Assembly: GCA_018806915.1 (NCBI GenBank)
Contig: JAGKQI010000045.1
Coordinates: 1,605,629 to 1,669,628 of the forward strand
Direction of reading: 5' to 3'
Length of the DNA stretch: 64,000 nt
Source: Phytophthora colocasiae
Taxonomy: Eukaryota; Oomycota; Peronosporomycetes; Peronosporales; Peronosporaceae
Shown piece by piece: positions 1 to 64,000 of this stretch. Both the position numbers and the translations under genes were made by a program. The notes under the pieces were generated by a model. The model saw nothing but the letters and a program-made list of their open reading frames with translations, made no database searches and had not been told where the DNA came from. The stretch's first letter is position 1, and every line of letters begins with the position of its first letter.

Positions 1-84
1 TAACATTGTGATTCTGTGGGTATCCCCATGCCGCCTTGAGCTGTCATTTTCCTATACGTATTAGCGCGGTACTTATCGGATAAT

Positions 85-105
85 TTTTACTCATTCTACT
101 TTACA
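85..105 (+). promoter_or_regulatory. Possible oomycete initiator for channel gene 1
   Basis: The block around 90-98 reads CTCATTCT and is followed by a pyrimidine/A-rich stretch. This resembles the oomycete initiator (TCAYTYY-like) that marks transcription starts. It lies about 165 bp upstream of the first in-frame ATG of the channel gene. A similar TTCATTCT lies upstream of channel gene 2. This is a short-motif match only; no transcript evidence is available. Another TCATTTTCC lies at about 45-53 and could serve instead. Confidence 0.3.
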
Positions 106-243
106 CCTTTACAGGTGAAACTTCTTTTCCAGAAATACACGGAAGCTTTGCGCGGACGGAGACCGAAACCCCCGGTCCTTCTCCCCCAACCAACAACAAG
201 GAGATCTCAGCGGACTGCTTCTCGCCGCAGTAGCTTTTGTTTT

Positions 244-264
244 ATGGAATTCACAGAGAAATGA
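244..264 (+). other. Six-codon upstream ORF overlapping the channel gene start
   Basis: An ATG at 244 opens a six-codon frame whose TGA stop (262-264) overlaps the channel gene's first in-frame ATG (261-263) as ATGA. If transcription starts upstream, ribosomes would meet this minicistron first and would have to reinitiate or leaky-scan. Seen directly in the sequence; any regulatory role is inference. Confidence 0.4.
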
Positions 265-3200
265 CTCGCAAAGTGTACGCGTCAGGGCCGAAGCAATCCA
301 CTGTGACGGTGACTGGGCCCCCAGTTGGAAATTGCTCTACTGTTTACGTCCCTAAGAGAGCAACAAGGTATCCAAAGCGCATATTCTTGAAGTCGTGGCA
401 GCAATTCTGCCGGCGAACATTTGCACCAGTTGAGAAGGTATACAAACGTTTATCGTGGACAACTCGGCAGACAATTCGTGTGGGAATTAGTCTCTACGCG
501 TTGGTATACATTTTCCTCTCGGTTCCGTTCCGACTAGCGTTTTATTACAATCCGTACGGGAAACATGAGGCCACTCACGTTCATCATTGGACTGCAGAGC
601 TTACGGTGTTTGCAGTATTGGACGCTGTGGCAGACTTGATCGGGGCTATCGAGTTTCTTCGCTTCTACCGAATGCAAAGAGGCCTGATATCAAGATTTAT
701 GAGCTTTGATCCCAGAGTTCTATCGCGAGCTGACTTCCAAGTTAATAGAATGCTGGTGCGTGGGTCTTCATTCAACAATCTACAGAGAGGAAAGACCAAG
801 TGGACACTGGCGTCCATTGGGAAAGCAGCCACAGAACCAGGAAACAGTGCAGACGACTCCATTTCGCAACGAAATTTTGTCAGGGAGCGGAAGGCACAGT
901 TTGCGCTCGAAATCATTGCGTTGGTGCCGGTGGAGATCATTCCTTACGCTTCAGGAACGTTCAATTCTTTGCATCTGGTTCGGATCACCAAGTTATGCCG
1001 GCTTTATCGTCTTCAGCAATGTGTGGAACGAATCGCTAAGATCTACTCGGATCGGACTTGGATTCAGCACATTTCCTCCACCGGTATCGACAGCTTGGTA
1101 CGGAACATTGGACTCTGTGCAGGTCTGTGTCACTGGGTTGCTTGCGGATATATGATGATCGCTCATGCACAATGTGGAATTTCCCTCGAAGCCTGTGATG
1201 AACGGATAGAAACTAGCTGGGTCGTGAGAGATCGCCTTTTCGGCGCAACGGTGACTCGGAAGTACTGCCGGACGTTGTATTGGGCGTCTCGAATGCTCGT
1301 GTTGCTTGGTTATGATGACGTTACACCCGTTTCAGATGCGGAGACGGTGTACGCAGTACTCGTGAACGTCTTGGGGGCGCTTTTCGGGTCATCACTTTTG
1401 GCCACTTTCCTCTTCATTTTTCGCTTTCGGAACGCTCGATACGCAGCGTTTGCCACGCATATCGACAACGCGCGAGAGTATATGAAGTCGCAGAACATTC
1501 CTCGTGCTTTAAGACGGCAAGTGATCTCGTATTTCAATTACTCGTGGAATACCCACCACAGTTTGGACAGCGAGGAGGCGTTGCACTTGATGCCGAAACA
1601 TTTGCAATCCAAAGTTGTATCAACCTTGAAGGCTAGTCGTATTAAACAAGTCTGCTTCCTTGTGAAGGAAAGCGTCGAGTTCATTAACCTCCTTGCAGCT
1701 GCACTGGCGCGGCGCGTTTACTCCCCCATGGACCAAATTATCGAGCCCAAGTTTAACGCGCAAATGTTCTTCGTAATTCGGGGTAGAGTGGCACTTTCGG
1801 CTTTCAATGGCTCAAATCCGAAGGAGTGCCACACTGGAGACTTTTTTGCAGATACCTGTTTACTTTTCCCAGAGAAGTTCGAAGAGAAAGCGATCGCCAA
1901 GACTTTCTGCGAGCTCTACGTGTTGGCGAAAGCCAAATTTGACGATACGGTGAGTGACTTTTACCGTGAGACTGCACCGGAAGTAAGAGCTCGAATGGCT
2001 GAGATCCACGAGAAGCATACAATTCAACTGCGCAAAACCAAGAAACTACTGGGAATGCGAGCTCGAGGTGCAAGCGGAAATGGAGCATCGTTCGGGGGGA
2101 GCCCTCACAGTCTCGCGACTGATACTTTGACGCATTTGCATCATAAAGCGGGCTGGAGGTTCCCTGGTTCCTCCTTCCGGGTATATTGGGATGCAGCACG
2201 GTTGTTCGCTACCATTTACGTCGCCTTTGAGGTTCCGTATTACTCTGTTTTCGTCTCCATGACCGAAGACCAGCGTATGTTTGGGGAGCAGCCTGTAATG
2301 GGGCTTCGGTACACCACCACACTGCTTGTTGAGGTTCTTTTTGGGGTTCATATCATCCTACGCTCGCGTTTTCTGGTGCATTTAGATCCTATCGTGATGC
2401 TAACGGTAGACGACCCGGAGCTGATCTTTGCTGCGTACAAGGCCCATGGATTTTTCCCGGATCTTATCGCATGGTTACCTATTGGAATTATTTTAGAATC
2501 ACTGGCAACAGCCTACGGACAACAATACGCATCAATTGCTCGCCTACTGCGTCTGCTGCGACTACGGGAGGTCCCTGAATTACTCTGGAATGTCTGTGAC
2601 TACTACAGTGTGAGCTCGAAAGCCCACCTTGTGATTTCTTTGATCCTTGGAGTAACGTTCATGCTGCACGTGGTGGGCTGTGTGTGGTTTGAAATGGCGT
2701 GGATACCACACGGAGAAACGTTGGATGCTGCTAAGGAAAGTACCATGCTCACAATGACTCGAGGCGAATGTTTACACCAGGCTACACTGTTTGGCAATTG
2801 TTCCTGGGTTATGTTTGACTGCTACGCGAATATTGGCGAAGCTTTCCCAGCAGAAGATCCTGAATCGATGTATAAAGCTTCTTTTGCGTACATGCGGTCA
2901 GTGTATTGGGCCATTGTGACTCTCACAGCAGTGGGTTATGGTGATATTGCAGCATACTCCACAGCAGAGAGTGTCTTTGCCGCTTTCTGGATCTTCATCG
3001 GTGGGATTATTAATTTCGGAGTTGTGGGTGCAATGTCAAGCACTATTTCGAATGCTATGGCCCCACATCACCATCATATTGAAAAACTCAATGCTCTGAA
3101 CAGTATTCTTGAGCGTATGGATATCTCCGAGAAGCTGAGCACTGAGATCCGACGCTTTTACCACCACGAATTCACCGAACGCAAGAGAGCTTATGAATCT

Positions 3201-6200
3201 CAATTACTATCGCATTTACCAGACCATCTTTGCTACGAGATCTCGTCCATGCTGCACTCTGAAGCTGTGAAGAGTGTGGCACTCTTTGATTCCGCTAGTA
3301 TCGAATTTCTCAAGGAAGTTACGGGGAAATTCCGTCACCGAACATACCAGAATGGGGATACTATTTGTCTTGAAGGGAATATCTGTCGCGAGTTCCTAGT
3401 ACTTTTGCACGGCAGTAAAGTGAACGTCTTCTTTCGGTCGAGGAAAGTTCCCATTCGTGCTCTTCAAGAAGGGGACTGCTACGGGGTTAATTCGTTCTTG
3501 CTACGGCGTCCACACTCAGCAACGCTCTCAGCAGCCTCGCTTGTTCACGCTTCGGTAATGACTCGAGAACAATTCGACGTCATTCAACGGAAGTTTGAAG
3601 ACGATTTACGTGACATGAAAGAGGAAGCACAAACACTTTGGATCGAGCAGCAGCGGAATATGAAGCGGATCGTACATAATCTTGAAAGGCTGAAACTACA
3701 GCCGCACATGATGTCAACTGCAACGCTATTTTATCAAGGAGATACCTCTGTGAATGCAATTAGCGCTGGAAAGGAGGCTAAAGTGGAGCGAGATGTTCAC
3801 GCAACCCGTAACAGGATCGAGAGCCTATGGCATGCAGTTATCACGTCCTGGAACGTGTATAACGCTGTGTTCGTGATCTTACGGATCTGTTTCCACTCCC
3901 ACTTACACTATTCCAACACCAGTATTTGGGTGACTGACCTCTGTTGTGACGCATGCTTTGCGGCAGATATTTATCTGCGGTTATTTTATTTCGGATGCCC
4001 TGAAGCTGGTGTGGACAACTTAGTAAACCGACTGGAGATGGACAGACAATTCCTTCGCAGCTCAGCATTTAGATGGAATATTGTGGCATCCGTGCCGATC
4101 TACATCCCGTACTCAAGTGGTTCAATGGCTACAAGTTTAGCGCGATTACCAAGATTAATCCGGTGTCTCGATCTTGTGGCGTACTTGGATGACGTGATTG
4201 TGCAGATTCAGCAGCGTTTTGCGTCGCATAACGTTTATGCTTATCTGAGTCCTGCTAAATTGATGATTATTCTCGCATTGGCGGCGCATTACGTGGGTTG
4301 CATCTTTTTCCTCATTTCGGAGAACGAGTGCCACCATGTGGAGCGCTGCTGGATGGAACATGATCACATGCTACACCAGTATCATCATTCTGTGCCAATG
4401 TTATACGCAAAAACGTTTTATTGGGCAATTACGACGCTTTTACTCGTTGGTTCTCGTGAAATTGTTCCGAGGGATACGGCAGGGACATTATGGACGAGCT
4501 TCACGTGTTTGTGCTGTACATTCATCATCGGCCACATTGTTGGAGAGATTTCGGAATTAATTCTCGAGCTCGGAAAGGAAACAAAACAGTATAAAGCTCG
4601 GATTGCCAGCTTTGACAGCTTTGCAAAGGAACATGAGCTGCCTGAAGGGTTGCGCAAACGTGTCGTCTTCTTCTTCCGCCTCCAGTTTGAGCATACCAAA
4701 GGCTTGGATATGCATCATACGACCCACGATTTATCCGCCAATCTTCAGCTTAAATTCATGCTGGAAATTTACGGCCACTCGATCGCGTTAATGCCGATCA
4801 GCCGCTTCCTGACATCTTCGCAAGTAAACAACCTCGCGTTGCGTCTCAAATCGGAGTTGTTTATCCCCGGAGATAATATCCTAGTGGAAGGGACCTTCGG
4901 GAGTCGGTTGTGCATCCTACGCAAAGGCCTGGGTGCTGTCTTTTGGTCCAGCTCAGTAACGAACGTTACAGTCTTGATGGAGGGGGCGTTGTTCGGCGAA
5001 GTGGCTTTCTTTCTCTCTGGTCAGCGAAGACTCGCCACTGTGCGAGCCACCACATCGTGCGAAGTGCTCTACGTCATTAAACATGACTGGCAGGAGCTGT
5101 GGACGACTACGGGTGATCTCTCGGATACGCAGGTGCAGAAGCACGCACTGCATGCGATTTTGGATTGGGTCCATGTTCGATTGTACAGGTATCAGAGATC
5201 CTGTCTGCGTATTGCGAATAAAGCTAAACGGTTGCTAGCTGCACGTCATCATGCCCCAACCAGTCTCCACGCGACAGCAGCAGCCGCTACGGGTACACTC
5301 CGGGCGAAAACAAGACTTTCCGCCGTATTATTGAGCCACCACGACCCCAGCAACCCCCATCTGACATCTTTCCATGCGCCGCCAAAGCCAGTGTTGACTA
5401 AGCGCCTCTCGATATCATCGGAAATGCAGCTCCTTGAGCGGAAAACGAGGTATATTCAGGCCAAAACCGAAAAATGCGCTAAGAAATTTCACCCAGCTAT
5501 TGAGGCCATGCAAGCCCATCGACGGTCGACCTCCATCATGTCCGGAAGGAGTCTACGATCCAGTGTCACTCACTCGAGTAAGGGAAGCACAGCGAGTGGA
5601 ATGTATCGCAGCACGATTGGAGACCCTGTGGCCCCACTTTCTCACAGTAACAGCGCGTCAGGGACGGATATCCGCATGCTGCAGTTTATGGTGGACATCA
5701 GTCCGATTAATAAGCTTGTGCGTGAATGTCTTTCTGATGAGCATCTTCGAGCAGTGGAGAATGAATGTTGGACGCGGTTCAAACTACTGTCATCATCACA
5801 GTATATTGTGAATAGATTGTTGGAGGAGTTGGCGCCGAAGGAGTCGACGTTCATGCGCATGGGGATTTCTGGCGCAGCAGAGCAGCGGACTCAGATCAAG
5901 ATCAATCCTACTCGAGGCAAACTGGTTCGGACTCGATCGTTTCGATATGATGATGTTACTCATAGGAAACAAAGAGTACACAGCCTCGCACTGGAAGCCT
6001 CACCCAGTAAACAATTGAGCGGACCCAATACGGCGAAGAAGTGGAAAGCTGCTGCTATGGCTGCCTCCCCGAATCTAGGCTCCATACTGTCGAAAGAAAA
6101 CGGAGGGATGCGTAATCGACGGTTTTCTACTGCTGCAATTGCACCTCAAGCCCCATTTAAACGAGTTGCACCCCCCAAATCGGAGCAAGCGGCTCGGTTA

Positions 6201-8537
6201 ACGCGTATGCTACGTTGCCGCTCTCTCCCTCAATTCGACCGAAAATTCTTCGACCAAATCCGAGAAGAAGATGGCCAGTTGTCTATGAACACGTCGCAAT
6301 CTGGAATCGACTTTGAAATTCTACAGCGGTGTCAACGGCCGGAGTATTCGACACACCTCACGCTGTTTCATCAATATCGAACCTGGAAAGACCAACGACG
6401 ATCTGTAGTTGTACCAGACCCATCGAAGAAGGCTTGGTCTCCTTCAACACGTGAGCCTGGAGCTGGAATAGATCATCGATCCACCATTGTAGGTTCGAGG
6501 CTGCAGCTCTCCAGCCAGCAAGCGCTTCATGCCGCTAGAATTGAGCTTCAAGCCAAGGAATTTATCAAGATGGTCAAGCAGATGGGCAAAGGTTGGGACG
6601 TTATTATGCTGTTGGTGGCTACTTATCACTTGATAGTTACGCCGTTCAAAGTGTGTTTCTCCCACGATCTCTCTAAGATGTCGAGCGAGTCATTGCATGG
6701 CTGGTCGGGGTTTGAGATCTTCTTGGATTGTTTGTGTGTCTTTGACGTGGTGTATAAAATTCGTAATAGCTCGACGGCTCACGAAGGAGGGATCACAACT
6801 ACTGCAAACACTCGTCGTCGACGTGGTTTTCGTGATGCATTATTGAATCCAGTGATACGGACGGATATTTTCGCGATGCTCCCGCTCGAGCTCCTCTTAC
6901 TATCAGGGAATATTCGCGTTCCCTTGCCATATGCTTCAGGCCACGGAGAAGTGGAGATATCATGGTGGACAACTTGCTGGCTATTACGGATGAACCGGAT
7001 GTTTCTAGTCGGTCGAATCGAGCCGTTGTCGGAGCAGCTCTTCCAGTTTATTATCTACGACCGGAAAATACAGGTTAACGAGGCGTTTCTCTATTTTGTA
7101 AGAGGATTGCTGTCGTGGCTTACGATGGGTCACTTGCTCGCCTGCATTTGGTTTCTGACGAGCGATCTGGGTTTTTATCACTACGGAACATCCTGGCTTT
7201 CTACTTCTGGAATGCTTACGTTTATTGGCGAAATCCCTGAAGTTGAAGAACATGGGAGACGACTGAATCAAGTGCTCTCGGGCTTCTCATTAGAAGTGAT
7301 TTGTCTCGATCGGAAGTATCTCCGCTCTCTTCTCTTTTCTCTGGAATGCATCTCCACTTTATTTTCTGGGGATATTCTCTCTATGAATCCAGCGGAGCTC
7401 TTGGCAGAGATTGCGATTACATTGTGGAGTATTTACATCTACGGAGCGCTAGTAGGCGCTCAAGGAGAGCTGCTAGATTCTCGTGCGAAGCGAGAGGCTG
7501 CGTTCGAACAAACATTGGGAGAATTACAGCATTATTTAGTCCAAAACGATGTTCCTAAAGGGATCAAGCGCCAGGTTAAAGCCTACTATGCACGATTGTG
7601 GCGAAGACGAAAGGGTGAAGCTGAATTCGCCGCCGTTGAAAAGGTCTCTCGAGCTTTGTATGAAGATGTGGTGTTATCGACAGCACGTAATTTTGCCATA
7701 CAGGTCAAAGTGTTTCAAGCTCTCGATGAGCAGTTTCTACGTGCTTTACTGGTGTGTTTGGAGTATGTGGTGTGCTCCGAAAACGAGGAAGTCTTTGTAG
7801 TAGGTGACATGGATCGCAATATGTATTTTATCGCACATGGTCGAGTCTCCGTTCGATGGGGCTCCAGTGAGTCAATACGGGAAAGAGGAGAGTTCTTCGG
7901 GGAACTGGCGTTGCTTTATGGTATCCCCAGACTGGAAACTTGTGTGGCAATTAGTGTGGCGGAGCTGTATCGGCTAGACCACGAGCCGTACGAGAAATTA
8001 CTTCGTGAATTCCCAGAGTATCGAGCACGTAACAAATTGGCCTGGACTACTCAGCCTTCTGGGTCCATTCGAGACCGTTCCATCATGGAAGAAGCTTTAC
8101 GTTGTTTCCGACAATTCTCTCCTCTTGGCGTGGCTGCCAATGGTAAAACGCAAGGACCGACATCACTGAATATCAGTACGTTAGTGAGCATAGCTGAACG
8201 AGTGGATGCCCAACTGCCGCACTCGTACATTTACCGCTCTGCGATGGAGTTGCTGTCGAGACTGAGCAAAGTGGACCCATTAGAAGCTAAGGACCTCTTT
8301 CTTAAAAGTCGAGACGGGGCACGAAAACAACTCAAAGCAGCGTTGGGAGTTGTCACAGCACGAGAAGACCCGGACGAGGTTCGGAGTTTCAACTCACGGT
8401 GTCCGTCGCCACGAACTGAAAAGGATACTGAGAGGCACAGTGACAGTTTGGAGCAATTGGAAGCAGCAGTGGCGGAGCTATCGACACCGTCTACCATAAC
8501 GAAGTCACCATCTTGGCGACTTATTGAAGAGCAGTAG
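261..8537 (+). CDS. Four-repeat cyclic-nucleotide-gated-type ion channel (copy 1, intact)
   Basis: Intronless gene of about 2,758 codons from the ATG at 261; the open frame reaches further 5' without an ATG. It should be a membrane cation channel. Four complete CNG/HCN-like units follow each other, each with hydrophobic S1-S6 segments, an Arg/Lys-spaced S4, a pore loop, a C-linker and a cyclic-nucleotide-binding domain (CNBD). Pore signatures are GYDD (350-353), canonical VGYGD (892-895), GSRE (1397-1400) and LFSGD (2368-2371). CNBDs lie near 482-562, 1026-1110, 1532-1613 and 2502-2580. III keeps FGEV (from 1578) with Arg-Arg 1589-1590, and IV keeps FGEL (from 2546) with Arg 2557. I and II have FAD and YGV instead and lack the Arg-Ala-Thr turn. 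A Ser-rich linker of about 480 residues separates units III and IV. It is about four times the length of a usual CNG subunit, so one chain could form a pseudo-tetramer, as in CNGK channels of sea urchin sperm. Paralogues lie at 31333-39354 and 39595-48943. Confidence 0.9.
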   Translation: MTRKVYASGPKQSTVTVTGPPVGNCSTVYVPKRATRYPKRIFLKSWQQFCRRTFAPVEKVYKRLSWTTRQTIRVGISLYALVYIFLSVPFRLAFYYNPYGKHEATHVHHWTAELTVFAVLDAVADLIGAIEFLRFYRMQRGLISRFMSFDPRVLSRADFQVNRMLVRGSSFNNLQRGKTKWTLASIGKAATEPGNSADDSISQRNFVRERKAQFALEIIALVPVEIIPYASGTFNSLHLVRITKLCRLYRLQQCVERIAKIYSDRTWIQHISSTGIDSLVRNIGLCAGLCHWVACGYMMIAHAQCGISLEACDERIETSWVVRDRLFGATVTRKYCRTLYWASRMLVLLGYDDVTPVSDAETVYAVLVNVLGALFGSSLLATFLFIFRFRNARYAAFATHIDNAREYMKSQNIPRALRRQVISYFNYSWNTHHSLDSEEALHLMPKHLQSKVVSTLKASRIKQVCFLVKESVEFINLLAAALARRVYSPMDQIIEPKFNAQMFFVIRGRVALSAFNGSNPKECHTGDFFADTCLLFPEKFEEKAIAKTFCELYVLAKAKFDDTVSDFYRETAPEVRARMAEIHEKHTIQLRKTKKLLGMRARGASGNGASFGGSPHSLATDTLTHLHHKAGWRFPGSSFRVYWDAARLFATIYVAFEVPYYSVFVSMTEDQRMFGEQPVMGLRYTTTLLVEVLFGVHIILRSRFLVHLDPIVMLTVDDPELIFAAYKAHGFFPDLIAWLPIGIILESLATAYGQQYASIARLLRLLRLREVPELLWNVCDYYSVSSKAHLVISLILGVTFMLHVVGCVWFEMAWIPHGETLDAAKESTMLTMTRGECLHQATLFGNCSWVMFDCYANIGEAFPAEDPESMYKASFAYMRSVYWAIVTLTAVGYGDIAAYSTAESVFAAFWIFIGGIINFGVVGAMSSTISNAMAPHHHHIEKLNALNSILERMDISEKLSTEIRRFYHHEFTERKRAYESQLLSHLPDHLCYEISSMLHSEAVKSVALFDSASIEFLKEVTGKFRHRTYQNGDTICLEGNICREFLVLLHGSKVNVFFRSRKVPIRALQEGDCYGVNSFLLRRPHSATLSAASLVHASVMTREQFDVIQRKFEDDLRDMKEEAQTLWIEQQRNMKRIVHNLERLKLQPHMMSTATLFYQGDTSVNAISAGKEAKVERDVHATRNRIESLWHAVITSWNVYNAVFVILRICFHSHLHYSNTSIWVTDLCCDACFAADIYLRLFYFGCPEAGVDNLVNRLEMDRQFLRSSAFRWNIVASVPIYIPYSSGSMATSLARLPRLIRCLDLVAYLDDVIVQIQQRFASHNVYAYLSPAKLMIILALAAHYVGCIFFLISENECHHVERCWMEHDHMLHQYHHSVPMLYAKTFYWAITTLLLVGSREIVPRDTAGTLWTSFTCLCCTFIIGHIVGEISELILELGKETKQYKARIASFDSFAKEHELPEGLRKRVVFFFRLQFEHTKGLDMHHTTHDLSANLQLKFMLEIYGHSIALMPISRFLTSSQVNNLALRLKSELFIPGDNILVEGTFGSRLCILRKGLGAVFWSSSVTNVTVLMEGALFGEVAFFLSGQRRLATVRATTSCEVLYVIKHDWQELWTTTGDLSDTQVQKHALHAILDWVHVRLYRYQRSCLRIANKAKRLLAARHHAPTSLHATAAAATGTLRAKTRLSAVLLSHHDPSNPHLTSFHAPPKPVLTKRLSISSEMQLLERKTRYIQAKTEKCAKKFHPAIEAMQAHRRSTSIMSGRSLRSSVTHSSKGSTASGMYRSTIGDPVAPLSHSNSASGTDIRMLQFMVDISPINKLVRECLSDEHLRAVENECWTRFKLLSSSQYIVNRLLEELAPKESTFMRMGISGAAEQRTQIKINPTRGKLVRTRSFRYDDVTHRKQRVHSLALEASPSKQLSGPNTAKKWKAAAMAASPNLGSILSKENGGMRNRRFSTAAIAPQAPFKRVAPPKSEQAARLTRMLRCRSLPQFDRKFFDQIREEDGQLSMNTSQSGIDFEILQRCQRPEYSTHLTLFHQYRTWKDQRRSVVVPDPSKKAWSPSTREPGAGIDHRSTIVGSRLQLSSQQALHAARIELQAKEFIKMVKQMGKGWDVIMLLVATYHLIVTPFKVCFSHDLSKMSSESLHGWSGFEIFLDCLCVFDVVYKIRNSSTAHEGGITTTANTRRRRGFRDALLNPVIRTDIFAMLPLELLLLSGNIRVPLPYASGHGEVEISWWTTCWLLRMNRMFLVGRIEPLSEQLFQFIIYDRKIQVNEAFLYFVRGLLSWLTMGHLLACIWFLTSDLGFYHYGTSWLSTSGMLTFIGEIPEVEEHGRRLNQVLSGFSLEVICLDRKYLRSLLFSLECISTLFSGDILSMNPAELLAEIAITLWSIYIYGALVGAQGELLDSRAKREAAFEQTLGELQHYLVQNDVPKGIKRQVKAYYARLWRRRKGEAEFAAVEKVSRALYEDVVLSTARNFAIQVKVFQALDEQFLRALLVCLEYVVCSENEEVFVVGDMDRNMYFIAHGRVSVRWGSSESIRERGEFFGELALLYGIPRLETCVAISVAELYRLDHEPYEKLLREFPEYRARNKLAWTTQPSGSIRDRSIMEEALRCFRQFSPLGVAANGKTQGPTSLNISTLVSIAERVDAQLPHSYIYRSAMELLSRLSKVDPLEAKDLFLKSRDGARKQLKAALGVVTAREDPDEVRSFNSRCPSPRTEKDTERHSDSLEQLEAAVAELSTPSTITKSPSWRLIEEQ

Positions 8538-8711
8538 CCTTCGAAACGTTGGATGCCCCCTCCAAGTGCGACTCTTACCGACATTTCTAGCCACGCGAGT
8601 CATTTGACATCGGGAGCTCAGTAAATCGTCGTCTACTTGCGACGAATTAGCAAAATTCATTAGAAAATATCATAGTTACTTACTGTGCTCGAATGTGCTA
8701 CGCCTCACCGC
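8538..8711. other. Short convergent intergenic region
   Basis: About 170 bp separates the stop codon of channel gene 1 from the stop codon of the TAZ-PHD gene, which runs towards it. The two 3' ends must share or overlap their untranslated regions. The equivalent gap at the second pair (31300-31332) is only 33 bp. Confidence 0.7.
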
Positions 8712-10022
8712 TCAGACAATCTCTTCTTCGCGAACCTTGACACAGAGTGGCACATTGCAGTTCGGGGTCGAGCAGTTCATGGCATGGAACGCAAACAACT
8801 CCGCTGTGAGCTGAGCAAGTCGGTACTTGCGCCACTTCTCGCTATGCGACGCCCAGCATACACTCCGCAGGAAGCGCTTCATGTGCGCACAGAAGGCGTA
8901 GAACTCCAAATCCGTGCACTTGATGTTGTCGCAGTTGCAGGCATGGATTAACAGCGCATTGCACTTCTCGGGGTCTGCTTCCAACGCCTGTATAATCTGT
9001 GGACAAGTACAACATCTACGATAAGAGCACAATCCTGTACGGTACGACGCTACCACAACGTACCGGAATCGCCGTGGGGTCGTTTCCACCCGTTCCATTA
9101 TCCTGTCCATTTTCAGTTGTCGGCGCAATGCCACTGGGTGCCGCTGTCACTGTTACTGTTGTGTGATTACTTGCTGGAGTTGCACTAGCTTGCGCCGTCC
9201 CTGAATTTGCAGCAGAGCTTGCATCGGCAGCAGCCGTCTGCACCTGTTCTGCTTTCACAGCCACTTCAAACGCAGGATACTTGACGCTGCACTTCGGACA
9301 GTACCACATGCCCTCTGGCACCTTTGGCAGCGGCGGCTTTAGGCAGAAAATATGATACTCTGCGTTGCACTTGTCGCACAAGACGATCTCACTTTCCCGT
9401 TGCGAGCTGTTGCATAACTCGCAGGCCGTCTGCTCCTCTTCTTCTTCTCTCTCCTCCATTTCCACATCCATAGAATGATCCACGTCTGGTTCTTCTTGCT
9501 CCTGATGTTCTTGTACAGCCTTCAATGGCTGGACAGGTTCCAATTGCTGCTCCTGGTGCTGCGATGTGTCCGATTCGAAGTCACTGAGCTCATCCATCGG
9601 GTTCACCTCTCGAGTGTCCATCTCGCTGGACGATTCACTGGTATAGTCTCGGATGTTAATAAATTGAGGCGTAGATCCCCCTGAACGGCTGCCATTGACG
9701 CTGCCATTGACGCTGTCATTAGCCACGACGGGTGGTGTTGTGGTGCCCATACTCGTTGTTGGCAGCGCTAAAAAATGCCATTAAAATTAGGCTTGCCGAT
9801 GACACAAATGCGAATTAGTGACAAAAATGGATACGCACGTTCGGCCTTGACTGCTGGTGCGGGCGGCGCAGACTCGTAGCGAGCGCCACGTCGAGTGTCC
9901 ACAGGGGGCGCTGGTTGACCCGGGAACTTGGAGATCGTGAGCTTCACGAAGGTGTCGATGCGCTGCAGGTCGCAGTCCTGCGCTACTGCGTCCTCCCAGT
10001 TAAAGCGAATGCGCGCAGTCAT
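8712..10022 (-). CDS. PHD-finger and TAZ zinc-finger protein, three exons
   Basis: Spliced model on the minus strand: exon 1 10022-9839, exon 2 9767-9064, exon 3 8996-8712. Introns are 71 bp (GTGCGT...TTTTAG, phase 1) and 67 bp (GTACGT...CCACAG, phase 0), giving 390 residues. The start is the first ATG in the open frame. After a Ser/Glu-rich acidic stretch, residues about 177-221 form a PHD finger (C4HC3, ending WYCPKC), a reader of histone tails in this family. Residues 297-390 form a TAZ-type zinc finger with regular Cys/His spacing, including HACNC, CAHMKRFL, HAMNC and CNVPLC. TAZ fingers bind transcription-factor activation domains in CBP/p300, but no bromodomain or acetyltransferase domain is present. 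The likely role is a nuclear chromatin adaptor (inference). It is convergent with channel gene 1. Confidence 0.82.
8997..9063 (-). other. Intron 2 of the PHD-TAZ gene
   Basis: 67 bp, donor GTACGT and acceptor CCACAG, phase 0. It lies directly before the TAZ exon. The TAZ-only gene at 30860-31299 has a phase-0 intron at the same place, and its TAZ exon has the same length (285 nt with the stop). Confidence 0.75.
9768..9838 (-). other. Intron 1 of the PHD-TAZ gene
   Basis: 71 bp, donor GTGCGT and acceptor TTTTAG on the minus strand. Splicing joins a codon split after its first base, giving proline, and keeps the reading frame into the acidic region before the PHD finger. Confidence 0.7.
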
Positions 10023-10490
10023 TGCAAAACTCACTGGCTACAACACTGCCAATAGTCCCCTTTCATATGTCCATCAATCTTTTTTTTTTACGTCCAATAG
10101 ATCTTGATAGGGTTAGGTGGATCGGGAATGCTTACATAAAAGGTTTGAGAAATGGACAAAATTGCATAAACACCAGTAGATTTGGCGGCTACATGTAGCA
10201 CGACAATTTGCTCGACCAGCACCTTACGAGAGACGGACGCGTTGAAAGGGCTGAATCTCACACTATCCGTGTATTGTGTGGCCACACCAAGAAAAGCAGC
10301 ACGCCTCCCCCCAGTTTAGCTACCGAACAGACAGCCGCAGGTTGACCGCACCCTGGACGATCTGCTAGCCACCCCCGCCAAGCGCGCCAAGGAGAAGGTG
10401 CTGCTCGTCGCTGCCACGAGTGTTGGCGGTTGTGCCCGTCCTGACTGGCGACACATAGACGAGTCTGTGCTGGCCGCCCACACCAAGCGC
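10023..10490 (+). other. Upstream flank and an open frame cut by an LTR element
   Basis: This is the 5' flank of the PHD-TAZ gene. From 10320 to 10490 the plus strand is open for 57 codons with protein-like composition (Ala, Lys and Leu rich), preceded by TTTAG that could be a 3' splice site. The frame runs exactly into the target duplication of the LTR element. With one duplication copy removed, it continues in frame at 15392-15478 beyond the element. I do not recognise the product. It may be the exon of an interrupted gene or an older repeat. Confidence 0.35.
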
Positions 10491-10991
10491 TGTCGCGACC
10501 CCCTTTCGGTGGGTCACTAAGGATCGGGTACCCGCGGGCTGTTTGAAGAGTACGGACCCGGACGGGGTGCACGAAGACTAGACTAGTAGTAGAAGAGTAG
10601 ACGAGAGTGTAAAATGCAAAAGTTCTTGTTCTGGCTTGTTGTTCAGCAGGTAAATTCGAGACTGACTAGATTCACGCGAGGTCTTGACCAGCACTTGTAG
10701 GGGTGACACACCTCCAACTTGGATGACTTAGAGACCGAGAGGCGACCTCCGTCCTCAGCGCGAAGAGCACGCAAGAGGTACTTGGAAGTAGTTCACGTTC
10801 TATGTCCGTCGTCCAAGAGGGAGTACCTCCGGATAGAGTAGACATCGGACAGTACACTAGACCCACCAGCTACTTCAGTGTCCAGACAACTCACAACTCG
10901 CAGCACCGTGGTGAACTCGAAGTCGACAATGTCGACGGACAAGAAGCACACCCGAAGCTGGTTCACACGTAGAATTCCCGGGTACGGGACA
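10491..10991 (-). repeat. 3' LTR of the gag-only element (501 bp)
   Basis: Direct repeat of 14887-15387, bounded by TG and CA. On the minus strand it is preceded at 10992-11003 by a purine-leaning stretch (TCGGGGAGTA), a plausible polypurine tract for plus-strand priming. No mismatch to the other LTR was seen. Confidence 0.85.
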
Positions 10992-12473
10992 TACTCCCCG
11001 ACCAAAACGTTGAACGTCCTCGTTCAACTCGGTAGGGCTTGTTGGCCAGGCGACACTGGCGACGTAGAGTTCACCGCAGTAAAAGATACCGCTGAGGTAC
11101 TTGAAGCATTCGAAACGCACAGATAGTAGATCAGGTAGGAAGTAGCAGAGTATCGGACAGGATAGATCAAAGCAGGGTGAATATTCCGCACGGCCGGACT
11201 GAACAATTCACAGTCAAGAGGTCTCCACAGTCTGGATCACTTCACACTTCAACCTCGAACTCGCAATTAGAAGGAGTAGTCGATGTCGCTCGAACAGGAT
11301 AGAGTACTTCCCTTGAAAAACAGGTAGTCACTTTGAGTAGTAGTAGTGGCCCAGAATCCTTGTCAAAGAGAACCATCTGGTATTGTCAGGACACGGCTTC
11401 CATAAGCCTCAGCGAGTCGTCGAAGAGATTCCCTCTAACTATCCAGCAGTACGTTCGCACAGTTCTTGAAGTCACTTCACCAAGCAGTCTCACAACACTC
11501 GGTCACTTATCCAGGTAGATGTTTCAAGCTCAAAACAGTCACTCATCACGAAGTAGTTAGAAGTAGCTCGGCCAGCCACTCATCACGAAGTAGATGTTCT
11601 ACAACCACTCATCTCGAAGTCACATGAGCAAGAGCGTATCAAAGCCGCTCCACCAAGTGGGCCCATCGGACACAACCTCTGCTCACTTCAACTTGAGTTC
11701 CACTCAGTAGTTCGACTTCACTCTCAGCGCCAGTGTTTCGCTTCAAGTCCAGGTAGCAGCAAGTAGCCAGGGATCACTTCGAATCCAAGGCCCAAGTAAT
11801 TCGGTCACTATTCTCGTCCAAAACGCATGGCTGCAAGTAGACCAGTCATATCCTGGAGTCGACAAAGAGTAGGTAGTTCAGGCAGCAAGTAACCCAGGCA
11901 ACAAGTACTCCAGACAGCTAGTACTTCAGGCAACTAGTACTCCGGGCTACTAGTGCTTCCGTCACTTGTGGAGTCGAACGCCAGCAACTTTGGTCCGTGC
12001 TCACGTCAGAGTCGAAATATAGTAAGTAGTTCATTCCGCAAGTACTTCACTTCAGCCAGTGTTCACGTCAGAGTCGAAAGGTAGCAAGTAGTTCATTCCG
12101 CAAGTACTTCACTTCAGCCAGTGTTCACCTCGAAGTAGATCAGCATCAACGCGGGTAGAGTTGATCAGCAGTACGTCCTTCAGTCAGCGGATGGAGGGGC
12201 CGATCACCAGCTGCTACTTCGCGCAGTGGCGAAGTCAATCACCAGCAGGTACTTCGGGTATGTGGTACTCCCCGAACACGACCAAACCATCACTTCGAGA
12301 ACTCCATGATAAAATTGCAGCCTCCCCGACCAAGACTTGACTCACTCCAACTAACAGTCGAGATCGATCAACACGCCACCCCGCGACTTCATCCACTTGA
12401 CATTTCACTCAGCCTTGCTGGTAGTCACTGTGGGCTCACTTCATGAGTCATCGACTATCTTGTCGAGTCCAGT
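10992..12473 (-). other. Non-coding 3' half of the gag-only element
   Basis: About 1.5 kb with no ORF of note on either strand. It is rich in short degenerate CACTTC, AAGTAG and CAAGTA words that also occur inside the gag ORF's acidic tail region. This suggests it may be decayed coding or repeat-expanded sequence. No pol motif was found. Confidence 0.6.
12001..12124. repeat. Tandem duplication, 62 bp unit, two copies
   Basis: The unit begins TCACGTCAGAGTCGAAA and repeats at 12001-12062 and 12063-12124 with a few substitutions in the middle. It lies inside the non-coding part of the gag-only element. Immediately to the left (about 11880-11960) are shorter degenerate repeats of CAGGCA/ACAAGTACT type. 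Confidence 0.75.
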
Positions 12474-14510
12474 CTACTTCGCAGTCACAGCTGCAACCAG
12501 GATGACTAGTCCCCCTGGATCGAATACTCTAGTCTGCACACTGTCCACTCCAGTTGTGTCCACTTCCCAACTAGTCACAATCGTCTCAGTCCCTCTGGTA
12601 GTAATCGGCTCACTCCGTCCGTCATGTGCGTCTGTCTGGGTTGCGTCCGGGAACTCTCCGTAAGTATTCGATGTAGCTGTTGACTCCCCACCAGTCCCGT
12701 CGGTGGTAGTCCATTCAACTCTGTCTTTATATGGTATTTCTTCGGGTCGGTCAGAGGACACCGAGTCCTCAATAATTTTCGAGTCTACTCCACTTCCGTC
12801 AGAAGTAGATGATTCACTTGTTACTTCCCGTTGCTCTTCTCCAAGAGCGTCTTGGGCAATCACTTCTTTGCCCGGCACAGTCACTTCGTCTTTGTTCGAC
12901 TCTTCAGACTTGGCAGTCACACTCTCATACTCGTAGTCACTCCTCTTTCGAGGCACGACGACCCGCTGGTCATCGCGCTCCCATCCTCTGCTAGGACAGT
13001 CCGTCGTCCTAAGTTCTTGATATGCAGGTTCAGTAGTAGTAGTAGTTGTTGTTTTCGCAGCACGGGTCTTGTCACAAAAGTTCCGTTGAGTTCTACGAAT
13101 GAGGTGTTTCACGCCGTTTGATACCGTCTCGGACCTCGCTCCTGGCTCCATCATCAGACCACTCGCGTAAGTGTTCATCCAGCACGCACTTACTTCTTCA
13201 CACAGTTTTCGCTCTTCAGTTGCAGACATGTTCACTCCAGTTGTTGTCAGTTCTCTCTTCGTAAGTCGTCCATCTAATTCAGTCTCACTCACTCCAGTTT
13301 TCATCAGTCCACCTTTTACAAGAGCAGCTCCAGTCACATCGACTCCGCCAAGATACACTTCAGGTAGTGAACTCCTCGAGGTACTTCCACAGACACCTCC
13401 ACTTTGAAACAGTAGATGAGTGACTTCCTTGTCGTCCACTTCATCTTCATCTAGTTGCTCATCAGCTACTTCTTCGAGTAGGTAGTCCAGTTCGCCATAA
13501 GTAGACGCTCCAGTAGCGACTTCAGTACTGTTCGACCTCCCACTTTTTTTGTTGAGGTTACTCGTCAGGACTACTTCGTCAGCTCTACCGGCTTCGGGTA
13601 TATCACAGGTCACTTCAGCTGAGTTACTCTTACGGGTTTCATCAGGAGTAGCTCGGACACCAGTCACTTCGGGTAGTTCTTCTCCAGGTGCATCAGGTAC
13701 ATGAATTCGCTCACTCGGCACAAACACAGGACACTCCTTCAGGATTTGTCCAGGATTCTCGGAAACACTCACGCTCTCCTTGAACTCATCCAAAACGCTC
13801 TTCTCGACGGGGACTCTCTCGTCAGTGGGGATCACAGTCACTGTCACTTGCTCACCGGTGCACTTCTGTTCATTTCTCCCTAGATTCACCGTAGCTCCAA
13901 ACTTCGACTTAGCCACTCGGTCGTTGAGAACTACTCTCGTTGGGCAGTCGACGGCAGCGTGGCCAGCGACTTCACACAGGAAACACGTTCGACTCAAGAC
14001 TGGTAACTGCATCACACCTTCACTCGGAAACACTTGGTACAGGGACTGTGACAGGTGACTCGGTGGGAAGTCATCAACTCCAAGTACTCCAAGACCAGAG
14101 TGAACTGAGTAGTCTTCAAGAACTTGGACTAGTTCGTAACTGGTTACTTGTTGCAACTCGAACTCAACTTGATGAACTGGACGAACTTGTCTGTTTCCGA
14201 AGTCAAACACGGGTGCACTAGAGGCAGAGTAAACTGTCCAGTTCTGGTAGGATGGAATGGCTCTCGGGAAAGGCGACTGATCACTTCGAAACTGGTTCTT
14301 CAAGTAGCACTGTGGCAGGGTTTGGAGTGCTTGGGAGTACTCGAACTGGTATTGATGAGAATCCGACGGTTGAGATGAGATGACTTGCGGTAGCACTCCG
14401 TAAGATAGCATGGTCAGTCCACTCAAATTGGACCCCTCACTCGTTGAACTCCCTGAGTCACTCTCGCGCGTAACTCGGAAATCACTCTCATCACTAGTTG
14501 TGAGTTGCAT
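12474..14510 (-). CDS. Gag-like zinc-knuckle protein of the LTR element
   Basis: 678 codons from an ATG at 14510, uninterrupted. The N-terminal 170 residues are Ser/Gln/Tyr rich. Residues 176-189 are a CCHC zinc knuckle with C176, C179, H184 and C189 (CX2CX4HX4C), as in retroviral and retrotransposon nucleocapsids that bind RNA. The remaining roughly 480 residues are very rich in Ser, Thr, Glu and Val and look disordered. They contain related blocks (DAPGEELPEVT and DALGEEQREVT), so the tail has grown partly by duplication. The protein should package the element's RNA in cytoplasmic particles. No protease or polymerase domain follows it. Its only support as Gag is the knuckle and its position behind the 5' LTR. 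Confidence 0.75.
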   Translation of the reverse strand: MQLTTSDESDFRVTRESDSGSSTSEGSNLSGLTMLSYGVLPQVISSQPSDSHQYQFEYSQALQTLPQCYLKNQFRSDQSPFPRAIPSYQNWTVYSASSAPVFDFGNRQVRPVHQVEFELQQVTSYELVQVLEDYSVHSGLGVLGVDDFPPSHLSQSLYQVFPSEGVMQLPVLSRTCFLCEVAGHAAVDCPTRVVLNDRVAKSKFGATVNLGRNEQKCTGEQVTVTVIPTDERVPVEKSVLDEFKESVSVSENPGQILKECPVFVPSERIHVPDAPGEELPEVTGVRATPDETRKSNSAEVTCDIPEAGRADEVVLTSNLNKKSGRSNSTEVATGASTYGELDYLLEEVADEQLDEDEVDDKEVTHLLFQSGGVCGSTSRSSLPEVYLGGVDVTGAALVKGGLMKTGVSETELDGRLTKRELTTTGVNMSATEERKLCEEVSACWMNTYASGLMMEPGARSETVSNGVKHLIRRTQRNFCDKTRAAKTTTTTTTEPAYQELRTTDCPSRGWERDDQRVVVPRKRSDYEYESVTAKSEESNKDEVTVPGKEVIAQDALGEEQREVTSESSTSDGSGVDSKIIEDSVSSDRPEEIPYKDRVEWTTTDGTGGESTATSNTYGEFPDATQTDAHDGRSEPITTRGTETIVTSWEVDTTGVDSVQTRVFDPGGLVILVAAVTAK

Positions 14511-14886
14511 CTTGGTTTCTTTCTGTCAGGACTATTTCTTCTAACACTCCCGCCCAGGTAATCAACTTCTTGTTACCGAACACACACAACTGGTTGGTAC
14601 TGCAAAGTAACTCGTCTACTTGAGTAGATCTTCACAGGTAGTTCACTTCGGACCACTTCCACACACAAGTAGACGCTTTCCGAATCGGACTTGTTCCCGA
14701 CCTCAAGTGTAGTCGCCGAGCACCTCCCTAGTTGACCCCTGTCGAACTAGCAGCGACGCGACCCCCCACTTCTCGCAAGTAAAAGCAGCTCGTTCTCCGG
14801 ATGCACTTATCCGTATGTGTAGTCTTCGTCAGTGAGCACCGTGCGACTCCTACTCCGGCGGACGAGTACCCTGCTTCTCCACCACT

Positions 14887-15387
14887 TGTCGCGACCCCCT
14901 TTCGGTGGGTCACTAAGGATCGGGTACCCGCGGGCTGTTTGAAGAGTACGGACCCGGACGGGGTGCACGAAGACTAGACTAGTAGTAGAAGAGTAGACGA
15001 GAGTGTAAAATGCAAAAGTTCTTGTTCTGGCTTGTTGTTCAGCAGGTAAATTCGAGACTGACTAGATTCACGCGAGGTCTTGACCAGCACTTGTAGGGGT
15101 GACACACCTCCAACTTGGATGACTTAGAGACCGAGAGGCGACCTCCGTCCTCAGCGCGAAGAGCACGCAAGAGGTACTTGGAAGTAGTTCACGTTCTATG
15201 TCCGTCGTCCAAGAGGGAGTACCTCCGGATAGAGTAGACATCGGACAGTACACTAGACCCACCAGCTACTTCAGTGTCCAGACAACTCACAACTCGCAGC
15301 ACCGTGGTGAACTCGAAGTCGACAATGTCGACGGACAAGAAGCACACCCGAAGCTGGTTCACACGTAGAATTCCCGGGTACGGGACA
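14887..15387 (-). repeat. 5' LTR of the gag-only element (501 bp)
   Basis: Direct repeat of 10491-10991. On the minus strand the LTR end is followed after three bases by TGGTGGAGAAGCAGG, which starts with the TGG expected of a primer binding site; the matching tRNA was not identified. The right flank GCGC repeats the left flank. Confidence 0.85.
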
Positions 15388-15602
15388 GCGCACCGTGGGG
15401 AAGAGGCTGAACTGGAAGACGAACAGATTGCTAGTGCTAAGGGGGGGGGGGGGCAGTAAGACCGCTACTACACACTAAAGGGTGATGTCCAAGGTTGCGA
15501 TGCAGGTGCAGCAACACACGGTTTGTTTGGCGAGGTAAGCGAGAGTAGCAAACAGCGATACGTATTTAACTACTACTACTACTAAAAAGCAACTAACATT
15601 TT
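15388..15602. other. Right flank of the gag-only element
   Basis: It continues the open frame interrupted by the element (15392-15478) and includes a run of 13 G at 15441-15453 and a short TAC microsatellite near 15570-15585. No other feature is seen. Confidence 0.5.
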
Positions 15603-17408
15603 CTACTCTGTTGATAGTGCTTGGCCGTTGAGAGAAGGGCGACCAGAAGATTGAGCGTTCATGGACACCCGGGCACGTTTATTCGGTCCACGGTAAACAA
15701 GAGTATTTTGTCCAGATGTGTCCATGCTGCCAACAGATCCCAACGCAAACAGCAGATGCACGCAACATCCAGACTTGTAGAAGGCGTTGCACGGGCAAGT
15801 TCGCGCCTCAATATCGACTTCCCAGCCCGAATCCAGCACGTCCAGGGTCTCCATGCGTGCCGTCTCGGCACCTAGCCGAGCTGAAACAGGCAGATCTTCG
15901 TGGTATCGCTTAGTAAGCACGTTGTAGATCCTCGTGCTTGGCAATGCAACGACGCGGATGACTTCGTGCCTCGTATCTGTTGATGTAGCGCCCAAGAGGA
16001 ACTCAATGCTTGTTTTAGCTGGTTTGTATTCTAGGAGCAACCCAGCACGTGAGAGCGCTTTAGTACGGCGCACCAAGCGATCATCAAACGCAGGGGCCGT
16101 CAGGAATGGCTCAGCAGCCACGCTCTTGGCGCTGCACAGGGTTAACAGCCTGTCCACCAGGGAACCCATCTTAAGTTTCCGCCGGAGTGTGACATCTCGT
16201 TTAATAGACGCATTAAAAGTCTCACACGGATTGTTTGTAGCCGCAAATCCACTTGGTGTGTGGAAACACTGCCATCGCCACGTCTTCGGGTGCAGCCATA
16301 CCTTTTTGAAGTAGGCAGCGAATTGGCACATCTGCTCCGATAGCCCTATTTTTCTTGCACTTGTTGCAGGCGCTGGTGAAATGCAGCTTCGCCGCGGGAG
16401 AAGTGCAGCTCGTGAACATGCCGAAGAATAGTAGCAGCCGTGTTTGAGTCTAGAGCTCTGGTCTTTTCGTACACTTTCTTAGCAACATGGAAGTAGCACA
16501 TCAGGACTTGAAACAAGCCATCACCGCGGTCGAAGACCTCTTGGAGTGCATTCCACTGGGCTCCATCTGCGTCGCCCATTGCCCACTTCACACGAAGCTG
16601 TCTCCCCGTCACCGTAGCATAAGTTCGCGCAAGCAGTGCGAGAACTTCCGTGTAATGGGGCTGCTGCTGCTGCGAGACGATGAATATCGCCAACAAATGA
16701 AACCGACGCGCTCTGTCAGTGATACCAACCACAATAACCGGGTAGCCAACTTGGGTAAGCTTGTAGGTAGCGTCTAGATGTAGCACGAACGAGCTGGGAT
16801 CACGATCGGCCTGAAGCAGCAGTTTTTTCGTGCTGATGCCCAGCACAAATGGGTCAGCATCACTGCCATTTCCTACCACCGGCATGCCTGCACCATCTGT
16901 ACGCCACGCGAACGTGAATGCCGCCGTTTCCTCCTCTTGGCCTGTAAATCCTGATTCTCGTGCTGCTTTTCGGACGGTCGCCATTAAGTCGCTGCCACCG
17001 AGGTGCTTGGAAACGTAATGGTGGACGAACCGCTGAACCACAGACAGGGCTCTCGCTGAGGCGGAAGCGCTGGAGGAGAGACTGCCAAATTCTGGCTGGG
17101 CGCAAACCTTGCCTAGCCCAGTCACGAACCATGACCTTCATCTCAGGTGTAAGCCAGGGCCGCGTGGGGGCACGCACTGGCGTCACATGAGAATTGAGTT
17201 CGTCAATGCTGACGACGTCCACCAGCTGACACCAGCGAACGCGTCCTCGCCACGGACAGCGTAATGCAGGTGATGCCGCTGTACATGCGGCGCAGTTACA
17301 GTGCAACCGCTGCGTGCGCATCGCGTGGGGAGATGCATCGCTGCAAATGGAGCACTGCCCAAGGTCACTTTTGGTAACAGCAAACCTTTTAAAAGTCTCA
17401 AGTAGCAT
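15603..17408 (-). pseudogene. Mutator-like (MULE) transposase, two frameshifts
   Basis: Read from an ATG at 17408, three overlapping frames make one transposase. The N-terminal part has a Cys/His-rich finger. The middle (about 16900-16350) has the MULE core with catalytic Asp in HLDATYK and Asp in MGDADG. The last part has the catalytic Glu in NNPCETFN, and near 15760-15710 a SWIM finger (CPC...CVH). The frame changes near 17055 and again at 16346, where a run of five A in the minus-strand reading appears one base short. Host-like FHY3/FAR1 proteins share this architecture, but the broken frame points to a dead transposon copy. Terminal inverted repeats were not found by eye. Confidence 0.8.
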
Positions 17409-20112
17409 GGTGCGTCGGCTTGCGTAAAGCGGGGGGCCTGGTTGATCCAAGCAAGGCGGCGCGGCATGTTGCGACGAGTGGCGGGGAGTGAATGGGTAAG
17501 GGGGCTTCAGCGGAGAGTTCGTTCGGAAGTGACGAAATATTGGTCGTCTGGAAATTTGGATGAATATGATTGGATGAAACCCACCAGAATCTCTCTAGCT
17601 ACTGGGCAAAAGTCCGTTTGAGTGCCGCTTTAGGATTTGAAGTGCTGCGAGCAAATGAATGGTTGTCGCGGGTCGTTTGCGGTGGCTATCGTAAAAAGAA
17701 AGTGTCAACAATGAGGTTTTCGGTGCTAATGAACTGTTTGAGTGCTCGTCGTATAGTTTTTCGTGGAAAGGTCACGTCGTCTGAGAAATGTTGCATGTTG
17801 CATCTGGTCGAAGATGGAACCTTGCTCGATTGGGTGACAGGGAGGTCGAAACGCCAGTTTACCCGAGTCTCGGGCCCGAGATGCGAGGCTCACCACTTCC
17901 AGTGGTAATGCTCGCCTGTACCATTTGAAGGAGAAGTTGGTGGCGGAGTGTTCACTTCGCAACTCGCGACGTTTGGCACAAGTGGATCAAAGGACACCTC
18001 CAGCGCCTCTTCCGGAAGAGGATCTTTCTTAAATCGGTGCGAAGTGCCCCCGAGTGGGCCTGATTTTTAGAGAAGGGACGTCCCAGTACGCCTAGTGAGG
18101 AAGCAGCGCCGCGCCTGTGCGATTGCCACAAAGATGTAATAACTACGCTGCAGCACATGAGACCCGGTGATCCGTACGTACATCCAAGACCCACACCAAT
18201 GCGTGGAGGGCCTGGCGACCCTCCACGATCTTGATCGTGTTACCAAGGCACAGAGGACCTAGTAATCCTCTAGTGGTCATGTTATCCTACCGAGGCGTGC
18301 GGAACCCTCACTCTGGTCACTGCGCACCCTCACGTTCAGTTCTAGCTCTGTGGTGGTCTAAGAACTTCTATCCCTTCGCTTTGTTGCGGCGACCGCTGAG
18401 GCGGTGTCGTTCGACGGCAGTGAACTGAGTGGAGATTGAGGATCAGCTGCGCTTATCTCCGTCTTCTTTTTGTGCCCTGCTTTGCTCTTGACTGAAATGG
18501 ATCAGTTCCGCCCTGCGACGTCTTCTCCAAGTTCAACAATAGAGCCGAGTTTTGTCAATATTGATAATAGGAAGGTGTGGTAACCTGTGCCGGCGTCCAG
18601 GACCTCTGCCCCGTCCCCTCGTGTCGTGAGTTAGCTGATAAGCAGCAACCGCCGTACCTGTTTTCCAGGTGCATAAGCTAACCCTCGACGCTCGTCCAGA
18701 AGGCCCGTGTGATAAAGCACATATCGTATTTTCGTACTTACTCGAGAAGTACATGGAGATTAGTATGGTGGACCGATGGCTGCTTCCAATCGCTTTGGAC
18801 GGCGCTAGTTCAGTGAGACCGCGCTTGATCCGGTGTTCTAGACCCATCATCACTGCGGATATGGGTGGATATATCTCGATCACGCTTCGAGTGTATACAC
18901 TGTTTACTCAGTCCAAGTCAAAGTGTGATCTGTTGATGATCAGCGTCGACAGATATTCTTGAGGTCGAAAGACTGTGATCCATGATGGAGAGGTACATGC
19001 GATGCCTCAGAAGTGAAGATCACCGAGGATTCAGTCGATTCGGCAGTCATGAGGGAGAGACCAACTAGGACTGCTGACAATCTTGGGTTTAAGTGTGATC
19101 GAAGGAGGCAGTCATGTTTAAGCTACAAGTGGTCGGTGGACTCCACGTCAGTGAAAACCATCAGCTCGGACTAAGTGTAATTGGCGAACGAGATGTGAAG
19201 ATCGACGAAGATTGACTGAGAGTGGTGAACGGCGGCCGATGATCTTACATTATGCCACCAAGGGCAAGGATTGATGGTCGCTAACTGTGGCACGGGTTCA
19301 GGAGTGGCAGCGGAGTGGTGATTAACAATGATCAAGTCATAACCATTAACGGAATCGAATTTGCTCTGAACCACTCAAGTGCCTTCACCACGCCTGGAAC
19401 CGATTGGCCCTACAATCGTGTGGAAGGTAAGGATACGAGAACTTGTATAGTGGTTAAAACTGGATAATATATTGTCCAGCTTTTCCCTATCTAGTGATCT
19501 ATCAATTAAGTGCAAACCTCGGATCGGAAGGAATTGGCTGCTTGGCTTGACGAACCCGTCGAATCTCACCCCGTCAAGAAGGAAGGGACTAGATCCCCGA
19601 TATTGGACTGATACAAGACCTGGATCAAGGACTAGGCACCCGGATCAATGCTCGAGAACTCGCCTACGGCCCGGATCAACTACCCCGAAGTAGAGTGAAG
19701 TATTTCCACGCTATATCATACCCCTGCATCACTCAAGACATACTTCTCACCCCACAAGACATCTTCAGAAGTCACCTGGAAGAGCGTAACCCGCCCAGGG
19801 GTTCCGAAAATACTATTTTTATTAAACACTTTTGTATTTTGGTTGAAAAATTATTTATTTTCGGCTTTGCTTTAAAATGCTAAAATATTTGTTTTGTTGC
19901 CTCTATCGCCAAAAACCCTATCGGCGAGTCCGGTCCACTTGCGGTCTGGTTTTGGTTCGGTTTAACCAGCTGAAGCTCAATCACTGGTCCACAGGTCGCG
20001 CTCGTTTGACTGGAGCACGTGAACTTCTTTATAAGACAGTAAGCCTCTCACATCTGGGCATTTTCACTCTGTTCAGCACACTCACAGTCCTCTGTCTACT
20101 CCACGTACCACG
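17409..20112. other. Gene-free 2.7 kb interval
   Basis: No ORF with recognisable protein character on either strand. Around 18195-18420 there is a cluster of short perfect stems (for example GGAGGG...CCCTCC and GAGGA...TCCTC). Around 19590-19690 the word CCGGATCAA or GGATCAA recurs several times. It may be decayed LTR sequence, but I cannot assign it. Confidence 0.5.
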
Positions 20113-20640
20113 ATGCCTGCCAAAAATCCGCGAAGTGTTCCAAAGCCGCGCCGAAAGGCCGCATCGTCGTGAAGCAGGTCTCGACCTTCTACTTTAACTG
20201 TGTGCTCGATGACAACGGTGAGCCTACTGCTCAGTTCGTGTGCCGCTGTGGAGTCCAGCGCCGTATGGAGACCAACACTGGCTACACCAATCTGCTTGGC
20301 ACGTCTTCATGTGGCACACGAATTTCGTCGCGGAGATGACTAGCGCCAGTGCCAATACTGGCGCATTGGTTGGGTTCATCGACGACAAGACCCACAAGAT
20401 CTTCTCCTGGATCGACATGGTGCTCTCCTGCAACCTGTCCTTCTCGTTCTGCGAGACGGAAGTGGCATCTAACTACATAAAGATCAGCAGCCTTTCGACG
20501 GACAGCCTGGTCAAGTACATGAGCCTACTGGTCCGTGAGGTTGAAACCGTGATCGGTAGTATCCTCCCAAAGTCGTTCGGTATCATTTTTCGACGGTTGG
20601 CATTCATCGCCAAGCGATGACCCCACTGCACCTTGAAAGC
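20113..20640 (+). pseudogene. BED-finger hAT transposase relic (N-terminal part)
   Basis: From an ATG at 20113 the reading continues over at least three frame changes (near 20125, 20297 and 20590). In order it shows a lysine-rich start, a BED-type zinc finger (CRCG ... HVFMWH), and a conserved stretch containing WIDMVLSCNL and FCETEVASNY. It ends with an FDGW motif at about 20585-20600, the region of the first catalytic Asp in hAT transposases. The remainder of the catalytic domain and the dimerisation domain are not visible downstream, so this is a truncated and broken copy. Family assignment rests on motif order, not on a search. Confidence 0.65.
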
Positions 20641-21923
20641 ATACTGTTTTTAAAGGTAAATCGTAGGTACTGGAGTGCGGCGACTGTGCGGGATTGTGCG
20701 CGGCACACAGAAATCTCCCAATATACAGATTCCCGACTAGGTCCGATGTATTTCTTGCAATACGTTCAATTATTGCAGACGACCGTGGCTGGGAGATATG
20801 TGAAGTTATTTGTATTGCTGCATCCTCGAACACAATAGACGTTCGCGACAGCACCGTCGCGAACGTCCACGGCAGCCATTAAGGCGCCATCCAACCCCAG
20901 GATTTTTGTAACTATCATTGAGTGGACGGTCACGTGAACGTAGCCTCCAATTCAGCTATCAATCCCTCACTTCGTTTCGCTATGGTGGTTGTGATGGAAC
21001 CAGCAGTTGTCAACGAGGAGACGTTTCCCACAAGGAAACCCCGTCAAAACGTCATTGGGCTCATATACGACAAAACCGCGGAAACCGTAGCGATACCCGC
21101 TGCCAAGATCAGTAAAGCAAAGTGGCTGGTAGTAAACGCATATCACGCCTCTAATCTCTAACGCAGAGAGTTTCGCTGGATGATCGGGTCGTTGCACAAC
21201 ATTGCGACCTGTTACCACCCCGCCCAGAGGTTCAGAGCGCGCTACCGAATTGACATTGACACACCGATATAAGCCGATATGTTGTTGTGGCGGAATGTTA
21301 TTATTGCCCCATAACTCAGCGCATTCCTTTACAGTATTTCGCAGCGCTCCCAGAATCTGATTTCATCGCCTCCACTGACGCGTTCAATTTCGACGTCTGC
21401 TTTCTCGTAGCCAGCATACAACTGTCACTTACTTACTCGTCATTTCAGAAACATCATGAACGCGTTTAAGAATGGAGTTTGACATAAATTACCGCAAGAT
21501 ACTCCTATGCTGACTTGGTCTCTGATCTAACGTCTGGGCGGTTATAACCACGCCCATCGGATAGCATCGTCACTATGGAGGCGACCTGGTGCGGCATCTG
21601 CGCGAACACTCTGTCGCCGGTGTGAAAGAGGTCATGCGTTTGTGTTAGAATTCCTAACTATACACTCCTGAAATCACTGGGGGCTTGAAGCCCAGTAAAT
21701 ACTCAGTGGTTGGTTGATGCGACGATTGAGGGGCTACGGAGTCCAGAAGCTGAACATGGCGAACCTTGACACATGAGGGCCGCCAAATCCTCTGTGCTTG
21801 GTGCTAACGTGGCATTTCCAGGCTCACCAGATCTGAGTCGCAATGGTGAACGTGCTCGCTCCTTGATGAACTATGAAGTCTTCTCCTATCGAAGTCGAAG
21901 TCGTCCGAAGCTGGGGCACTGGG
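20641..21923. other. Gene-free interval before the chromovirus
   Basis: No convincing gene. A 79-codon open frame at 20922-21161 has no recognisable domain. At about 21635-21655 a palindromic TTAGAATTCCTAA with a preceding TGTG could be the edge of an old LTR, but no partner copy lies in the window. Confidence 0.45.
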
Positions 21924-22239
21924 TGTGACGGGGGTCACACAGCACTTCACACAGAGGAAGGCTTGGAGTATACAAACTCCTAGTGAACGGCAGTTCACTC
22001 GGTCCCCAAAGACTTGGGGAGACTAACTAAAGATTAGGTAGATTTAAGACTGAATATATTATAGATACTTGTTAGCTTGGCCTGCAATACAAACTAAAAG
22101 ATATCTATAGTGTAACCTATATAGAAGGTGATAGGTGGCTGCGGAGCCACCTGCCACGTGTCACCATGATGTGTGACACACCAAATGTATCCACTTCGGA
22201 AGAGTGACTAAAGTCACTCTTCAATGTAACCCCGTTACA
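21924..22239 (-). repeat. 3' LTR of the chromovirus (316 bp)
   Basis: Direct repeat of 29907-30222. It contains several short inverted repeats: GTGTGAC/GTCACAC near the start, AGTGACTAAAGTCACT, and TGTAACCCCGTTACA at the end. It lies upstream of the antisense ORF and could supply its promoter. Confidence 0.9.
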
Positions 22240-22260
22240 TCCTCCCCCACTTAGATTCGA
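22240..22260 (-). other. Polypurine tract of the chromovirus
   Basis: On the minus strand the sequence ends AAGTGGGGGAGGA immediately before the 3' LTR, the expected position and composition of the plus-strand primer. This fixes the element's orientation. Confidence 0.7.
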
Positions 22261-22421
22261 CTCTCGTCCAATCAGAGAAGAGAGAAAATCCCTTTCACAT
22301 TTCTCTCTTCAATGTCGAAATCGATCGACCTGCCGCCAGCTCTTATCGCTGCGGCTTCTGCTCTCACAGAGCACAGGGCGCACTGCCAACGCGTACCAGG
22401 CTTCCTTGGAAGCCCAGCAAC

Positions 22422-24608
22422 ATGTCTGCAAAGGGTGCAAACCCAGACGCGCAAGCGTCTTCACGGAAGAAGGCTGCAAAGCCAACTTCCAAGCCAGCCA
22501 AGCCTCGCGGCAAGGCTTCGGCACTTCATGAGGCCACCGATGTGGCCTCCAGGGCTCTTAGCTCGCCCAGCAGCACTGCTGCGACGGCTAGCCCTAGCCA
22601 AAGGCGCAGTAGGTCTCCGTCCCTACCGCCTGATACTCGACCGAATCCTCGGTTCGAGTATAGGGACCATAGTCCCGGTTCCTGGAGTCCTTCCGAACAG
22701 GAAGCGACTCTTGTCAGCTACTCGGGCGACGAGAGCGACAACGGCGACGGCGAGGGCAAGCCTGCGGCGGGTGCTCCAACCACGGAGGAGCACCATGGAG
22801 ACAAGGACACCGCGTCCAAGTCTCCCGACAACACCAGCGGCCGTGGTGGCGACACTACGCCACCACCTGTCAGACATCTGACACTTGCTGAAGGGCGCGA
22901 ACGCGCCCGGGCCATTCTGGCAGAGGAGAAGGTGCCCGGCACCAACTCCAAGAAGCGTCATGCTTCACAGTCTCCTTGTCAAGACATGACAAGGAGAAGG
23001 GAGCTCGAAGAGATCTTCGGCCCCGACGACGTCGACGATGACGCCGATGAGGAGGAGGGGCTCATCCGCGAGCCCCAAGAGATCACTAACGATCTCGATG
23101 AGCAGCAAGAGCTCTTTCAGGCTGCTCAACAGCCAATGCGCACCGCACCAACGGTCGCACGTGAGTCTCATCAACACGATGAGGACTCTGCCCACCAGCG
23201 GGGATACTACCCGCCCGATCAAGGCTCGGGAGCTGCTGCGTATCTCGAGCAGCTCCAGGACCCACGTCCTCTCATAGGGGGCCATACCCCCAAAGGCGCC
23301 TATGAGCGGGCCTTGGTTCAGAAAGAACCTCTCTTTCAAGGCAACCTCTCTGTTGCCAGGTGCGTGCTTCTAGCACAGCACCGAATTCCTCTCAAGGAAT
23401 TCACCTCGCTTCGCAAGAAGCCTGAGACTAAGGGTGGTCTCAAGCCCACATGGGGTTACCCATTAGTTCTCCCAGAGAACACTGCGTCGTGGGTCGACGC
23501 TGAGGACCTCTTTTGGCAATGGGTCCGGTTGACAGTCAAGTCAACCCAGGAGTACCACAAACTCCGTGACGAAGATCACCTGGAGGACATCCTCCGCCTC
23601 CGGGACCTTCGTGTCCAGTTTGCCCACCTCGTAGGCAAACGGCAGCTCCATCATAAGATGGAGCGACTGAGAACTGAGTCTCAGTCCAGCGCTCACAATG
23701 AGCGCGGGTATCGAACACATACATCTGTGTTCCAACCCCGTTCAGCGGCTAAGAAGCCGCGGACTACTTACGAGGCTGCCGCCGTGCCTCTTCCCAGCAC
23801 GCGACAGCCTTCGGGCAGTCAACCTGGAGCCGCTCAATCGGCTCCCAGGTACTCTGCGACGCAGGGTACCCGCGCCACTTCACTCGGAGCTGGCGCTTCC
23901 CACCGCGACGCCGCTCCTGGAGAACCCGCTCCACATGGTAGTGGCGTTCTCCGTTCCGGTCAAGCAAAGCCGGAGGAGGCCTCGCTCGACTGCTCTTTCG
24001 AGCCGTCCCCGACGTTGGGGACTCAGAGGCCTTCGACTGGGCCTCTTGACCAACTTGTTGCTGAGCAACAGGAGGAGATCCGTCTCCTCCGAGCGCGTGT
24101 CCTTGCGCTTGAGGGTGCTCTTGGTCTTAAGCATGGCGGCCAAGCTGCCCCTGCAACCGACCTGCCTGGTGTCTTGCGCCAGTTGGAAGACCTGCGTCTC
24201 GCGATGCAGGATCTTCATGGTCGTGTAGACCGTAGTGCCCCTTCGCGGGCACTTGACTCTCTTCGTCAAGAGGTCTACGACCTTCAGGCGACGATGTCTC
24301 GCCGGGAGTCGCAACCGTACGCGTACTCCCAGTCGTCGTTCGACTCTCGCCTAGGGGCCTACTCCTTTGGCCCCTCGGTGTATCCACACCGCTCGTACCT
24401 TCCGCCGGGGTACGGCTTCGCCCCTGGGAGTCACCAAACTCCCTATTACCTGGGGCGCTCGGCGCCTGACGCTCAACCTCGCGTCGAGGAGGTTCACTCT
24501 CCTCCTCGCGGCCGCCTTCAACCTCTTGAGGGGCCGCATGACCCTGAGAGTCATGGTACCGCTTCAGACGACCCACATAAAACGTCGGGTGGGTCGTCAT
24601 CGACTTAG
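22422..24608 (+). CDS. Intact antisense ORF (728 aa) inside the chromovirus
   Basis: Begins at an ATG 182 bp inside the 3' LTR and stays open for 728 codons against the direction of gag-pol. Residues 1-60 are Lys/Ala/Ser rich and basic. Residues 60-270 are acidic and disordered. Residues about 290-420 form a more ordered block (contains LFWQWVRLTVKS and charged helices). Residues about 540-640 have leucine heptads typical of a coiled coil (for example IRLLRARVLALEGAL). The C-terminus is Tyr/Pro/Ser rich. No known domain was recognised. The first 450 codons lie beyond the pol end, and the rest overlap the antisense strand of the integrase C-terminus and chromodomain. Antisense ORFs at this position are known in Grande and Retand plant elements; homology to them is not claimed. 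Confidence 0.7.
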   Translation: MSAKGANPDAQASSRKKAAKPTSKPAKPRGKASALHEATDVASRALSSPSSTAATASPSQRRSRSPSLPPDTRPNPRFEYRDHSPGSWSPSEQEATLVSYSGDESDNGDGEGKPAAGAPTTEEHHGDKDTASKSPDNTSGRGGDTTPPPVRHLTLAEGRERARAILAEEKVPGTNSKKRHASQSPCQDMTRRRELEEIFGPDDVDDDADEEEGLIREPQEITNDLDEQQELFQAAQQPMRTAPTVARESHQHDEDSAHQRGYYPPDQGSGAAAYLEQLQDPRPLIGGHTPKGAYERALVQKEPLFQGNLSVARCVLLAQHRIPLKEFTSLRKKPETKGGLKPTWGYPLVLPENTASWVDAEDLFWQWVRLTVKSTQEYHKLRDEDHLEDILRLRDLRVQFAHLVGKRQLHHKMERLRTESQSSAHNERGYRTHTSVFQPRSAAKKPRTTYEAAAVPLPSTRQPSGSQPGAAQSAPRYSATQGTRATSLGAGASHRDAAPGEPAPHGSGVLRSGQAKPEEASLDCSFEPSPTLGTQRPSTGPLDQLVAEQQEEIRLLRARVLALEGALGLKHGGQAAPATDLPGVLRQLEDLRLAMQDLHGRVDRSAPSRALDSLRQEVYDLQATMSRRESQPYAYSQSSFDSRLGAYSFGPSVYPHRSYLPPGYGFAPGSHQTPYYLGRSAPDAQPRVEEVHSPPRGRLQPLEGPHDPESHGTASDDPHKTSGGSSST
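23764..24126 (-). pseudogene. Chromodomain tail of the chromovirus pol
   Basis: A chromodomain lies at about 23940-23790 (HYHVERVL, LRVKWRGYP and STWEP, the aromatic-cage pattern). Such tails guide chromovirus integrase to modified histones. The segment is in the same frame as the integrase part at 24127-24945 but is cut off by a single TAA at 24127-24129. The sequence between that stop and the domain stays open, so the stop looks like one isolated lesion or a recoding site. The same DNA is coding on the plus strand. Confidence 0.75.
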
Positions 24609-26873
24609 GCAAGTCGATCGTGTAGGCAGCACCGTGCCTACTCAGGACCTTAAAGGGTCCAATGAAGCGATGCTTCAACTTGTTGCTCACCGTGGAGCTA
24701 ACAGTGTTAAGAGGTAGGTTCCTAGTGTCGAGTAGCACTAAGTCACCCACATTAAATACACTTAAGTTTCCTCTCCCATGTTGGTCTGAGTACTCCTTTT
24801 GCTTGTCCTGTGCGAGTGCCATTGCATCTCGCACCCGGCTGATCACATTCAGCCTGTTGCCGACAAATGTCGACAACTTCTTCCGCAACGCGGCTGGTTC
24901 CACACGGAAACCTGGGAGGAAAGCTCTTTCCGAGCCTCTCCCCACTTACTCGAAGCCGCGGTGCCCCCACCCAGTGTGAGCGGCACCTGGGGGTTCCGAA
25001 GCCCGTTCAAGTAGAACGGCGTGAACCCCGTTGACGCGTGTACCGCGTTGTTGAGTGCAAACTCAACCATAGGCAGCTGCGCTGACCAAGAGCGCGGCGC
25101 CTCAGCGCAAACACTGCGCAGCACGTCCTCAACCACTCGGTTGACGCGCTCAGTCTGACCATCGGTCTGCGGATGGTCCGCTGTTGACATCGTCAACCGT
25201 GTTCCAAGCAATTGGAACAGCGTTTTCCAAAACGCAGCGGTAAACCGCGGGTCGCGGTCAGAGACAACAGTCTCAGGCAACCCGTGATAGCGGAAGACGC
25301 TATCAAGGAACAACTTCGCAGTTTGTTCCCCGGTAATGGTCTCAGAGACCGGAGCAAGATGCACCATCTTGCTCAACCGGCATACAAACACCACAATGCC
25401 GGTGTTCTTCTGGTCATCGGCCGGAAGGCCGAAGACAAAGTCGAGACTCATCGACTTCCAGCAGTCCAGTGGGACTGGCAGGCTCTGCAGCGGAGCCGAC
25501 GCGTGCCCCGCTGGCTTCACGCGCTGACATGTTTCACATGTCTTGATGTACTTGGCCACCCACTTGTACATGTGGGCCCACCAAAACATCAGAGAGACCC
25601 CATGATAGGTCTTCTCTCGGCCCAAGTGGCCACTCGAAGGCACATCGTGTGCCTCGTGAAGTATATCATACTTCAGATCCTCGTCGTTCGGAACAACGAC
25701 CCGCGGAGGATCCCCGGGCTCCACCCGATAGTGGAGCAGGCCATCGGCCCACTCATAGCGGTGGAGCCGTGCCCGCTGTCGAGGCGTAAGCCATTCGACC
25801 TTGGCATCCGTGCCAGCGGACAAATACCGCACAATAGGGGCGAGGGCGTCATCGTCCCGATACGCCAAGCGTATTCGATCGTAAAGATCCGTCGTGGCCG
25901 GACTAATATGAGCGAACTCATAGTCGGGCCTGCGCGACAAAGCGTCGGCAAGCGTGTTGAGCTTGCCAGGCTTGTATTCAACGCGGAAGTTATACTCCGC
26001 GAAGAATGACAGCCAACGCGCCATCCGCTGCGATAAGTGCGGCGTATGGATGGCTGTCCGCAAGGACGCGTGGTCCGTATAGACCACAAAGGGCCTTGAG
26101 CCCAGAAGATGCACCCTGAACTTGACAAGGGCATACTTCATCGACAAGAGTTCCTTGTCGTGAACGGGATAATTCCGTTCGGCAGCCTTCAGCTGCCTGG
26201 ACTGGAACGAGATCACCCTATCTCGTCCCTCAGCGTCCTGTTGCAATAGCGCACAGCCAATTGCATAGTCGGAAGCGTCACAGACAACGCTAAACGACTT
26301 GGCATCGTCCGGCAACGCCAGGACGGGCGCGCATTGCAAGCTCGCCTTGATGCTATCAAAAGCATCCTGGTGCTGGCGCTCCCAGCACCACTCGGCCTCC
26401 TTCTTCAGAAGGTCCGACAAAGGCTTTGCGAGTCCCGCATAGCCAGCACTGTACTTGTGCAAGTAGTTGGCGAAGCCCAACCACTTCCTCAGGTCCTTCT
26501 GTGACCGAGGAACAGGCCATGCCGCAATGGCTTTGACCTTGTCAGGATCCGCTCGGACCCCGACGCTGCTGCTGACGAAGCAGCCGAGGACCTTAATCTC
26601 CTCAGCTGCGAAGACGCACTTGTCGATGTTGGCATAGAGCTTGTTAGCTCTCATGACCTCAAACACTCGACGGAGGTGCTCTCGATGCACCTCTATAGCC
26701 GTCTTGCCTCCCTCGGCACGGCTATGGACGAATATATCGTCAAAGTACGTCTGCGTGAACGCACGCAAAGGTCTAAACAACTGTGTGACCAAGCGATTGA
26801 AGGTCGCTGGTGCGTTGGATAGACCTTGTGGCATTACCAGCCACTCCCAGAGCATACCGCTCGGCGTGCTCAC
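24127..26873 (-). pseudogene. Chromovirus pol: RT core, RNase H and integrase
   Basis: Two overlapping minus-strand frames. Frame 26873-24849 carries the RT palm with YFDDIFVHS, thumb, RNase H (beginning around FSVVCDASDYA with its catalytic Asp, and HDKELLS), the integrase zinc finger (H...H...CETC), and the integrase DDE core (LDFVFGLP, VSDRDPRF and the Glu in QTDGQTERVN). The continuing frame 24945-24127 carries the integrase C-terminal GPY/F-type region (GPFKVLSRHG, HPTFYVGRLK). The frame changes near 24900, and an in-frame TAA at 24127 ends it before the chromodomain. Catalytic residues are all present, so decay is by frameshift only. Confidence 0.85.
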
Positions 26874-27494
26874 GGCCGTGAGCGGGATATCACACTCCGC
26901 ATCAGGATCTGGTAGTATCCATCCACCAGATCCAGCGCGCTATACAGCGTGCAGCCGGCCATGTTGTTCAACAACACATCCTTGCGAGGGATCGGCGTCT
27001 GTGCTGGCACAGTCGCGCTGTTCAGCTTATTGTAAGCATGAACCAGACGCCACTTCCCGTTCGGCTTGCGAACGCAGAAGGTTGGCGTCGAGTGCGGGGA
27101 CTTCGATTCCCGCACCATTCCCGCTTTCGCCTTAGCGGCGAAGAACGCGTCAATGACGTCGCTCTGCTCTCGGGCAGGGGCCATTGACGCGTGACACAAT
27201 ACTTTGTGCCTGGCACGAGATCAATCTCGTGCCTGACCCTCGGTCTGGTGGGAGCTTTGAGGGTGGGTCCTTGGACACCACGTCCTCAAACTCCTTCACT
27301 AAAGGATACAGCGGATCCTTTGGATTCTTCAGAATCTCGGAGCCCGTGCGCGACGCACGTTGCTTCCGGAACTCCTCCAGGACGTCTTCGTCCATCACTG
27401 AGGAGGAGTTCAACTTCTCTGGAGTGGGCTCCGGCCTAAGGAGAACCATCTCCGATATCTCCCCGGCCTTCAACTCGGCCAGGAAGTCCTCCAT
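26870..27494 (-). pseudogene. Chromovirus pol: linker and RT N-terminal part
   Basis: Frame 27494-27150 gives the acidic linker before RT, and frame 27199-26870 gives RT fingers and first palm motif (VRKPNGKWRLVHAYNKLN, then the catalytic Asp in SALDLVDGYYQI). The frame changes near 27200 and again near 26870, where the RT core continues. Both breaks are in segments that are otherwise well conserved. Confidence 0.8.
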
Positions 27495-27723
27495 CAGCGA
27501 CTTCCCTGAGGTTCAATAGCTCTGATACCTCAGGCAGGGGTGCCAACTCGATGGCCCCCGCCTTCACGCGATGCTCCGGTCACGCCGTCGGCTGATGTGA
27601 TAGCATTCTTCGACCGACTGTGACCTAGGAGCCTTTAGCTCCTGTCCCAAGTCCTCGTGGACTTCTTCGGGATGGTATTCTACCAACCCCGGCTTACGAC
27701 CATGGCGTGGGGTTAACTTACCC

Positions 27724-28050
27724 ACGCCAGGTGATGCCACTACGATGGCATCATGAGCCCTCATGGCTCCGTGCGGAACTGCGTTACCCGCATCGAAGCA
27801 CTTTGGTGTCTTCCTGATCAGTTATGGTCTGAGCGACCTTGCGTGGAACTACTTCTCTCACGCCTGGTGATGCCACTACTTCGGCATCACGAGCCCTCGT
27901 GGCTCCATGCGGAACTCTGTTACCCGCATCAGTTATGGTCTGAGCGACCTGGCGTCGAACTACTTCTCGTACGCCTGGCGATGCCACTACTGCGGCATCG
28001 CGAGCTATCTTGGCTTCCTGCGGAACTCTTTGATCCGCTTGTGGACCTAA
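27724..28050 (-). repeat. Tandem repeats inside pol, three units
   Basis: Units start at about 27724, 27860 and 27971 on the plus strand and share ACGCC(A/T)GG(T/C)GATGCCACTAC. Translated on the minus strand they give a roughly 37-residue repeat with the core VVASPGVREVV and VAQTITD. They lie between protease and reverse transcriptase, a region normally unstructured. The repeats are in frame with each other at the protein level. Confidence 0.75.
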
Positions 28051-28229
28051 GTTACCCACCTGGTTAGTGCTCGGGCACTACCACAGTCGCAGCCTGTACG
28101 TCGCTGCGACTTCGTGCGTGGGCCCCTGCTATCGTTGCAGACTCCATTACGTAGGGCAAGGGCCTCCGCCCGTTGCCCGGCCATCCATGGCCCACGATCA
28201 CTGTCTCGTGTGGGGCGATGTAGCACCGA

Positions 28230-28690
28230 CTACACCAGCCCCCAAATACTCCTCGGACGCTGCCGCGTCCTGGCGGTTCCAGCGAACGCCCCAGTCCCGA
28301 CAGAGGTGGGAACATGACTCACCAAAGCTCTGTCAGAGACTGCAGGCCGGCTAGCCCCAATGGCTTTGCCGCGCCAATCGATCCAGGGCTCGTGCTTCTC
28401 AAGCCACGGCATCCCTAGGATCAAGTCGTACTTGTCCATCTCGAGGACAATGAACGACTCCACGCTGTCGAAGTCCTCAAACTTCACAGCCAGGTCCACC
28501 TGGACCTTTGGTACTTCCACCATCGTACCATCGGCTAGTCGTACGGCGACTAGCTCCACTTCCCTCGCTCACGTAGAGCGTCCTCAAACTTGCCGCGATT
28601 CCTTGCGACAGTTTGTCGGCGAGCAAAGTTCTTGCTTGCCCCAGAGTCTATCAAGACTCTAAAGGGGTTGTTAAACCCCGTACACTCGCG
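28230..28690 (-). pseudogene. Chromovirus aspartic protease, frameshifted
   Basis: The active-site motif LIDSGAS lies at about 28660-28640. The flap and C-terminal part (DKYDLILGMPWL, WIDWRGK) lies in another frame at 28559-28230. The change of frame is near 28560, just after the KFEDALRER stretch. The protease would cut Gag-Pol into mature proteins; as written it cannot be made in one frame. Confidence 0.75.
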
Positions 28691-28821
28691 TGTACCACCA
28701 GCAGCCCACCGCTGCCCTTCTCCGCTTTGAGAGTCTCAAGACTCTGGGGCTAATCTCCACTGCGTGCCTCCCGCACCACCCGCATGGGGACTTAGTGTTT
28801 CCCAGTGCAGGGCGCCCTGCC

Positions 28822-29840
28822 CTACTGGTCCCCCGGAGTTCCCCTGACTCTTGGGCGCCGGCTTCTTCCAGCGGCCCTTAGAGCCTTGAGGCTTGGAAGA
28901 CCTCTTCCATTGCCCCCAGAGGGCAGACACGTGCGAAGTGTCCGAAACGCCCGCACTCGAAACAGCGGATGCGTTTCTGCTCGGCGAGCCCCAAGTCCAT
29001 AGGGGCTGGTCCCGAGCCTGCTCCATTCCAGGAGCACTGGCCGACGCCGTCGTCGGCCCGCTGTGACCTTGCCACGCAGAGGCAGGAGTCTGAGCCTGTG
29101 TATGGCTGTACTCCTCCTGGAGCGCGACTTGAATCGCCTCCCCTCCATCGTGTTGACCTGCACGCGGAACAGTTGCGTGCGGGCCGGGCTTACTCTTAAG
29201 CCGTCCATGAACACAGTTACTTGGATGTGTTCAGGTAGGGGTTCTCACCAGAGATGCCGCGAGAACGCGCATCTCTTGGATGTATTTCGTGCAGGTCACG
29301 TTTCCTTGCTTGCAGGCTAGAAGCGTGACCGCTGGCGATACTCATAGTTCGCCGGGAGGAATGCGGCCCAGCTGTTCGCACAGCTGGGCCCAGGATGTAA
29401 AACATCCAGGCGACGTCGCTTCGCGCGTGTACGCCCATGTCTTCGCCTCGACCCCCCGAGGTTAGACAGCGCGAAAGCGACCCGAAGTCGCTCCACCGAG
29501 ATGAGAGCCGCTCCATGGCGAGCCCAACTTCTCGGATCCAGAAGTGAAGGTTTTCACCTTCTTTCCCTTCATAGGAAGAACCTTGAGTCTTAGGGCTTGG
29601 GCTGAACCGGCCTCGGTTCAACCACAGGAGCCTCAAAGGTTCCTCGAACGTGCTCAATGAGCCCACGTCAGCTGTACATGTCGAACGCCGCCACGCGTTC
29701 GACCTGCTCGGCCGGCGTCGCCGCCGCTAAGCTTCGGAAGGCATCCATCCCAAAGATGCCCGCTATCTTCCGGACCGACTCAAACTGAGAGTCGGTCAAG
29801 TGAGGAAACTCACTTTCGATCCATGGTACAACTACTTCTG
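28822..29840 (-). pseudogene. Chromovirus gag, several frames
   Basis: From about 29835 the reading shows the Gag N-terminus (VVPWIESEFPHLTDSQFESV), a stop at about 29670, a capsid-like part (LHFWIREVGLAMERL, 29666-29217), VFMDGLRVSPARTQLFRV at 29214, and in a third frame a zinc knuckle CFECGRFGHFARVC near 28960-28920. At least three frame changes or stops interrupt it. Order and motifs fit oomycete Ty3/gypsy Gag. Confidence 0.75.
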
Positions 29841-29906
29841 GCCACAGAGGATTCAGGTAATCAATCTACCCGCGTAGGCGTAGGATTGACTACAAGTGCT
29901 ACCAAG

Positions 29907-30222
29907 TGTGACGGGGGTCACACAGCACTTCACACAGAGGAAGGCTTGGAGTATACAAACTCCTAGTGAACGGCAGTTCACTCGGTCCCCAAAGACTTGG
30001 GGAGACTAACTAAAGATTAGGTAGATTTAAGACTGAATATATTATAGATACTTGTTAGCTTGGCCTGCAATACAAACTAAAAGATATCTATAGTGTAACC
30101 TATATAGAAGGTGATAGGTGGCTGCGGAGCCACCTGCCACGTGTCACCATGATGTGTGACACACCAAATGTATCCACTTCGGAAGAGTGACTAAAGTCAC
30201 TCTTCAATGTAACCCCGTTACA
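29907..30222 (-). repeat. 5' LTR of the chromovirus (316 bp)
   Basis: Direct repeat of 21924-22239. Downstream on the minus strand (29904-29885) lies the primer-binding-site candidate starting TGGTAGCA. The right flank CTGGG repeats the left flank. Confidence 0.9.
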
Positions 30223-30859
30223 CTGGGGAAACGCGAGTGTGGTTGGGCGGATCTGTCAAAATCTCGTTGAGGCTCTCCCCGGTTCCTGAGTCCTTCTTAA
30301 CAGGAAGAGACTCTTCTCTTACATGCTATCAGATCTGGCATCTCGTCTGGCAAAACGAAGAGTTTGCGGCAAAACCCAGCTCATTCGTGGAGTAACCGTA
30401 GCAAAAATACATTTTGTTCATTGAGTTTGGGTTTTAGAAAGTTTGTTGTACTCATGGTGCATGTAGCTTGCACCGCATATTGCGTTGCTTGATCATGGTA
30501 CATGTAGCCGTGTGTCCTCTGGTATCGAAATGTTATTCCCTGCCCAATTTCTAAGTATAGTGCCTATCGGTGATACATTCCAGGGGGGGGGAGAACTATT
30601 CGTGTTGAATGTTTATCAGTAGCCAACGGGGTTAGCAACCGGACTTCTCAAAAAGCTAGCGGCTACTGACTACGGCGGGTAGTAGTGTTAGTCAGTGGTG
30701 CGGGGAGGTGATACATTCCGATAGCAGCGCAAACGCATCGCGGCTGCTAGCGTGTCTAGTTGCCATATACACTACCGTTATACTGTATAGAACGGTTTAA
30801 GGACGTGTACTAGAAAGGGTTAATCCGTAGTATTACGTGATAAAGAGAAGCTCTATGCC
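30223..30859. other. Interval between chromovirus and TAZ gene
   Basis: No gene seen. At 30276-30312 the sequence resembles a stretch of the chromovirus antisense ORF (22676-22712): both read GGTTCCTG, AGTCCTTC and AACAGGAAG, with small differences. This may be a remnant of an older related element. The word GGTGATACATTCC occurs twice (about 30570 and 30707). Confidence 0.45.
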
Positions 30860-31299
30860 ATGCCGGACGTAAGCATTAAGCAGGAGCAGGCAGTGCGTTC
30901 TAGCACTGAAGCGCCCCAACCCAGCTCCGTCAGTCCAAGCTCTGCCATGCCCACCGAGGTAGAGTGTCGACGTATTTCCCTTTATGTTGCTTTGAATTTA
31001 CCGTTGTTTTCCAGCTCTCGGCAGCGCTAAAGGAAGAGCAGGAACACAGCAACGCTCTACTGATTCATGCATGCAACTGCGATGACGCCCAGTGTAGCAA
31101 CAACGAGTTCCGGGGACTATGCTCACACATGAAGCGGTTCCTACGCGCGGCTTGTTGGGCGTCCCATAGCGAGCGGTGGCGCTCGTACCCCATTGCGACG
31201 ACAGTTGTGGAACTGTTTGCCTACCACGCGCTCCATTGTCAGGCGCTTCAGTGCAACGTACCAATGTGCAGACAGCTCCGAGGCCAAGTGCTTCTTTAA
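30860..31299 (+). CDS. Small TAZ zinc-finger protein, two exons
   Basis: Exon 1 30860-30958 (33 codons), intron 30959-31014 (56 bp, GTAGAG...TTCCAG, phase 0), exon 2 31015-31299, giving 127 residues. A second out-of-frame ATG sits five bases upstream of the chosen start. The C-terminal 94 residues are a TAZ finger closely related to that of the gene at 8712-10022 (HACNCDDAQC, CSHMKRFL, CWASHSE, HALHC, CNVPMC). The N-terminal exon is Ser/Pro rich with an IKQEQ sequence; the PHD finger of the paralogue is absent. It may act as an adaptor or a competitor of larger TAZ proteins (inference). It converges on channel gene 2 with a 33 bp gap. Confidence 0.75.
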
Positions 31300-31332
31300 A
31301 GTTAAAGCTGATAGTAACGTGCATTCGGTATA

Positions 31333-34300
31333 TTATTTGATTCGCAAAGCTCGACTCTTTTCAAAAATATGAAGCCGTTCATTAGCCTGAGAGCTGTCGC
31401 TATCATCCTCCGTGATGACGTTACGCATCAAATGCTTTCGAGCTCCATCTCTAGCTTTCAGAATGAATTCTTTGGCTTCTAGTGGATGCAGTTCATGAAC
31501 TCGAGCTAACATTTTCATAGCTGCGGTGTGTACGAAAGAGAACTGCAGTCGAGACTCGATGTTTTGGGCATTTGTACCCGCCACTTTGGCCATGCTGGGT
31601 CTTAAAGCCAGGGAGCTGTGTAGCTGTCGTTGAGGTGCGGTCCGATCAGCATCAGCAAATATCGTCCAAGATAATTTATTCCGCGTGCGATATTCCGGAT
31701 ATTCTCGAAGCAAACGCTCGTACGATTCGTGATCCAGTCGATACAATTCAGCTACAGTGACAGCCACACACGTTTCAAGCCGGGAAATACCATACAGTAG
31801 CGTTAACTCGCCGAAATACTCGCCTCTTTCTCGGGTATAGTCTCCAGTACCAGTTTTCACAATAATACGTCCTTGGGCAATGAAATACATACTGCGATCC
31901 ACGTCTCCTACCACGAAAATCTCCTCATTTTCAGAACACACGACGTATTCCAAACAGACGAGTAAAGCCCGCAAGAAATGCTCATCCAGCCCTCTAAAAG
32001 CGCGCACTTGAGCCACAAAATTATGAAGAGTAGTGAGCACGACATCTTCGTAGAGAGCTCGGGAAACGTTCGAAATGGCTGCGAATTCATGTTCTCCGCG
32101 ACAGCGACGCCATAACCGTGCATAGTACGTTTTAATATGACGTTTAAGAGGTTGTTGCACGCCGTTCTGTACGATATAATGCTGTAATTCTCCCAAACTC
32201 TGTTCAAAAGCAGCTTCTCGACGAGCACGAGAATCTAAAAGTTCCGCTTGGGCACCAACAAGAGCCCCGTAAATGTAGATACTCCATAGTGTGATGACGA
32301 TCTCTGCAATAAGCTCCAATGGATTCATGGAGAGGATGTCACCGTAGAATAGAGTGGAAATACATTCCAATGAGAAGAGCAGAGACCGAAGGTACTTGCG
32401 TCCGAGAGAAACACTCGCTAGGTAAAACGTGGAGCTGTTTTCACTCAGCATTCTAGCGGTATGTTCAGCTACTTCCGTTCCGCTGGAGATGTACGTTAGC
32501 ATTCCGGAAGTAAAAAGCCACGATGTTCCGTAATAATTGAACCCGATCTCACTTGAAAAGAACCAAATGCACGCTAGAATATGGCCTGTTGCTAGATACG
32601 ACGCCAATCCACGAGCGAAATACAATAGCGAGTCGTCCACAGGCATTTTCAGGTCGTGGATTAAGTATTGGAAGAGTTGTTCAGTCAATGGCTCAATTCG
32701 ACCGATTAAAAGCATCCGATTCATTCGTAATATCCAGCGAGTAATCCACCACGAAGCATCCACTGATGAGTGCAAAGAATTCGACATTGGTAGACGGACG
32801 TCAGTTGCAAGAAGACAAATTTCCAGTGGAATCATCGCTAATAGATAAATTTTGAGCTCTGGATTACTCTCCAAAGCACGTTGAAGAGGATTTTTCAATG
32901 TATTCGCAGTTGAAATCACATTTTGCTGCATTTCCCAAGCCCGACGCAGTTGATGAATCACGTCCACCACACAAATAGCATCCAAGGCTATTTCAATGGC
33001 AGACCAATTGTACAAATGTGTCAACGGGAGTTCAACCAAAGCGCGAGAGAAACTCACTTTGAAAGGAGTGACCAGGAGATGATAAATCGCCACGACAAGG
33101 ATAACGAGATCCCAAAGCTTACCCAAATTCTTCACGTGCTGAATAAATTCCTTGGATTGGATATCTGTAGCGGCAGACAAAAGCGTTGGTTGGCTAGGAA
33201 GCTGTAGCATAGATCCCATAGCAGCTACCCTTGGGCGTCCGATACGACGAACCCCTAACAGATCGCCTGTCAGCGAGAATGTATGGTCTCTAGTCTTTCG
33301 GGGCTGAGTAGGTTTCGATGACAATCCTAACGGCACAACTGTGGCCTGAATACTACCTCTCCATTGCCTGTATCGATGATACCAATGAATTTGAGCTTGA
33401 TATTGAGGTCTCTGGCTGCACTGAAGAATGTCGAAATCGATTTCGGATCCTCCTTTCTTCGAGTTGGTAATTATCCATCCACGAGATTTATCGTCAAAAT
33501 ATTCACTTGTAACTGGAGGGAGAGAATGACACCTGGTTATCCCCCTCCATGTAGCTCCTGATTCGGGTTTCGACGATACTGGGGCGTTTTGAGCCTGTGC
33601 TTTAGTGTACGCCGTGTCTACCGAAAACCTCCGTCTTTCACGGATTACGCCAATTTTTTGTGGGGCAACTTTGGAGTTTTTTGCATGCTTTGCTTGGGTG
33701 TTTGTAGCTAGATCGTTATTCTGCCGCGAGTTTCTCGCCACAAAAGACACAGACCGTCTTGGTTTTTTCAGGGATTTTTTTATTCGTGAGCGACGTTGAT
33801 CTGGGCTGAGCCCTGATGGAAGAAGTGTTTCAAGAAGTTTGCTGGTGGCGTGTTGAGCTTCTGCCAACAGTCTGAAACGAGCCCAACACTCTTGTTCCAT
33901 AGCGTAAATCCCGATGGAGCCGAGCGATTCGCGAACGTGTTTGTTGATAGGATTGAGATCCACCATAAACTGCAACAAGCGAATATTAGCATTCTTGGCT
34001 CGTCCGCTCAGTAAAATAGACACATCTGCATTCCCACTTTGCCACAATCCAGCTGAATTCGCCGTCCCTCTACTTGGGTTAGCAGTTCGTAACGAACTCT
34101 GAATCGATCCAATAGAACTTCTTATGGAAGCCAGAAGCGAAGACTTGTGCATCTGTAGTATCCCAATCTCAGAACTATACATCTTGGAACAGGCATCAGT
34201 CTTGGCCAGCAGATATTCTGCTTTTTTCTCCAGTAATTTTGCTTCGGGGGATGTGAATAATTTACGCAGATCCGTCTTCGACGGCTTGCGAGGTGGAGTA

Positions 34301-37300
34301 GCAATTCTACTTAACCACTTACTTTTTATCTTGGCACTCTCCAATCCGTTTCGTTTCGTATCATCTGTTGCAGATAAATCCTCGTTCACGGTGTTAGGGT
34401 CTAGTAAACGTTTGCAACGACCTGCAATACGTAAACTCGCTCGTTGATATCGCTGAAGACGACTACTAACCCAGCCGAGAATGGCGTGCATGGCGTGTTT
34501 CTGGATTTGACTATCCGACGCATTGTTACTTGTCGTCCATAACTCTTGCCAGTCGTTTTTAGATATGAACAGTACTTCACAGAACGTAGTAGCACGTACA
34601 GTAGCTAATCGTCGTTGGTTCGGAAGGAAGAAGGCAATCTCACCGAAAAATGCGCCTTCCATTAAGATCGCAATGCTTGATACAGATTTTGTCCAATATG
34701 CGGCCGCTAAGCCTTTGCGTAGCGTGCAAAGGCGACTGCCGTACATGCCTTCCACTAGGATATTATCCCCTGGGATAAAAAGCTCCGATTGGAATCGCAA
34801 CGCGAGGTTATTCACTTGAGAAGATGTAAGGAAGCGGCAGATTGGTAAATTCGCAATGGCGTGTCCATAGATTTCTAGCATAAGCTTGAGACGAAGGTTA
34901 GCGGATAAATCACGAGTACAGCCACGCAGATCACTCCCTTTTGTGTGTTTAAACTCTTCACGAAAGAAAAATCCGACACGCTCTCGAAGTGTAGGCGGCA
35001 GATCATGACTTTTCGCAAAGTTCTCGAAATTTAGGATACAGTTTTTGTATTGCTTCTCCTCTTTCCCCAGTTCCAAAATCAGTTCCGAGATTTCACCTAC
35101 AATGTGTCCAATGATGAACGTACAGCACAAACACGTAAATCCTGTCCATAATGTCCCCAATGTATCTCTAGGTACACTTTCTCGAGATCCAACGAGTAAA
35201 AGCGTCGTAAGTGCCCAGTAAAAGGATTTTCCGTAAAGCACCAGTACTGCGTGGTGATACTCGTGAACCATGTGGTCGTGAGCGATCCAGCAGTTATCCA
35301 CATGTTTGCATTCATGCTCGGAGATCCAGAAGAAGATACAACCCACGTAATGTGCCACAACTACTAGAATAATCATCAATTTCGCAGGACTCAGGTAGGC
35401 TGAAACATTATGAGCCGCGAATTGTTGCTGGATATACACAGTAACATCGTCCAGATAATGCCATAAATCCACACATCGGATCAATCTCGGAAGTCGAAAC
35501 GAACTCGCAATTAATGATCCACTGCTAAATGGGGAGTACAAAGGCAGCGACGCTAGTAAATCCCATTTCAACGTCGAGCTCCGAAGGTATTGTTTGTTGA
35601 GTTTTTTCCGCTCCAAAACGTTTAAACTTCCATCCGGATTGTCGTAAAGCCGCAGGTAAATATCCAACGCAAAACAAATATCACAGCTTAAATCCATCAG
35701 TAAAATAGCACCACTTACACGACTGGAGAGATGTAAATGTGAGTGGAAGCAGATTCGGAAGATGACAAACGTGGCATTGTACAGATTCCAGAACGCGATC
35801 ATCGTCTTCCATGTAGCTTTTAATATTCGCTGACCTCCTCCTGTTCTCCAGTTTGTTTGGCGCATTTTATTTGGGAGAATAGCGCTCTCTCGCTGGTAAA
35901 ATAGAGTTGGAGTCTGCATCGAATGTGGCTGTAACTTCATCTTCTCCAGATTGGCACTAACCCGACTAAGCAACAGGAGCTCATGGCTCGAAAGCACCTC
36001 AGCTTCATCCTTCATATCATTAACGTCGTCTGAAAACTTGCGCTGGATGTTATCGAACTGGTCACGAGTCATAACAGAAGCGTGTACGTGCGAAGCAGCT
36101 ACCAGCGAGGCAGTGTATGGCTTTCGTAGTAAAAATTCGCTTACACCGTAGCAGTCTCCGCCGTGCAGTGCACGTACAGGGACCTTACGTGAACGGAACA
36201 ATAAATTCACTTTGCTTCCAGGTAAAAATACGAAAAAGTCTCGACAAACGTCCCCTTCAAAGCAAATTGTCTCGCCATTTTGGAAACTCCGGTGCCGAAA
36301 TTTGCCAGTAACCTCCTTTAGAAACTCAATACTCGCGGAATCGAAGAGTGAAACGCTTTTCACAGCGTCTGAGTGCAGCAGGGACGAGATTTCGTAGCAT
36401 AATTGATTCGGCAGGTGCGACAAAAGCTTGGATTCGTACGCTTTCTTCCGACCGGAGAACTGCTGGTGGTAAAACCGGCGGATTTCTGTACTTAGTTTCT
36501 CGGTTATCTCCATTCGTTCCAAAGCAATATTGAGCGTATTGAGCTTTTCCATGTGATGATGATGCGTTGCTAGCATGTTGGATATTGTGCTTGACATTGC
36601 GCCTACGACACCAAAGTTGATAATTCCTCCTAGAAAAACCCACAAGGCAGCGAAATAACTCTCTGCAGTTGAATAAGCCACGATATCACCATACCCAACC
36701 GCTGTAAGTGTTACTACTGCCCAATACACCGAGCGTAAGTAGGCAAACGAAGCCTGGTACATAGAATCTGGATTCTCTGAAGGGAAAACACTTCCGATAT
36801 GAGCGTAGCAGTCAAACTTAACCCACGTACAGTTCTGATAACGAGTTGCTTGCTCCAGACATTCAGAGCGTGTCATACCAGCCATAACGGTGCTCAAACT
36901 TGTAGTAGCCGCACTTTCTTCGGAGAAATGAGTCATTTGGAACCAGATACATCCTATAACGTGAAGCATTAGCGAAACACCGAGAATTAAGGACACCACC
37001 AGACGCATTTTGGAACTCGTTCCGTAGTAATCACTTAAATTCTGAAGTAAATGAGGGATCCATCGTAACCGAAGTAGTCTCGCTAGTCGAAAGAAAGAGG
37101 AGTATCCATGAATACTAGCGATAGGGAGAGATTCAAGGACAAGACCAACTGGGACCCACGCCAGAAAGTCGAGATACATGCCGTTTTTCTTGTAAGCCGA
37201 GAAAATGAGACTTGGATGCGCAACATTAATCATTACGGTCGGTTCCAAATAGGCGAAGTATCTCGACCGTAGGATAAAGTCAACACCGAATATCACTTCA

Positions 37301-39354
37301 ACCAGAAGCGTCACCATATATCGCAACCCCACCTCTGGCTGAACTGTAAAACGTTGACTCCCACCGCCCATAGAGATGAAAACTGCAAAGTAAGGAGCCT
37401 CAAAAGCCACGTAAATGATCCCAACCAGACGAATCAAGTTCCAGCGTGCACTAAATGACGATCCTGGAAGCTGCCACGGTAAACCTCTTCTCGAGTCAAA
37501 TGTCAAGTCGTCAGTTAAAACACTGTGAGAACTTCCACCCACAGAAGTTCGCTTGCTCGTGTTCCCAGTGGCACCTCGAAGGCCTAACATTTTCTTCATT
37601 TTCGAGAGCTGCATCGAGTATTTTTCAAATGTTTCACCCATTCGAGCACGGGCTTCCGCCTCATTACATTGATAAAATTCAGTAAGAGCTGCGTCAAATC
37701 TAGATTTAGCCAAAACGTAAAGTTCACAAAAGGTCTTGGCTCTTGCTTGTTGATCGAATTGCTCCGGGAATAATAAACAGCTATCCGCGAAGAAATCCCC
37801 CGCTTTACACTCGTTAGGCTTGGATTCGTCGCTAGAGACCACGACTACAGTTCCACGAATAACGAAAAACATTTCGGCATTGGCTTTTGGTTCGATGATG
37901 TGGTCTCCAGGTGAATAAATCCGTCGAATGAGCGCAATTGCCAGTCGATTCGTAAATTCCACTGTCTCTTTAGTTAAAAAGCAGACCTGTTTGATGCGAC
38001 TAGCTTTGAGAGAAGACACCACTTTGGCTTGCAGGTGTTTGGGCATCAGTGCTAAGGCCTCTTCGCTATTTAGACTGTGATGAGTATTCCACGCGTAGTT
38101 GAAATAGGCTGTAACTTGATGTCGAACGCTACGTGGGATATTCCGTAGTCGCATATACTCTCGGGCATTGTCCACATGAGCGGAAAATGCTGCGTACCTC
38201 GCGTTCCGAAAGCGAAAGAGGAAAAGGAAATTGGCCAGTAAGGAGGACCCAAACAGAGCTCCCATTAAAATCACCAGAATTACGTACAATGTTTCAAAAC
38301 TGGACACAGGAGTCACATCGTCGTACCCTAGTAAAACGAGCGTTCTGGATGCCCAATACAGTGTGCGTCCGTACTTTCGACCAACCGAAGCACCATGAAG
38401 ACGGTCTCGAATAACCCAATTCGTTTCGAAATGGTCGTCACACAATTCAAAAGCCACACCACACTCAAGGTGTGCGATTAGCATGTACCCGCAAGCCGCC
38501 CAATGGATTGTAGCAGCGCAAAGACCAATTGTCTGTACGAGAGTATCCACTCCAGTGGATGATAAATGCTGCATCCATGCTCTATCGCTGTAGATCTTAG
38601 CGATTCGAGTCAAACAGCGTTGAAGCTTGTAAAGACGGCAGAGTTTGGTCATTCGTACGAGATGCAGAACGTTGAATGTCCCTACAGCGATAGGAATTAC
38701 TTCAACTGGCACTAAAGCTACGAGCTCCAGTATTAACTGGACATTTCGCTGGTGAAAATCTTTTCGAAGCGAAATAAACTTCTCCGCTGCGCCGTTGGTC
38801 ATCGTGGAAAGTGATTCAATTGTCGCAATTGTCCATTTAGTTATTCCACCTTGAATATGAAACGAATGCGCGCGAGCCAGCTTGTTCGTTGTATTTCCCT
38901 CGACGGTATTTGGTTGGTTGCTCTTTTCCGACGTTAAGGAGCTTTTAACCTCTTCAAATGTTTTTCTCCAGCGTCGAAAGAAGCTGAGAAACTGGAAAAA
39001 TCCAAGAAGATCAGCAATTCCATCCGTAAAAGCAAAAATGCTGAGAGCTTCCGTCCACTGATCGGTTTTGTCATGGTAGGGATTGTAGTAGAATGCAATC
39101 CGGAAAGGAACCGTGAAGAAAATGTACAGCACAACGTAAAGATGACTTCCCACGCTAATCGTGTGCCTTGTTGTCCATGGTAAACTCTGGTATGTCTCCA
39201 GTAATGGCCGTAGTAAACGTCTTGCGATTCTTCTCCTAGCGGTTTCTGATTTCTCTGGAAGGCTGCTCAATGTTGGTCCTCGGATACTTGACTCGTCAGG
39301 GATTAAAAGGTCTTGCGGACCCTGCTGATCGATGCTGGGGACGACCCGAGCCAT
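31333..39354 (-). CDS. Four-repeat cyclic-nucleotide-gated-type ion channel (copy 2, intact)
   Basis: Intronless, about 2,673 codons from the ATG at 39354 (an upstream in-frame TTG is not used). Same order as copy 1: four S1-S6 plus CNBD units. Pore signatures are GYDD (343-346), VGYGD (887-890), GSRE (1389-1392) and LFYGD (F at 2336). The fourth pore is thus closer to a K+ filter than in copy 1 (FSGD). CNBD III (FGEI, QRRLATV) and IV (FGEL, SRLET) keep phosphate-binding residues; I (FAD) and II (YGV) do not. The III-IV linker keeps short blocks shared with both paralogues (FMVDLNPIN, RCHSLP, IDFDILQ). The C-terminus keeps LEAKEFILKARDGARKHL. It should be a membrane cation channel; selectivity and ligand cannot be read from the sequence alone. 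Confidence 0.9.
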   Translation of the reverse strand: MARVVPSIDQQGPQDLLIPDESSIRGPTLSSLPEKSETARRRIARRLLRPLLETYQSLPWTTRHTISVGSHLYVVLYIFFTVPFRIAFYYNPYHDKTDQWTEALSIFAFTDGIADLLGFFQFLSFFRRWRKTFEEVKSSLTSEKSNQPNTVEGNTTNKLARAHSFHIQGGITKWTIATIESLSTMTNGAAEKFISLRKDFHQRNVQLILELVALVPVEVIPIAVGTFNVLHLVRMTKLCRLYKLQRCLTRIAKIYSDRAWMQHLSSTGVDTLVQTIGLCAATIHWAACGYMLIAHLECGVAFELCDDHFETNWVIRDRLHGASVGRKYGRTLYWASRTLVLLGYDDVTPVSSFETLYVILVILMGALFGSSLLANFLFLFRFRNARYAAFSAHVDNAREYMRLRNIPRSVRHQVTAYFNYAWNTHHSLNSEEALALMPKHLQAKVVSSLKASRIKQVCFLTKETVEFTNRLAIALIRRIYSPGDHIIEPKANAEMFFVIRGTVVVVSSDESKPNECKAGDFFADSCLLFPEQFDQQARAKTFCELYVLAKSRFDAALTEFYQCNEAEARARMGETFEKYSMQLSKMKKMLGLRGATGNTSKRTSVGGSSHSVLTDDLTFDSRRGLPWQLPGSSFSARWNLIRLVGIIYVAFEAPYFAVFISMGGGSQRFTVQPEVGLRYMVTLLVEVIFGVDFILRSRYFAYLEPTVMINVAHPSLIFSAYKKNGMYLDFLAWVPVGLVLESLPIASIHGYSSFFRLARLLRLRWIPHLLQNLSDYYGTSSKMRLVVSLILGVSLMLHVIGCIWFQMTHFSEESAATTSLSTVMAGMTRSECLEQATRYQNCTWVKFDCYAHIGSVFPSENPDSMYQASFAYLRSVYWAVVTLTAVGYGDIVAYSTAESYFAALWVFLGGIINFGVVGAMSSTISNMLATHHHHMEKLNTLNIALERMEITEKLSTEIRRFYHQQFSGRKKAYESKLLSHLPNQLCYEISSLLHSDAVKSVSLFDSASIEFLKEVTGKFRHRSFQNGETICFEGDVCRDFFVFLPGSKVNLLFRSRKVPVRALHGGDCYGVSEFLLRKPYTASLVAASHVHASVMTRDQFDNIQRKFSDDVNDMKDEAEVLSSHELLLLSRVSANLEKMKLQPHSMQTPTLFYQRESAILPNKMRQTNWRTGGGQRILKATWKTMIAFWNLYNATFVIFRICFHSHLHLSSRVSGAILLMDLSCDICFALDIYLRLYDNPDGSLNVLERKKLNKQYLRSSTLKWDLLASLPLYSPFSSGSLIASSFRLPRLIRCVDLWHYLDDVTVYIQQQFAAHNVSAYLSPAKLMIILVVVAHYVGCIFFWISEHECKHVDNCWIAHDHMVHEYHHAVLVLYGKSFYWALTTLLLVGSRESVPRDTLGTLWTGFTCLCCTFIIGHIVGEISELILELGKEEKQYKNCILNFENFAKSHDLPPTLRERVGFFFREEFKHTKGSDLRGCTRDLSANLRLKLMLEIYGHAIANLPICRFLTSSQVNNLALRFQSELFIPGDNILVEGMYGSRLCTLRKGLAAAYWTKSVSSIAILMEGAFFGEIAFFLPNQRRLATVRATTFCEVLFISKNDWQELWTTSNNASDSQIQKHAMHAILGWVSSRLQRYQRASLRIAGRCKRLLDPNTVNEDLSATDDTKRNGLESAKIKSKWLSRIATPPRKPSKTDLRKLFTSPEAKLLEKKAEYLLAKTDACSKMYSSEIGILQMHKSSLLASIRSSIGSIQSSLRTANPSRGTANSAGLWQSGNADVSILLSGRAKNANIRLLQFMVDLNPINKHVRESLGSIGIYAMEQECWARFRLLAEAQHATSKLLETLLPSGLSPDQRRSRIKKSLKKPRRSVSFVARNSRQNNDLATNTQAKHAKNSKVAPQKIGVIRERRRFSVDTAYTKAQAQNAPVSSKPESGATWRGITRCHSLPPVTSEYFDDKSRGWIITNSKKGGSEIDFDILQCSQRPQYQAQIHWYHRYRQWRGSIQATVVPLGLSSKPTQPRKTRDHTFSLTGDLLGVRRIGRPRVAAMGSMLQLPSQPTLLSAATDIQSKEFIQHVKNLGKLWDLVILVVAIYHLLVTPFKVSFSRALVELPLTHLYNWSAIEIALDAICVVDVIHQLRRAWEMQQNVISTANTLKNPLQRALESNPELKIYLLAMIPLEICLLATDVRLPMSNSLHSSVDASWWITRWILRMNRMLLIGRIEPLTEQLFQYLIHDLKMPVDDSLLYFARGLASYLATGHILACIWFFSSEIGFNYYGTSWLFTSGMLTYISSGTEVAEHTARMLSENSSTFYLASVSLGRKYLRSLLFSLECISTLFYGDILSMNPLELIAEIVITLWSIYIYGALVGAQAELLDSRARREAAFEQSLGELQHYIVQNGVQQPLKRHIKTYYARLWRRCRGEHEFAAISNVSRALYEDVVLTTLHNFVAQVRAFRGLDEHFLRALLVCLEYVVCSENEEIFVVGDVDRSMYFIAQGRIIVKTGTGDYTRERGEYFGELTLLYGISRLETCVAVTVAELYRLDHESYERLLREYPEYRTRNKLSWTIFADADRTAPQRQLHSSLALRPSMAKVAGTNAQNIESRLQFSFVHTAAMKMLARVHELHPLEAKEFILKARDGARKHLMRNVITEDDSDSSQANERLHIFEKSRALRIK

Positions 39355-39594
39355 GTTGTCACTACGCAACTGTCAGCACAGCTGCATCAATTGACCAGAA
39401 TGAACAAATAAACACAGCGACGAGGTCGGTTTTCTTTGAGCAAGAACTCCAATTTTAGGAGGACCTCGTAGTCTTGAAACTCCTTGGACATCTTCTATAT
39501 TAACCGCAACAGACCATCACTTGGACTTGGGAACTACAAACATATCGAAACGTTGATATGAAATACCGTATTCAAAACGAATTTAGTTACTACC
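39355..39594 (-). promoter_or_regulatory. Upstream region of channel gene 2 with initiator-like motif
   Basis: 240 bp separate the end of the broken channel gene from the ATG of gene 2. On the minus strand TTCATTCTGGTCAATT (about 39406-39391) resembles the oomycete initiator plus flanking region, 40-50 bp before the ATG. It is comparable in sequence to the CTCATTCT upstream of gene 1. Confidence 0.35.
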
Positions 39595-42500
39595 TTAGTC
39601 GCCCAGCATTTCTCTGCTTAGTCTCTTGCGAGAACCAGCCCGGACCTTTAGAATCAAACTCTTGGCTTCTTCAGGGTGCATTGTCTGTAACTGTGCTAGC
39701 ATCTCCATCGTAGACTTGTACACATAACTATGTGCCAGTTCATTCTCGATACTCTGGGTCCTCACGGCATCGAGTTTCCGGACGCTCGTCCGGTTAGCAA
39801 GAATGGGGGCCATACCCACGATTGCGGGTGCAGTATTTCCAGAATAATTATTGGTTCGCAGGACAGAATCATTAATAGGGACGGGGATAGTCCATGACTG
39901 CTTATTACGTCTTCGAAACCCCGGAAAGTCATGGAGAAGTTTCTCGTAAGGCTCGTGGTCTAGGCGATACAACTCCGCTACACTAAGTGCAGTGCATGTT
40001 TCCAGTCTCGAAATCCCATACAAAAGGGCGAATTCCCCGAAAAACTCGCCCCGTTCCCTCATCATTTCGCCACAATCCATTCGCACAAGGATCTGACCCT
40101 GCGCGATAAAGTACATGCTTCGATCCATGTCACCTTTTGTCACCACTTCTTCGCCTTCGGAGCACACGACATACTCCAAACAGACCAATAATCCACGTAA
40201 GAAATTGTCATCTAAAACTCGGAATACACGAACTTGAGAGGTGAAATCTCGCTGGGTGGCTAGGACAACGTCCTCGTATAAAGCACGAGAGACGTTCTCG
40301 ACGGACGCAAACTCAGGTCTCCCCTGGTGTCGACGCCACATTCGAGCGAAGTAAGCTTTCACCTGCCGTTTTAGTCCTTTTGGGACGTCATTTAGAGTGA
40401 GGAAATGTTGTAACTCAGCCAGATTCTGCTCGAAAGACGCTTCTTGGCGGGCTTGAGAGTCGATCCATTCCCCTTGAGCACCGATTAGCGCCCCATAGAT
40501 GTAGATACTCCAAAAGGTGATAACAATCTCGGCAATTAATTCGACTGGATTCATTGAGATAATATCCCCGTTGAATAAAGTCGATATGCATTCCATCGAG
40601 AAGAGCAAAGAGCGAAGATACTGTCGTACCAGAGAGACATTACCCAGAGTAATCGTGGATGTAGACGCCGTTGCTTGAAGAAAACGATGCGTATCCCCCA
40701 CATCGACTGTAGGATTTCTTTGGGAAGCGAATTGGAGCATCCCTGGAGTTGATAGCCACGATATTCCATAATAATAAAGCCCAATCCCGCTGGTCAAATA
40801 CCATATACAAGCAAGGAGGTGCCCCATGGTGATATACGTAGCCATCTCACGAATAAAATACAGAAGCTCTTCAGTGAGCGGTAGATTCAGATCATGGGTC
40901 GCAAACTGGATTAGCTCCTCCGTAAGAGGCTGGATTCGCCGGAAAAATAGCATGCGATTAATGCGCAAGACCCAGCGACTTGTCCACCACAAAGCATTGG
41001 CGTTTTCGAGGCTTTGAGACAGCTGAATCGTTGGTAATTTGACATCCACGACAAATAATAGCAACTCCAGTGGTAGCATCGCTACGATATCTCCTCTGAA
41101 TTCCGTCGAGAAAGAGAAACCTTGTCGAATACCCGTGTTTAATGAACTCCGAGTCGTTGCAATAAAAGTGCCATCATTCTTGGACGAAGAGTGATAAAGT
41201 TTATAGACGAGATCCATAAAGCAAAGTACATCGAGGAAAATCTCGAATCCGGACCAAGAATCGAGCATTCCAGTCGACAAGTGCGTTATTTCATAAGAGA
41301 AGCAGATCTTGAAAGGGGTGACGAGCAGATAGTACACAGATGCCAGAACCATGATAAAATCCCATATTTTACCCACCAATTTGACGTGACGGATAAAATC
41401 CTTGGACTCAAAGTCGCTAATAGCAGCACGAAGCACGTTCTGGTTTGGGATGCGCAGTGGATCGATATCTACTACTTCAGACCGCAAATCTCCATGTCTC
41501 AAATGCCCAGGAATTGTAATATCTTTCTCTTGAGGGGACACCTGGTTATTCTTCAGCGTCTGGTCTAGCAGAGATTTTTCTGGAGCAAATAAACCTTGCA
41601 GCATTTTAATTCCTTTCCAGTTTCTTTTCCATCGACGGTAGCGCTGATACCACTGCAGCTGCGTGGCGTATTGAGGACTCTGGCAGCGTTGTAAGATTTC
41701 AAAATCAATTCCTGAACCCCCTTTGCGCTCGTCGTTCGACAATCAGTAACATCCTTTGAAGTGCGCTCGATCTCGGAAAAAATCGTCACCAAAGAACGGC
41801 AATGATCGGCTTCGAACAAGAGCCGATTGATTAGATGTTATCCCCGTCGGCTTCGCCTGGATCAAATCTTGCGATAGGACGGCAGGAAAGCTTCGTCGAC
41901 GGACAGGAGCTACTTTGGCACTGCATTTGAGTGTTGGAACTTCAGTTGCGGTTAACATAGCCGCTTCGGGGCCGATGGTCTTGCGTCTACTTACTGAGGA
42001 CACCATCTGCATTATAGCCGCACTCCACTTGCGCTTGGCACGTTCATCGAAGCGAAAAGGCCGAAGTTGTTTATGCTTCTTTGGTTTGACAGGGATCTGA
42101 ATCAGTGGAGACGGATCCATACCAGCCTCTGAAGGGATCAAATCACCCAAAAGTCTGCTCACAACGTGCTGTAAAGCGGCAAGAAGCTTGAACCGCGCCC
42201 AGCTCTCAGTCTCGAGCTCTCGAATCTTTTCCGCACCTAGACTGTCGATCAGGTAGTCATTAATAGGGTTCAGATCCACAATAAATTGTCGATGACGCAG
42301 GTCGTCCGCCTTAGTTGCAGTAGAAGTCAACGGGAGACTGGATACACGTTTCCCGAACATAGTCCTTGACCCTCCCCTTGCTCTGCTAGTTTCGCCATTC
42401 TGTTGTAAACCGGAACGAAAGTTAGGGCGCAACTCTGTCTCCGACAATGGCTGGGCACAGGCGCTGCTTTTGGATAAAATGTACTCTGCTTTCTTCTCAA

Positions 42501-45500
42501 GAAGCTGGAGCGTTGGGGGGACAAACATCCGGCAAATCTCCACTTTGGACATCTTTCGAGGTGGTGTTGGGGCCCAAAGCAACACGTGACCACCGTTGCT
42601 CATTCTCCGACCTTGTGGAATTGCTCTTCCCTTCGTGAAGAACCGGGATGCACGCCTAACTGAAGAACTGACTGGTTTCACGGGCGGTTTAACATTCGTC
42701 TGAGCCCTACGAACCGTGGGAAGACACGCTCGCTGATACCTTTGAAGTCGGGAATTAACCCAGCCCAAAATTGCGTACTGCGCGTGCTTTTGCACGTTAT
42801 TCTCGGATGGATCATCGCTAGACACCCAGAGCTCCTGCCAGTCGTGTTTGGAAATATGAAGCACTTCACAGGAACTGGTGGCTCGAACAGTAGCAAGACG
42901 CCGTTGATTTGGCAGGAAAAAGGCGATTTCCCCAAAGAAAGCTCCTTCCATCAGCACGGCAACACTGGTAATCGATTTTGTCCAGTATGCAGCTGCTAGT
43001 CCCTTGCGAAGCGTACACAAGCGGCTACCAAATGTTCCCTCCACGAGAATATTATCCCCAGGGATGAAAAGCTCTGACTGTAAGCGTAAGGCGAGGTTGT
43101 TAATTTGTACAGCCGTAAGGAAACTACTAATTGGTAGCTGCTCGATGGAGCGGCCATAAAGTTCCAGCATGAATTTTAGACGGAGGTTAGCGGATAAATC
43201 ATGCATTGTCTTGCACATATCGATCCCTTTCGTCTGTTGAAACTCCACACGGAAGAAATAGATAACACGCTCCCGTAGATCATCTGCAAGTTCATGTTCG
43301 TTGGCGAAACTCTCAAAATGTGCGATCCGGCTTTTGTACTGCTTTGTTTCCTTACCAAGACCGAGAATTAACTCCGAAATTTCACCGACGATGTGTCCGA
43401 TAACGAATGTACACAACAAACACGTGAATCCCGTCCAGAGAGTGCCAGCCAGTCCTCGCGGAACAATTTCACGCGAACCAACGAGAAGCAGCGTCGTAAT
43501 TGCCCAGTAGAATGTTTTCGCGTACAACATCGGGACGTTATCGTGATAGCCGTGAAGAAGAGGGTCGTGCGTCATCCAGCAGCGATCCAGATATTTACAT
43601 TCTCGTTCGGATATCAAAAAGAAAATGCAGCCAACGTAGTGGGCAACCAGCACGAGAACTACCAGCAATTTGACCGGTCCTAAGAATGCTGATACGTTGT
43701 GAGAAGCGAAATGTTGCTGGACTTGCACGATGACGTCGTCTAGGTAGGACCAGAGCTCAACACAGCGAACAAGACGAGGCAATCGACAGAGACTGGCGAT
43801 AAGAGACCCACTCGGAAATGGTGTGTACGCTGGAAAGGAAGCCACAAGGTCCCACTTGAAGCCAGAGCTGCGTAAATACTGCTTATTCATCTCTTTCCGC
43901 TCCACAAGGTTCTCAAACCCAACATCGTGGTGCCCGAAGTAATAAAGCCGCAGATAAATATTAATAGCAAAACATACATCACAGCTAAGATCAGTAATCC
44001 ACACAGCAATGTTCTCACTGCTGGAAAAGTGCAGATGGGTGTAGAAACAGATCCGAAAAATCACAAAGCAGGCGTTGTACACGTTCCAGAACGCGATCAT
44101 CGCCAACCAACAAGTCAGAAAGACTTGGGAAGTAGAGTAGCCATGCCCAGTTGTTTTTTCATCCACGTTGGTGATGAACGCATTATCCCGTTGGTAAAAA
44201 AGACTCGGTGTCTGAAGTAAATGAGGCTGCAACTTGATTCGAGCGAGATTCGTCATGATACGCTTCATACTGGCTCGGTCTTCAACATAGTAATTGTGTG
44301 CTTCATCACGAATATCACGAAGATCATCAGCAAACTTCCGTTGAATCACTTCAAATTGTTCTCGAGACATCACAGACGCATGTACATATGAGGCTGCGAT
44401 AAGTGTGGCTGGATGAGACTTTTTCAGCAAGAATTCGTTCACCCCGTAACAGTCGTCTGCGTGGAGAGCTCGGATCGGTACTTTACGGGATCGATAGAAA
44501 ACATTGATCTTGCTTCCTTGCAAGAAAACGAAGAATTCGCGGCAAATATCACCTTCCAGGCAAATGGTTTCCCCGTTCTGGTAGCTCCGATGCCGGAATT
44601 TTCCCGTAATCTCTCGTTCGAACTCAATAGTGGCCGAATCAAAAAGTTGAACGCTTTTTACTGCTTTAGAGTGCAGTAAAGTTGAGATCTGGTAACATAA
44701 TTCGTCAGGTAAATGTGAGAGCAGTTGGGACTCGTACGCTTGCTTACGGCCTACGAACTGCTGGTGATAAAATCTTCGGATTTCAACGCTTAGACGCTTC
44801 GAAAGGTTCACCCGTTCCATAATACTATTCACTGTCCTGAGTTTCTCCATATGATGGTGATGAGTCGCCATTATGTTGGAAATGGTACTGGACATCGCTC
44901 CCATGACGCCAAAATTGATAATCCCACCTAGAAATACCCAAACTGCTGCAAAATAACTCTCCGTCGTCGAGTAAGCAACAATATCACCATAACCGACCGC
45001 TGTAAGCGTCACCATTGCCCAATATACTGATCGTAGATACGCAAACGATGCTTGGTACCATGACTCAGGGTCTTCTTGAGGAAAATGCAGGCCCAAATGG
45101 GCATAGCAGTCAAACTTAACCCACGAACAGTTATGATACAGCGTTGCGTGTCGAAGACATTCCGAACGCGTAAGTTCTGATTTCTCGGCCAGAGTTATCA
45201 CCGGAGGGGAAGAGAGCCATCTCGAACCATAGGCAACCGACAATATGCAGCATGAGAGTGACGCCAAGCACTAGAGCAGTCACCATTCGTAGCTTGGAAC
45301 TTGCTCCATACGAATCCGCAAGGTCTTGGAGGAGTTTCGGTAATAATCGAAGCCGCAACATTCGAAGTAGACGGAAACAGGACGAGTAAACTAGCGCGTT
45401 CGACGTCGGAAGCGCATCCAGCACGATGCCAACAGGGAACCAAGCGATTACATCGAGAAAGAATCCATCCGTCTTGTAGGTAGAGAAAATGAGGTCGGGT

Positions 45501-45697
45501 CTAACGATAGCGAGCATAGCGTTGTGGTCCATGAACGCGAAGTATCGACTTCGAAGAATCAGGTCAAGCGCAAAAAATGCCTCAACTATCGTTGTCACTA
45601 CATAACGTAAATCCAGCCCATAGTCCACAACGAACATGTGCTGGTCTTCGGTCATTGAGGTGAAGACAGCGAAGTACGGGACCTCGAAAGCCACGTA

Positions 45698-45726
45698 CAG
45701 CGGGTAGATTAAATGAGCGCCCACCC
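45698..45726 (+). repeat. Terminal inverted repeat, left
   Basis: 29 bp, begins CAGCGGGTAG and ends CGCCCACCC; perfect inverse of 46805-46833. Confidence 0.92.
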
Positions 45727-45813
45727 GAAAATTCATTTGATTCTGTATTGATTTTATGTTCCATACAAAAATGCAGTCAAACTAAATGTTGAAGTTCATC
45801 TTGAAGCACCTTT

Positions 45814-46506
45814 TCAATACTTGGTGTGGCCCCCAATGCTGTCACGCACAGCTTGAAGACGCTTAGGCATAGACAAAACTGCATTAGCCACTACGCCGTC
45901 GTCAATGTTGGCCCAAATGCTGCGCAGTTTCACCTTGAGATCCTCGATCGAGGTCGCAGGGGATTTGTTCAGTTCCCGCTTCATAAATATCCAAACCGAA
46001 ACCCGACCTGACGTGCCGTGCAACTCAACACAAGCCTCATCGCTGAACAAAACCCTCCTCCAGAAGAGCGGCGACATCGTGCCGAACCTCTTTGCGTAGG
46101 CCAGCCGCTGGCGGCGATGCATAGGACTCAGGTACGGTTTTTTTCGGGTAGAGCGTCCATGAAGCCCAACTTCGCGAATTCGATCTCGGACGAGATCGGT
46201 AGACACCGGTTGACCAATGTACTCGGACACTTGGGCAGCAATCACTGCAGCACTGACGAAGCGGTTCTTCTCAACTTCTCTAATGATACGTCGGTCTTGA
46301 CGAGAGTCGGTAAGGCGAGGTCTGCCTGGGCGTGGAATCAGCTTTGAGTGACCATGCTTCTTCGTGTAGGCGATGATGGTGCGAACACTCCGCCTTGGCA
46401 TTACAAGATGCGAACTAATCTTTCTTGTACTGCATCCTTGCTTCCACTTGATAATAACCCGTCTGCGGAGGTCTTCAGAGTACTGCCGCCTTCGAATTGG
46501 CGCCAT
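45814..46506 (-). pseudogene. Internally deleted Tc1-like transposase
   Basis: From the ATG at 46506: an N-terminal helix-turn-helix pair (RRVIIKWKQG, STRKISSHL, then a GRPR hook-like motif PRPGRPR), then the start of the catalytic domain with the first Asp in VLFSDEACVELHG. Directly after SVW the reading jumps to IFMKREL, a sequence that in this family lies near the end of the catalytic domain. The second Asp (DNAP/DNDP region) and the third catalytic residue are therefore missing. The deletion keeps the frame. The protein could bind the inverted repeats but not cut them (inference). Confidence 0.8.
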
Positions 46507-46804
46507 TGCAGGCAAATTGAGAAGTGAGAGGCATGACACTCAAAAAGTTAGTTTTTCGGGTAACATTCGTGTAACATTCGGGATTTGATACAAAAGCTAA
46601 GTATAAAACCTAACTGCATTATAGCCATTGCCTCACGATTAGCTGCTGAGATTATTGGCGGAACCGTAGCGCAGTCCACCAATCAAATTAAAGCGAATCC
46701 GTTGGGGAAAACGATCCCGTGTTGTTTGCGCATCCAGTGTCGTTTGTTTCGTTTCAATCGAAGCAATATTGAAGTCGCTATGATTGAAAATGTGCTTCAG
46801 TTTG

Positions 46805-46833
46805 GGGTGGGCGCTCATTTAATCTACCCGCTG
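46805..46833 (-). repeat. Terminal inverted repeat, right
   Basis: 29 bp, perfect inverse of 45698-45726; followed by the TA target duplication. Confidence 0.92.
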
Positions 46834-48943
46834 TATATGACTGCGACAAGACGTAATGAATCCCACACAAGTCGAAAGGAGGAGTCTGGAAATCGCCAAT
46901 TCGTTTGTTTCCTCAACTCACGAACGCTGTTTTGGCCAGGGGTCAGTGCACGTGTAGTTCGGCTCATAGACAGTCTTCCGATAGACGCAACACTCCTTAC
47001 AGCAGAACTTCGACCATGTGAGCTTTTACTTCGGTTCATGGAGAATCTCCCAGCCGAAAATCGCCCCACAGAGCTTTTTCCACTTACATTTTCGTACCCA
47101 TCTTGCAACCCCAGTATCTTTCTGGTTTTACGGAGCTGCATCTTGTACCTTTCCAGCATTTCAGCCATGTGGTGGCGTACTTGAGTTTCTCGTCCTGGGT
47201 GGTATTCAGATAGGACGTCGTCGAACTTGGCTTTTGTTAACACATAAAGTTCACAAAACGTTTTAGCGATAGCCCTTTGCAAGTAAAACTCAGGTAAAAG
47301 CAGACACATTTCAGCGAAGCTATCTCCTGTCTTGCACTCGGTCGGCTTGGCTCCGTTGATTGCGGAGACTAGCACTTGCCCTCGGATGACGAAAAACATT
47401 TGAGCATTCACCTTGGGCTCAATAATCTGGTCCCCAGGTGAAAACACCTGCCGAACTAACGATAACGCCAGTTCATTGATAAACTCGACACTTTCTTTCA
47501 TGAGGAAACACACTTGAGCGATGCGGTTCGCTCGAAGAGTGGCCACTATTTTCGACTGCAGATGTTGAGGTAAAAGTTGGAGCGCATCCTCGCTGTCTAG
47601 ACTGCGGTGGGTGCTCCAAGCGTAGTTAAAGTACGCTGCCACTTGTTGACGTACAGCTCGCGGGATATTCTGCAGTTTCATATACTCTCGAGCATTATCC
47701 ACATGCGTAGAATACGCAGCATATCTCGCATTCCGGAAACGAAACAAGAAGAGAAAGTTGGCCAACAGGGAACTGCCGCATAACGGTCCCAGAAGATTCA
47801 CAATAATACCATAAAGTGTTTCCACATTGGAAACTGGCGTCACATCGTCGTAACCTAGCAAGACAAGAGTCCTGGCTGCCCAATACAATGTGCGCCCATA
47901 TTTCCGTCTAACGGAGGCACCTTGAAGACGGTCTCGGATAACCCAGCTGGTCTCTACACTTCCATCACAAGCGTCAAGTGCAAGACCACACTGCGCATGA
48001 CCTAAAAACATGTAGCCACAAGCTACCCAATGGCATAAACCAGCACAGACTCCAATTGTACGCACGAGACTGTCAACGCCAGTAGAACATATATGCTGGA
48101 CCCAGTCCCGGTCGGAGTATAACTTAGCCACACGAACAAAGCAATTTCGTAACCTGTATAGTCGGCAGAGTTTGGTGGCTCGAACCAGGTGGAGAAGTTT
48201 GTAAGTTTGTAGTTATCCAGAACAAGCGGGATACCTTCCAAAGGGATCAACGCGATGATTTCCAGCAGAAACTCGATATTGCGAGCCATCATATACTTGT
48301 GCTGGGAAGTGAAGCAATTCGCATCGTCGCCAGGCATGGACGAAAGCGGTTTGATAGATGAAATGGTCCAGTTAACTCTTCCAAGCTGTAGATGAGCAGA
48401 CGAAAGCTGGCGGACAATAGTTTTCACTGAGGAATGGCGATCTGTATCACTTGGTCTGCTTTTCACGGAGCGCACGCTGGAAACTTTTGACAATTCATAC
48501 ATAGCTGATTTCCACGTCTCGTAAAACGCCACAAAGTTGATCAAACCAACGATATCCACCATACCATCGAAAACTGAGAAGTACGTTAGCTCTCTGCTCC
48601 ATAAATGAGCTTTATCATCATGATCGGGATGGAGATTGTAGTAGAACGCGATTCGGAACGGTACAGTAATAAAAATGTAGAGAAGAGACGATAAAGCCAC
48701 CGACACACTGATCGTTTTCCTCGTCAACCACGGCAATCCCTTGTAGGAGTTCACAATTGGCCCAGCAATGCCGAAACACAATTCGTGAGCCAATTCAGCA
48801 ACCTCTTTGTGTAGTTTACGACCGGGTAAAGTAGCTGACGATGGCCCACTGATCTCCATCCCAACAGCAACGAGATCTTCCCTGTTGAGGACGGGCTTCG
48901 GCCCTTGCTGGATGAAGATCGGGGCTATTTTATTCGAAGTCAT

Positions 48944-50559
48944 GACAGAGTGCGGCTTTCCTTTTGCTGGTGGAGTCCGGCCTTATCTCCGTTGCTATTG
49001 GGGGTTCGCCTCCAAATAAACCCTTGACATCTCATTGTGTAAATAGCGACCGTGGCTCACCTCCCCAATGCAGGGCCTTAAATACCGGTATATTGCTGCA
49101 ATAATTGTATACAGCATCTTGCGTATAATCGCGATGCGGCTTTTCAGCCAATCAGAGGCATTGAGCTATCTGCTTAAATTAAAGTCAGCGATTAAAATTA
49201 AGCTATGCCTAATTTTAATCGAGCAGATTTGTAATCACTGCGATTTTCAGCCAATCAGAGACAGTGAGCTGAGGCGGGTGTCATGGAAGCCGTGGACTAG
49301 CTGGTAAAATGGAAACTGAGATTAATCAAAGCCGTTAAAAGAGATCCTACCGCTGAGTTCTCTAGTGCTACTCCTGTAGACGACTCTGATCTACATGTAC
49401 TTCAACTTGCAGTCCCGGAGCATGATGCCTTTGTCCTGCTCCCGCTACCACACAAGTTGGCTTCCTCACCTGCATGCTGGTCATCATCCTGCTGTCCTGA
49501 GAACGCTCGCATGCCGGCTCCTTCACACGTCAGGTCTGGTCACGCTGTCGTGACAGCCGGCTGCTGACAGCAGGTATGGTCATGAAGATGCCAGCTATTT
49601 GTATGCCAAGTTTCGCCTCTCATTTCGCTGTATTGGGTGTGCTGTATAGTTGGGGCACTTGTCCCAAGCTGTCAAATGTTATTATAGAAAATTGCAATAA
49701 ATCTCTTTACCGTTGTTGACCATCAACAATGAGAGGACATCTATGGTGAGGGCAACCATACCTCGAGGACGTTCTGCAGGATGATTGCCTGTACCGCGCC
49801 ACCAGTAGCCTTCGCACCGACTGGGAGAATGAAACCCTCCGTGAAGATGTCACGAGCAACCCAGAACGACCCTACGCGTTGGCGAACCAAAATGTCAGAT
49901 CGATGACCCTAGCGCGTGCGGCAGCCAATGGACAGATCTAGGCTTGTAATCGCCCAGATCTTTCCAGCTGAAGGATGGACGAAGACTTGACCGAGTGAGA
50001 CTAAGCGATCCGGGAGGATAGGGCAGTGCACATGCGCGACTATCTGCATGCATTTAGTGTCGTTTCTGCTTGGTTATCTATCAAACGTTCGTGCAAAAAT
50101 TTGGTTTCTAATATAAAGAGCAGTTTTGTATGTTGGAACCTCCATCAAAACCATTCGTTCCAAGCATCTACTACTAGCATAAAGACCATTATGCTGGAGA
50201 TGAATCGATTTTGCACGACGACAACGACGGAGACTTTCCTACCCCTCCCGCCAACAAATTCGTACTTAGAGTATACATTTACAAACATCAAGATTAGATC
50301 CTGTGAAGTCACTGCCGATCCCTTGATCCTGGCATCTCCCGCGATTCTAGGTGGTCGGTTATGGTCACTGTCAATCAGGGTTGATTGGGACCGGCGCGTT
50401 CCGTCGCCTCCTTGATTTCCTTGGTCTTCTCAGAACTCGAAGGACCACATTGTGGTCTCTGTCGAAGCGTACCCTCCTCTCCTGATGCTGGAATATCGCG
50501 TGGGACTGTAATGTGGAGAGCATGTGAACAGGAGTGTTATCCACGACCAGCTTCGCATG
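48944..50559. other. Interval upstream of the broken channel gene
   Basis: No gene recognised. Two copies of CAGCCAATCAGAG (about 49145 and 49246), each followed by TGAGCT, carry CCAAT boxes and lie 200-310 bp upstream of the pseudogene start. Between them is a perfect 11 bp inverted repeat (49190-49200 and 49210-49220). From about 49560 to 50000 the text resembles LTR or untranslated repeat sequence, but no partner copy is present. Confidence 0.45.
49190..49220. repeat. Inverted repeat, 11 bp arms with 9 bp loop
   Basis: GATTAAAATTA and TAATTTTAATC face each other across AGCTATGCC. It is AT-rich and placed between two CCAAT-containing repeats. It could be a hairpin or a protein site; function unknown. 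Confidence 0.7.
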
Positions 50560-51327
50560 CAGCGATATAGCATCCAGCTCGCGTACAAGTCCAAGAAGTA
50601 CTACTGTTCGATCTTTTTGTTACTTGCCGAACATGGTGGTAGTCAATGCGTCCATTGCCCATCGCTATTACATAAAACTGACAAACCAAAAAACACCAGA
50701 TCACTACAAGTTCATGGAAACTCTGCACGAGCAACTTCTTGCAATTGAGGATGAGAAATTCAAGGAATTTGAGGTAATTTTGACGTTCGCAGAGGATATT
50801 GCTACGGAACTGGTACCTCTTTTCTTTGTAGGCCGCAACGCGAGCCGAGGACCGGACGGCAGCCTCTCCAGGAACGACTTCCGCTGGGCGGTACAAACGG
50901 ATATGAACACTACTTAGCAGAGTGCCCAGACTTCTCGGACTCCAAGAAGGGGTGCCAGAACCTGCAAAGTGTGCGCGGTCTATCAAGTGCTGCCGCGGAA
51001 AGTGGTATTGTCCAGAATGCTCGGTTGATACGCTGCGGTACGTTGGCTGCTTTGATATCTACACCATTATATCCTGCTCTAACAATGTTTTCGGCGCAGG
51101 AAGCACCTGTGTAACCTGGCACGCCCAGGAAGGGAGAAACCTTGCCTTCAGATCTGGCATGAGGACTGGAACAATGTTCTCAGCATTCCCGAGCGACTGC
51201 TAAACGGCCGCCGCGTACAGAACCGCCGTCCAGGTCGCAAGCGTCCTCGCACATGCCGCCGCGTCGACATGGAAGAAGCTAAGACTGGAGGAGGAGGTCA
51301 AGAATCCAGTGGTGACGAAGAGTAGGC
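50560..51327 (+). pseudogene. piggyBac-type transposase, C-terminal part
   Basis: Pieces in several frames: KSKKYYCSIF and VVNASIAHRYYIK (the VVNA-type region near the end of the piggyBac DDE domain), then a Lys/Glu helix (HYKFMETLHEQLLAIE). Next comes a Cys-rich finger read over two frames (TCKVC ... KCCRGKWYCPEC), then HLCNLARPGREKPCLQIWHEDW and a basic-to-acidic tail ending at the stop near 51327. Frame changes near 50630, 50890 and 51000 make it a relic. The N-terminal half is not upstream; a piggyBac N-terminal piece follows at 52400. Confidence 0.6.
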
Positions 51328-51965
51328 CTCCACAGGAGGCAGTCGTGCTTTTGTTCCAGTGTGTAAGTTGGTTATGTTGGATAATGACGCACTAACTGGT
51401 TGATATGTTGATATACAGATGGTGCAGAAAGGCAAAACTGACCAACCCCAGGACTAGTGCGCGACTATCAGAAGTGAACGGGGAGAGTCAATATCCCATC
51501 CACATGTTGCTGTCGCTGTAATTTGTCTTGTTCCCAGCAAATTTCACGGTTCCCCGCGCTGGATCTCTCGGTTTCTTCTTGGAAACCATCTTCTTGGTGA
51601 TAACCCCTGCAGCGTATCCAGCACGTCGAGGCTGTATAGTCCCAGTGAAGTACAAATGCCTGTGCTAGAACAACAGACGAGTAGTACTTACCAAGCGGAA
51701 TGGTGAAGAGGTGCTCCCCGGCATGAGTGCATCCATATTCCTGATAACAGCGGCCGAGCCACACGAATTGCCTGCATGGGGGAGGGGGGGGGGCTGCTAA
51801 ATGGGTCTTCGAAAAGCTCAATCCTATGTTGGAGAAAATGTTGGAAACCAATTCACAAAATTAGCCACCACCAATATAAATATCTTTGAATAAAAAACCG
51901 ACGAGCCGAAGCTCACCGTAAAAAAAGGTAAAAAAAAAAAAAAGAAGCAAGATACGCATCTCATA
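51328..51965. other. Repeat debris with a small minus-strand open region
   Basis: A minus-strand frame at 51468-51851 gives 127 codons with a possible small intron (GTAAGT...CACAG near 51690-51660) but no domain I recognise. Homopolymers (11 G near 51785, long A runs near 51930) surround it. No function is assigned. Confidence 0.35.
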
Positions 51966-52131
51966 CAGTACGCAATGCATGACACGGTGCGTTATCGCAC
52001 ACCAGCACAACGTTCTCCAGTGGTGTTGAAGCGCCGATGTACGTCAGCATGCGGCGAATGTAGTCGTTGCAGGCCTCAGACGTGAAGGAGCCAAAGCGCT
52101 TTTCCGAGTAAGCGAGCCCCTCTTCCGAAAT
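51966..52131 (-). pseudogene. DDE_3 (Tc1/IS630-type) transposase fragment
   Basis: About 55 codons on the minus strand containing AYSEKRFGSFTSEACNDYI, then VVLVCDNAPCH. This is the segment around the second catalytic Asp of Tc1/IS630-like transposases. It ends at a stop; neither end of the transposase is present. It is a different family from the Tc1-like element at 45698-46833. Confidence 0.65.
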
Positions 52132-52379
52132 ACACGCTATGTGTCACCGCAGCACGCCGCAAAGAACTTGGTGCTCTATTTCAGAGGCTTCTGTGTTAGA
52201 TATTGCCGCGTCGGGTTTGTGGCGGAGCAGATCTGCCAAAATCTTGGCGGATCCCGATCGCCATTTGCGCCCAGACAGTCGATTGCCATCTATCAAGATT
52301 CGGACAGCACTGGCGAAGGAGGCGGCGGCGAATAGTGTGACCGGCTACAAAAGAATATTCAGCATCTGAGGGTGCTGAC

Positions 52380-53790
52380 GCTTCCGACGACGGGCAAGAG
52401 CATCAGAAGGATGTCCTGGCTTGCAAGGGGAAAACCACAACCAAGGGCAAGGCGGAAAAGACGGTTGCGACAGGCAAAGCTTCTAAAACAAAGAAGGCTA
52501 AGGGTGCGAAGGTGACTGGCGAGGTCGTTGAAGGTGAGTCAGGTGCATTGGATGCGGCGAATATGGTCGTAGGAAGCACGCTCGATAGGCTTCTTTTTTT
52601 CTTGACGACTTGGATGATGATGATTCCAGTGACGGAGTTGGCGACGAATTAGTTGAGCATGACGCTTCGTCATCACATCCAATATCAATCACGGAAGGGG
52701 AGGATCCTCCAACATCCGTCCATCCTCGAGTAAGGTGGTGCAGGATCCTCCAACATCTGAATCGAATGCCGATACTGTAGCTCCAACATCGGCTCCAATA
52801 TCTGAAGCAGCAGTTGCTGAGCCTCCAGTATTGAGGCCGATATTCTGGACTACTGTTGGCCGACCTCCAACATCGGCTCCAGCATTGACGGCCGTACCAA
52901 CACGCAGTCGTCCGAGATCAACCCTTGGCAAACGGAAGAAGAGGTCGGTGACACAGCCAGAATACATCAGCAACGACGAAGAGTGTGTGGATGAACAGAG
53001 CAATTCTTTGGTGGGGACGATCCCTGCTTCGATGAAGTCGGTAAAAGCGGTGAAAGATACGTTATTGGACTCAGAAAGTGAGGACAGTTCGAGTGAAATT
53101 GGGAAAATGACGTGGAGGTGGAGGACAGTGAAGGCGATATGTGGGAGCTTGTGTGCACGTCTGACGATGAGTGAGGACGACGCTGCAGAACAACTGCCTG
53201 ACAGCGAAGTTTTTCGCATGACCGCTAACAAGTCTTTGATGAAAGGTATGCGGAATACTGGCTGGGAGTATGGTAAGCTGTTATTATATTGCTACTTAGG
53301 CGTCTAGTGTCACTAACAAAAAAAATATTACTTGTAGACCCAGCTAAATTTGGACCGGATCCGACTTACGATAATCTATATGAGGGTCCTTATGGCCCCA
53401 GTGACGCAGTAACGCGTGTTGCAGTTGATCCTTTGGCGCTGTTTTTCCTTTTTATGCCTCCCCAGCTCTGGAGAAAGATTCAGCAAGAGACGAATCTGTA
53501 CCACAAACAGATCATTGAGAATCGGGATGACGTTGAGGCTAAGAAGGATGTTTGTGCTCGTCCCTGTGCTATGCCCCCCGTGGAATACTACGAAATTTTG
53601 CGCGTGATTGGTTTGCTAATTGCGAAAATGTTGTGTACGTATGCGAAGGGATTGTCAGGGCATTGGAGAAAGTATCAGCATGGTGCAGTGCCTGTCGGAA
53701 CGTTTGGTCAGTGGCTGTCCCGAAATTGCTTTGATCATGTGATGCAGAAGCTGCATTTTACCAAAGCACCTCTCCTCAAGCATGAGTAGA
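52380..53790 (+). pseudogene. piggyBac-type transposase, N-terminal part, with an intron
   Basis: The first part (52380-53272) is Lys- and then Asp/Ser-rich and contains several copies of CCTCCAACATC (protein PPTS). A frame change occurs near 52715. A 65 bp intron (53273-53337, GTAAGC...TTGTAG, phase 1) joins to 53338-53790. That part encodes FGPDPTYDNLYEGPYGP, LALFFLFMPPQLW and GTFGQWLSRNCFDHVMQKLHFT, typical of the start of the piggyBac DDE domain in oomycete copies. The reading stops at 53789, where a Crypton-type recombinase in the opposite orientation begins, so the element is cut by a second insertion or deletion. Confidence 0.65.
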
Positions 53791-54597
53791 TAGAGGATGG
53801 AAGGTGCGAAGTGTCGTATCGACCCTACACAAGACAAATCGACTGTATTGCTTTGCCTCAGCCACTTTCGAGGGCTTGCCTAGCGGCCCCCAATATTGAT
53901 GCTTGGACGCTCTTGATGTTGATGAGGGAAAACCATGCGCCGTGAGAGGTCCGGTTGTTGCAGTAGCGTTTTGTAGCGGGTACTCCGCGAAATACCGCGA
54001 AATCCATCGACCCAGTAGTTTTATTGACAGGCTGTCAGCCTTGCCGGAGAGGAGAGCAATAGCCCCTCCACTTCGTAGGGAATGTGTTGAGTAATTTGAG
54101 GATTCCACACCTGCTCGCCTAACAGCCTTCTTGAGCACTCCTGTCACCGCTTCTGAGATAAGATCCGCACATGGATGCGGATGTTGGGCAAATTTGAGCT
54201 CTCGCCGAGTATGAAGCAAGTACTTGAGCGCCAGAACGGGGCAGAGTAATCGGTCACCGGACAGATGCATCGTCCGCCGTGCCCCTCGTCCAAACTGATC
54301 ATTCTTTGCACCACACAAACCGATAGTGACTGCTGTTGCCACGTCTTCCGACACAGGGTTACCACAGCCAACCGAGAAAAAGGTGTCCTTCGTCTTGAGA
54401 CAATAGAAATGGCACTGCCTACCGACGAGTAAATACTCGGAGCGCCGGAGCAAGAAAAAGTAGCCGATGAGCACGCTACCCCATAGAAGACGGTGTCGCG
54501 GGAGGTCCAGGCAAAGCGAACGACGAAGAATCTGCAGAAATGCGGGCGTAACTGGAAAGTTTTTCTTGATCGGGTCAGATAAGCGTTTAACTGACAC
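53776..54597 (-). pseudogene. Crypton-type tyrosine recombinase, N-terminally truncated
   Basis: 273 codons without a stop. Features of a tyrosine recombinase: first catalytic Arg in FFLLRRSEYL, the HxxR box in THSLRSGGAIALL, a following LLGRW, and a candidate nucleophile Tyr in YFAEYP. This spacing is that of Crypton recombinases, abundant in oomycetes, which integrate circular DNA without terminal repeats. The N-terminal arm-binding part is missing upstream of 54597, and the last about 60 codons may be read-through into flanking DNA. There is no reverse transcriptase nearby, so DIRS-type is less likely. Confidence 0.7.
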
Positions 54598-54936
54598 GTT
54601 GCTAATTACGATTTTTCGAGTGGATATGGACGTTACGCTGTGATGTGATTGGACATATACTGGATTGTGGGAGAAAGGGAGATGTGGGACGAGGTTATGT
54701 CCCGTGTGACAATATGATGGGTCTGTGGAAGAAAACTGCTATATATATTAACCTTCACCTGTACTGCAAAGGGGCCCAAGAGATCAGAAGTGTTCCTCGG
54801 AAAAGTGCACAAACTCCGAGAGACAACAACACTCAGTCTGATCACCGGACTTTCCCCGACGATGAGTGCCTAAAGGTTGGCAGAAAGTCTCTCAGAAGAA
54901 TGTATCTCTGAGAGACCTCATCCCGTTGCCGTCCTG

Positions 54937-56472
54937 TGTGACGATGATGGTTCAAGGAATACAGTTATACCCACAAGATACCAAGTATCGCGCACCGGAC
55001 GTAGCGCACCCCGCGCATATCCCAACTGGACTTCGTGCGTTGTAGCATACGTGCTCCGCACCCTGAAAACACTCATGGATTTCTGGTATCACGTATTGAA
55101 ACTCTGATATCACACCATGAAGTCTGATGTACATGAAGTCCGACGTACATGAAGTCCGACGTACATGAGTCTGACGAACATGATTCTGGTAAACAAGTCT
55201 GATGTGTCCGGCTTATACAAGCAATATTCCAGACATCACCAGTTTCCGATGAACAGACTCCGACGTACAAGACTCCGATGATCAGACCCAAGTGTCACGA
55301 CTCTGGTATTACGACTCTGACGTACATGATTCCGGAGTACATGGTTCCGATGAACATGTCTCCGACGCACATGATTCCAGACCCTGATGAACAGGATACC
55401 AGACTCTGACACTCTGAAGTCCACCCCCCATACTGAAACCAAGTGTACCCAACACGACCTCACGCAATCAAGTGAAACGCAACCTGCTCATCCCTGTAAT
55501 GACATCATTAAGTGTCGACTCGACAAGATCTGCAGCATCGACTACCATAGTGAGCCCAAGTGAAGATTCCTGAGTTATACTGAGACCAAGTGTATATGAG
55601 AATATGGAAGACAGAAGACAGAGATACGAGATAGATAGCCAGAGTTCAATTTTCCTGTTGTAACGAGTTCGATTTGCTTTGTTATAACGAGGTCGTCTGC
55701 CTGCTGCTTCCCGTAAGTACTAGGGCCACGACAAAGCTTTGAGTCGTGTGATCTCTCACCTATCAAGCCCCTTTAGGTGGAGATCAGCGTAACGTAGAGA
55801 CCTGAGAGGACCCACCTATTCCATTTCCTAGTTGGGTCGTTTGTCTTGTCTCTAACGGTAGCCCATTTCATATTGTACGTTTGGACAGGTTTTGGGAGCT
55901 AGACAGTCGCTCTCAAGACGCTCGGTAGACTGTTATATAACCGATAGTGTATTGGTTTATTTTCCTCTATATATTAGGAGGGTGGTGCGCGAAAGTTACG
56001 GGAATACCAGACAGACCAGGTGTCTGGGTGAACATTTCCTAGTTGACCTGGAGAACTAGCCCCACTGCCTCAAGGGCCAGGAAAGAATAAGAGCAGCTAC
56101 ATATTTGTATATCGGAACTCTATATTGCGGTTATCTCGGAAGTCTAATTACTGGACTTCCCATTGTATTAATTTCTCTTTTGCCTTCAGAAATCTCTGGT
56201 GTACACAAGTGTTCACCGGAAAACGTTCGACTCTCAAGCGCCCCTGTGAGGACCAGAAGGACATCCGACGGTCTACGCAAGGAACCCTCACTCTCACACA
56301 CACTCACGACCCCGGCGAGGGTCTCATTACCAAGACAACGAACCTACGAGGACAGCACAAGGTAACACACGCCCACCTTGCTGTGCGACTCTGGTATAAT
56401 TACCGGTAGTCACACTTCCAGGTTCACTGTACGCCCCTGCACCGCGGTAAAAGTTGCACCGACTTCGCGACA
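54937..56472 (+). repeat. Probable 5' LTR of the second Ty3/gypsy element (left end uncertain)
   Basis: The right end is fixed by the primer binding site at 56475. The left end is a guess: TGTGACG at 54937 is one candidate. The region contains no ORF with protein character, a degenerate minisatellite (55110-55410), and a TATA-like CTATATATT near 55970 that could drive transcription. The partner LTR lies outside the window, so the length cannot be confirmed. Confidence 0.45.
55110..55410. repeat. Degenerate minisatellite, 15-19 bp unit
   Basis: About a dozen imperfect copies of a unit like GAAGTCCGACGTACAT, with CTCTGATGAACA variants. Related words recur inside the gag and pol coding region of the same element. 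Confidence 0.65.
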
Positions 56473-56474
56473 AC

Positions 56475-56499
56475 TGGTGCGCGTGCCCGGATTCGAACC
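56475..56499 (+). other. Primer binding site complementary to a tRNA 3' end
   Basis: The stretch starts TGGTGCGCGTGCCCGG and continues through GATTCGAACC, the complement of a tRNA T-arm. It thus matches acceptor stem plus T-arm, about 25 nt, longer than the usual 12-18. It places the 5' LTR end just to the left and sets the element's orientation as plus. Confidence 0.75.
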
Positions 56500-56562
56500 G
56501 AGGATATCACCGGATCTAAGAGAGTTTGAGAAGAGGGTTTCTGTCAAGCGTCTATATTCAAG

Positions 56563-59500
56563 ATGGCTTCACATGGAACTACGAGAGGAGGACGTCGGGG
56601 ACGCGGTGGTCGCAGTGTGGCGACACGTCAGTCGAAGCGTCTTCAAGGTCTTCCGCCTGACGAACAACCCAACTTGGATGCTGTTCAGAAGGCGGCACGC
56701 GAGAAGAGGAAGGCTGCACGTGAAATGGAAGCAGCCGAGGAGGTGAACGTCCCGGAACCGGCGGTCGAAGACCAGCCTGCTGCGGAGCCTGAAGCCCAAG
56801 AGACACCCGATGTGTCTGGCGAACAAGGTTCTGAGGAAGGTCCGTCCGAAGCTGAAGCTTCTGGTGACGAGGTGGCCACTGCCCGTGAGGGTGGTGATGA
56901 GGCGTCTGAGGGAGGCGCCGACGTGGTTGAGTCCCCGGAGGTCATTGACTTATGTTCTGAGTCGACGGCTTCTGGGAAGTCCGTGGGGGAAGTGAAGACG
57001 GAACCCGGACTGGTTGATGAACGTGTCTCGAAGACTCCAAAGTCCGAAGACACTCCGATGTCTGATGACATGCCGATGAAGTCCGAAGATTCTCTGAAGA
57101 CACCGTCTGATGAGTCTGGGAGGGCCGATTCGCTGGATGGAGAACGTGCCCTGAAGTACGTACGCCGTGAGTTCCGCCGCTGGAGGGACATGGACGCTGG
57201 AAGAATTGTTCCGCCGAACGTCGAATACGCCTGGCGAACAGCGAAGCCTGACGCAAATGTCTTTCAGAAGGCTGCGGCAGCAACGGGCGATTATATCAAG
57301 TGGCGGTGTTCTTCAGTATTTCCGGAAGACATGTGGATATCGGAGTTCTGCTTGAGGCGCCATAGTTTTGGCCGAATCCAAGACTTGTCATACGTCGAGA
57401 TCTCGATGAATACTCTGACGGCACCTGAATGCGTCGCTGTGCTTCAGACGATGCTGTATGAAGCAGGATTTGAAGTTCCAGAACCTGCTACCGAGGTGGT
57501 CTCAGACCCAAGCGTCTGCTATCTTCGAACCTCAAGTGCGCAGTGTGGCGACGGAGCTTCAGAGCCGACTTGCTGAAGAACTGGTCGAGTGGGCCACGGT
57601 GACCGCCAGGTCACAGGTCAATCGACTCCCAGAAGACACAAAAGCAGGCAACGAAGCACGTCAAGGCGAAGCTGATGGTATATTACACGATGAGAAGGCT
57701 GACCTACAAGGACGACAGCTGATTATGAGACTCCGGGTGACCGGACTCAGAGTCACACATAGTTCTGACGGGTCCAGCAGTGGAGAACCGCCGCAGTCCA
57801 AGCGCCTGCAACATGGTCCGCCACGCCCGCAAGTCTCGTCGACACCATCTGCACTGTCGACGCCGTCGTTGAGTTCACTGCCGGTATACGAGAGTCATTC
57901 TGATAGCACCCACTTGGAGTCTGGTGTGCCAATGTCTGAAGATCGAGGTAGCTCTCTGACGACTGATGCGCCTGTGCCAAGTGTCATTGGGACCTCGCGT
58001 ACGTCTGAGGAACACTCGTCGGGACTCCAGACCTCTCGTGGAAGCTCCACAGACTCGTCGCTGATGTCCATGAGTCGAGGGGCGTCTGCACATATGCCGT
58101 TGTCCGTCGGAGGTCTGGCGATGATCGCCCAAAGTGCTGAAGCCGGAGGAATGCTCGCCGGAGAGTCTATGGGAATCCACGTGACGCGAACACTGATGCC
58201 GGTGAAGTCGGAGCCTGAAGACTTCGAGATGTTGGAAGAGAAGCCGGAGTTTCCAGAAGTGAAGTCCGAGAAGCAGTTGTCTACCAGAGATTCTGTTCAC
58301 CGGACGCCGGAAGCCCCATCATCGTCCGTCTCGAGTCGTGGGAGAAGCCACCAGGAGCGGGCACCAGAGTCTGAAGAGCGAGGATCACCAGAAAGTGTCT
58401 TCCAGACGCCTGGAGTTCTGCTGCGTCAAGCCACACACGAAGTTCTCAGAGATCAGGCCCAGCGTGCAGATCGAACTGAACGCGTCTATGCGGCAGCAAC
58501 AGGAATGGCAGCGTCGAATGGAACAGGAGCAGAAAGAATTTCTGGCCAGAGAACGTCTGGAATCCATGGAGCGTGAACGTCGACGTGAACAACGAGAACT
58601 TGATACGCGCCAGCAGATCCAGACACTTACCGACCGACTACTTGAGTCTGAGAGCGCCAGACTGGAAGCCCAGAGACGCGCGGATGACTTGGAAGAACGT
58701 CGGGGTCAAGCGTCAGAGTCCAAGCTCAAGTACCATTCGAAGTCGTCTGAGAGACAGGTGTCCGACGTACAAGTCTCTGGTGAACAGTTTTCTGACGTAC
58801 AGCGTCTGGAAACCGAGTTTGCAGATCGCTGGAAACAACGGGAAGCCGAGGCCGAGGCCGAACGTGCGCGTTGGGCAGACGAGCTGAAACGTGACTGGAT
58901 TTCGCAAATGGAGACCTTACGACAGCGGGTGCACGACGTGGAGTCGGAGCGCGACAGGGAGCGAGAAAGTTCCCAGAACATGCAGCGTTTCCAGGCCGCA
59001 GAATTGAGGAACCTTCGTGCAACATTGTCCCAAGTTCAAGGGGTCGCCCACCCTGAAGTAGCAACTTCAAGTCGGATCTCCGGTGAACATGACCCTAAAC
59101 CGGCAACCGGACTTCTGGTGAACAGTCGGGATACGGGAGATTGCACACCGGGGGTTAGGGGATCAGAAGGAGTCGCCAGCAGGGGTAGGGTTACACCCAT
59201 TAAAACGACGGAGGCCTTCCATACGCCTCTTCCCCTACGGAGAACGACCGACACCAAGCGCGCGAAGGCTGGAAGGCATGGCGCGGCCACCGCGGCCGCT
59301 ACGACGACCCAGACGGCTCAAGCGGCTCCCCTGACCGAGATCAAGACTGAAGGAAGGCGCCCAGCGACTCCCAGGCGCGAAGGACACCGGAAACCAAGCG
59401 AAAGACGCTCTGAAGATGGCCGGGACGCTCCTCGAAGGCCTGGAAGACGCAGGAATGACCCAGACCCGGGTGGAAGCTCCAGTGATTCAAGCTCGGACTC

Positions 59501-60783
59501 AAGTGATTCGTCTTCTGATGACTTGGATCCTCCGGAGGTGGTCAACCTGACTTCTGCGTCCCAGGGACAAGCTGGAGCGACCTTGTTGACTATGAGGCCC
59601 TTCATAAACTCCAGTATCATCGGAGAATTTGATCCCCGAGCGACACTACGGGAGCGTGTTCACTGGTGGGAGCGCTTCGTGAACATGGCATCCCAGGGAG
59701 CATGGACGAACAAGACCCGCATACAGGAACTCAAGCTGAAGCTTCCGGTGTCTGCCAGAGATTGGTTCAACCAGCTTCCGAAGAGCGTTTCCCGTGACTG
59801 GAAGGAATTATCGTCGGAGTTTCGCAGGCGCTATTGCAAGGCCCGGTCATCATACTCCGAGAGATATTTCACGATGGAAATGAAGAGTTCCGAGACTCCG
59901 TTGGACTTCTTCTATCGCCTGAACTCGGCCGCCGGAAAAGCTGAGGTGGACTTCAGAAAATCCTCCAGACGCCTGGAGAAACATGTCCTGAGGTACATCA
60001 CCAAGCTGAAGGACGAGCGTCTGAAGATCGCGTTACAAGGCCGGAAGTTCAGGAGTATCTCGGACTTGGAATATGCTCTGCAACAGGACGAAGATGTCTG
60101 GCGAACTGCTGATCAAGACACTACGACCACCAGACATCAGGATTTCCGAGCGGACAATCTCCCACGCGGACAGTTTAAGCCGAAGCGTATGGGGAAGACT
60201 TACGGTCGCCCGAGAAGCAGACTCGAATGCCTCTGACGATGTCGATGTGGATACCAGAACTCAAGAGAAGGATGCCAGAGCTTCGTCGTCAGAGCACGAT
60301 CGCGAGATGTCTGGTGTACAATCTTCGTCTGGTGTACAATCTGCCTCTCAGGCGCCTGGTGGTGCTGATTGGACTCAGACTCTGACAAACGAAGTCTACC
60401 GAGTCATGGATAACATGGGATGGCGACCGCCGCCCCAGTCTCCCCGAGGATCATCAGGTCAAGACTTCCAACATACACGTCGGGACAACCCTGATTACTG
60501 GAACAAGTTCTGCGAGAAGTGTCGCCGCTCGGGTCACTCTGAAGAGAACTGTTGGAGAGACATTGTCTGCGACAGATGTCAGGAGAAAGGTCACCCGAGC
60601 AGGATGTGCCGAGTACCGCCGTGTGAGGTTTGCGGAAAGGTGCACTCTGGGAGACCATGCGAAGACATCAAGACTCTGGAATCCCTCAAGAAATCTAGCC
60701 CGTCAAGGTACACTGGAAGGACCTGCCGGATCACCTACTGGAGAGACTCCTGGGTGACGAGGCTGACTCTGGGAAACAGTTAA
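56563..60783 (+). pseudogene. Large Gag of the second Ty3/gypsy element, in four successive frames
   Basis: The ATG at 56563 opens a 337-codon frame that is basic, then acidic with repeated KSED/SDD motifs. The reading passes to a second frame near 57500 (to 58576), a third near 58460 (to 60236), and back to the first frame near 60210 (to 60783). Each change goes the same way (+1). In order: Ser/Glu-rich disordered part, a long charged coiled coil (about 58490-59030), a basic linker, a capsid-type region (REFDPRA-like start, WWERFV, ARDWFNQLP, FRRRYCK; 59600-60080), then three Cys-rich knuckles (CEKCRRSGHSEENC, CDRCQEKGHPSRMC, CEVCGKVHSGRPC; 60510-60660). It ends at TAA 60781, with pol continuing in the same frame. 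Possible indels; see findings. Confidence 0.7.
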
Positions 60784-60903
60784 ACTAGCAAGCCCGTCGG
60801 ATGGGGATCCGAAACGCGCCGGGCAAGGCACACCCCAGAGTTATGTGTTCTAGTGTACGTAGGACCGGAGCTGAAAACAACCCAACCTAAAAATCAACAT
60901 TGC

Positions 60904-63900
60904 ATGACCGCTTTAGCTCAAGAATCAGCCATGTCTTCAGAAATTCCGCGTCTGAGAGACAGTTCATCGGACTTTCCGAAAGACTGTTCACCGGACTTTC
61001 CGAGAGACAATGAACCGCCTCCGGACGACACAATCCAGTTTCGTCTGAAAGACGGGGAATGTTATGGCTGGTGGGAGGATCACTACCCTGATCCTGCAAA
61101 GCGTGATGTGGTTATGGTGCATGGCGCTGTCAATGATCATCGGACCAAGATTCTCCTGGACACCGGCGCGACTATCAACATCCTGAGTTACGACTTTGCG
61201 CGTAAGCTCGGACTCAGGCTCAAGTCACACAAACAAACAAGAGTGTCTGGGATGGGAGGAGTTCCGACGTACATTGGTGCCAGTGCTGAGATCAAGCTGA
61301 CCCTCGGACCGAGGGTGGTTTACATTGTTGATGTCTGGGTTGCGAATATCGGCGAAGGTATAAACGTGCTATTGGGAATGGGATTCATGTTCGCTGCTGG
61401 TCTGAGGATCAGCGTTCGTGAGGGACTGGTATCTATGCCAGACGAAGTCGTGGTGATGATGTGCAGCTGGGAGCCTGGTGATCATATCGGCAGGAACAGG
61501 TCCATCAGACCAAGTGAAGCTGTACTTCTGAGACCTGGTGAAGAATTTGTTGTTCGCATTGATTATGGTCCGACGAACCCACAACGAGAAGTCGTGTGGG
61601 CGGGACGTGGAGACCGTTGGGTGACTCAGCTGATTTATGCAGCCCGGTCATGGCCTGTGGCGGTGCGCGTGGTGAACATTTCTGACAAGAATACGTGGGT
61701 GAATGAATTTTCTGACGTTGCAAGGATTGTGGAGTATGGATTTTTCCCACGACATGGTCGCTTTGTGCAGCCAGGCTCTGCAGCCTATCGTGACTGGGAA
61801 GTTTTGATTCTGGAAAACACTCCATCACCAGAGACGAAGAGACGCCTGAAGGCCGGAGCTGACTTGGAGGATCTGATGCCTCAACCTCCGTGTGTGGATC
61901 ACCCGGTATACCCGTGGCCAACTAAGATCTTACAGCGCCCAAGGCTGGACAATGCTCGAGTACAGTTTGTGAGGCCTACTTCGGTCCCACGAACAAAACG
62001 AGTTCGTTTTGCTTTGGATGCGGCTACGCAGACAGATGACTGGGTGGATGCCGGAAGAGAGGAGACCCGAGATACCGCTGTGGACACCGGAGATTCGGAA
62101 TTGCCATCAGAAGAAACGACTCCGAAGGACTCTGGAACCATGCCTGGAATTCCGAGTAACATGGTCGAGGATGAAGTCACCCTGAGTGTTTCTGGTGAAC
62201 TGTTTATGGGAGATGAGGATCCGACAGACTGTTCATGGGACATCCCAATCCAGTGTATGCCAGGCACCCCTGTGGAAAAGCTCCGAGCCGAGTACGAGCG
62301 GTGCATGCGAGTCACGAATGAGGAGTTGGATCTGGAACCCGGTGTCTACATACGGGAAGGAACGGACCTACTCTCTCAATTACGTGACCAACTGGTTATG
62401 CTGCCTGAATTGGAAGATCTGACTCCCGAATGCGATATCGACAAGGCTGACGTCGGGGTACCCGGGAAAACAACGCCGGAAATGGAGAAGAAACTCAGGG
62501 ACATTCTGAAGTATCATCGGAAAATCTTTCTGGGAGACGGCAATGCCGCACCTGCCCCGGCAAGGGGCGTGGTCTGTGACTTGGACGTGGGAGACGCAAA
62601 ACCTGTTGCCCAACGTCCGAGGTCCGTTGCCCCTCACCTGATGATCAAGGTGTACGAACTTCTGAAGAAGCTCCTGGAGACTGGACTCATCGAGTACTCG
62701 ACTTCGCCTTGGGCATCACCAATAGTGATTGTTCTCAAGAAGAATGGTGTGGACATACGCATGTGCATTGATTATCGAGTGGTGAATGGTTTTATCCAGT
62801 TGTCGCGTTATCCGTTGCCCCTGATAGACGATCTGTTGATTGGTTTTGAGGCAGCACTGTGGTTTATGAGTCTGGACATGGCGAGTGGTTTTTGGGCTAT
62901 TCGGATGACGGAGCGTGCAAGGCTGATCTCAGCGTTCATCTGCCCATTTGGACACTTCCAGTGGGTAAGGATGCCCTTCGGTCTGAAGAACGCCCCTCTG
63001 GTGTACCAGGCGATGTTGGATAACTGCCTGTGGGGGTTCGTGCGATTGTCACCTGAAGAGGAAGCTGACGTTGATCCTGATGTGTTAGAATTCCTGAAGT
63101 TCGAACCCCAGAACTCTGATGTACATGATCTGATGTCTGGTGAACAACTTCAGAACTCTGATGAACACATGCCAGAGGTTCCGGTGCTCACCGACCAAAT
63201 GACTGTCTTTCAGAGGAACATCCCAGTCCCGTCCTTCATGGGACCGGTACTCGGTCGAAGTTCCTACATTGACGACATTGCTCATGGGGCGCCCACCTGG
63301 GATCAACTTTGTGAAGACCTGAACGCCTTGCTTTTCAGACTCAGATACTGGAACATTTCTGTGAGTTTGCCCAAGAGCGAGTTCGGGAAGCTGACGATTC
63401 CTTATCTGTCACATGAGATCAGTGCTGAAGGACTGAGAGCCACGCCGAAGATCGTCAAGGGAGTGGAAGAATTGCCGTTCCCGTCGACACTCAAGGGAGT
63501 ACAGAGTTTCATGGGAAGTCTGAATTACTACAACAAGTTTATTGAAGACTTACCGGTGATCGCTGCTGTGCTCTACGAGTTGTCCGATGAACAGATTCGC
63601 GCCGGTCGAGATTTGGCTCGAGCGAAGGAAGCTTTTGAGATCCTGAAGCGCAAGATTGTCTCGACACCGCTCCTCAGACACCCGGATCGCACCAGACCTT
63701 TCGTCATTATACCTCATGCGAACCCGTGGGCTGCTTCAGCCGTCTTGGGACAGGAGTACGATGGAGTGATACACCCCGTACGGTTCACTGGACGTGTGCT
63801 GAATGAGGCAGAACTCCGGTATCACATTGCAGAGAAGGAGGTCATCGCGATTCTCAGGGTTCTGGAGAACTTTCGGGCTCTGGTAAACACGAGTCCCGTG

Positions 63901-64000
63901 ATCACGGTGTACACCAGACATTCGGTGTTGAAATGGCTCCTGTCATCCAGCTCGGCTGATGGTCGGAACGTGAAGTGGGGATTGAAGTTGTCACATTGGA
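60904..64000 (+). CDS. Pol of the second Ty3/gypsy element (protease, RT, RNase H; runs off window)
   Basis: Open frame of more than 1,030 codons from an ATG at 60904 to the window edge. The protease motif LLDTGAT has its Asp at residue 86, with the flap and LLGMGFMF further on. A spacer of about 250 residues follows. RT starts near residue 525 (SPWASPIVIVLKKNG, IDYRVVN, SLDMASGFW, MPFGLKNAP) and has the catalytic YIDD at residues 788-791. An insertion of about 70 residues between MPFGLKNAP and YIDD is rich in the SDVH/SGEQ repeat seen elsewhere in the element. RNase H follows, where the usual first Asp (DAS) is replaced (PHANPWAASAVL), a change I recall as common in oomycete relatives. Integrase lies beyond the window. 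No stops, so it is potentially active. Confidence 0.85.
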   Translation, partial: MTALAQESAMSSEIPRLRDSSSDFPKDCSPDFPRDNEPPPDDTIQFRLKDGECYGWWEDHYPDPAKRDVVMVHGAVNDHRTKILLDTGATINILSYDFARKLGLRLKSHKQTRVSGMGGVPTYIGASAEIKLTLGPRVVYIVDVWVANIGEGINVLLGMGFMFAAGLRISVREGLVSMPDEVVVMMCSWEPGDHIGRNRSIRPSEAVLLRPGEEFVVRIDYGPTNPQREVVWAGRGDRWVTQLIYAARSWPVAVRVVNISDKNTWVNEFSDVARIVEYGFFPRHGRFVQPGSAAYRDWEVLILENTPSPETKRRLKAGADLEDLMPQPPCVDHPVYPWPTKILQRPRLDNARVQFVRPTSVPRTKRVRFALDAATQTDDWVDAGREETRDTAVDTGDSELPSEETTPKDSGTMPGIPSNMVEDEVTLSVSGELFMGDEDPTDCSWDIPIQCMPGTPVEKLRAEYERCMRVTNEELDLEPGVYIREGTDLLSQLRDQLVMLPELEDLTPECDIDKADVGVPGKTTPEMEKKLRDILKYHRKIFLGDGNAAPAPARGVVCDLDVGDAKPVAQRPRSVAPHLMIKVYELLKKLLETGLIEYSTSPWASPIVIVLKKNGVDIRMCIDYRVVNGFIQLSRYPLPLIDDLLIGFEAALWFMSLDMASGFWAIRMTERARLISAFICPFGHFQWVRMPFGLKNAPLVYQAMLDNCLWGFVRLSPEEEADVDPDVLEFLKFEPQNSDVHDLMSGEQLQNSDEHMPEVPVLTDQMTVFQRNIPVPSFMGPVLGRSSYIDDIAHGAPTWDQLCEDLNALLFRLRYWNISVSLPKSEFGKLTIPYLSHEISAEGLRATPKIVKGVEELPFPSTLKGVQSFMGSLNYYNKFIEDLPVIAAVLYELSDEQIRAGRDLARAKEAFEILKRKIVSTPLLRHPDRTRPFVIIPHANPWAASAVLGQEYDGVIHPVRFTGRVLNEAELRYHIAEKEVIAILRVLENFRALVNTSPVITVYTRHSVLKWLLSSSSADGRNVKWGLKLSHW

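What the first reader, a model, noticed from the sequence alone, without database searches (positions are those of the whole stretch)
261..8537. Single-chain four-repeat CNG-type channel with four different pores
One 2.7 k-residue protein holds four complete S1-S6+CNBD units, enough for a whole channel. The filters are GYDD, GYGD, GSRE and FSGD, so only one of four is a standard K+ filter, and unit III carries an Arg where the permeation path should be. Known single-chain four-repeat CNG channels (CNGK of sea urchin and relatives) have K+-type filters, as far as I recall. This oomycete form would be a pseudo-heterotetramer with an asymmetric filter, comparable in logic to four-domain Na+/Ca2+ channels but built from CNG units.
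Basis: partly seen in the sequence, partly recalled or inferred. Interest (0 to 1): 0.88.

Follow-up and report, generated by a model that had tools for sequence, protein, structure and literature searches.

The report
Single-chain asymmetric oomycete CNG channel
An oomycete (water mould) gene encodes what looks like a whole ion channel in one long protein whose four pore segments differ from one another in a conserved way, probably a separate invention of the uneven pore design known from sodium and calcium channels.

Summary
261..8537 (+) is one intact reading frame (2758 aa) with four Ion_trans + cNMP-binding units and filters GYDD, GYGD, GSRE, FSGD. It is one of a family: of 96 aligned rows of this type (two from the window), 67 carry all four filters, and 40 of 67 read exactly GYDD|GYGD|GSRE|FYGD. 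The window's FSGD in unit IV is a one-row variant. The Arg-bearing unit III pore is the best conserved of the eleven regions measured (median identity 0.82), so decay is unlikely. D352 (unit I) and R1399 (unit III), which would face each other in a ring, change charge on the same tree branches: rank 2 of 7022 acid-basic inter-unit pairs, Monte Carlo p about 0.001; a paired sign test was too small to be significant. CNBDs III and IV keep the cassette Glu and Arg (88 of 88, 72 of 75 rows); I and II never have the Arg. Repeats I-III are rejected as orthologues of CNGK repeats; IV is not. Best reading: an independently evolved, single-chain, cyclic-nucleotide-gated cation channel with a fixed asymmetric, probably non-K+-selective filter. 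Ring closure, conduction and ligand response are inferred, not shown.

The parts
261..8537 (+). Coding sequence of the four-unit channel (P0001, 2758 aa), no intron needed
91..97 (+). TCATTCT, same letters as the most frequent form of the Phytophthora initiator (INR) given in PMC3599244; about 165 nt before the ATG. Not tested for chance
438..2120 (+). Unit I (S1-S6, C-linker, CNBD), residues about 60-620
1308..1319 (+). Filter I, GYDD; D352 is the position-79 equivalent (KcsA numbering, recalled)
1836..1904 (+). Phosphate-binding cassette of CNBD I: acid kept (D 70, E 15, A 2 of 87 rows) but no Arg in any of 89 rows
2148..3650 (+). Unit II, residues about 630-1130; long S5-P turret with three conserved Cys
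2934..2945 (+). Filter II, GYGD, the only K+-type strand (GYG 92 of 92 rows)
3471..3539 (+). Phosphate-binding cassette of CNBD II, degenerate: Glu in 2 of 89 rows, Arg in 0 of 89
3738..5180 (+). [not shown]
4449..4460 (+). Filter III, GSRE; R1399 is the position-79 equivalent
4983..5054 (+). Phosphate-binding cassette of CNBD III, FGE and Arg (E1580 89/89, R1590 89/89)
5238..6590 (+). Long, poorly conserved III-IV linker (about 450 residues, median identity 0.35)
6603..8060 (+). Unit IV, residues about 2115-2600 (not modelled)
7362..7373 (+). Filter IV, FSGD here, FYGD in most of the family
7887..7955 (+). Phosphate-binding cassette of CNBD IV, FGE and Arg kept (E2548 74/75, R2557 72/75)
31333..39369 (-). 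Second, intact copy (2678 aa from the TTG that the ORF list uses; the first ATG is five codons later); filters GYDD|GYGD|GSRE|FYGD
39598..48961 (-). Third copy, broken in this window: two changes of frame without a gap and one intervening stretch of about 1.1 kb (pseudogene, intron or assembly error not told apart); relatives with longer models exist

Best explanation
A complete CNG-type cation channel made as one chain. The four units fold around one pore in order I-II-III-IV (inferred), so I faces III and II faces IV. The K+ filter has been remodelled differently in each unit and kept so: only unit II retains GYG. All four units keep an acid at the position after it (D, D, E, D), a four-carboxylate outer ring. 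At the outermost filter layer unit I puts an Asp opposite an Arg of unit III, likely as a cross-pore pair. I expect a non-K+-selective cation pore (Na+, perhaps Ca2+) opened by cyclic nucleotide on CNBDs III and IV, with CNBDs I and II structural. Shown by sequence: one chain, the filters and their conservation, the CNBD asymmetry. Supported by tree tests: separate origin from CNGK for repeats I-III. Inferred: ring closure, the D-R contact, selectivity, gating.
Against: No structure of the whole chain; two-unit models have modest confidence (pLDDT 69 and 71, pTM 0.65 and 0.62), unit I fits solved chains only loosely (rmsd 7-13 A), unit IV was not modelled, and no row with a range spanned both units. 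Counting all substitutions, the I352-III1399 pair is only in the top 1.0-1.2% of inter-unit pairs. Independent-pairs sign tests are not significant: 4 pairs, about 3 the same way, p 0.125-0.5; in reverse 7 pairs, 3 the same way and 4 without difference, p 0.25. The pair was chosen after its pattern had been seen. Six rows (P0078-P0082, P0091) keep R/K in III without an acid in I; P0020, P0023 and P0030 lose the base in III and keep the acid in I. CNBD I keeps an acid at the Glu column (D/E 85 of 87), so its loss of binding is an inference. No expression, current or ligand-binding data.
Confidence: 0.62

Rival explanations
1. An oomycete CNGK: K+-selective, cNMP-gated, with tolerated drift in three filters.
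For: Same 4 x (6TM+CNBD) layout; salmonid CNGK is found at E 1e-73; GYG is kept in unit II in 92 of 92 rows; the repeat IV clade with CNGK is not rejected (p 0.152).
Against: Three of four strands lack TVGYG-type letters family-wide; the odd unit III pore is the best conserved region, not drifting; AU tests reject joint clades for repeats I, II, III (p 5e-5, 0.006, 1.4e-4).
Confidence: 0.14
2. A pore-dead sensor: the D-R pair seals the filter and the protein works as a cNMP/voltage-sensing scaffold.
For: A cross-pore salt bridge could occlude the mouth; no conduction data exist; silent subunits are known among K+ channels (recalled).
Against: Pore regions of units I and III are the most conserved measured (0.77 and 0.82), all four outer acids are kept and unit II keeps GYG in 92 of 92 rows; a dead pore would be expected to drift. 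Some paralogues replace D/R by S/N.
Confidence: 0.15
3. The chain does not close its own ring but combines with other chains (paralogues, or a two-chain assembly).
For: Several paralogues lie close together (three copies in this window; five rows from Phytophthora lilii, all listed with contig length 96363); ring closure was not tested.
Against: 67 rows hold four units in one chain with filters that keep to their order; I-III charge covariation within a chain.
Confidence: 0.09

Closest known systems
CNGK channels (sea urchin, fish, choanoflagellates)
   Same: One chain with four 6TM+CNBD repeats; in sea urchin only the third CNBD is taken to be functional (passage of PMC4749565), and CNBD III is one of the two that look intact here.
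   Different: CNGK pores are GYG or GFG and pseudo-symmetric (passages); here the filters differ by unit. Repeats I-III do not group with CNGK repeats. The III-IV linker is about 450 aa.
[quoted passage not shown] text parts 1-4 of 5 read)
   Same: Tandem CNBD-channels in oomycetes.
   Different: Two repeats and TVGYG-type filters are reported; no four-repeat oomycete CNBD-channel is mentioned in those parts. Whether their P. infestans entry is a partial model of this family could not be checked (no supplement access).
Four-domain Nav/Cav/NALCN channels
   Same: Asymmetric single-chain pore with a basic residue in domain III among acids (DEKA, EEKE; passages of PMC6259924).
   Different: They have no CNBDs (recalled); here a basic-in-III filter sits on a CNG/K+-type scaffold, so the likeness would be convergent.
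CNGA/CNGB heterotetramers
   Different: Four chains; here the asymmetry is fixed in one chain.

Membership tests
CNBD-channel superfamily (CNG/HCN/KCNH-like) | 6TM with pore loop, followed by C-linker and CNBD, in each unit | tested here: met
   Pfam 4+4; the 60 PDB rows shown of 151 are CNBD channels or a CNBD piece; folds of units I-III, unit IV by Pfam only
CNGK | four 6TM-CNBD repeats in one chain | tested here: met
CNGK | GYG/GFG K+ filter in the pores | tested here: not met
   only unit II
CNGK | repeat-by-repeat orthology | tested here: not met
   AU rejects I, II, III; IV not rejected, p 0.152; CNGK-type repeats form their own group, support 94/93, not starred; groups were named after the tree was seen
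CNGK | K+ selectivity and cGMP or pH gating | not testable with these tools
   needs electrophysiology
Nav/Cav/NALCN four-domain channels | four 6TM domains without CNBD | tested here: not met
   four CNBDs
Nav/Cav/NALCN four-domain channels | asymmetric filter with a basic residue in one domain | tested here: met
   R/K at III-79 in 80 of 91 rows
Two-repeat tandem CNBD-channels | two repeats per chain | tested here: not met
   four repeats
Functional pseudo-tetramer | four P-loops around one pore | tested here: inconclusive
   two-unit models only; covariation is indirect

The most novel reading that the evidence does not exclude
A second, independent evolution of asymmetric single-chain cation selectivity, built on the K+/CNG scaffold: a conserved D (I) - R (III) pair across the pore mouth inside a four-carboxylate ring replaces the K+ filter, while CNBDs III and IV gate it. 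In logic it is convergent with the DEKA and EEKE filters.
Probability: 0.5. Interest if true: 0.86.

Novelty: new variant of a known kind. Interest (0 to 1): 0.74.

Why it matters
It has been written that CNGK channels stayed pseudo-symmetric and that only the sodium/calcium/NALCN lineage became asymmetric (PMC6259924, passages). This family looks like a counter-example with a different ancestry, so it offers an independent test of which filter changes a single-chain channel allows and whether a basic residue in unit III is a recurrent solution. It also supplies natural paralogues in which the D-R pair is replaced by neutral residues (S/N, N/N, S/T), a ready-made comparison. Every close relative with a name is an oomycete, so it may bear on the little-known electrophysiology of zoospores.

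Tried and rejected
Genome-wide copy count: the genome search 'own' was sent ten times and never answered, so copy number beyond this window is unknown.

Single-unit relatives: a search with unit III alone gave 7 hits among the 7997 candidates scored: five short or partial models (P0105-P0109, Phytophthora, Nothophytophthora or unnamed), a chlorarachniophyte ankyrin-CNBD channel and one weak fusion. P0105 (369 aa, on a 2377-base contig, Ion_trans but no CNBD listed) and P0106 (826 aa, partial) carry the GSRE filter. I read them as pieces of four-unit genes cut by short contigs, but did not prove that.

Whole-ring structure: impossible within 1200 aa. Models of I+II and II+III were made instead. 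The 50 rows shown by each of four fold searches are solved single-repeat CNBD channels; the two lists with ranges align one unit each. The Foldseek lists give no ranges; one row there (9l9u_A) has 881 columns at rmsd 46.5 A, which I take as meaningless. No four-domain chain is listed, which excludes nothing.

Covariation on all substitutions is not outstanding (top 1%). One search failed: I used the neighbouring columns 353/1400 by an off-by-one; corrected. The independent-pairs tests are underpowered. The tree is a quick LG+G4 tree and warns that long branches meet. In one search the test of all oomycete repeats as one clade did not finish.

dN/dS between copies 1 and 2 (NG86) is saturated: dS undefined in units I, II and the linker, 3.04 and 2.63 in III and IV. 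dN is 0.26-0.32 in units against 0.77 in the linker; only that contrast means anything.

Proteome: PPTG_06812, the P. nicotianae relative, is not named in the main text of the zoospore proteome paper PMC12223298 (find); supplements were not open. PMC5322657 (passages) says nearly all cyclic-nucleotide-related genes of P. [quoted passage not shown] I could not match its genes to this family.

Not-in-print check: nine paper searches over the CC0, CC BY and CC BY-SA papers, three of them not aimed at oomycetes, showed no title or abstract start reporting a four-repeat oomycete CNBD-channel. Each showed only its top rows (for example 20 of 921, 20 of 272, 12 of 69). Most subscription papers are not covered.

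Rows dropped: ten hits (P0102-P0111) before the alignment; P0083-P0089 left out of the 96 'core' rows as distant. Of 88 rows with both positions, 78 were left after removing near-duplicates at 97%, 73 after leaving out P0084, P0087, P0088, P0089 and rows under 1450 aa, and 71 for covariation after pruning P0083 and P0085. P0089's filter alignment is unreliable, and P0020's filters I and IV look degenerate.

Full report
What is there. The frame 261..8537 on the + strand begins with ATG, runs 2758 codons and ends in TAG. Pfam sees four Ion_trans and four cNMP_binding stretches. The four filters are GYDD (350-353), GYGD (892-895), GSRE (1397-1400) and FSGD (2368-2371). A protein search found 88 relatives; for example, six proteins from five named Phytophthora species align over the whole length at 61-72%. 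Named hits of that call come from Phytophthora, Nothophytophthora, Globisporangium, Pythium and Albugo; the only other named organisms are salmonid fish (CNGK) at far lower scores, and several rows are unnamed. No Saprolegniales protein is named in the hit lists, but the search depends on shared words and length. The window is most likely from a Phytophthora: copies 2 and 3 match a P. citrophthora protein at 94-97%, and P0001 matches a model labelled Phyca11, which I read as P. capsici, at 93% over 56%.

A family with a fixed asymmetric filter. After alignment, 96 rows of this type remained (two from the window, two being halves of P0090); 67 have all four filters, and 40 of 67 read GYDD|GYGD|GSRE|FYGD. 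Column counts: I-79 is D in 72 of 86, S 7, Y 4, N 2, T 1; II is G-Y-G in 92 of 92; III-79 is R in 78 of 91, N 6, T 2, K 2 and single Q, P and S (rows); IV is F in 71 of 76, then Y in 69, then G in 74. The acid after the filter is kept in all four: 87/87, 92/92, 91/91, 76/76. In unit II the residue at the usual inner Thr is A 67, G 12, T 10, S 3 of 92. The window's Ser in unit IV is unique among 76 rows. Conservation to P0001 (median over the other 66 complete rows) is highest in the unit III pore (0.82) and unit I pore (0.77), 0.69 and 0.68 in pores II and IV, and 0.35 in the III-IV linker. The turrets, as I cut them, differ too: 32, 64, 30 and 52 residues, with 2, 3, 2 and 0 well-conserved Cys. 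So asymmetry looks like a kept design.

A pair across the pore? If the units ring in order, I and III are opposite. Rows with both positions: 64 acid/basic, 8 neither, 6 basic only, 3 acid only, of 81. On a tree built without these columns and the two after each (73 rows), three separate groups (P0054/P0056/P0073; P0015/P0018/P0021; P0009/P0027) lost both charges together. Among 7022 acid-basic column pairs in different units this pair ranks second (tied with one other under one of two reconstructions); a branch-weighted Monte Carlo of 20000 draws gives 0.0007 and 0.00125. Against it: over all substitution types it is only in the top 1%; the sign tests on independent pairs are not significant; six basal rows have R/K without an acid; three rows lost the base alone; and I chose the pair after seeing it. 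I take it as moderate evidence for contact, and so for a ring inside one chain.

CNBDs. The cassette Glu and Arg known to hold the cyclic nucleotide (recalled) are both present in unit III in 88 of 88 rows and in unit IV in 72 of 75; in unit I in 0 of 87 and in unit II in 0 of 89. In unit I the Glu column stays acidic (D 70, E 15, A 2 of 87) but the Arg column is mostly Tyr or Phe; in unit II the columns are mostly Val and His or Tyr. Two apparently ligand-competent and two altered CNBDs are therefore family-wide. The sea urchin CNGK is gated by one cGMP at its third CNBD (PMC4749565, passage), so partial use of CNBDs has precedent. S4 segments of P0001, as I cut them, carry 6, 4, 3 and 3 Lys/Arg.

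Origin. In a tree of 46 single repeats oomycete repeats I, II, III and IV each form their own group (support 100/99 or better), the deep Albugo protein P0083 included, and 12 CNGK-type repeats form another (94/93). Four of these 12 come from P0085, an unnamed protein that I class as CNGK-type because it aligns with salmonid CNGK over both halves at 26%. Holding oomycete and CNGK repeats together is rejected for I (5e-5), II (0.006) and III (1.4e-4) when the metagenome row P0084 is included, and without it (0.007, 0.003, 0.004); for IV it is not (0.152). The groups were named after the tree was seen and long branches are present, so I call a separate four-repeat origin likely, not proven. P0083 (GFAD|AYGD|NYGD|SYGD) and P0084 (GYGD, GYGD, VIGD, partial) hint that the filters started K+-like.

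Known or new. Pozdnyakov 2020 (PMC7576140, parts 1-4 of 5 of the text) reports two-repeat oomycete CNBD-channels with TVGYG-like filters, and four-repeat ones from animals and choanoflagellates. Fux 2018 (PMC6259924, passages) states that CNGKs show no obvious specialisation of their domains and that only the Na/Ca/NALCN lineage is asymmetric, with sodium-selective forms carrying Lys in domain II or III. This family does not meet the CNGK filter criterion and carries its basic residue in unit III. Relatives exist in databases as hypothetical or 'cyclic nucleotide-binding domain' proteins, so the genes are known; the type was not found described in the open papers searched.

Function. Best commitment: single-chain, cNMP-gated, non-K+-selective cation channel. 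Expression of the P. infestans cyclic-nucleotide gene set, CNG channels among it, mostly in sporangia and zoospores (PMC5322657, passages) makes a zoospore role plausible; I could not tie that to this gene.

Noticed in passing
31333..39369 and 39598..48961 (-): Two further copies of the same gene in the window; the second of them is broken here. A P. citrophthora record (P0090, 5352 aa) has both as one protein model, probably an annotation fusion.
   Followed up: partly
P0083 (Albugo laibachii): A deep four-repeat relative with filters GFAD|AYGD|NYGD|SYGD, without the Arg in III.
   Followed up: partly
P0009, P0015, P0018, P0021, P0027, P0054, P0056, P0073: Relatives with neutral S/N, N/N or S/T at the D-R positions, i.e. 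possible differently selective sister channels.
   Followed up: yes
P0105 (369 aa, unnamed source): A short model with the unit III filter GSRE and no CNBD listed, on a 2377-base contig; probably a piece, not settled.
   Followed up: partly
P0059 (Phytophthora aleatoria): A four-repeat relative whose record also carries ankyrin-repeat Pfam domains.
   Followed up: no
24852..26873 (-) and 60853..63999 (+): Retroelement polyproteins: reverse transcriptase and RNase H, with integrase in the first and aspartyl protease in the second.
   Followed up: no
16349..17125 (-): MULE transposase domain.
   Followed up: no
9016..9750 (-): PHD-finger protein convergent with the channel gene.
   Followed up: no
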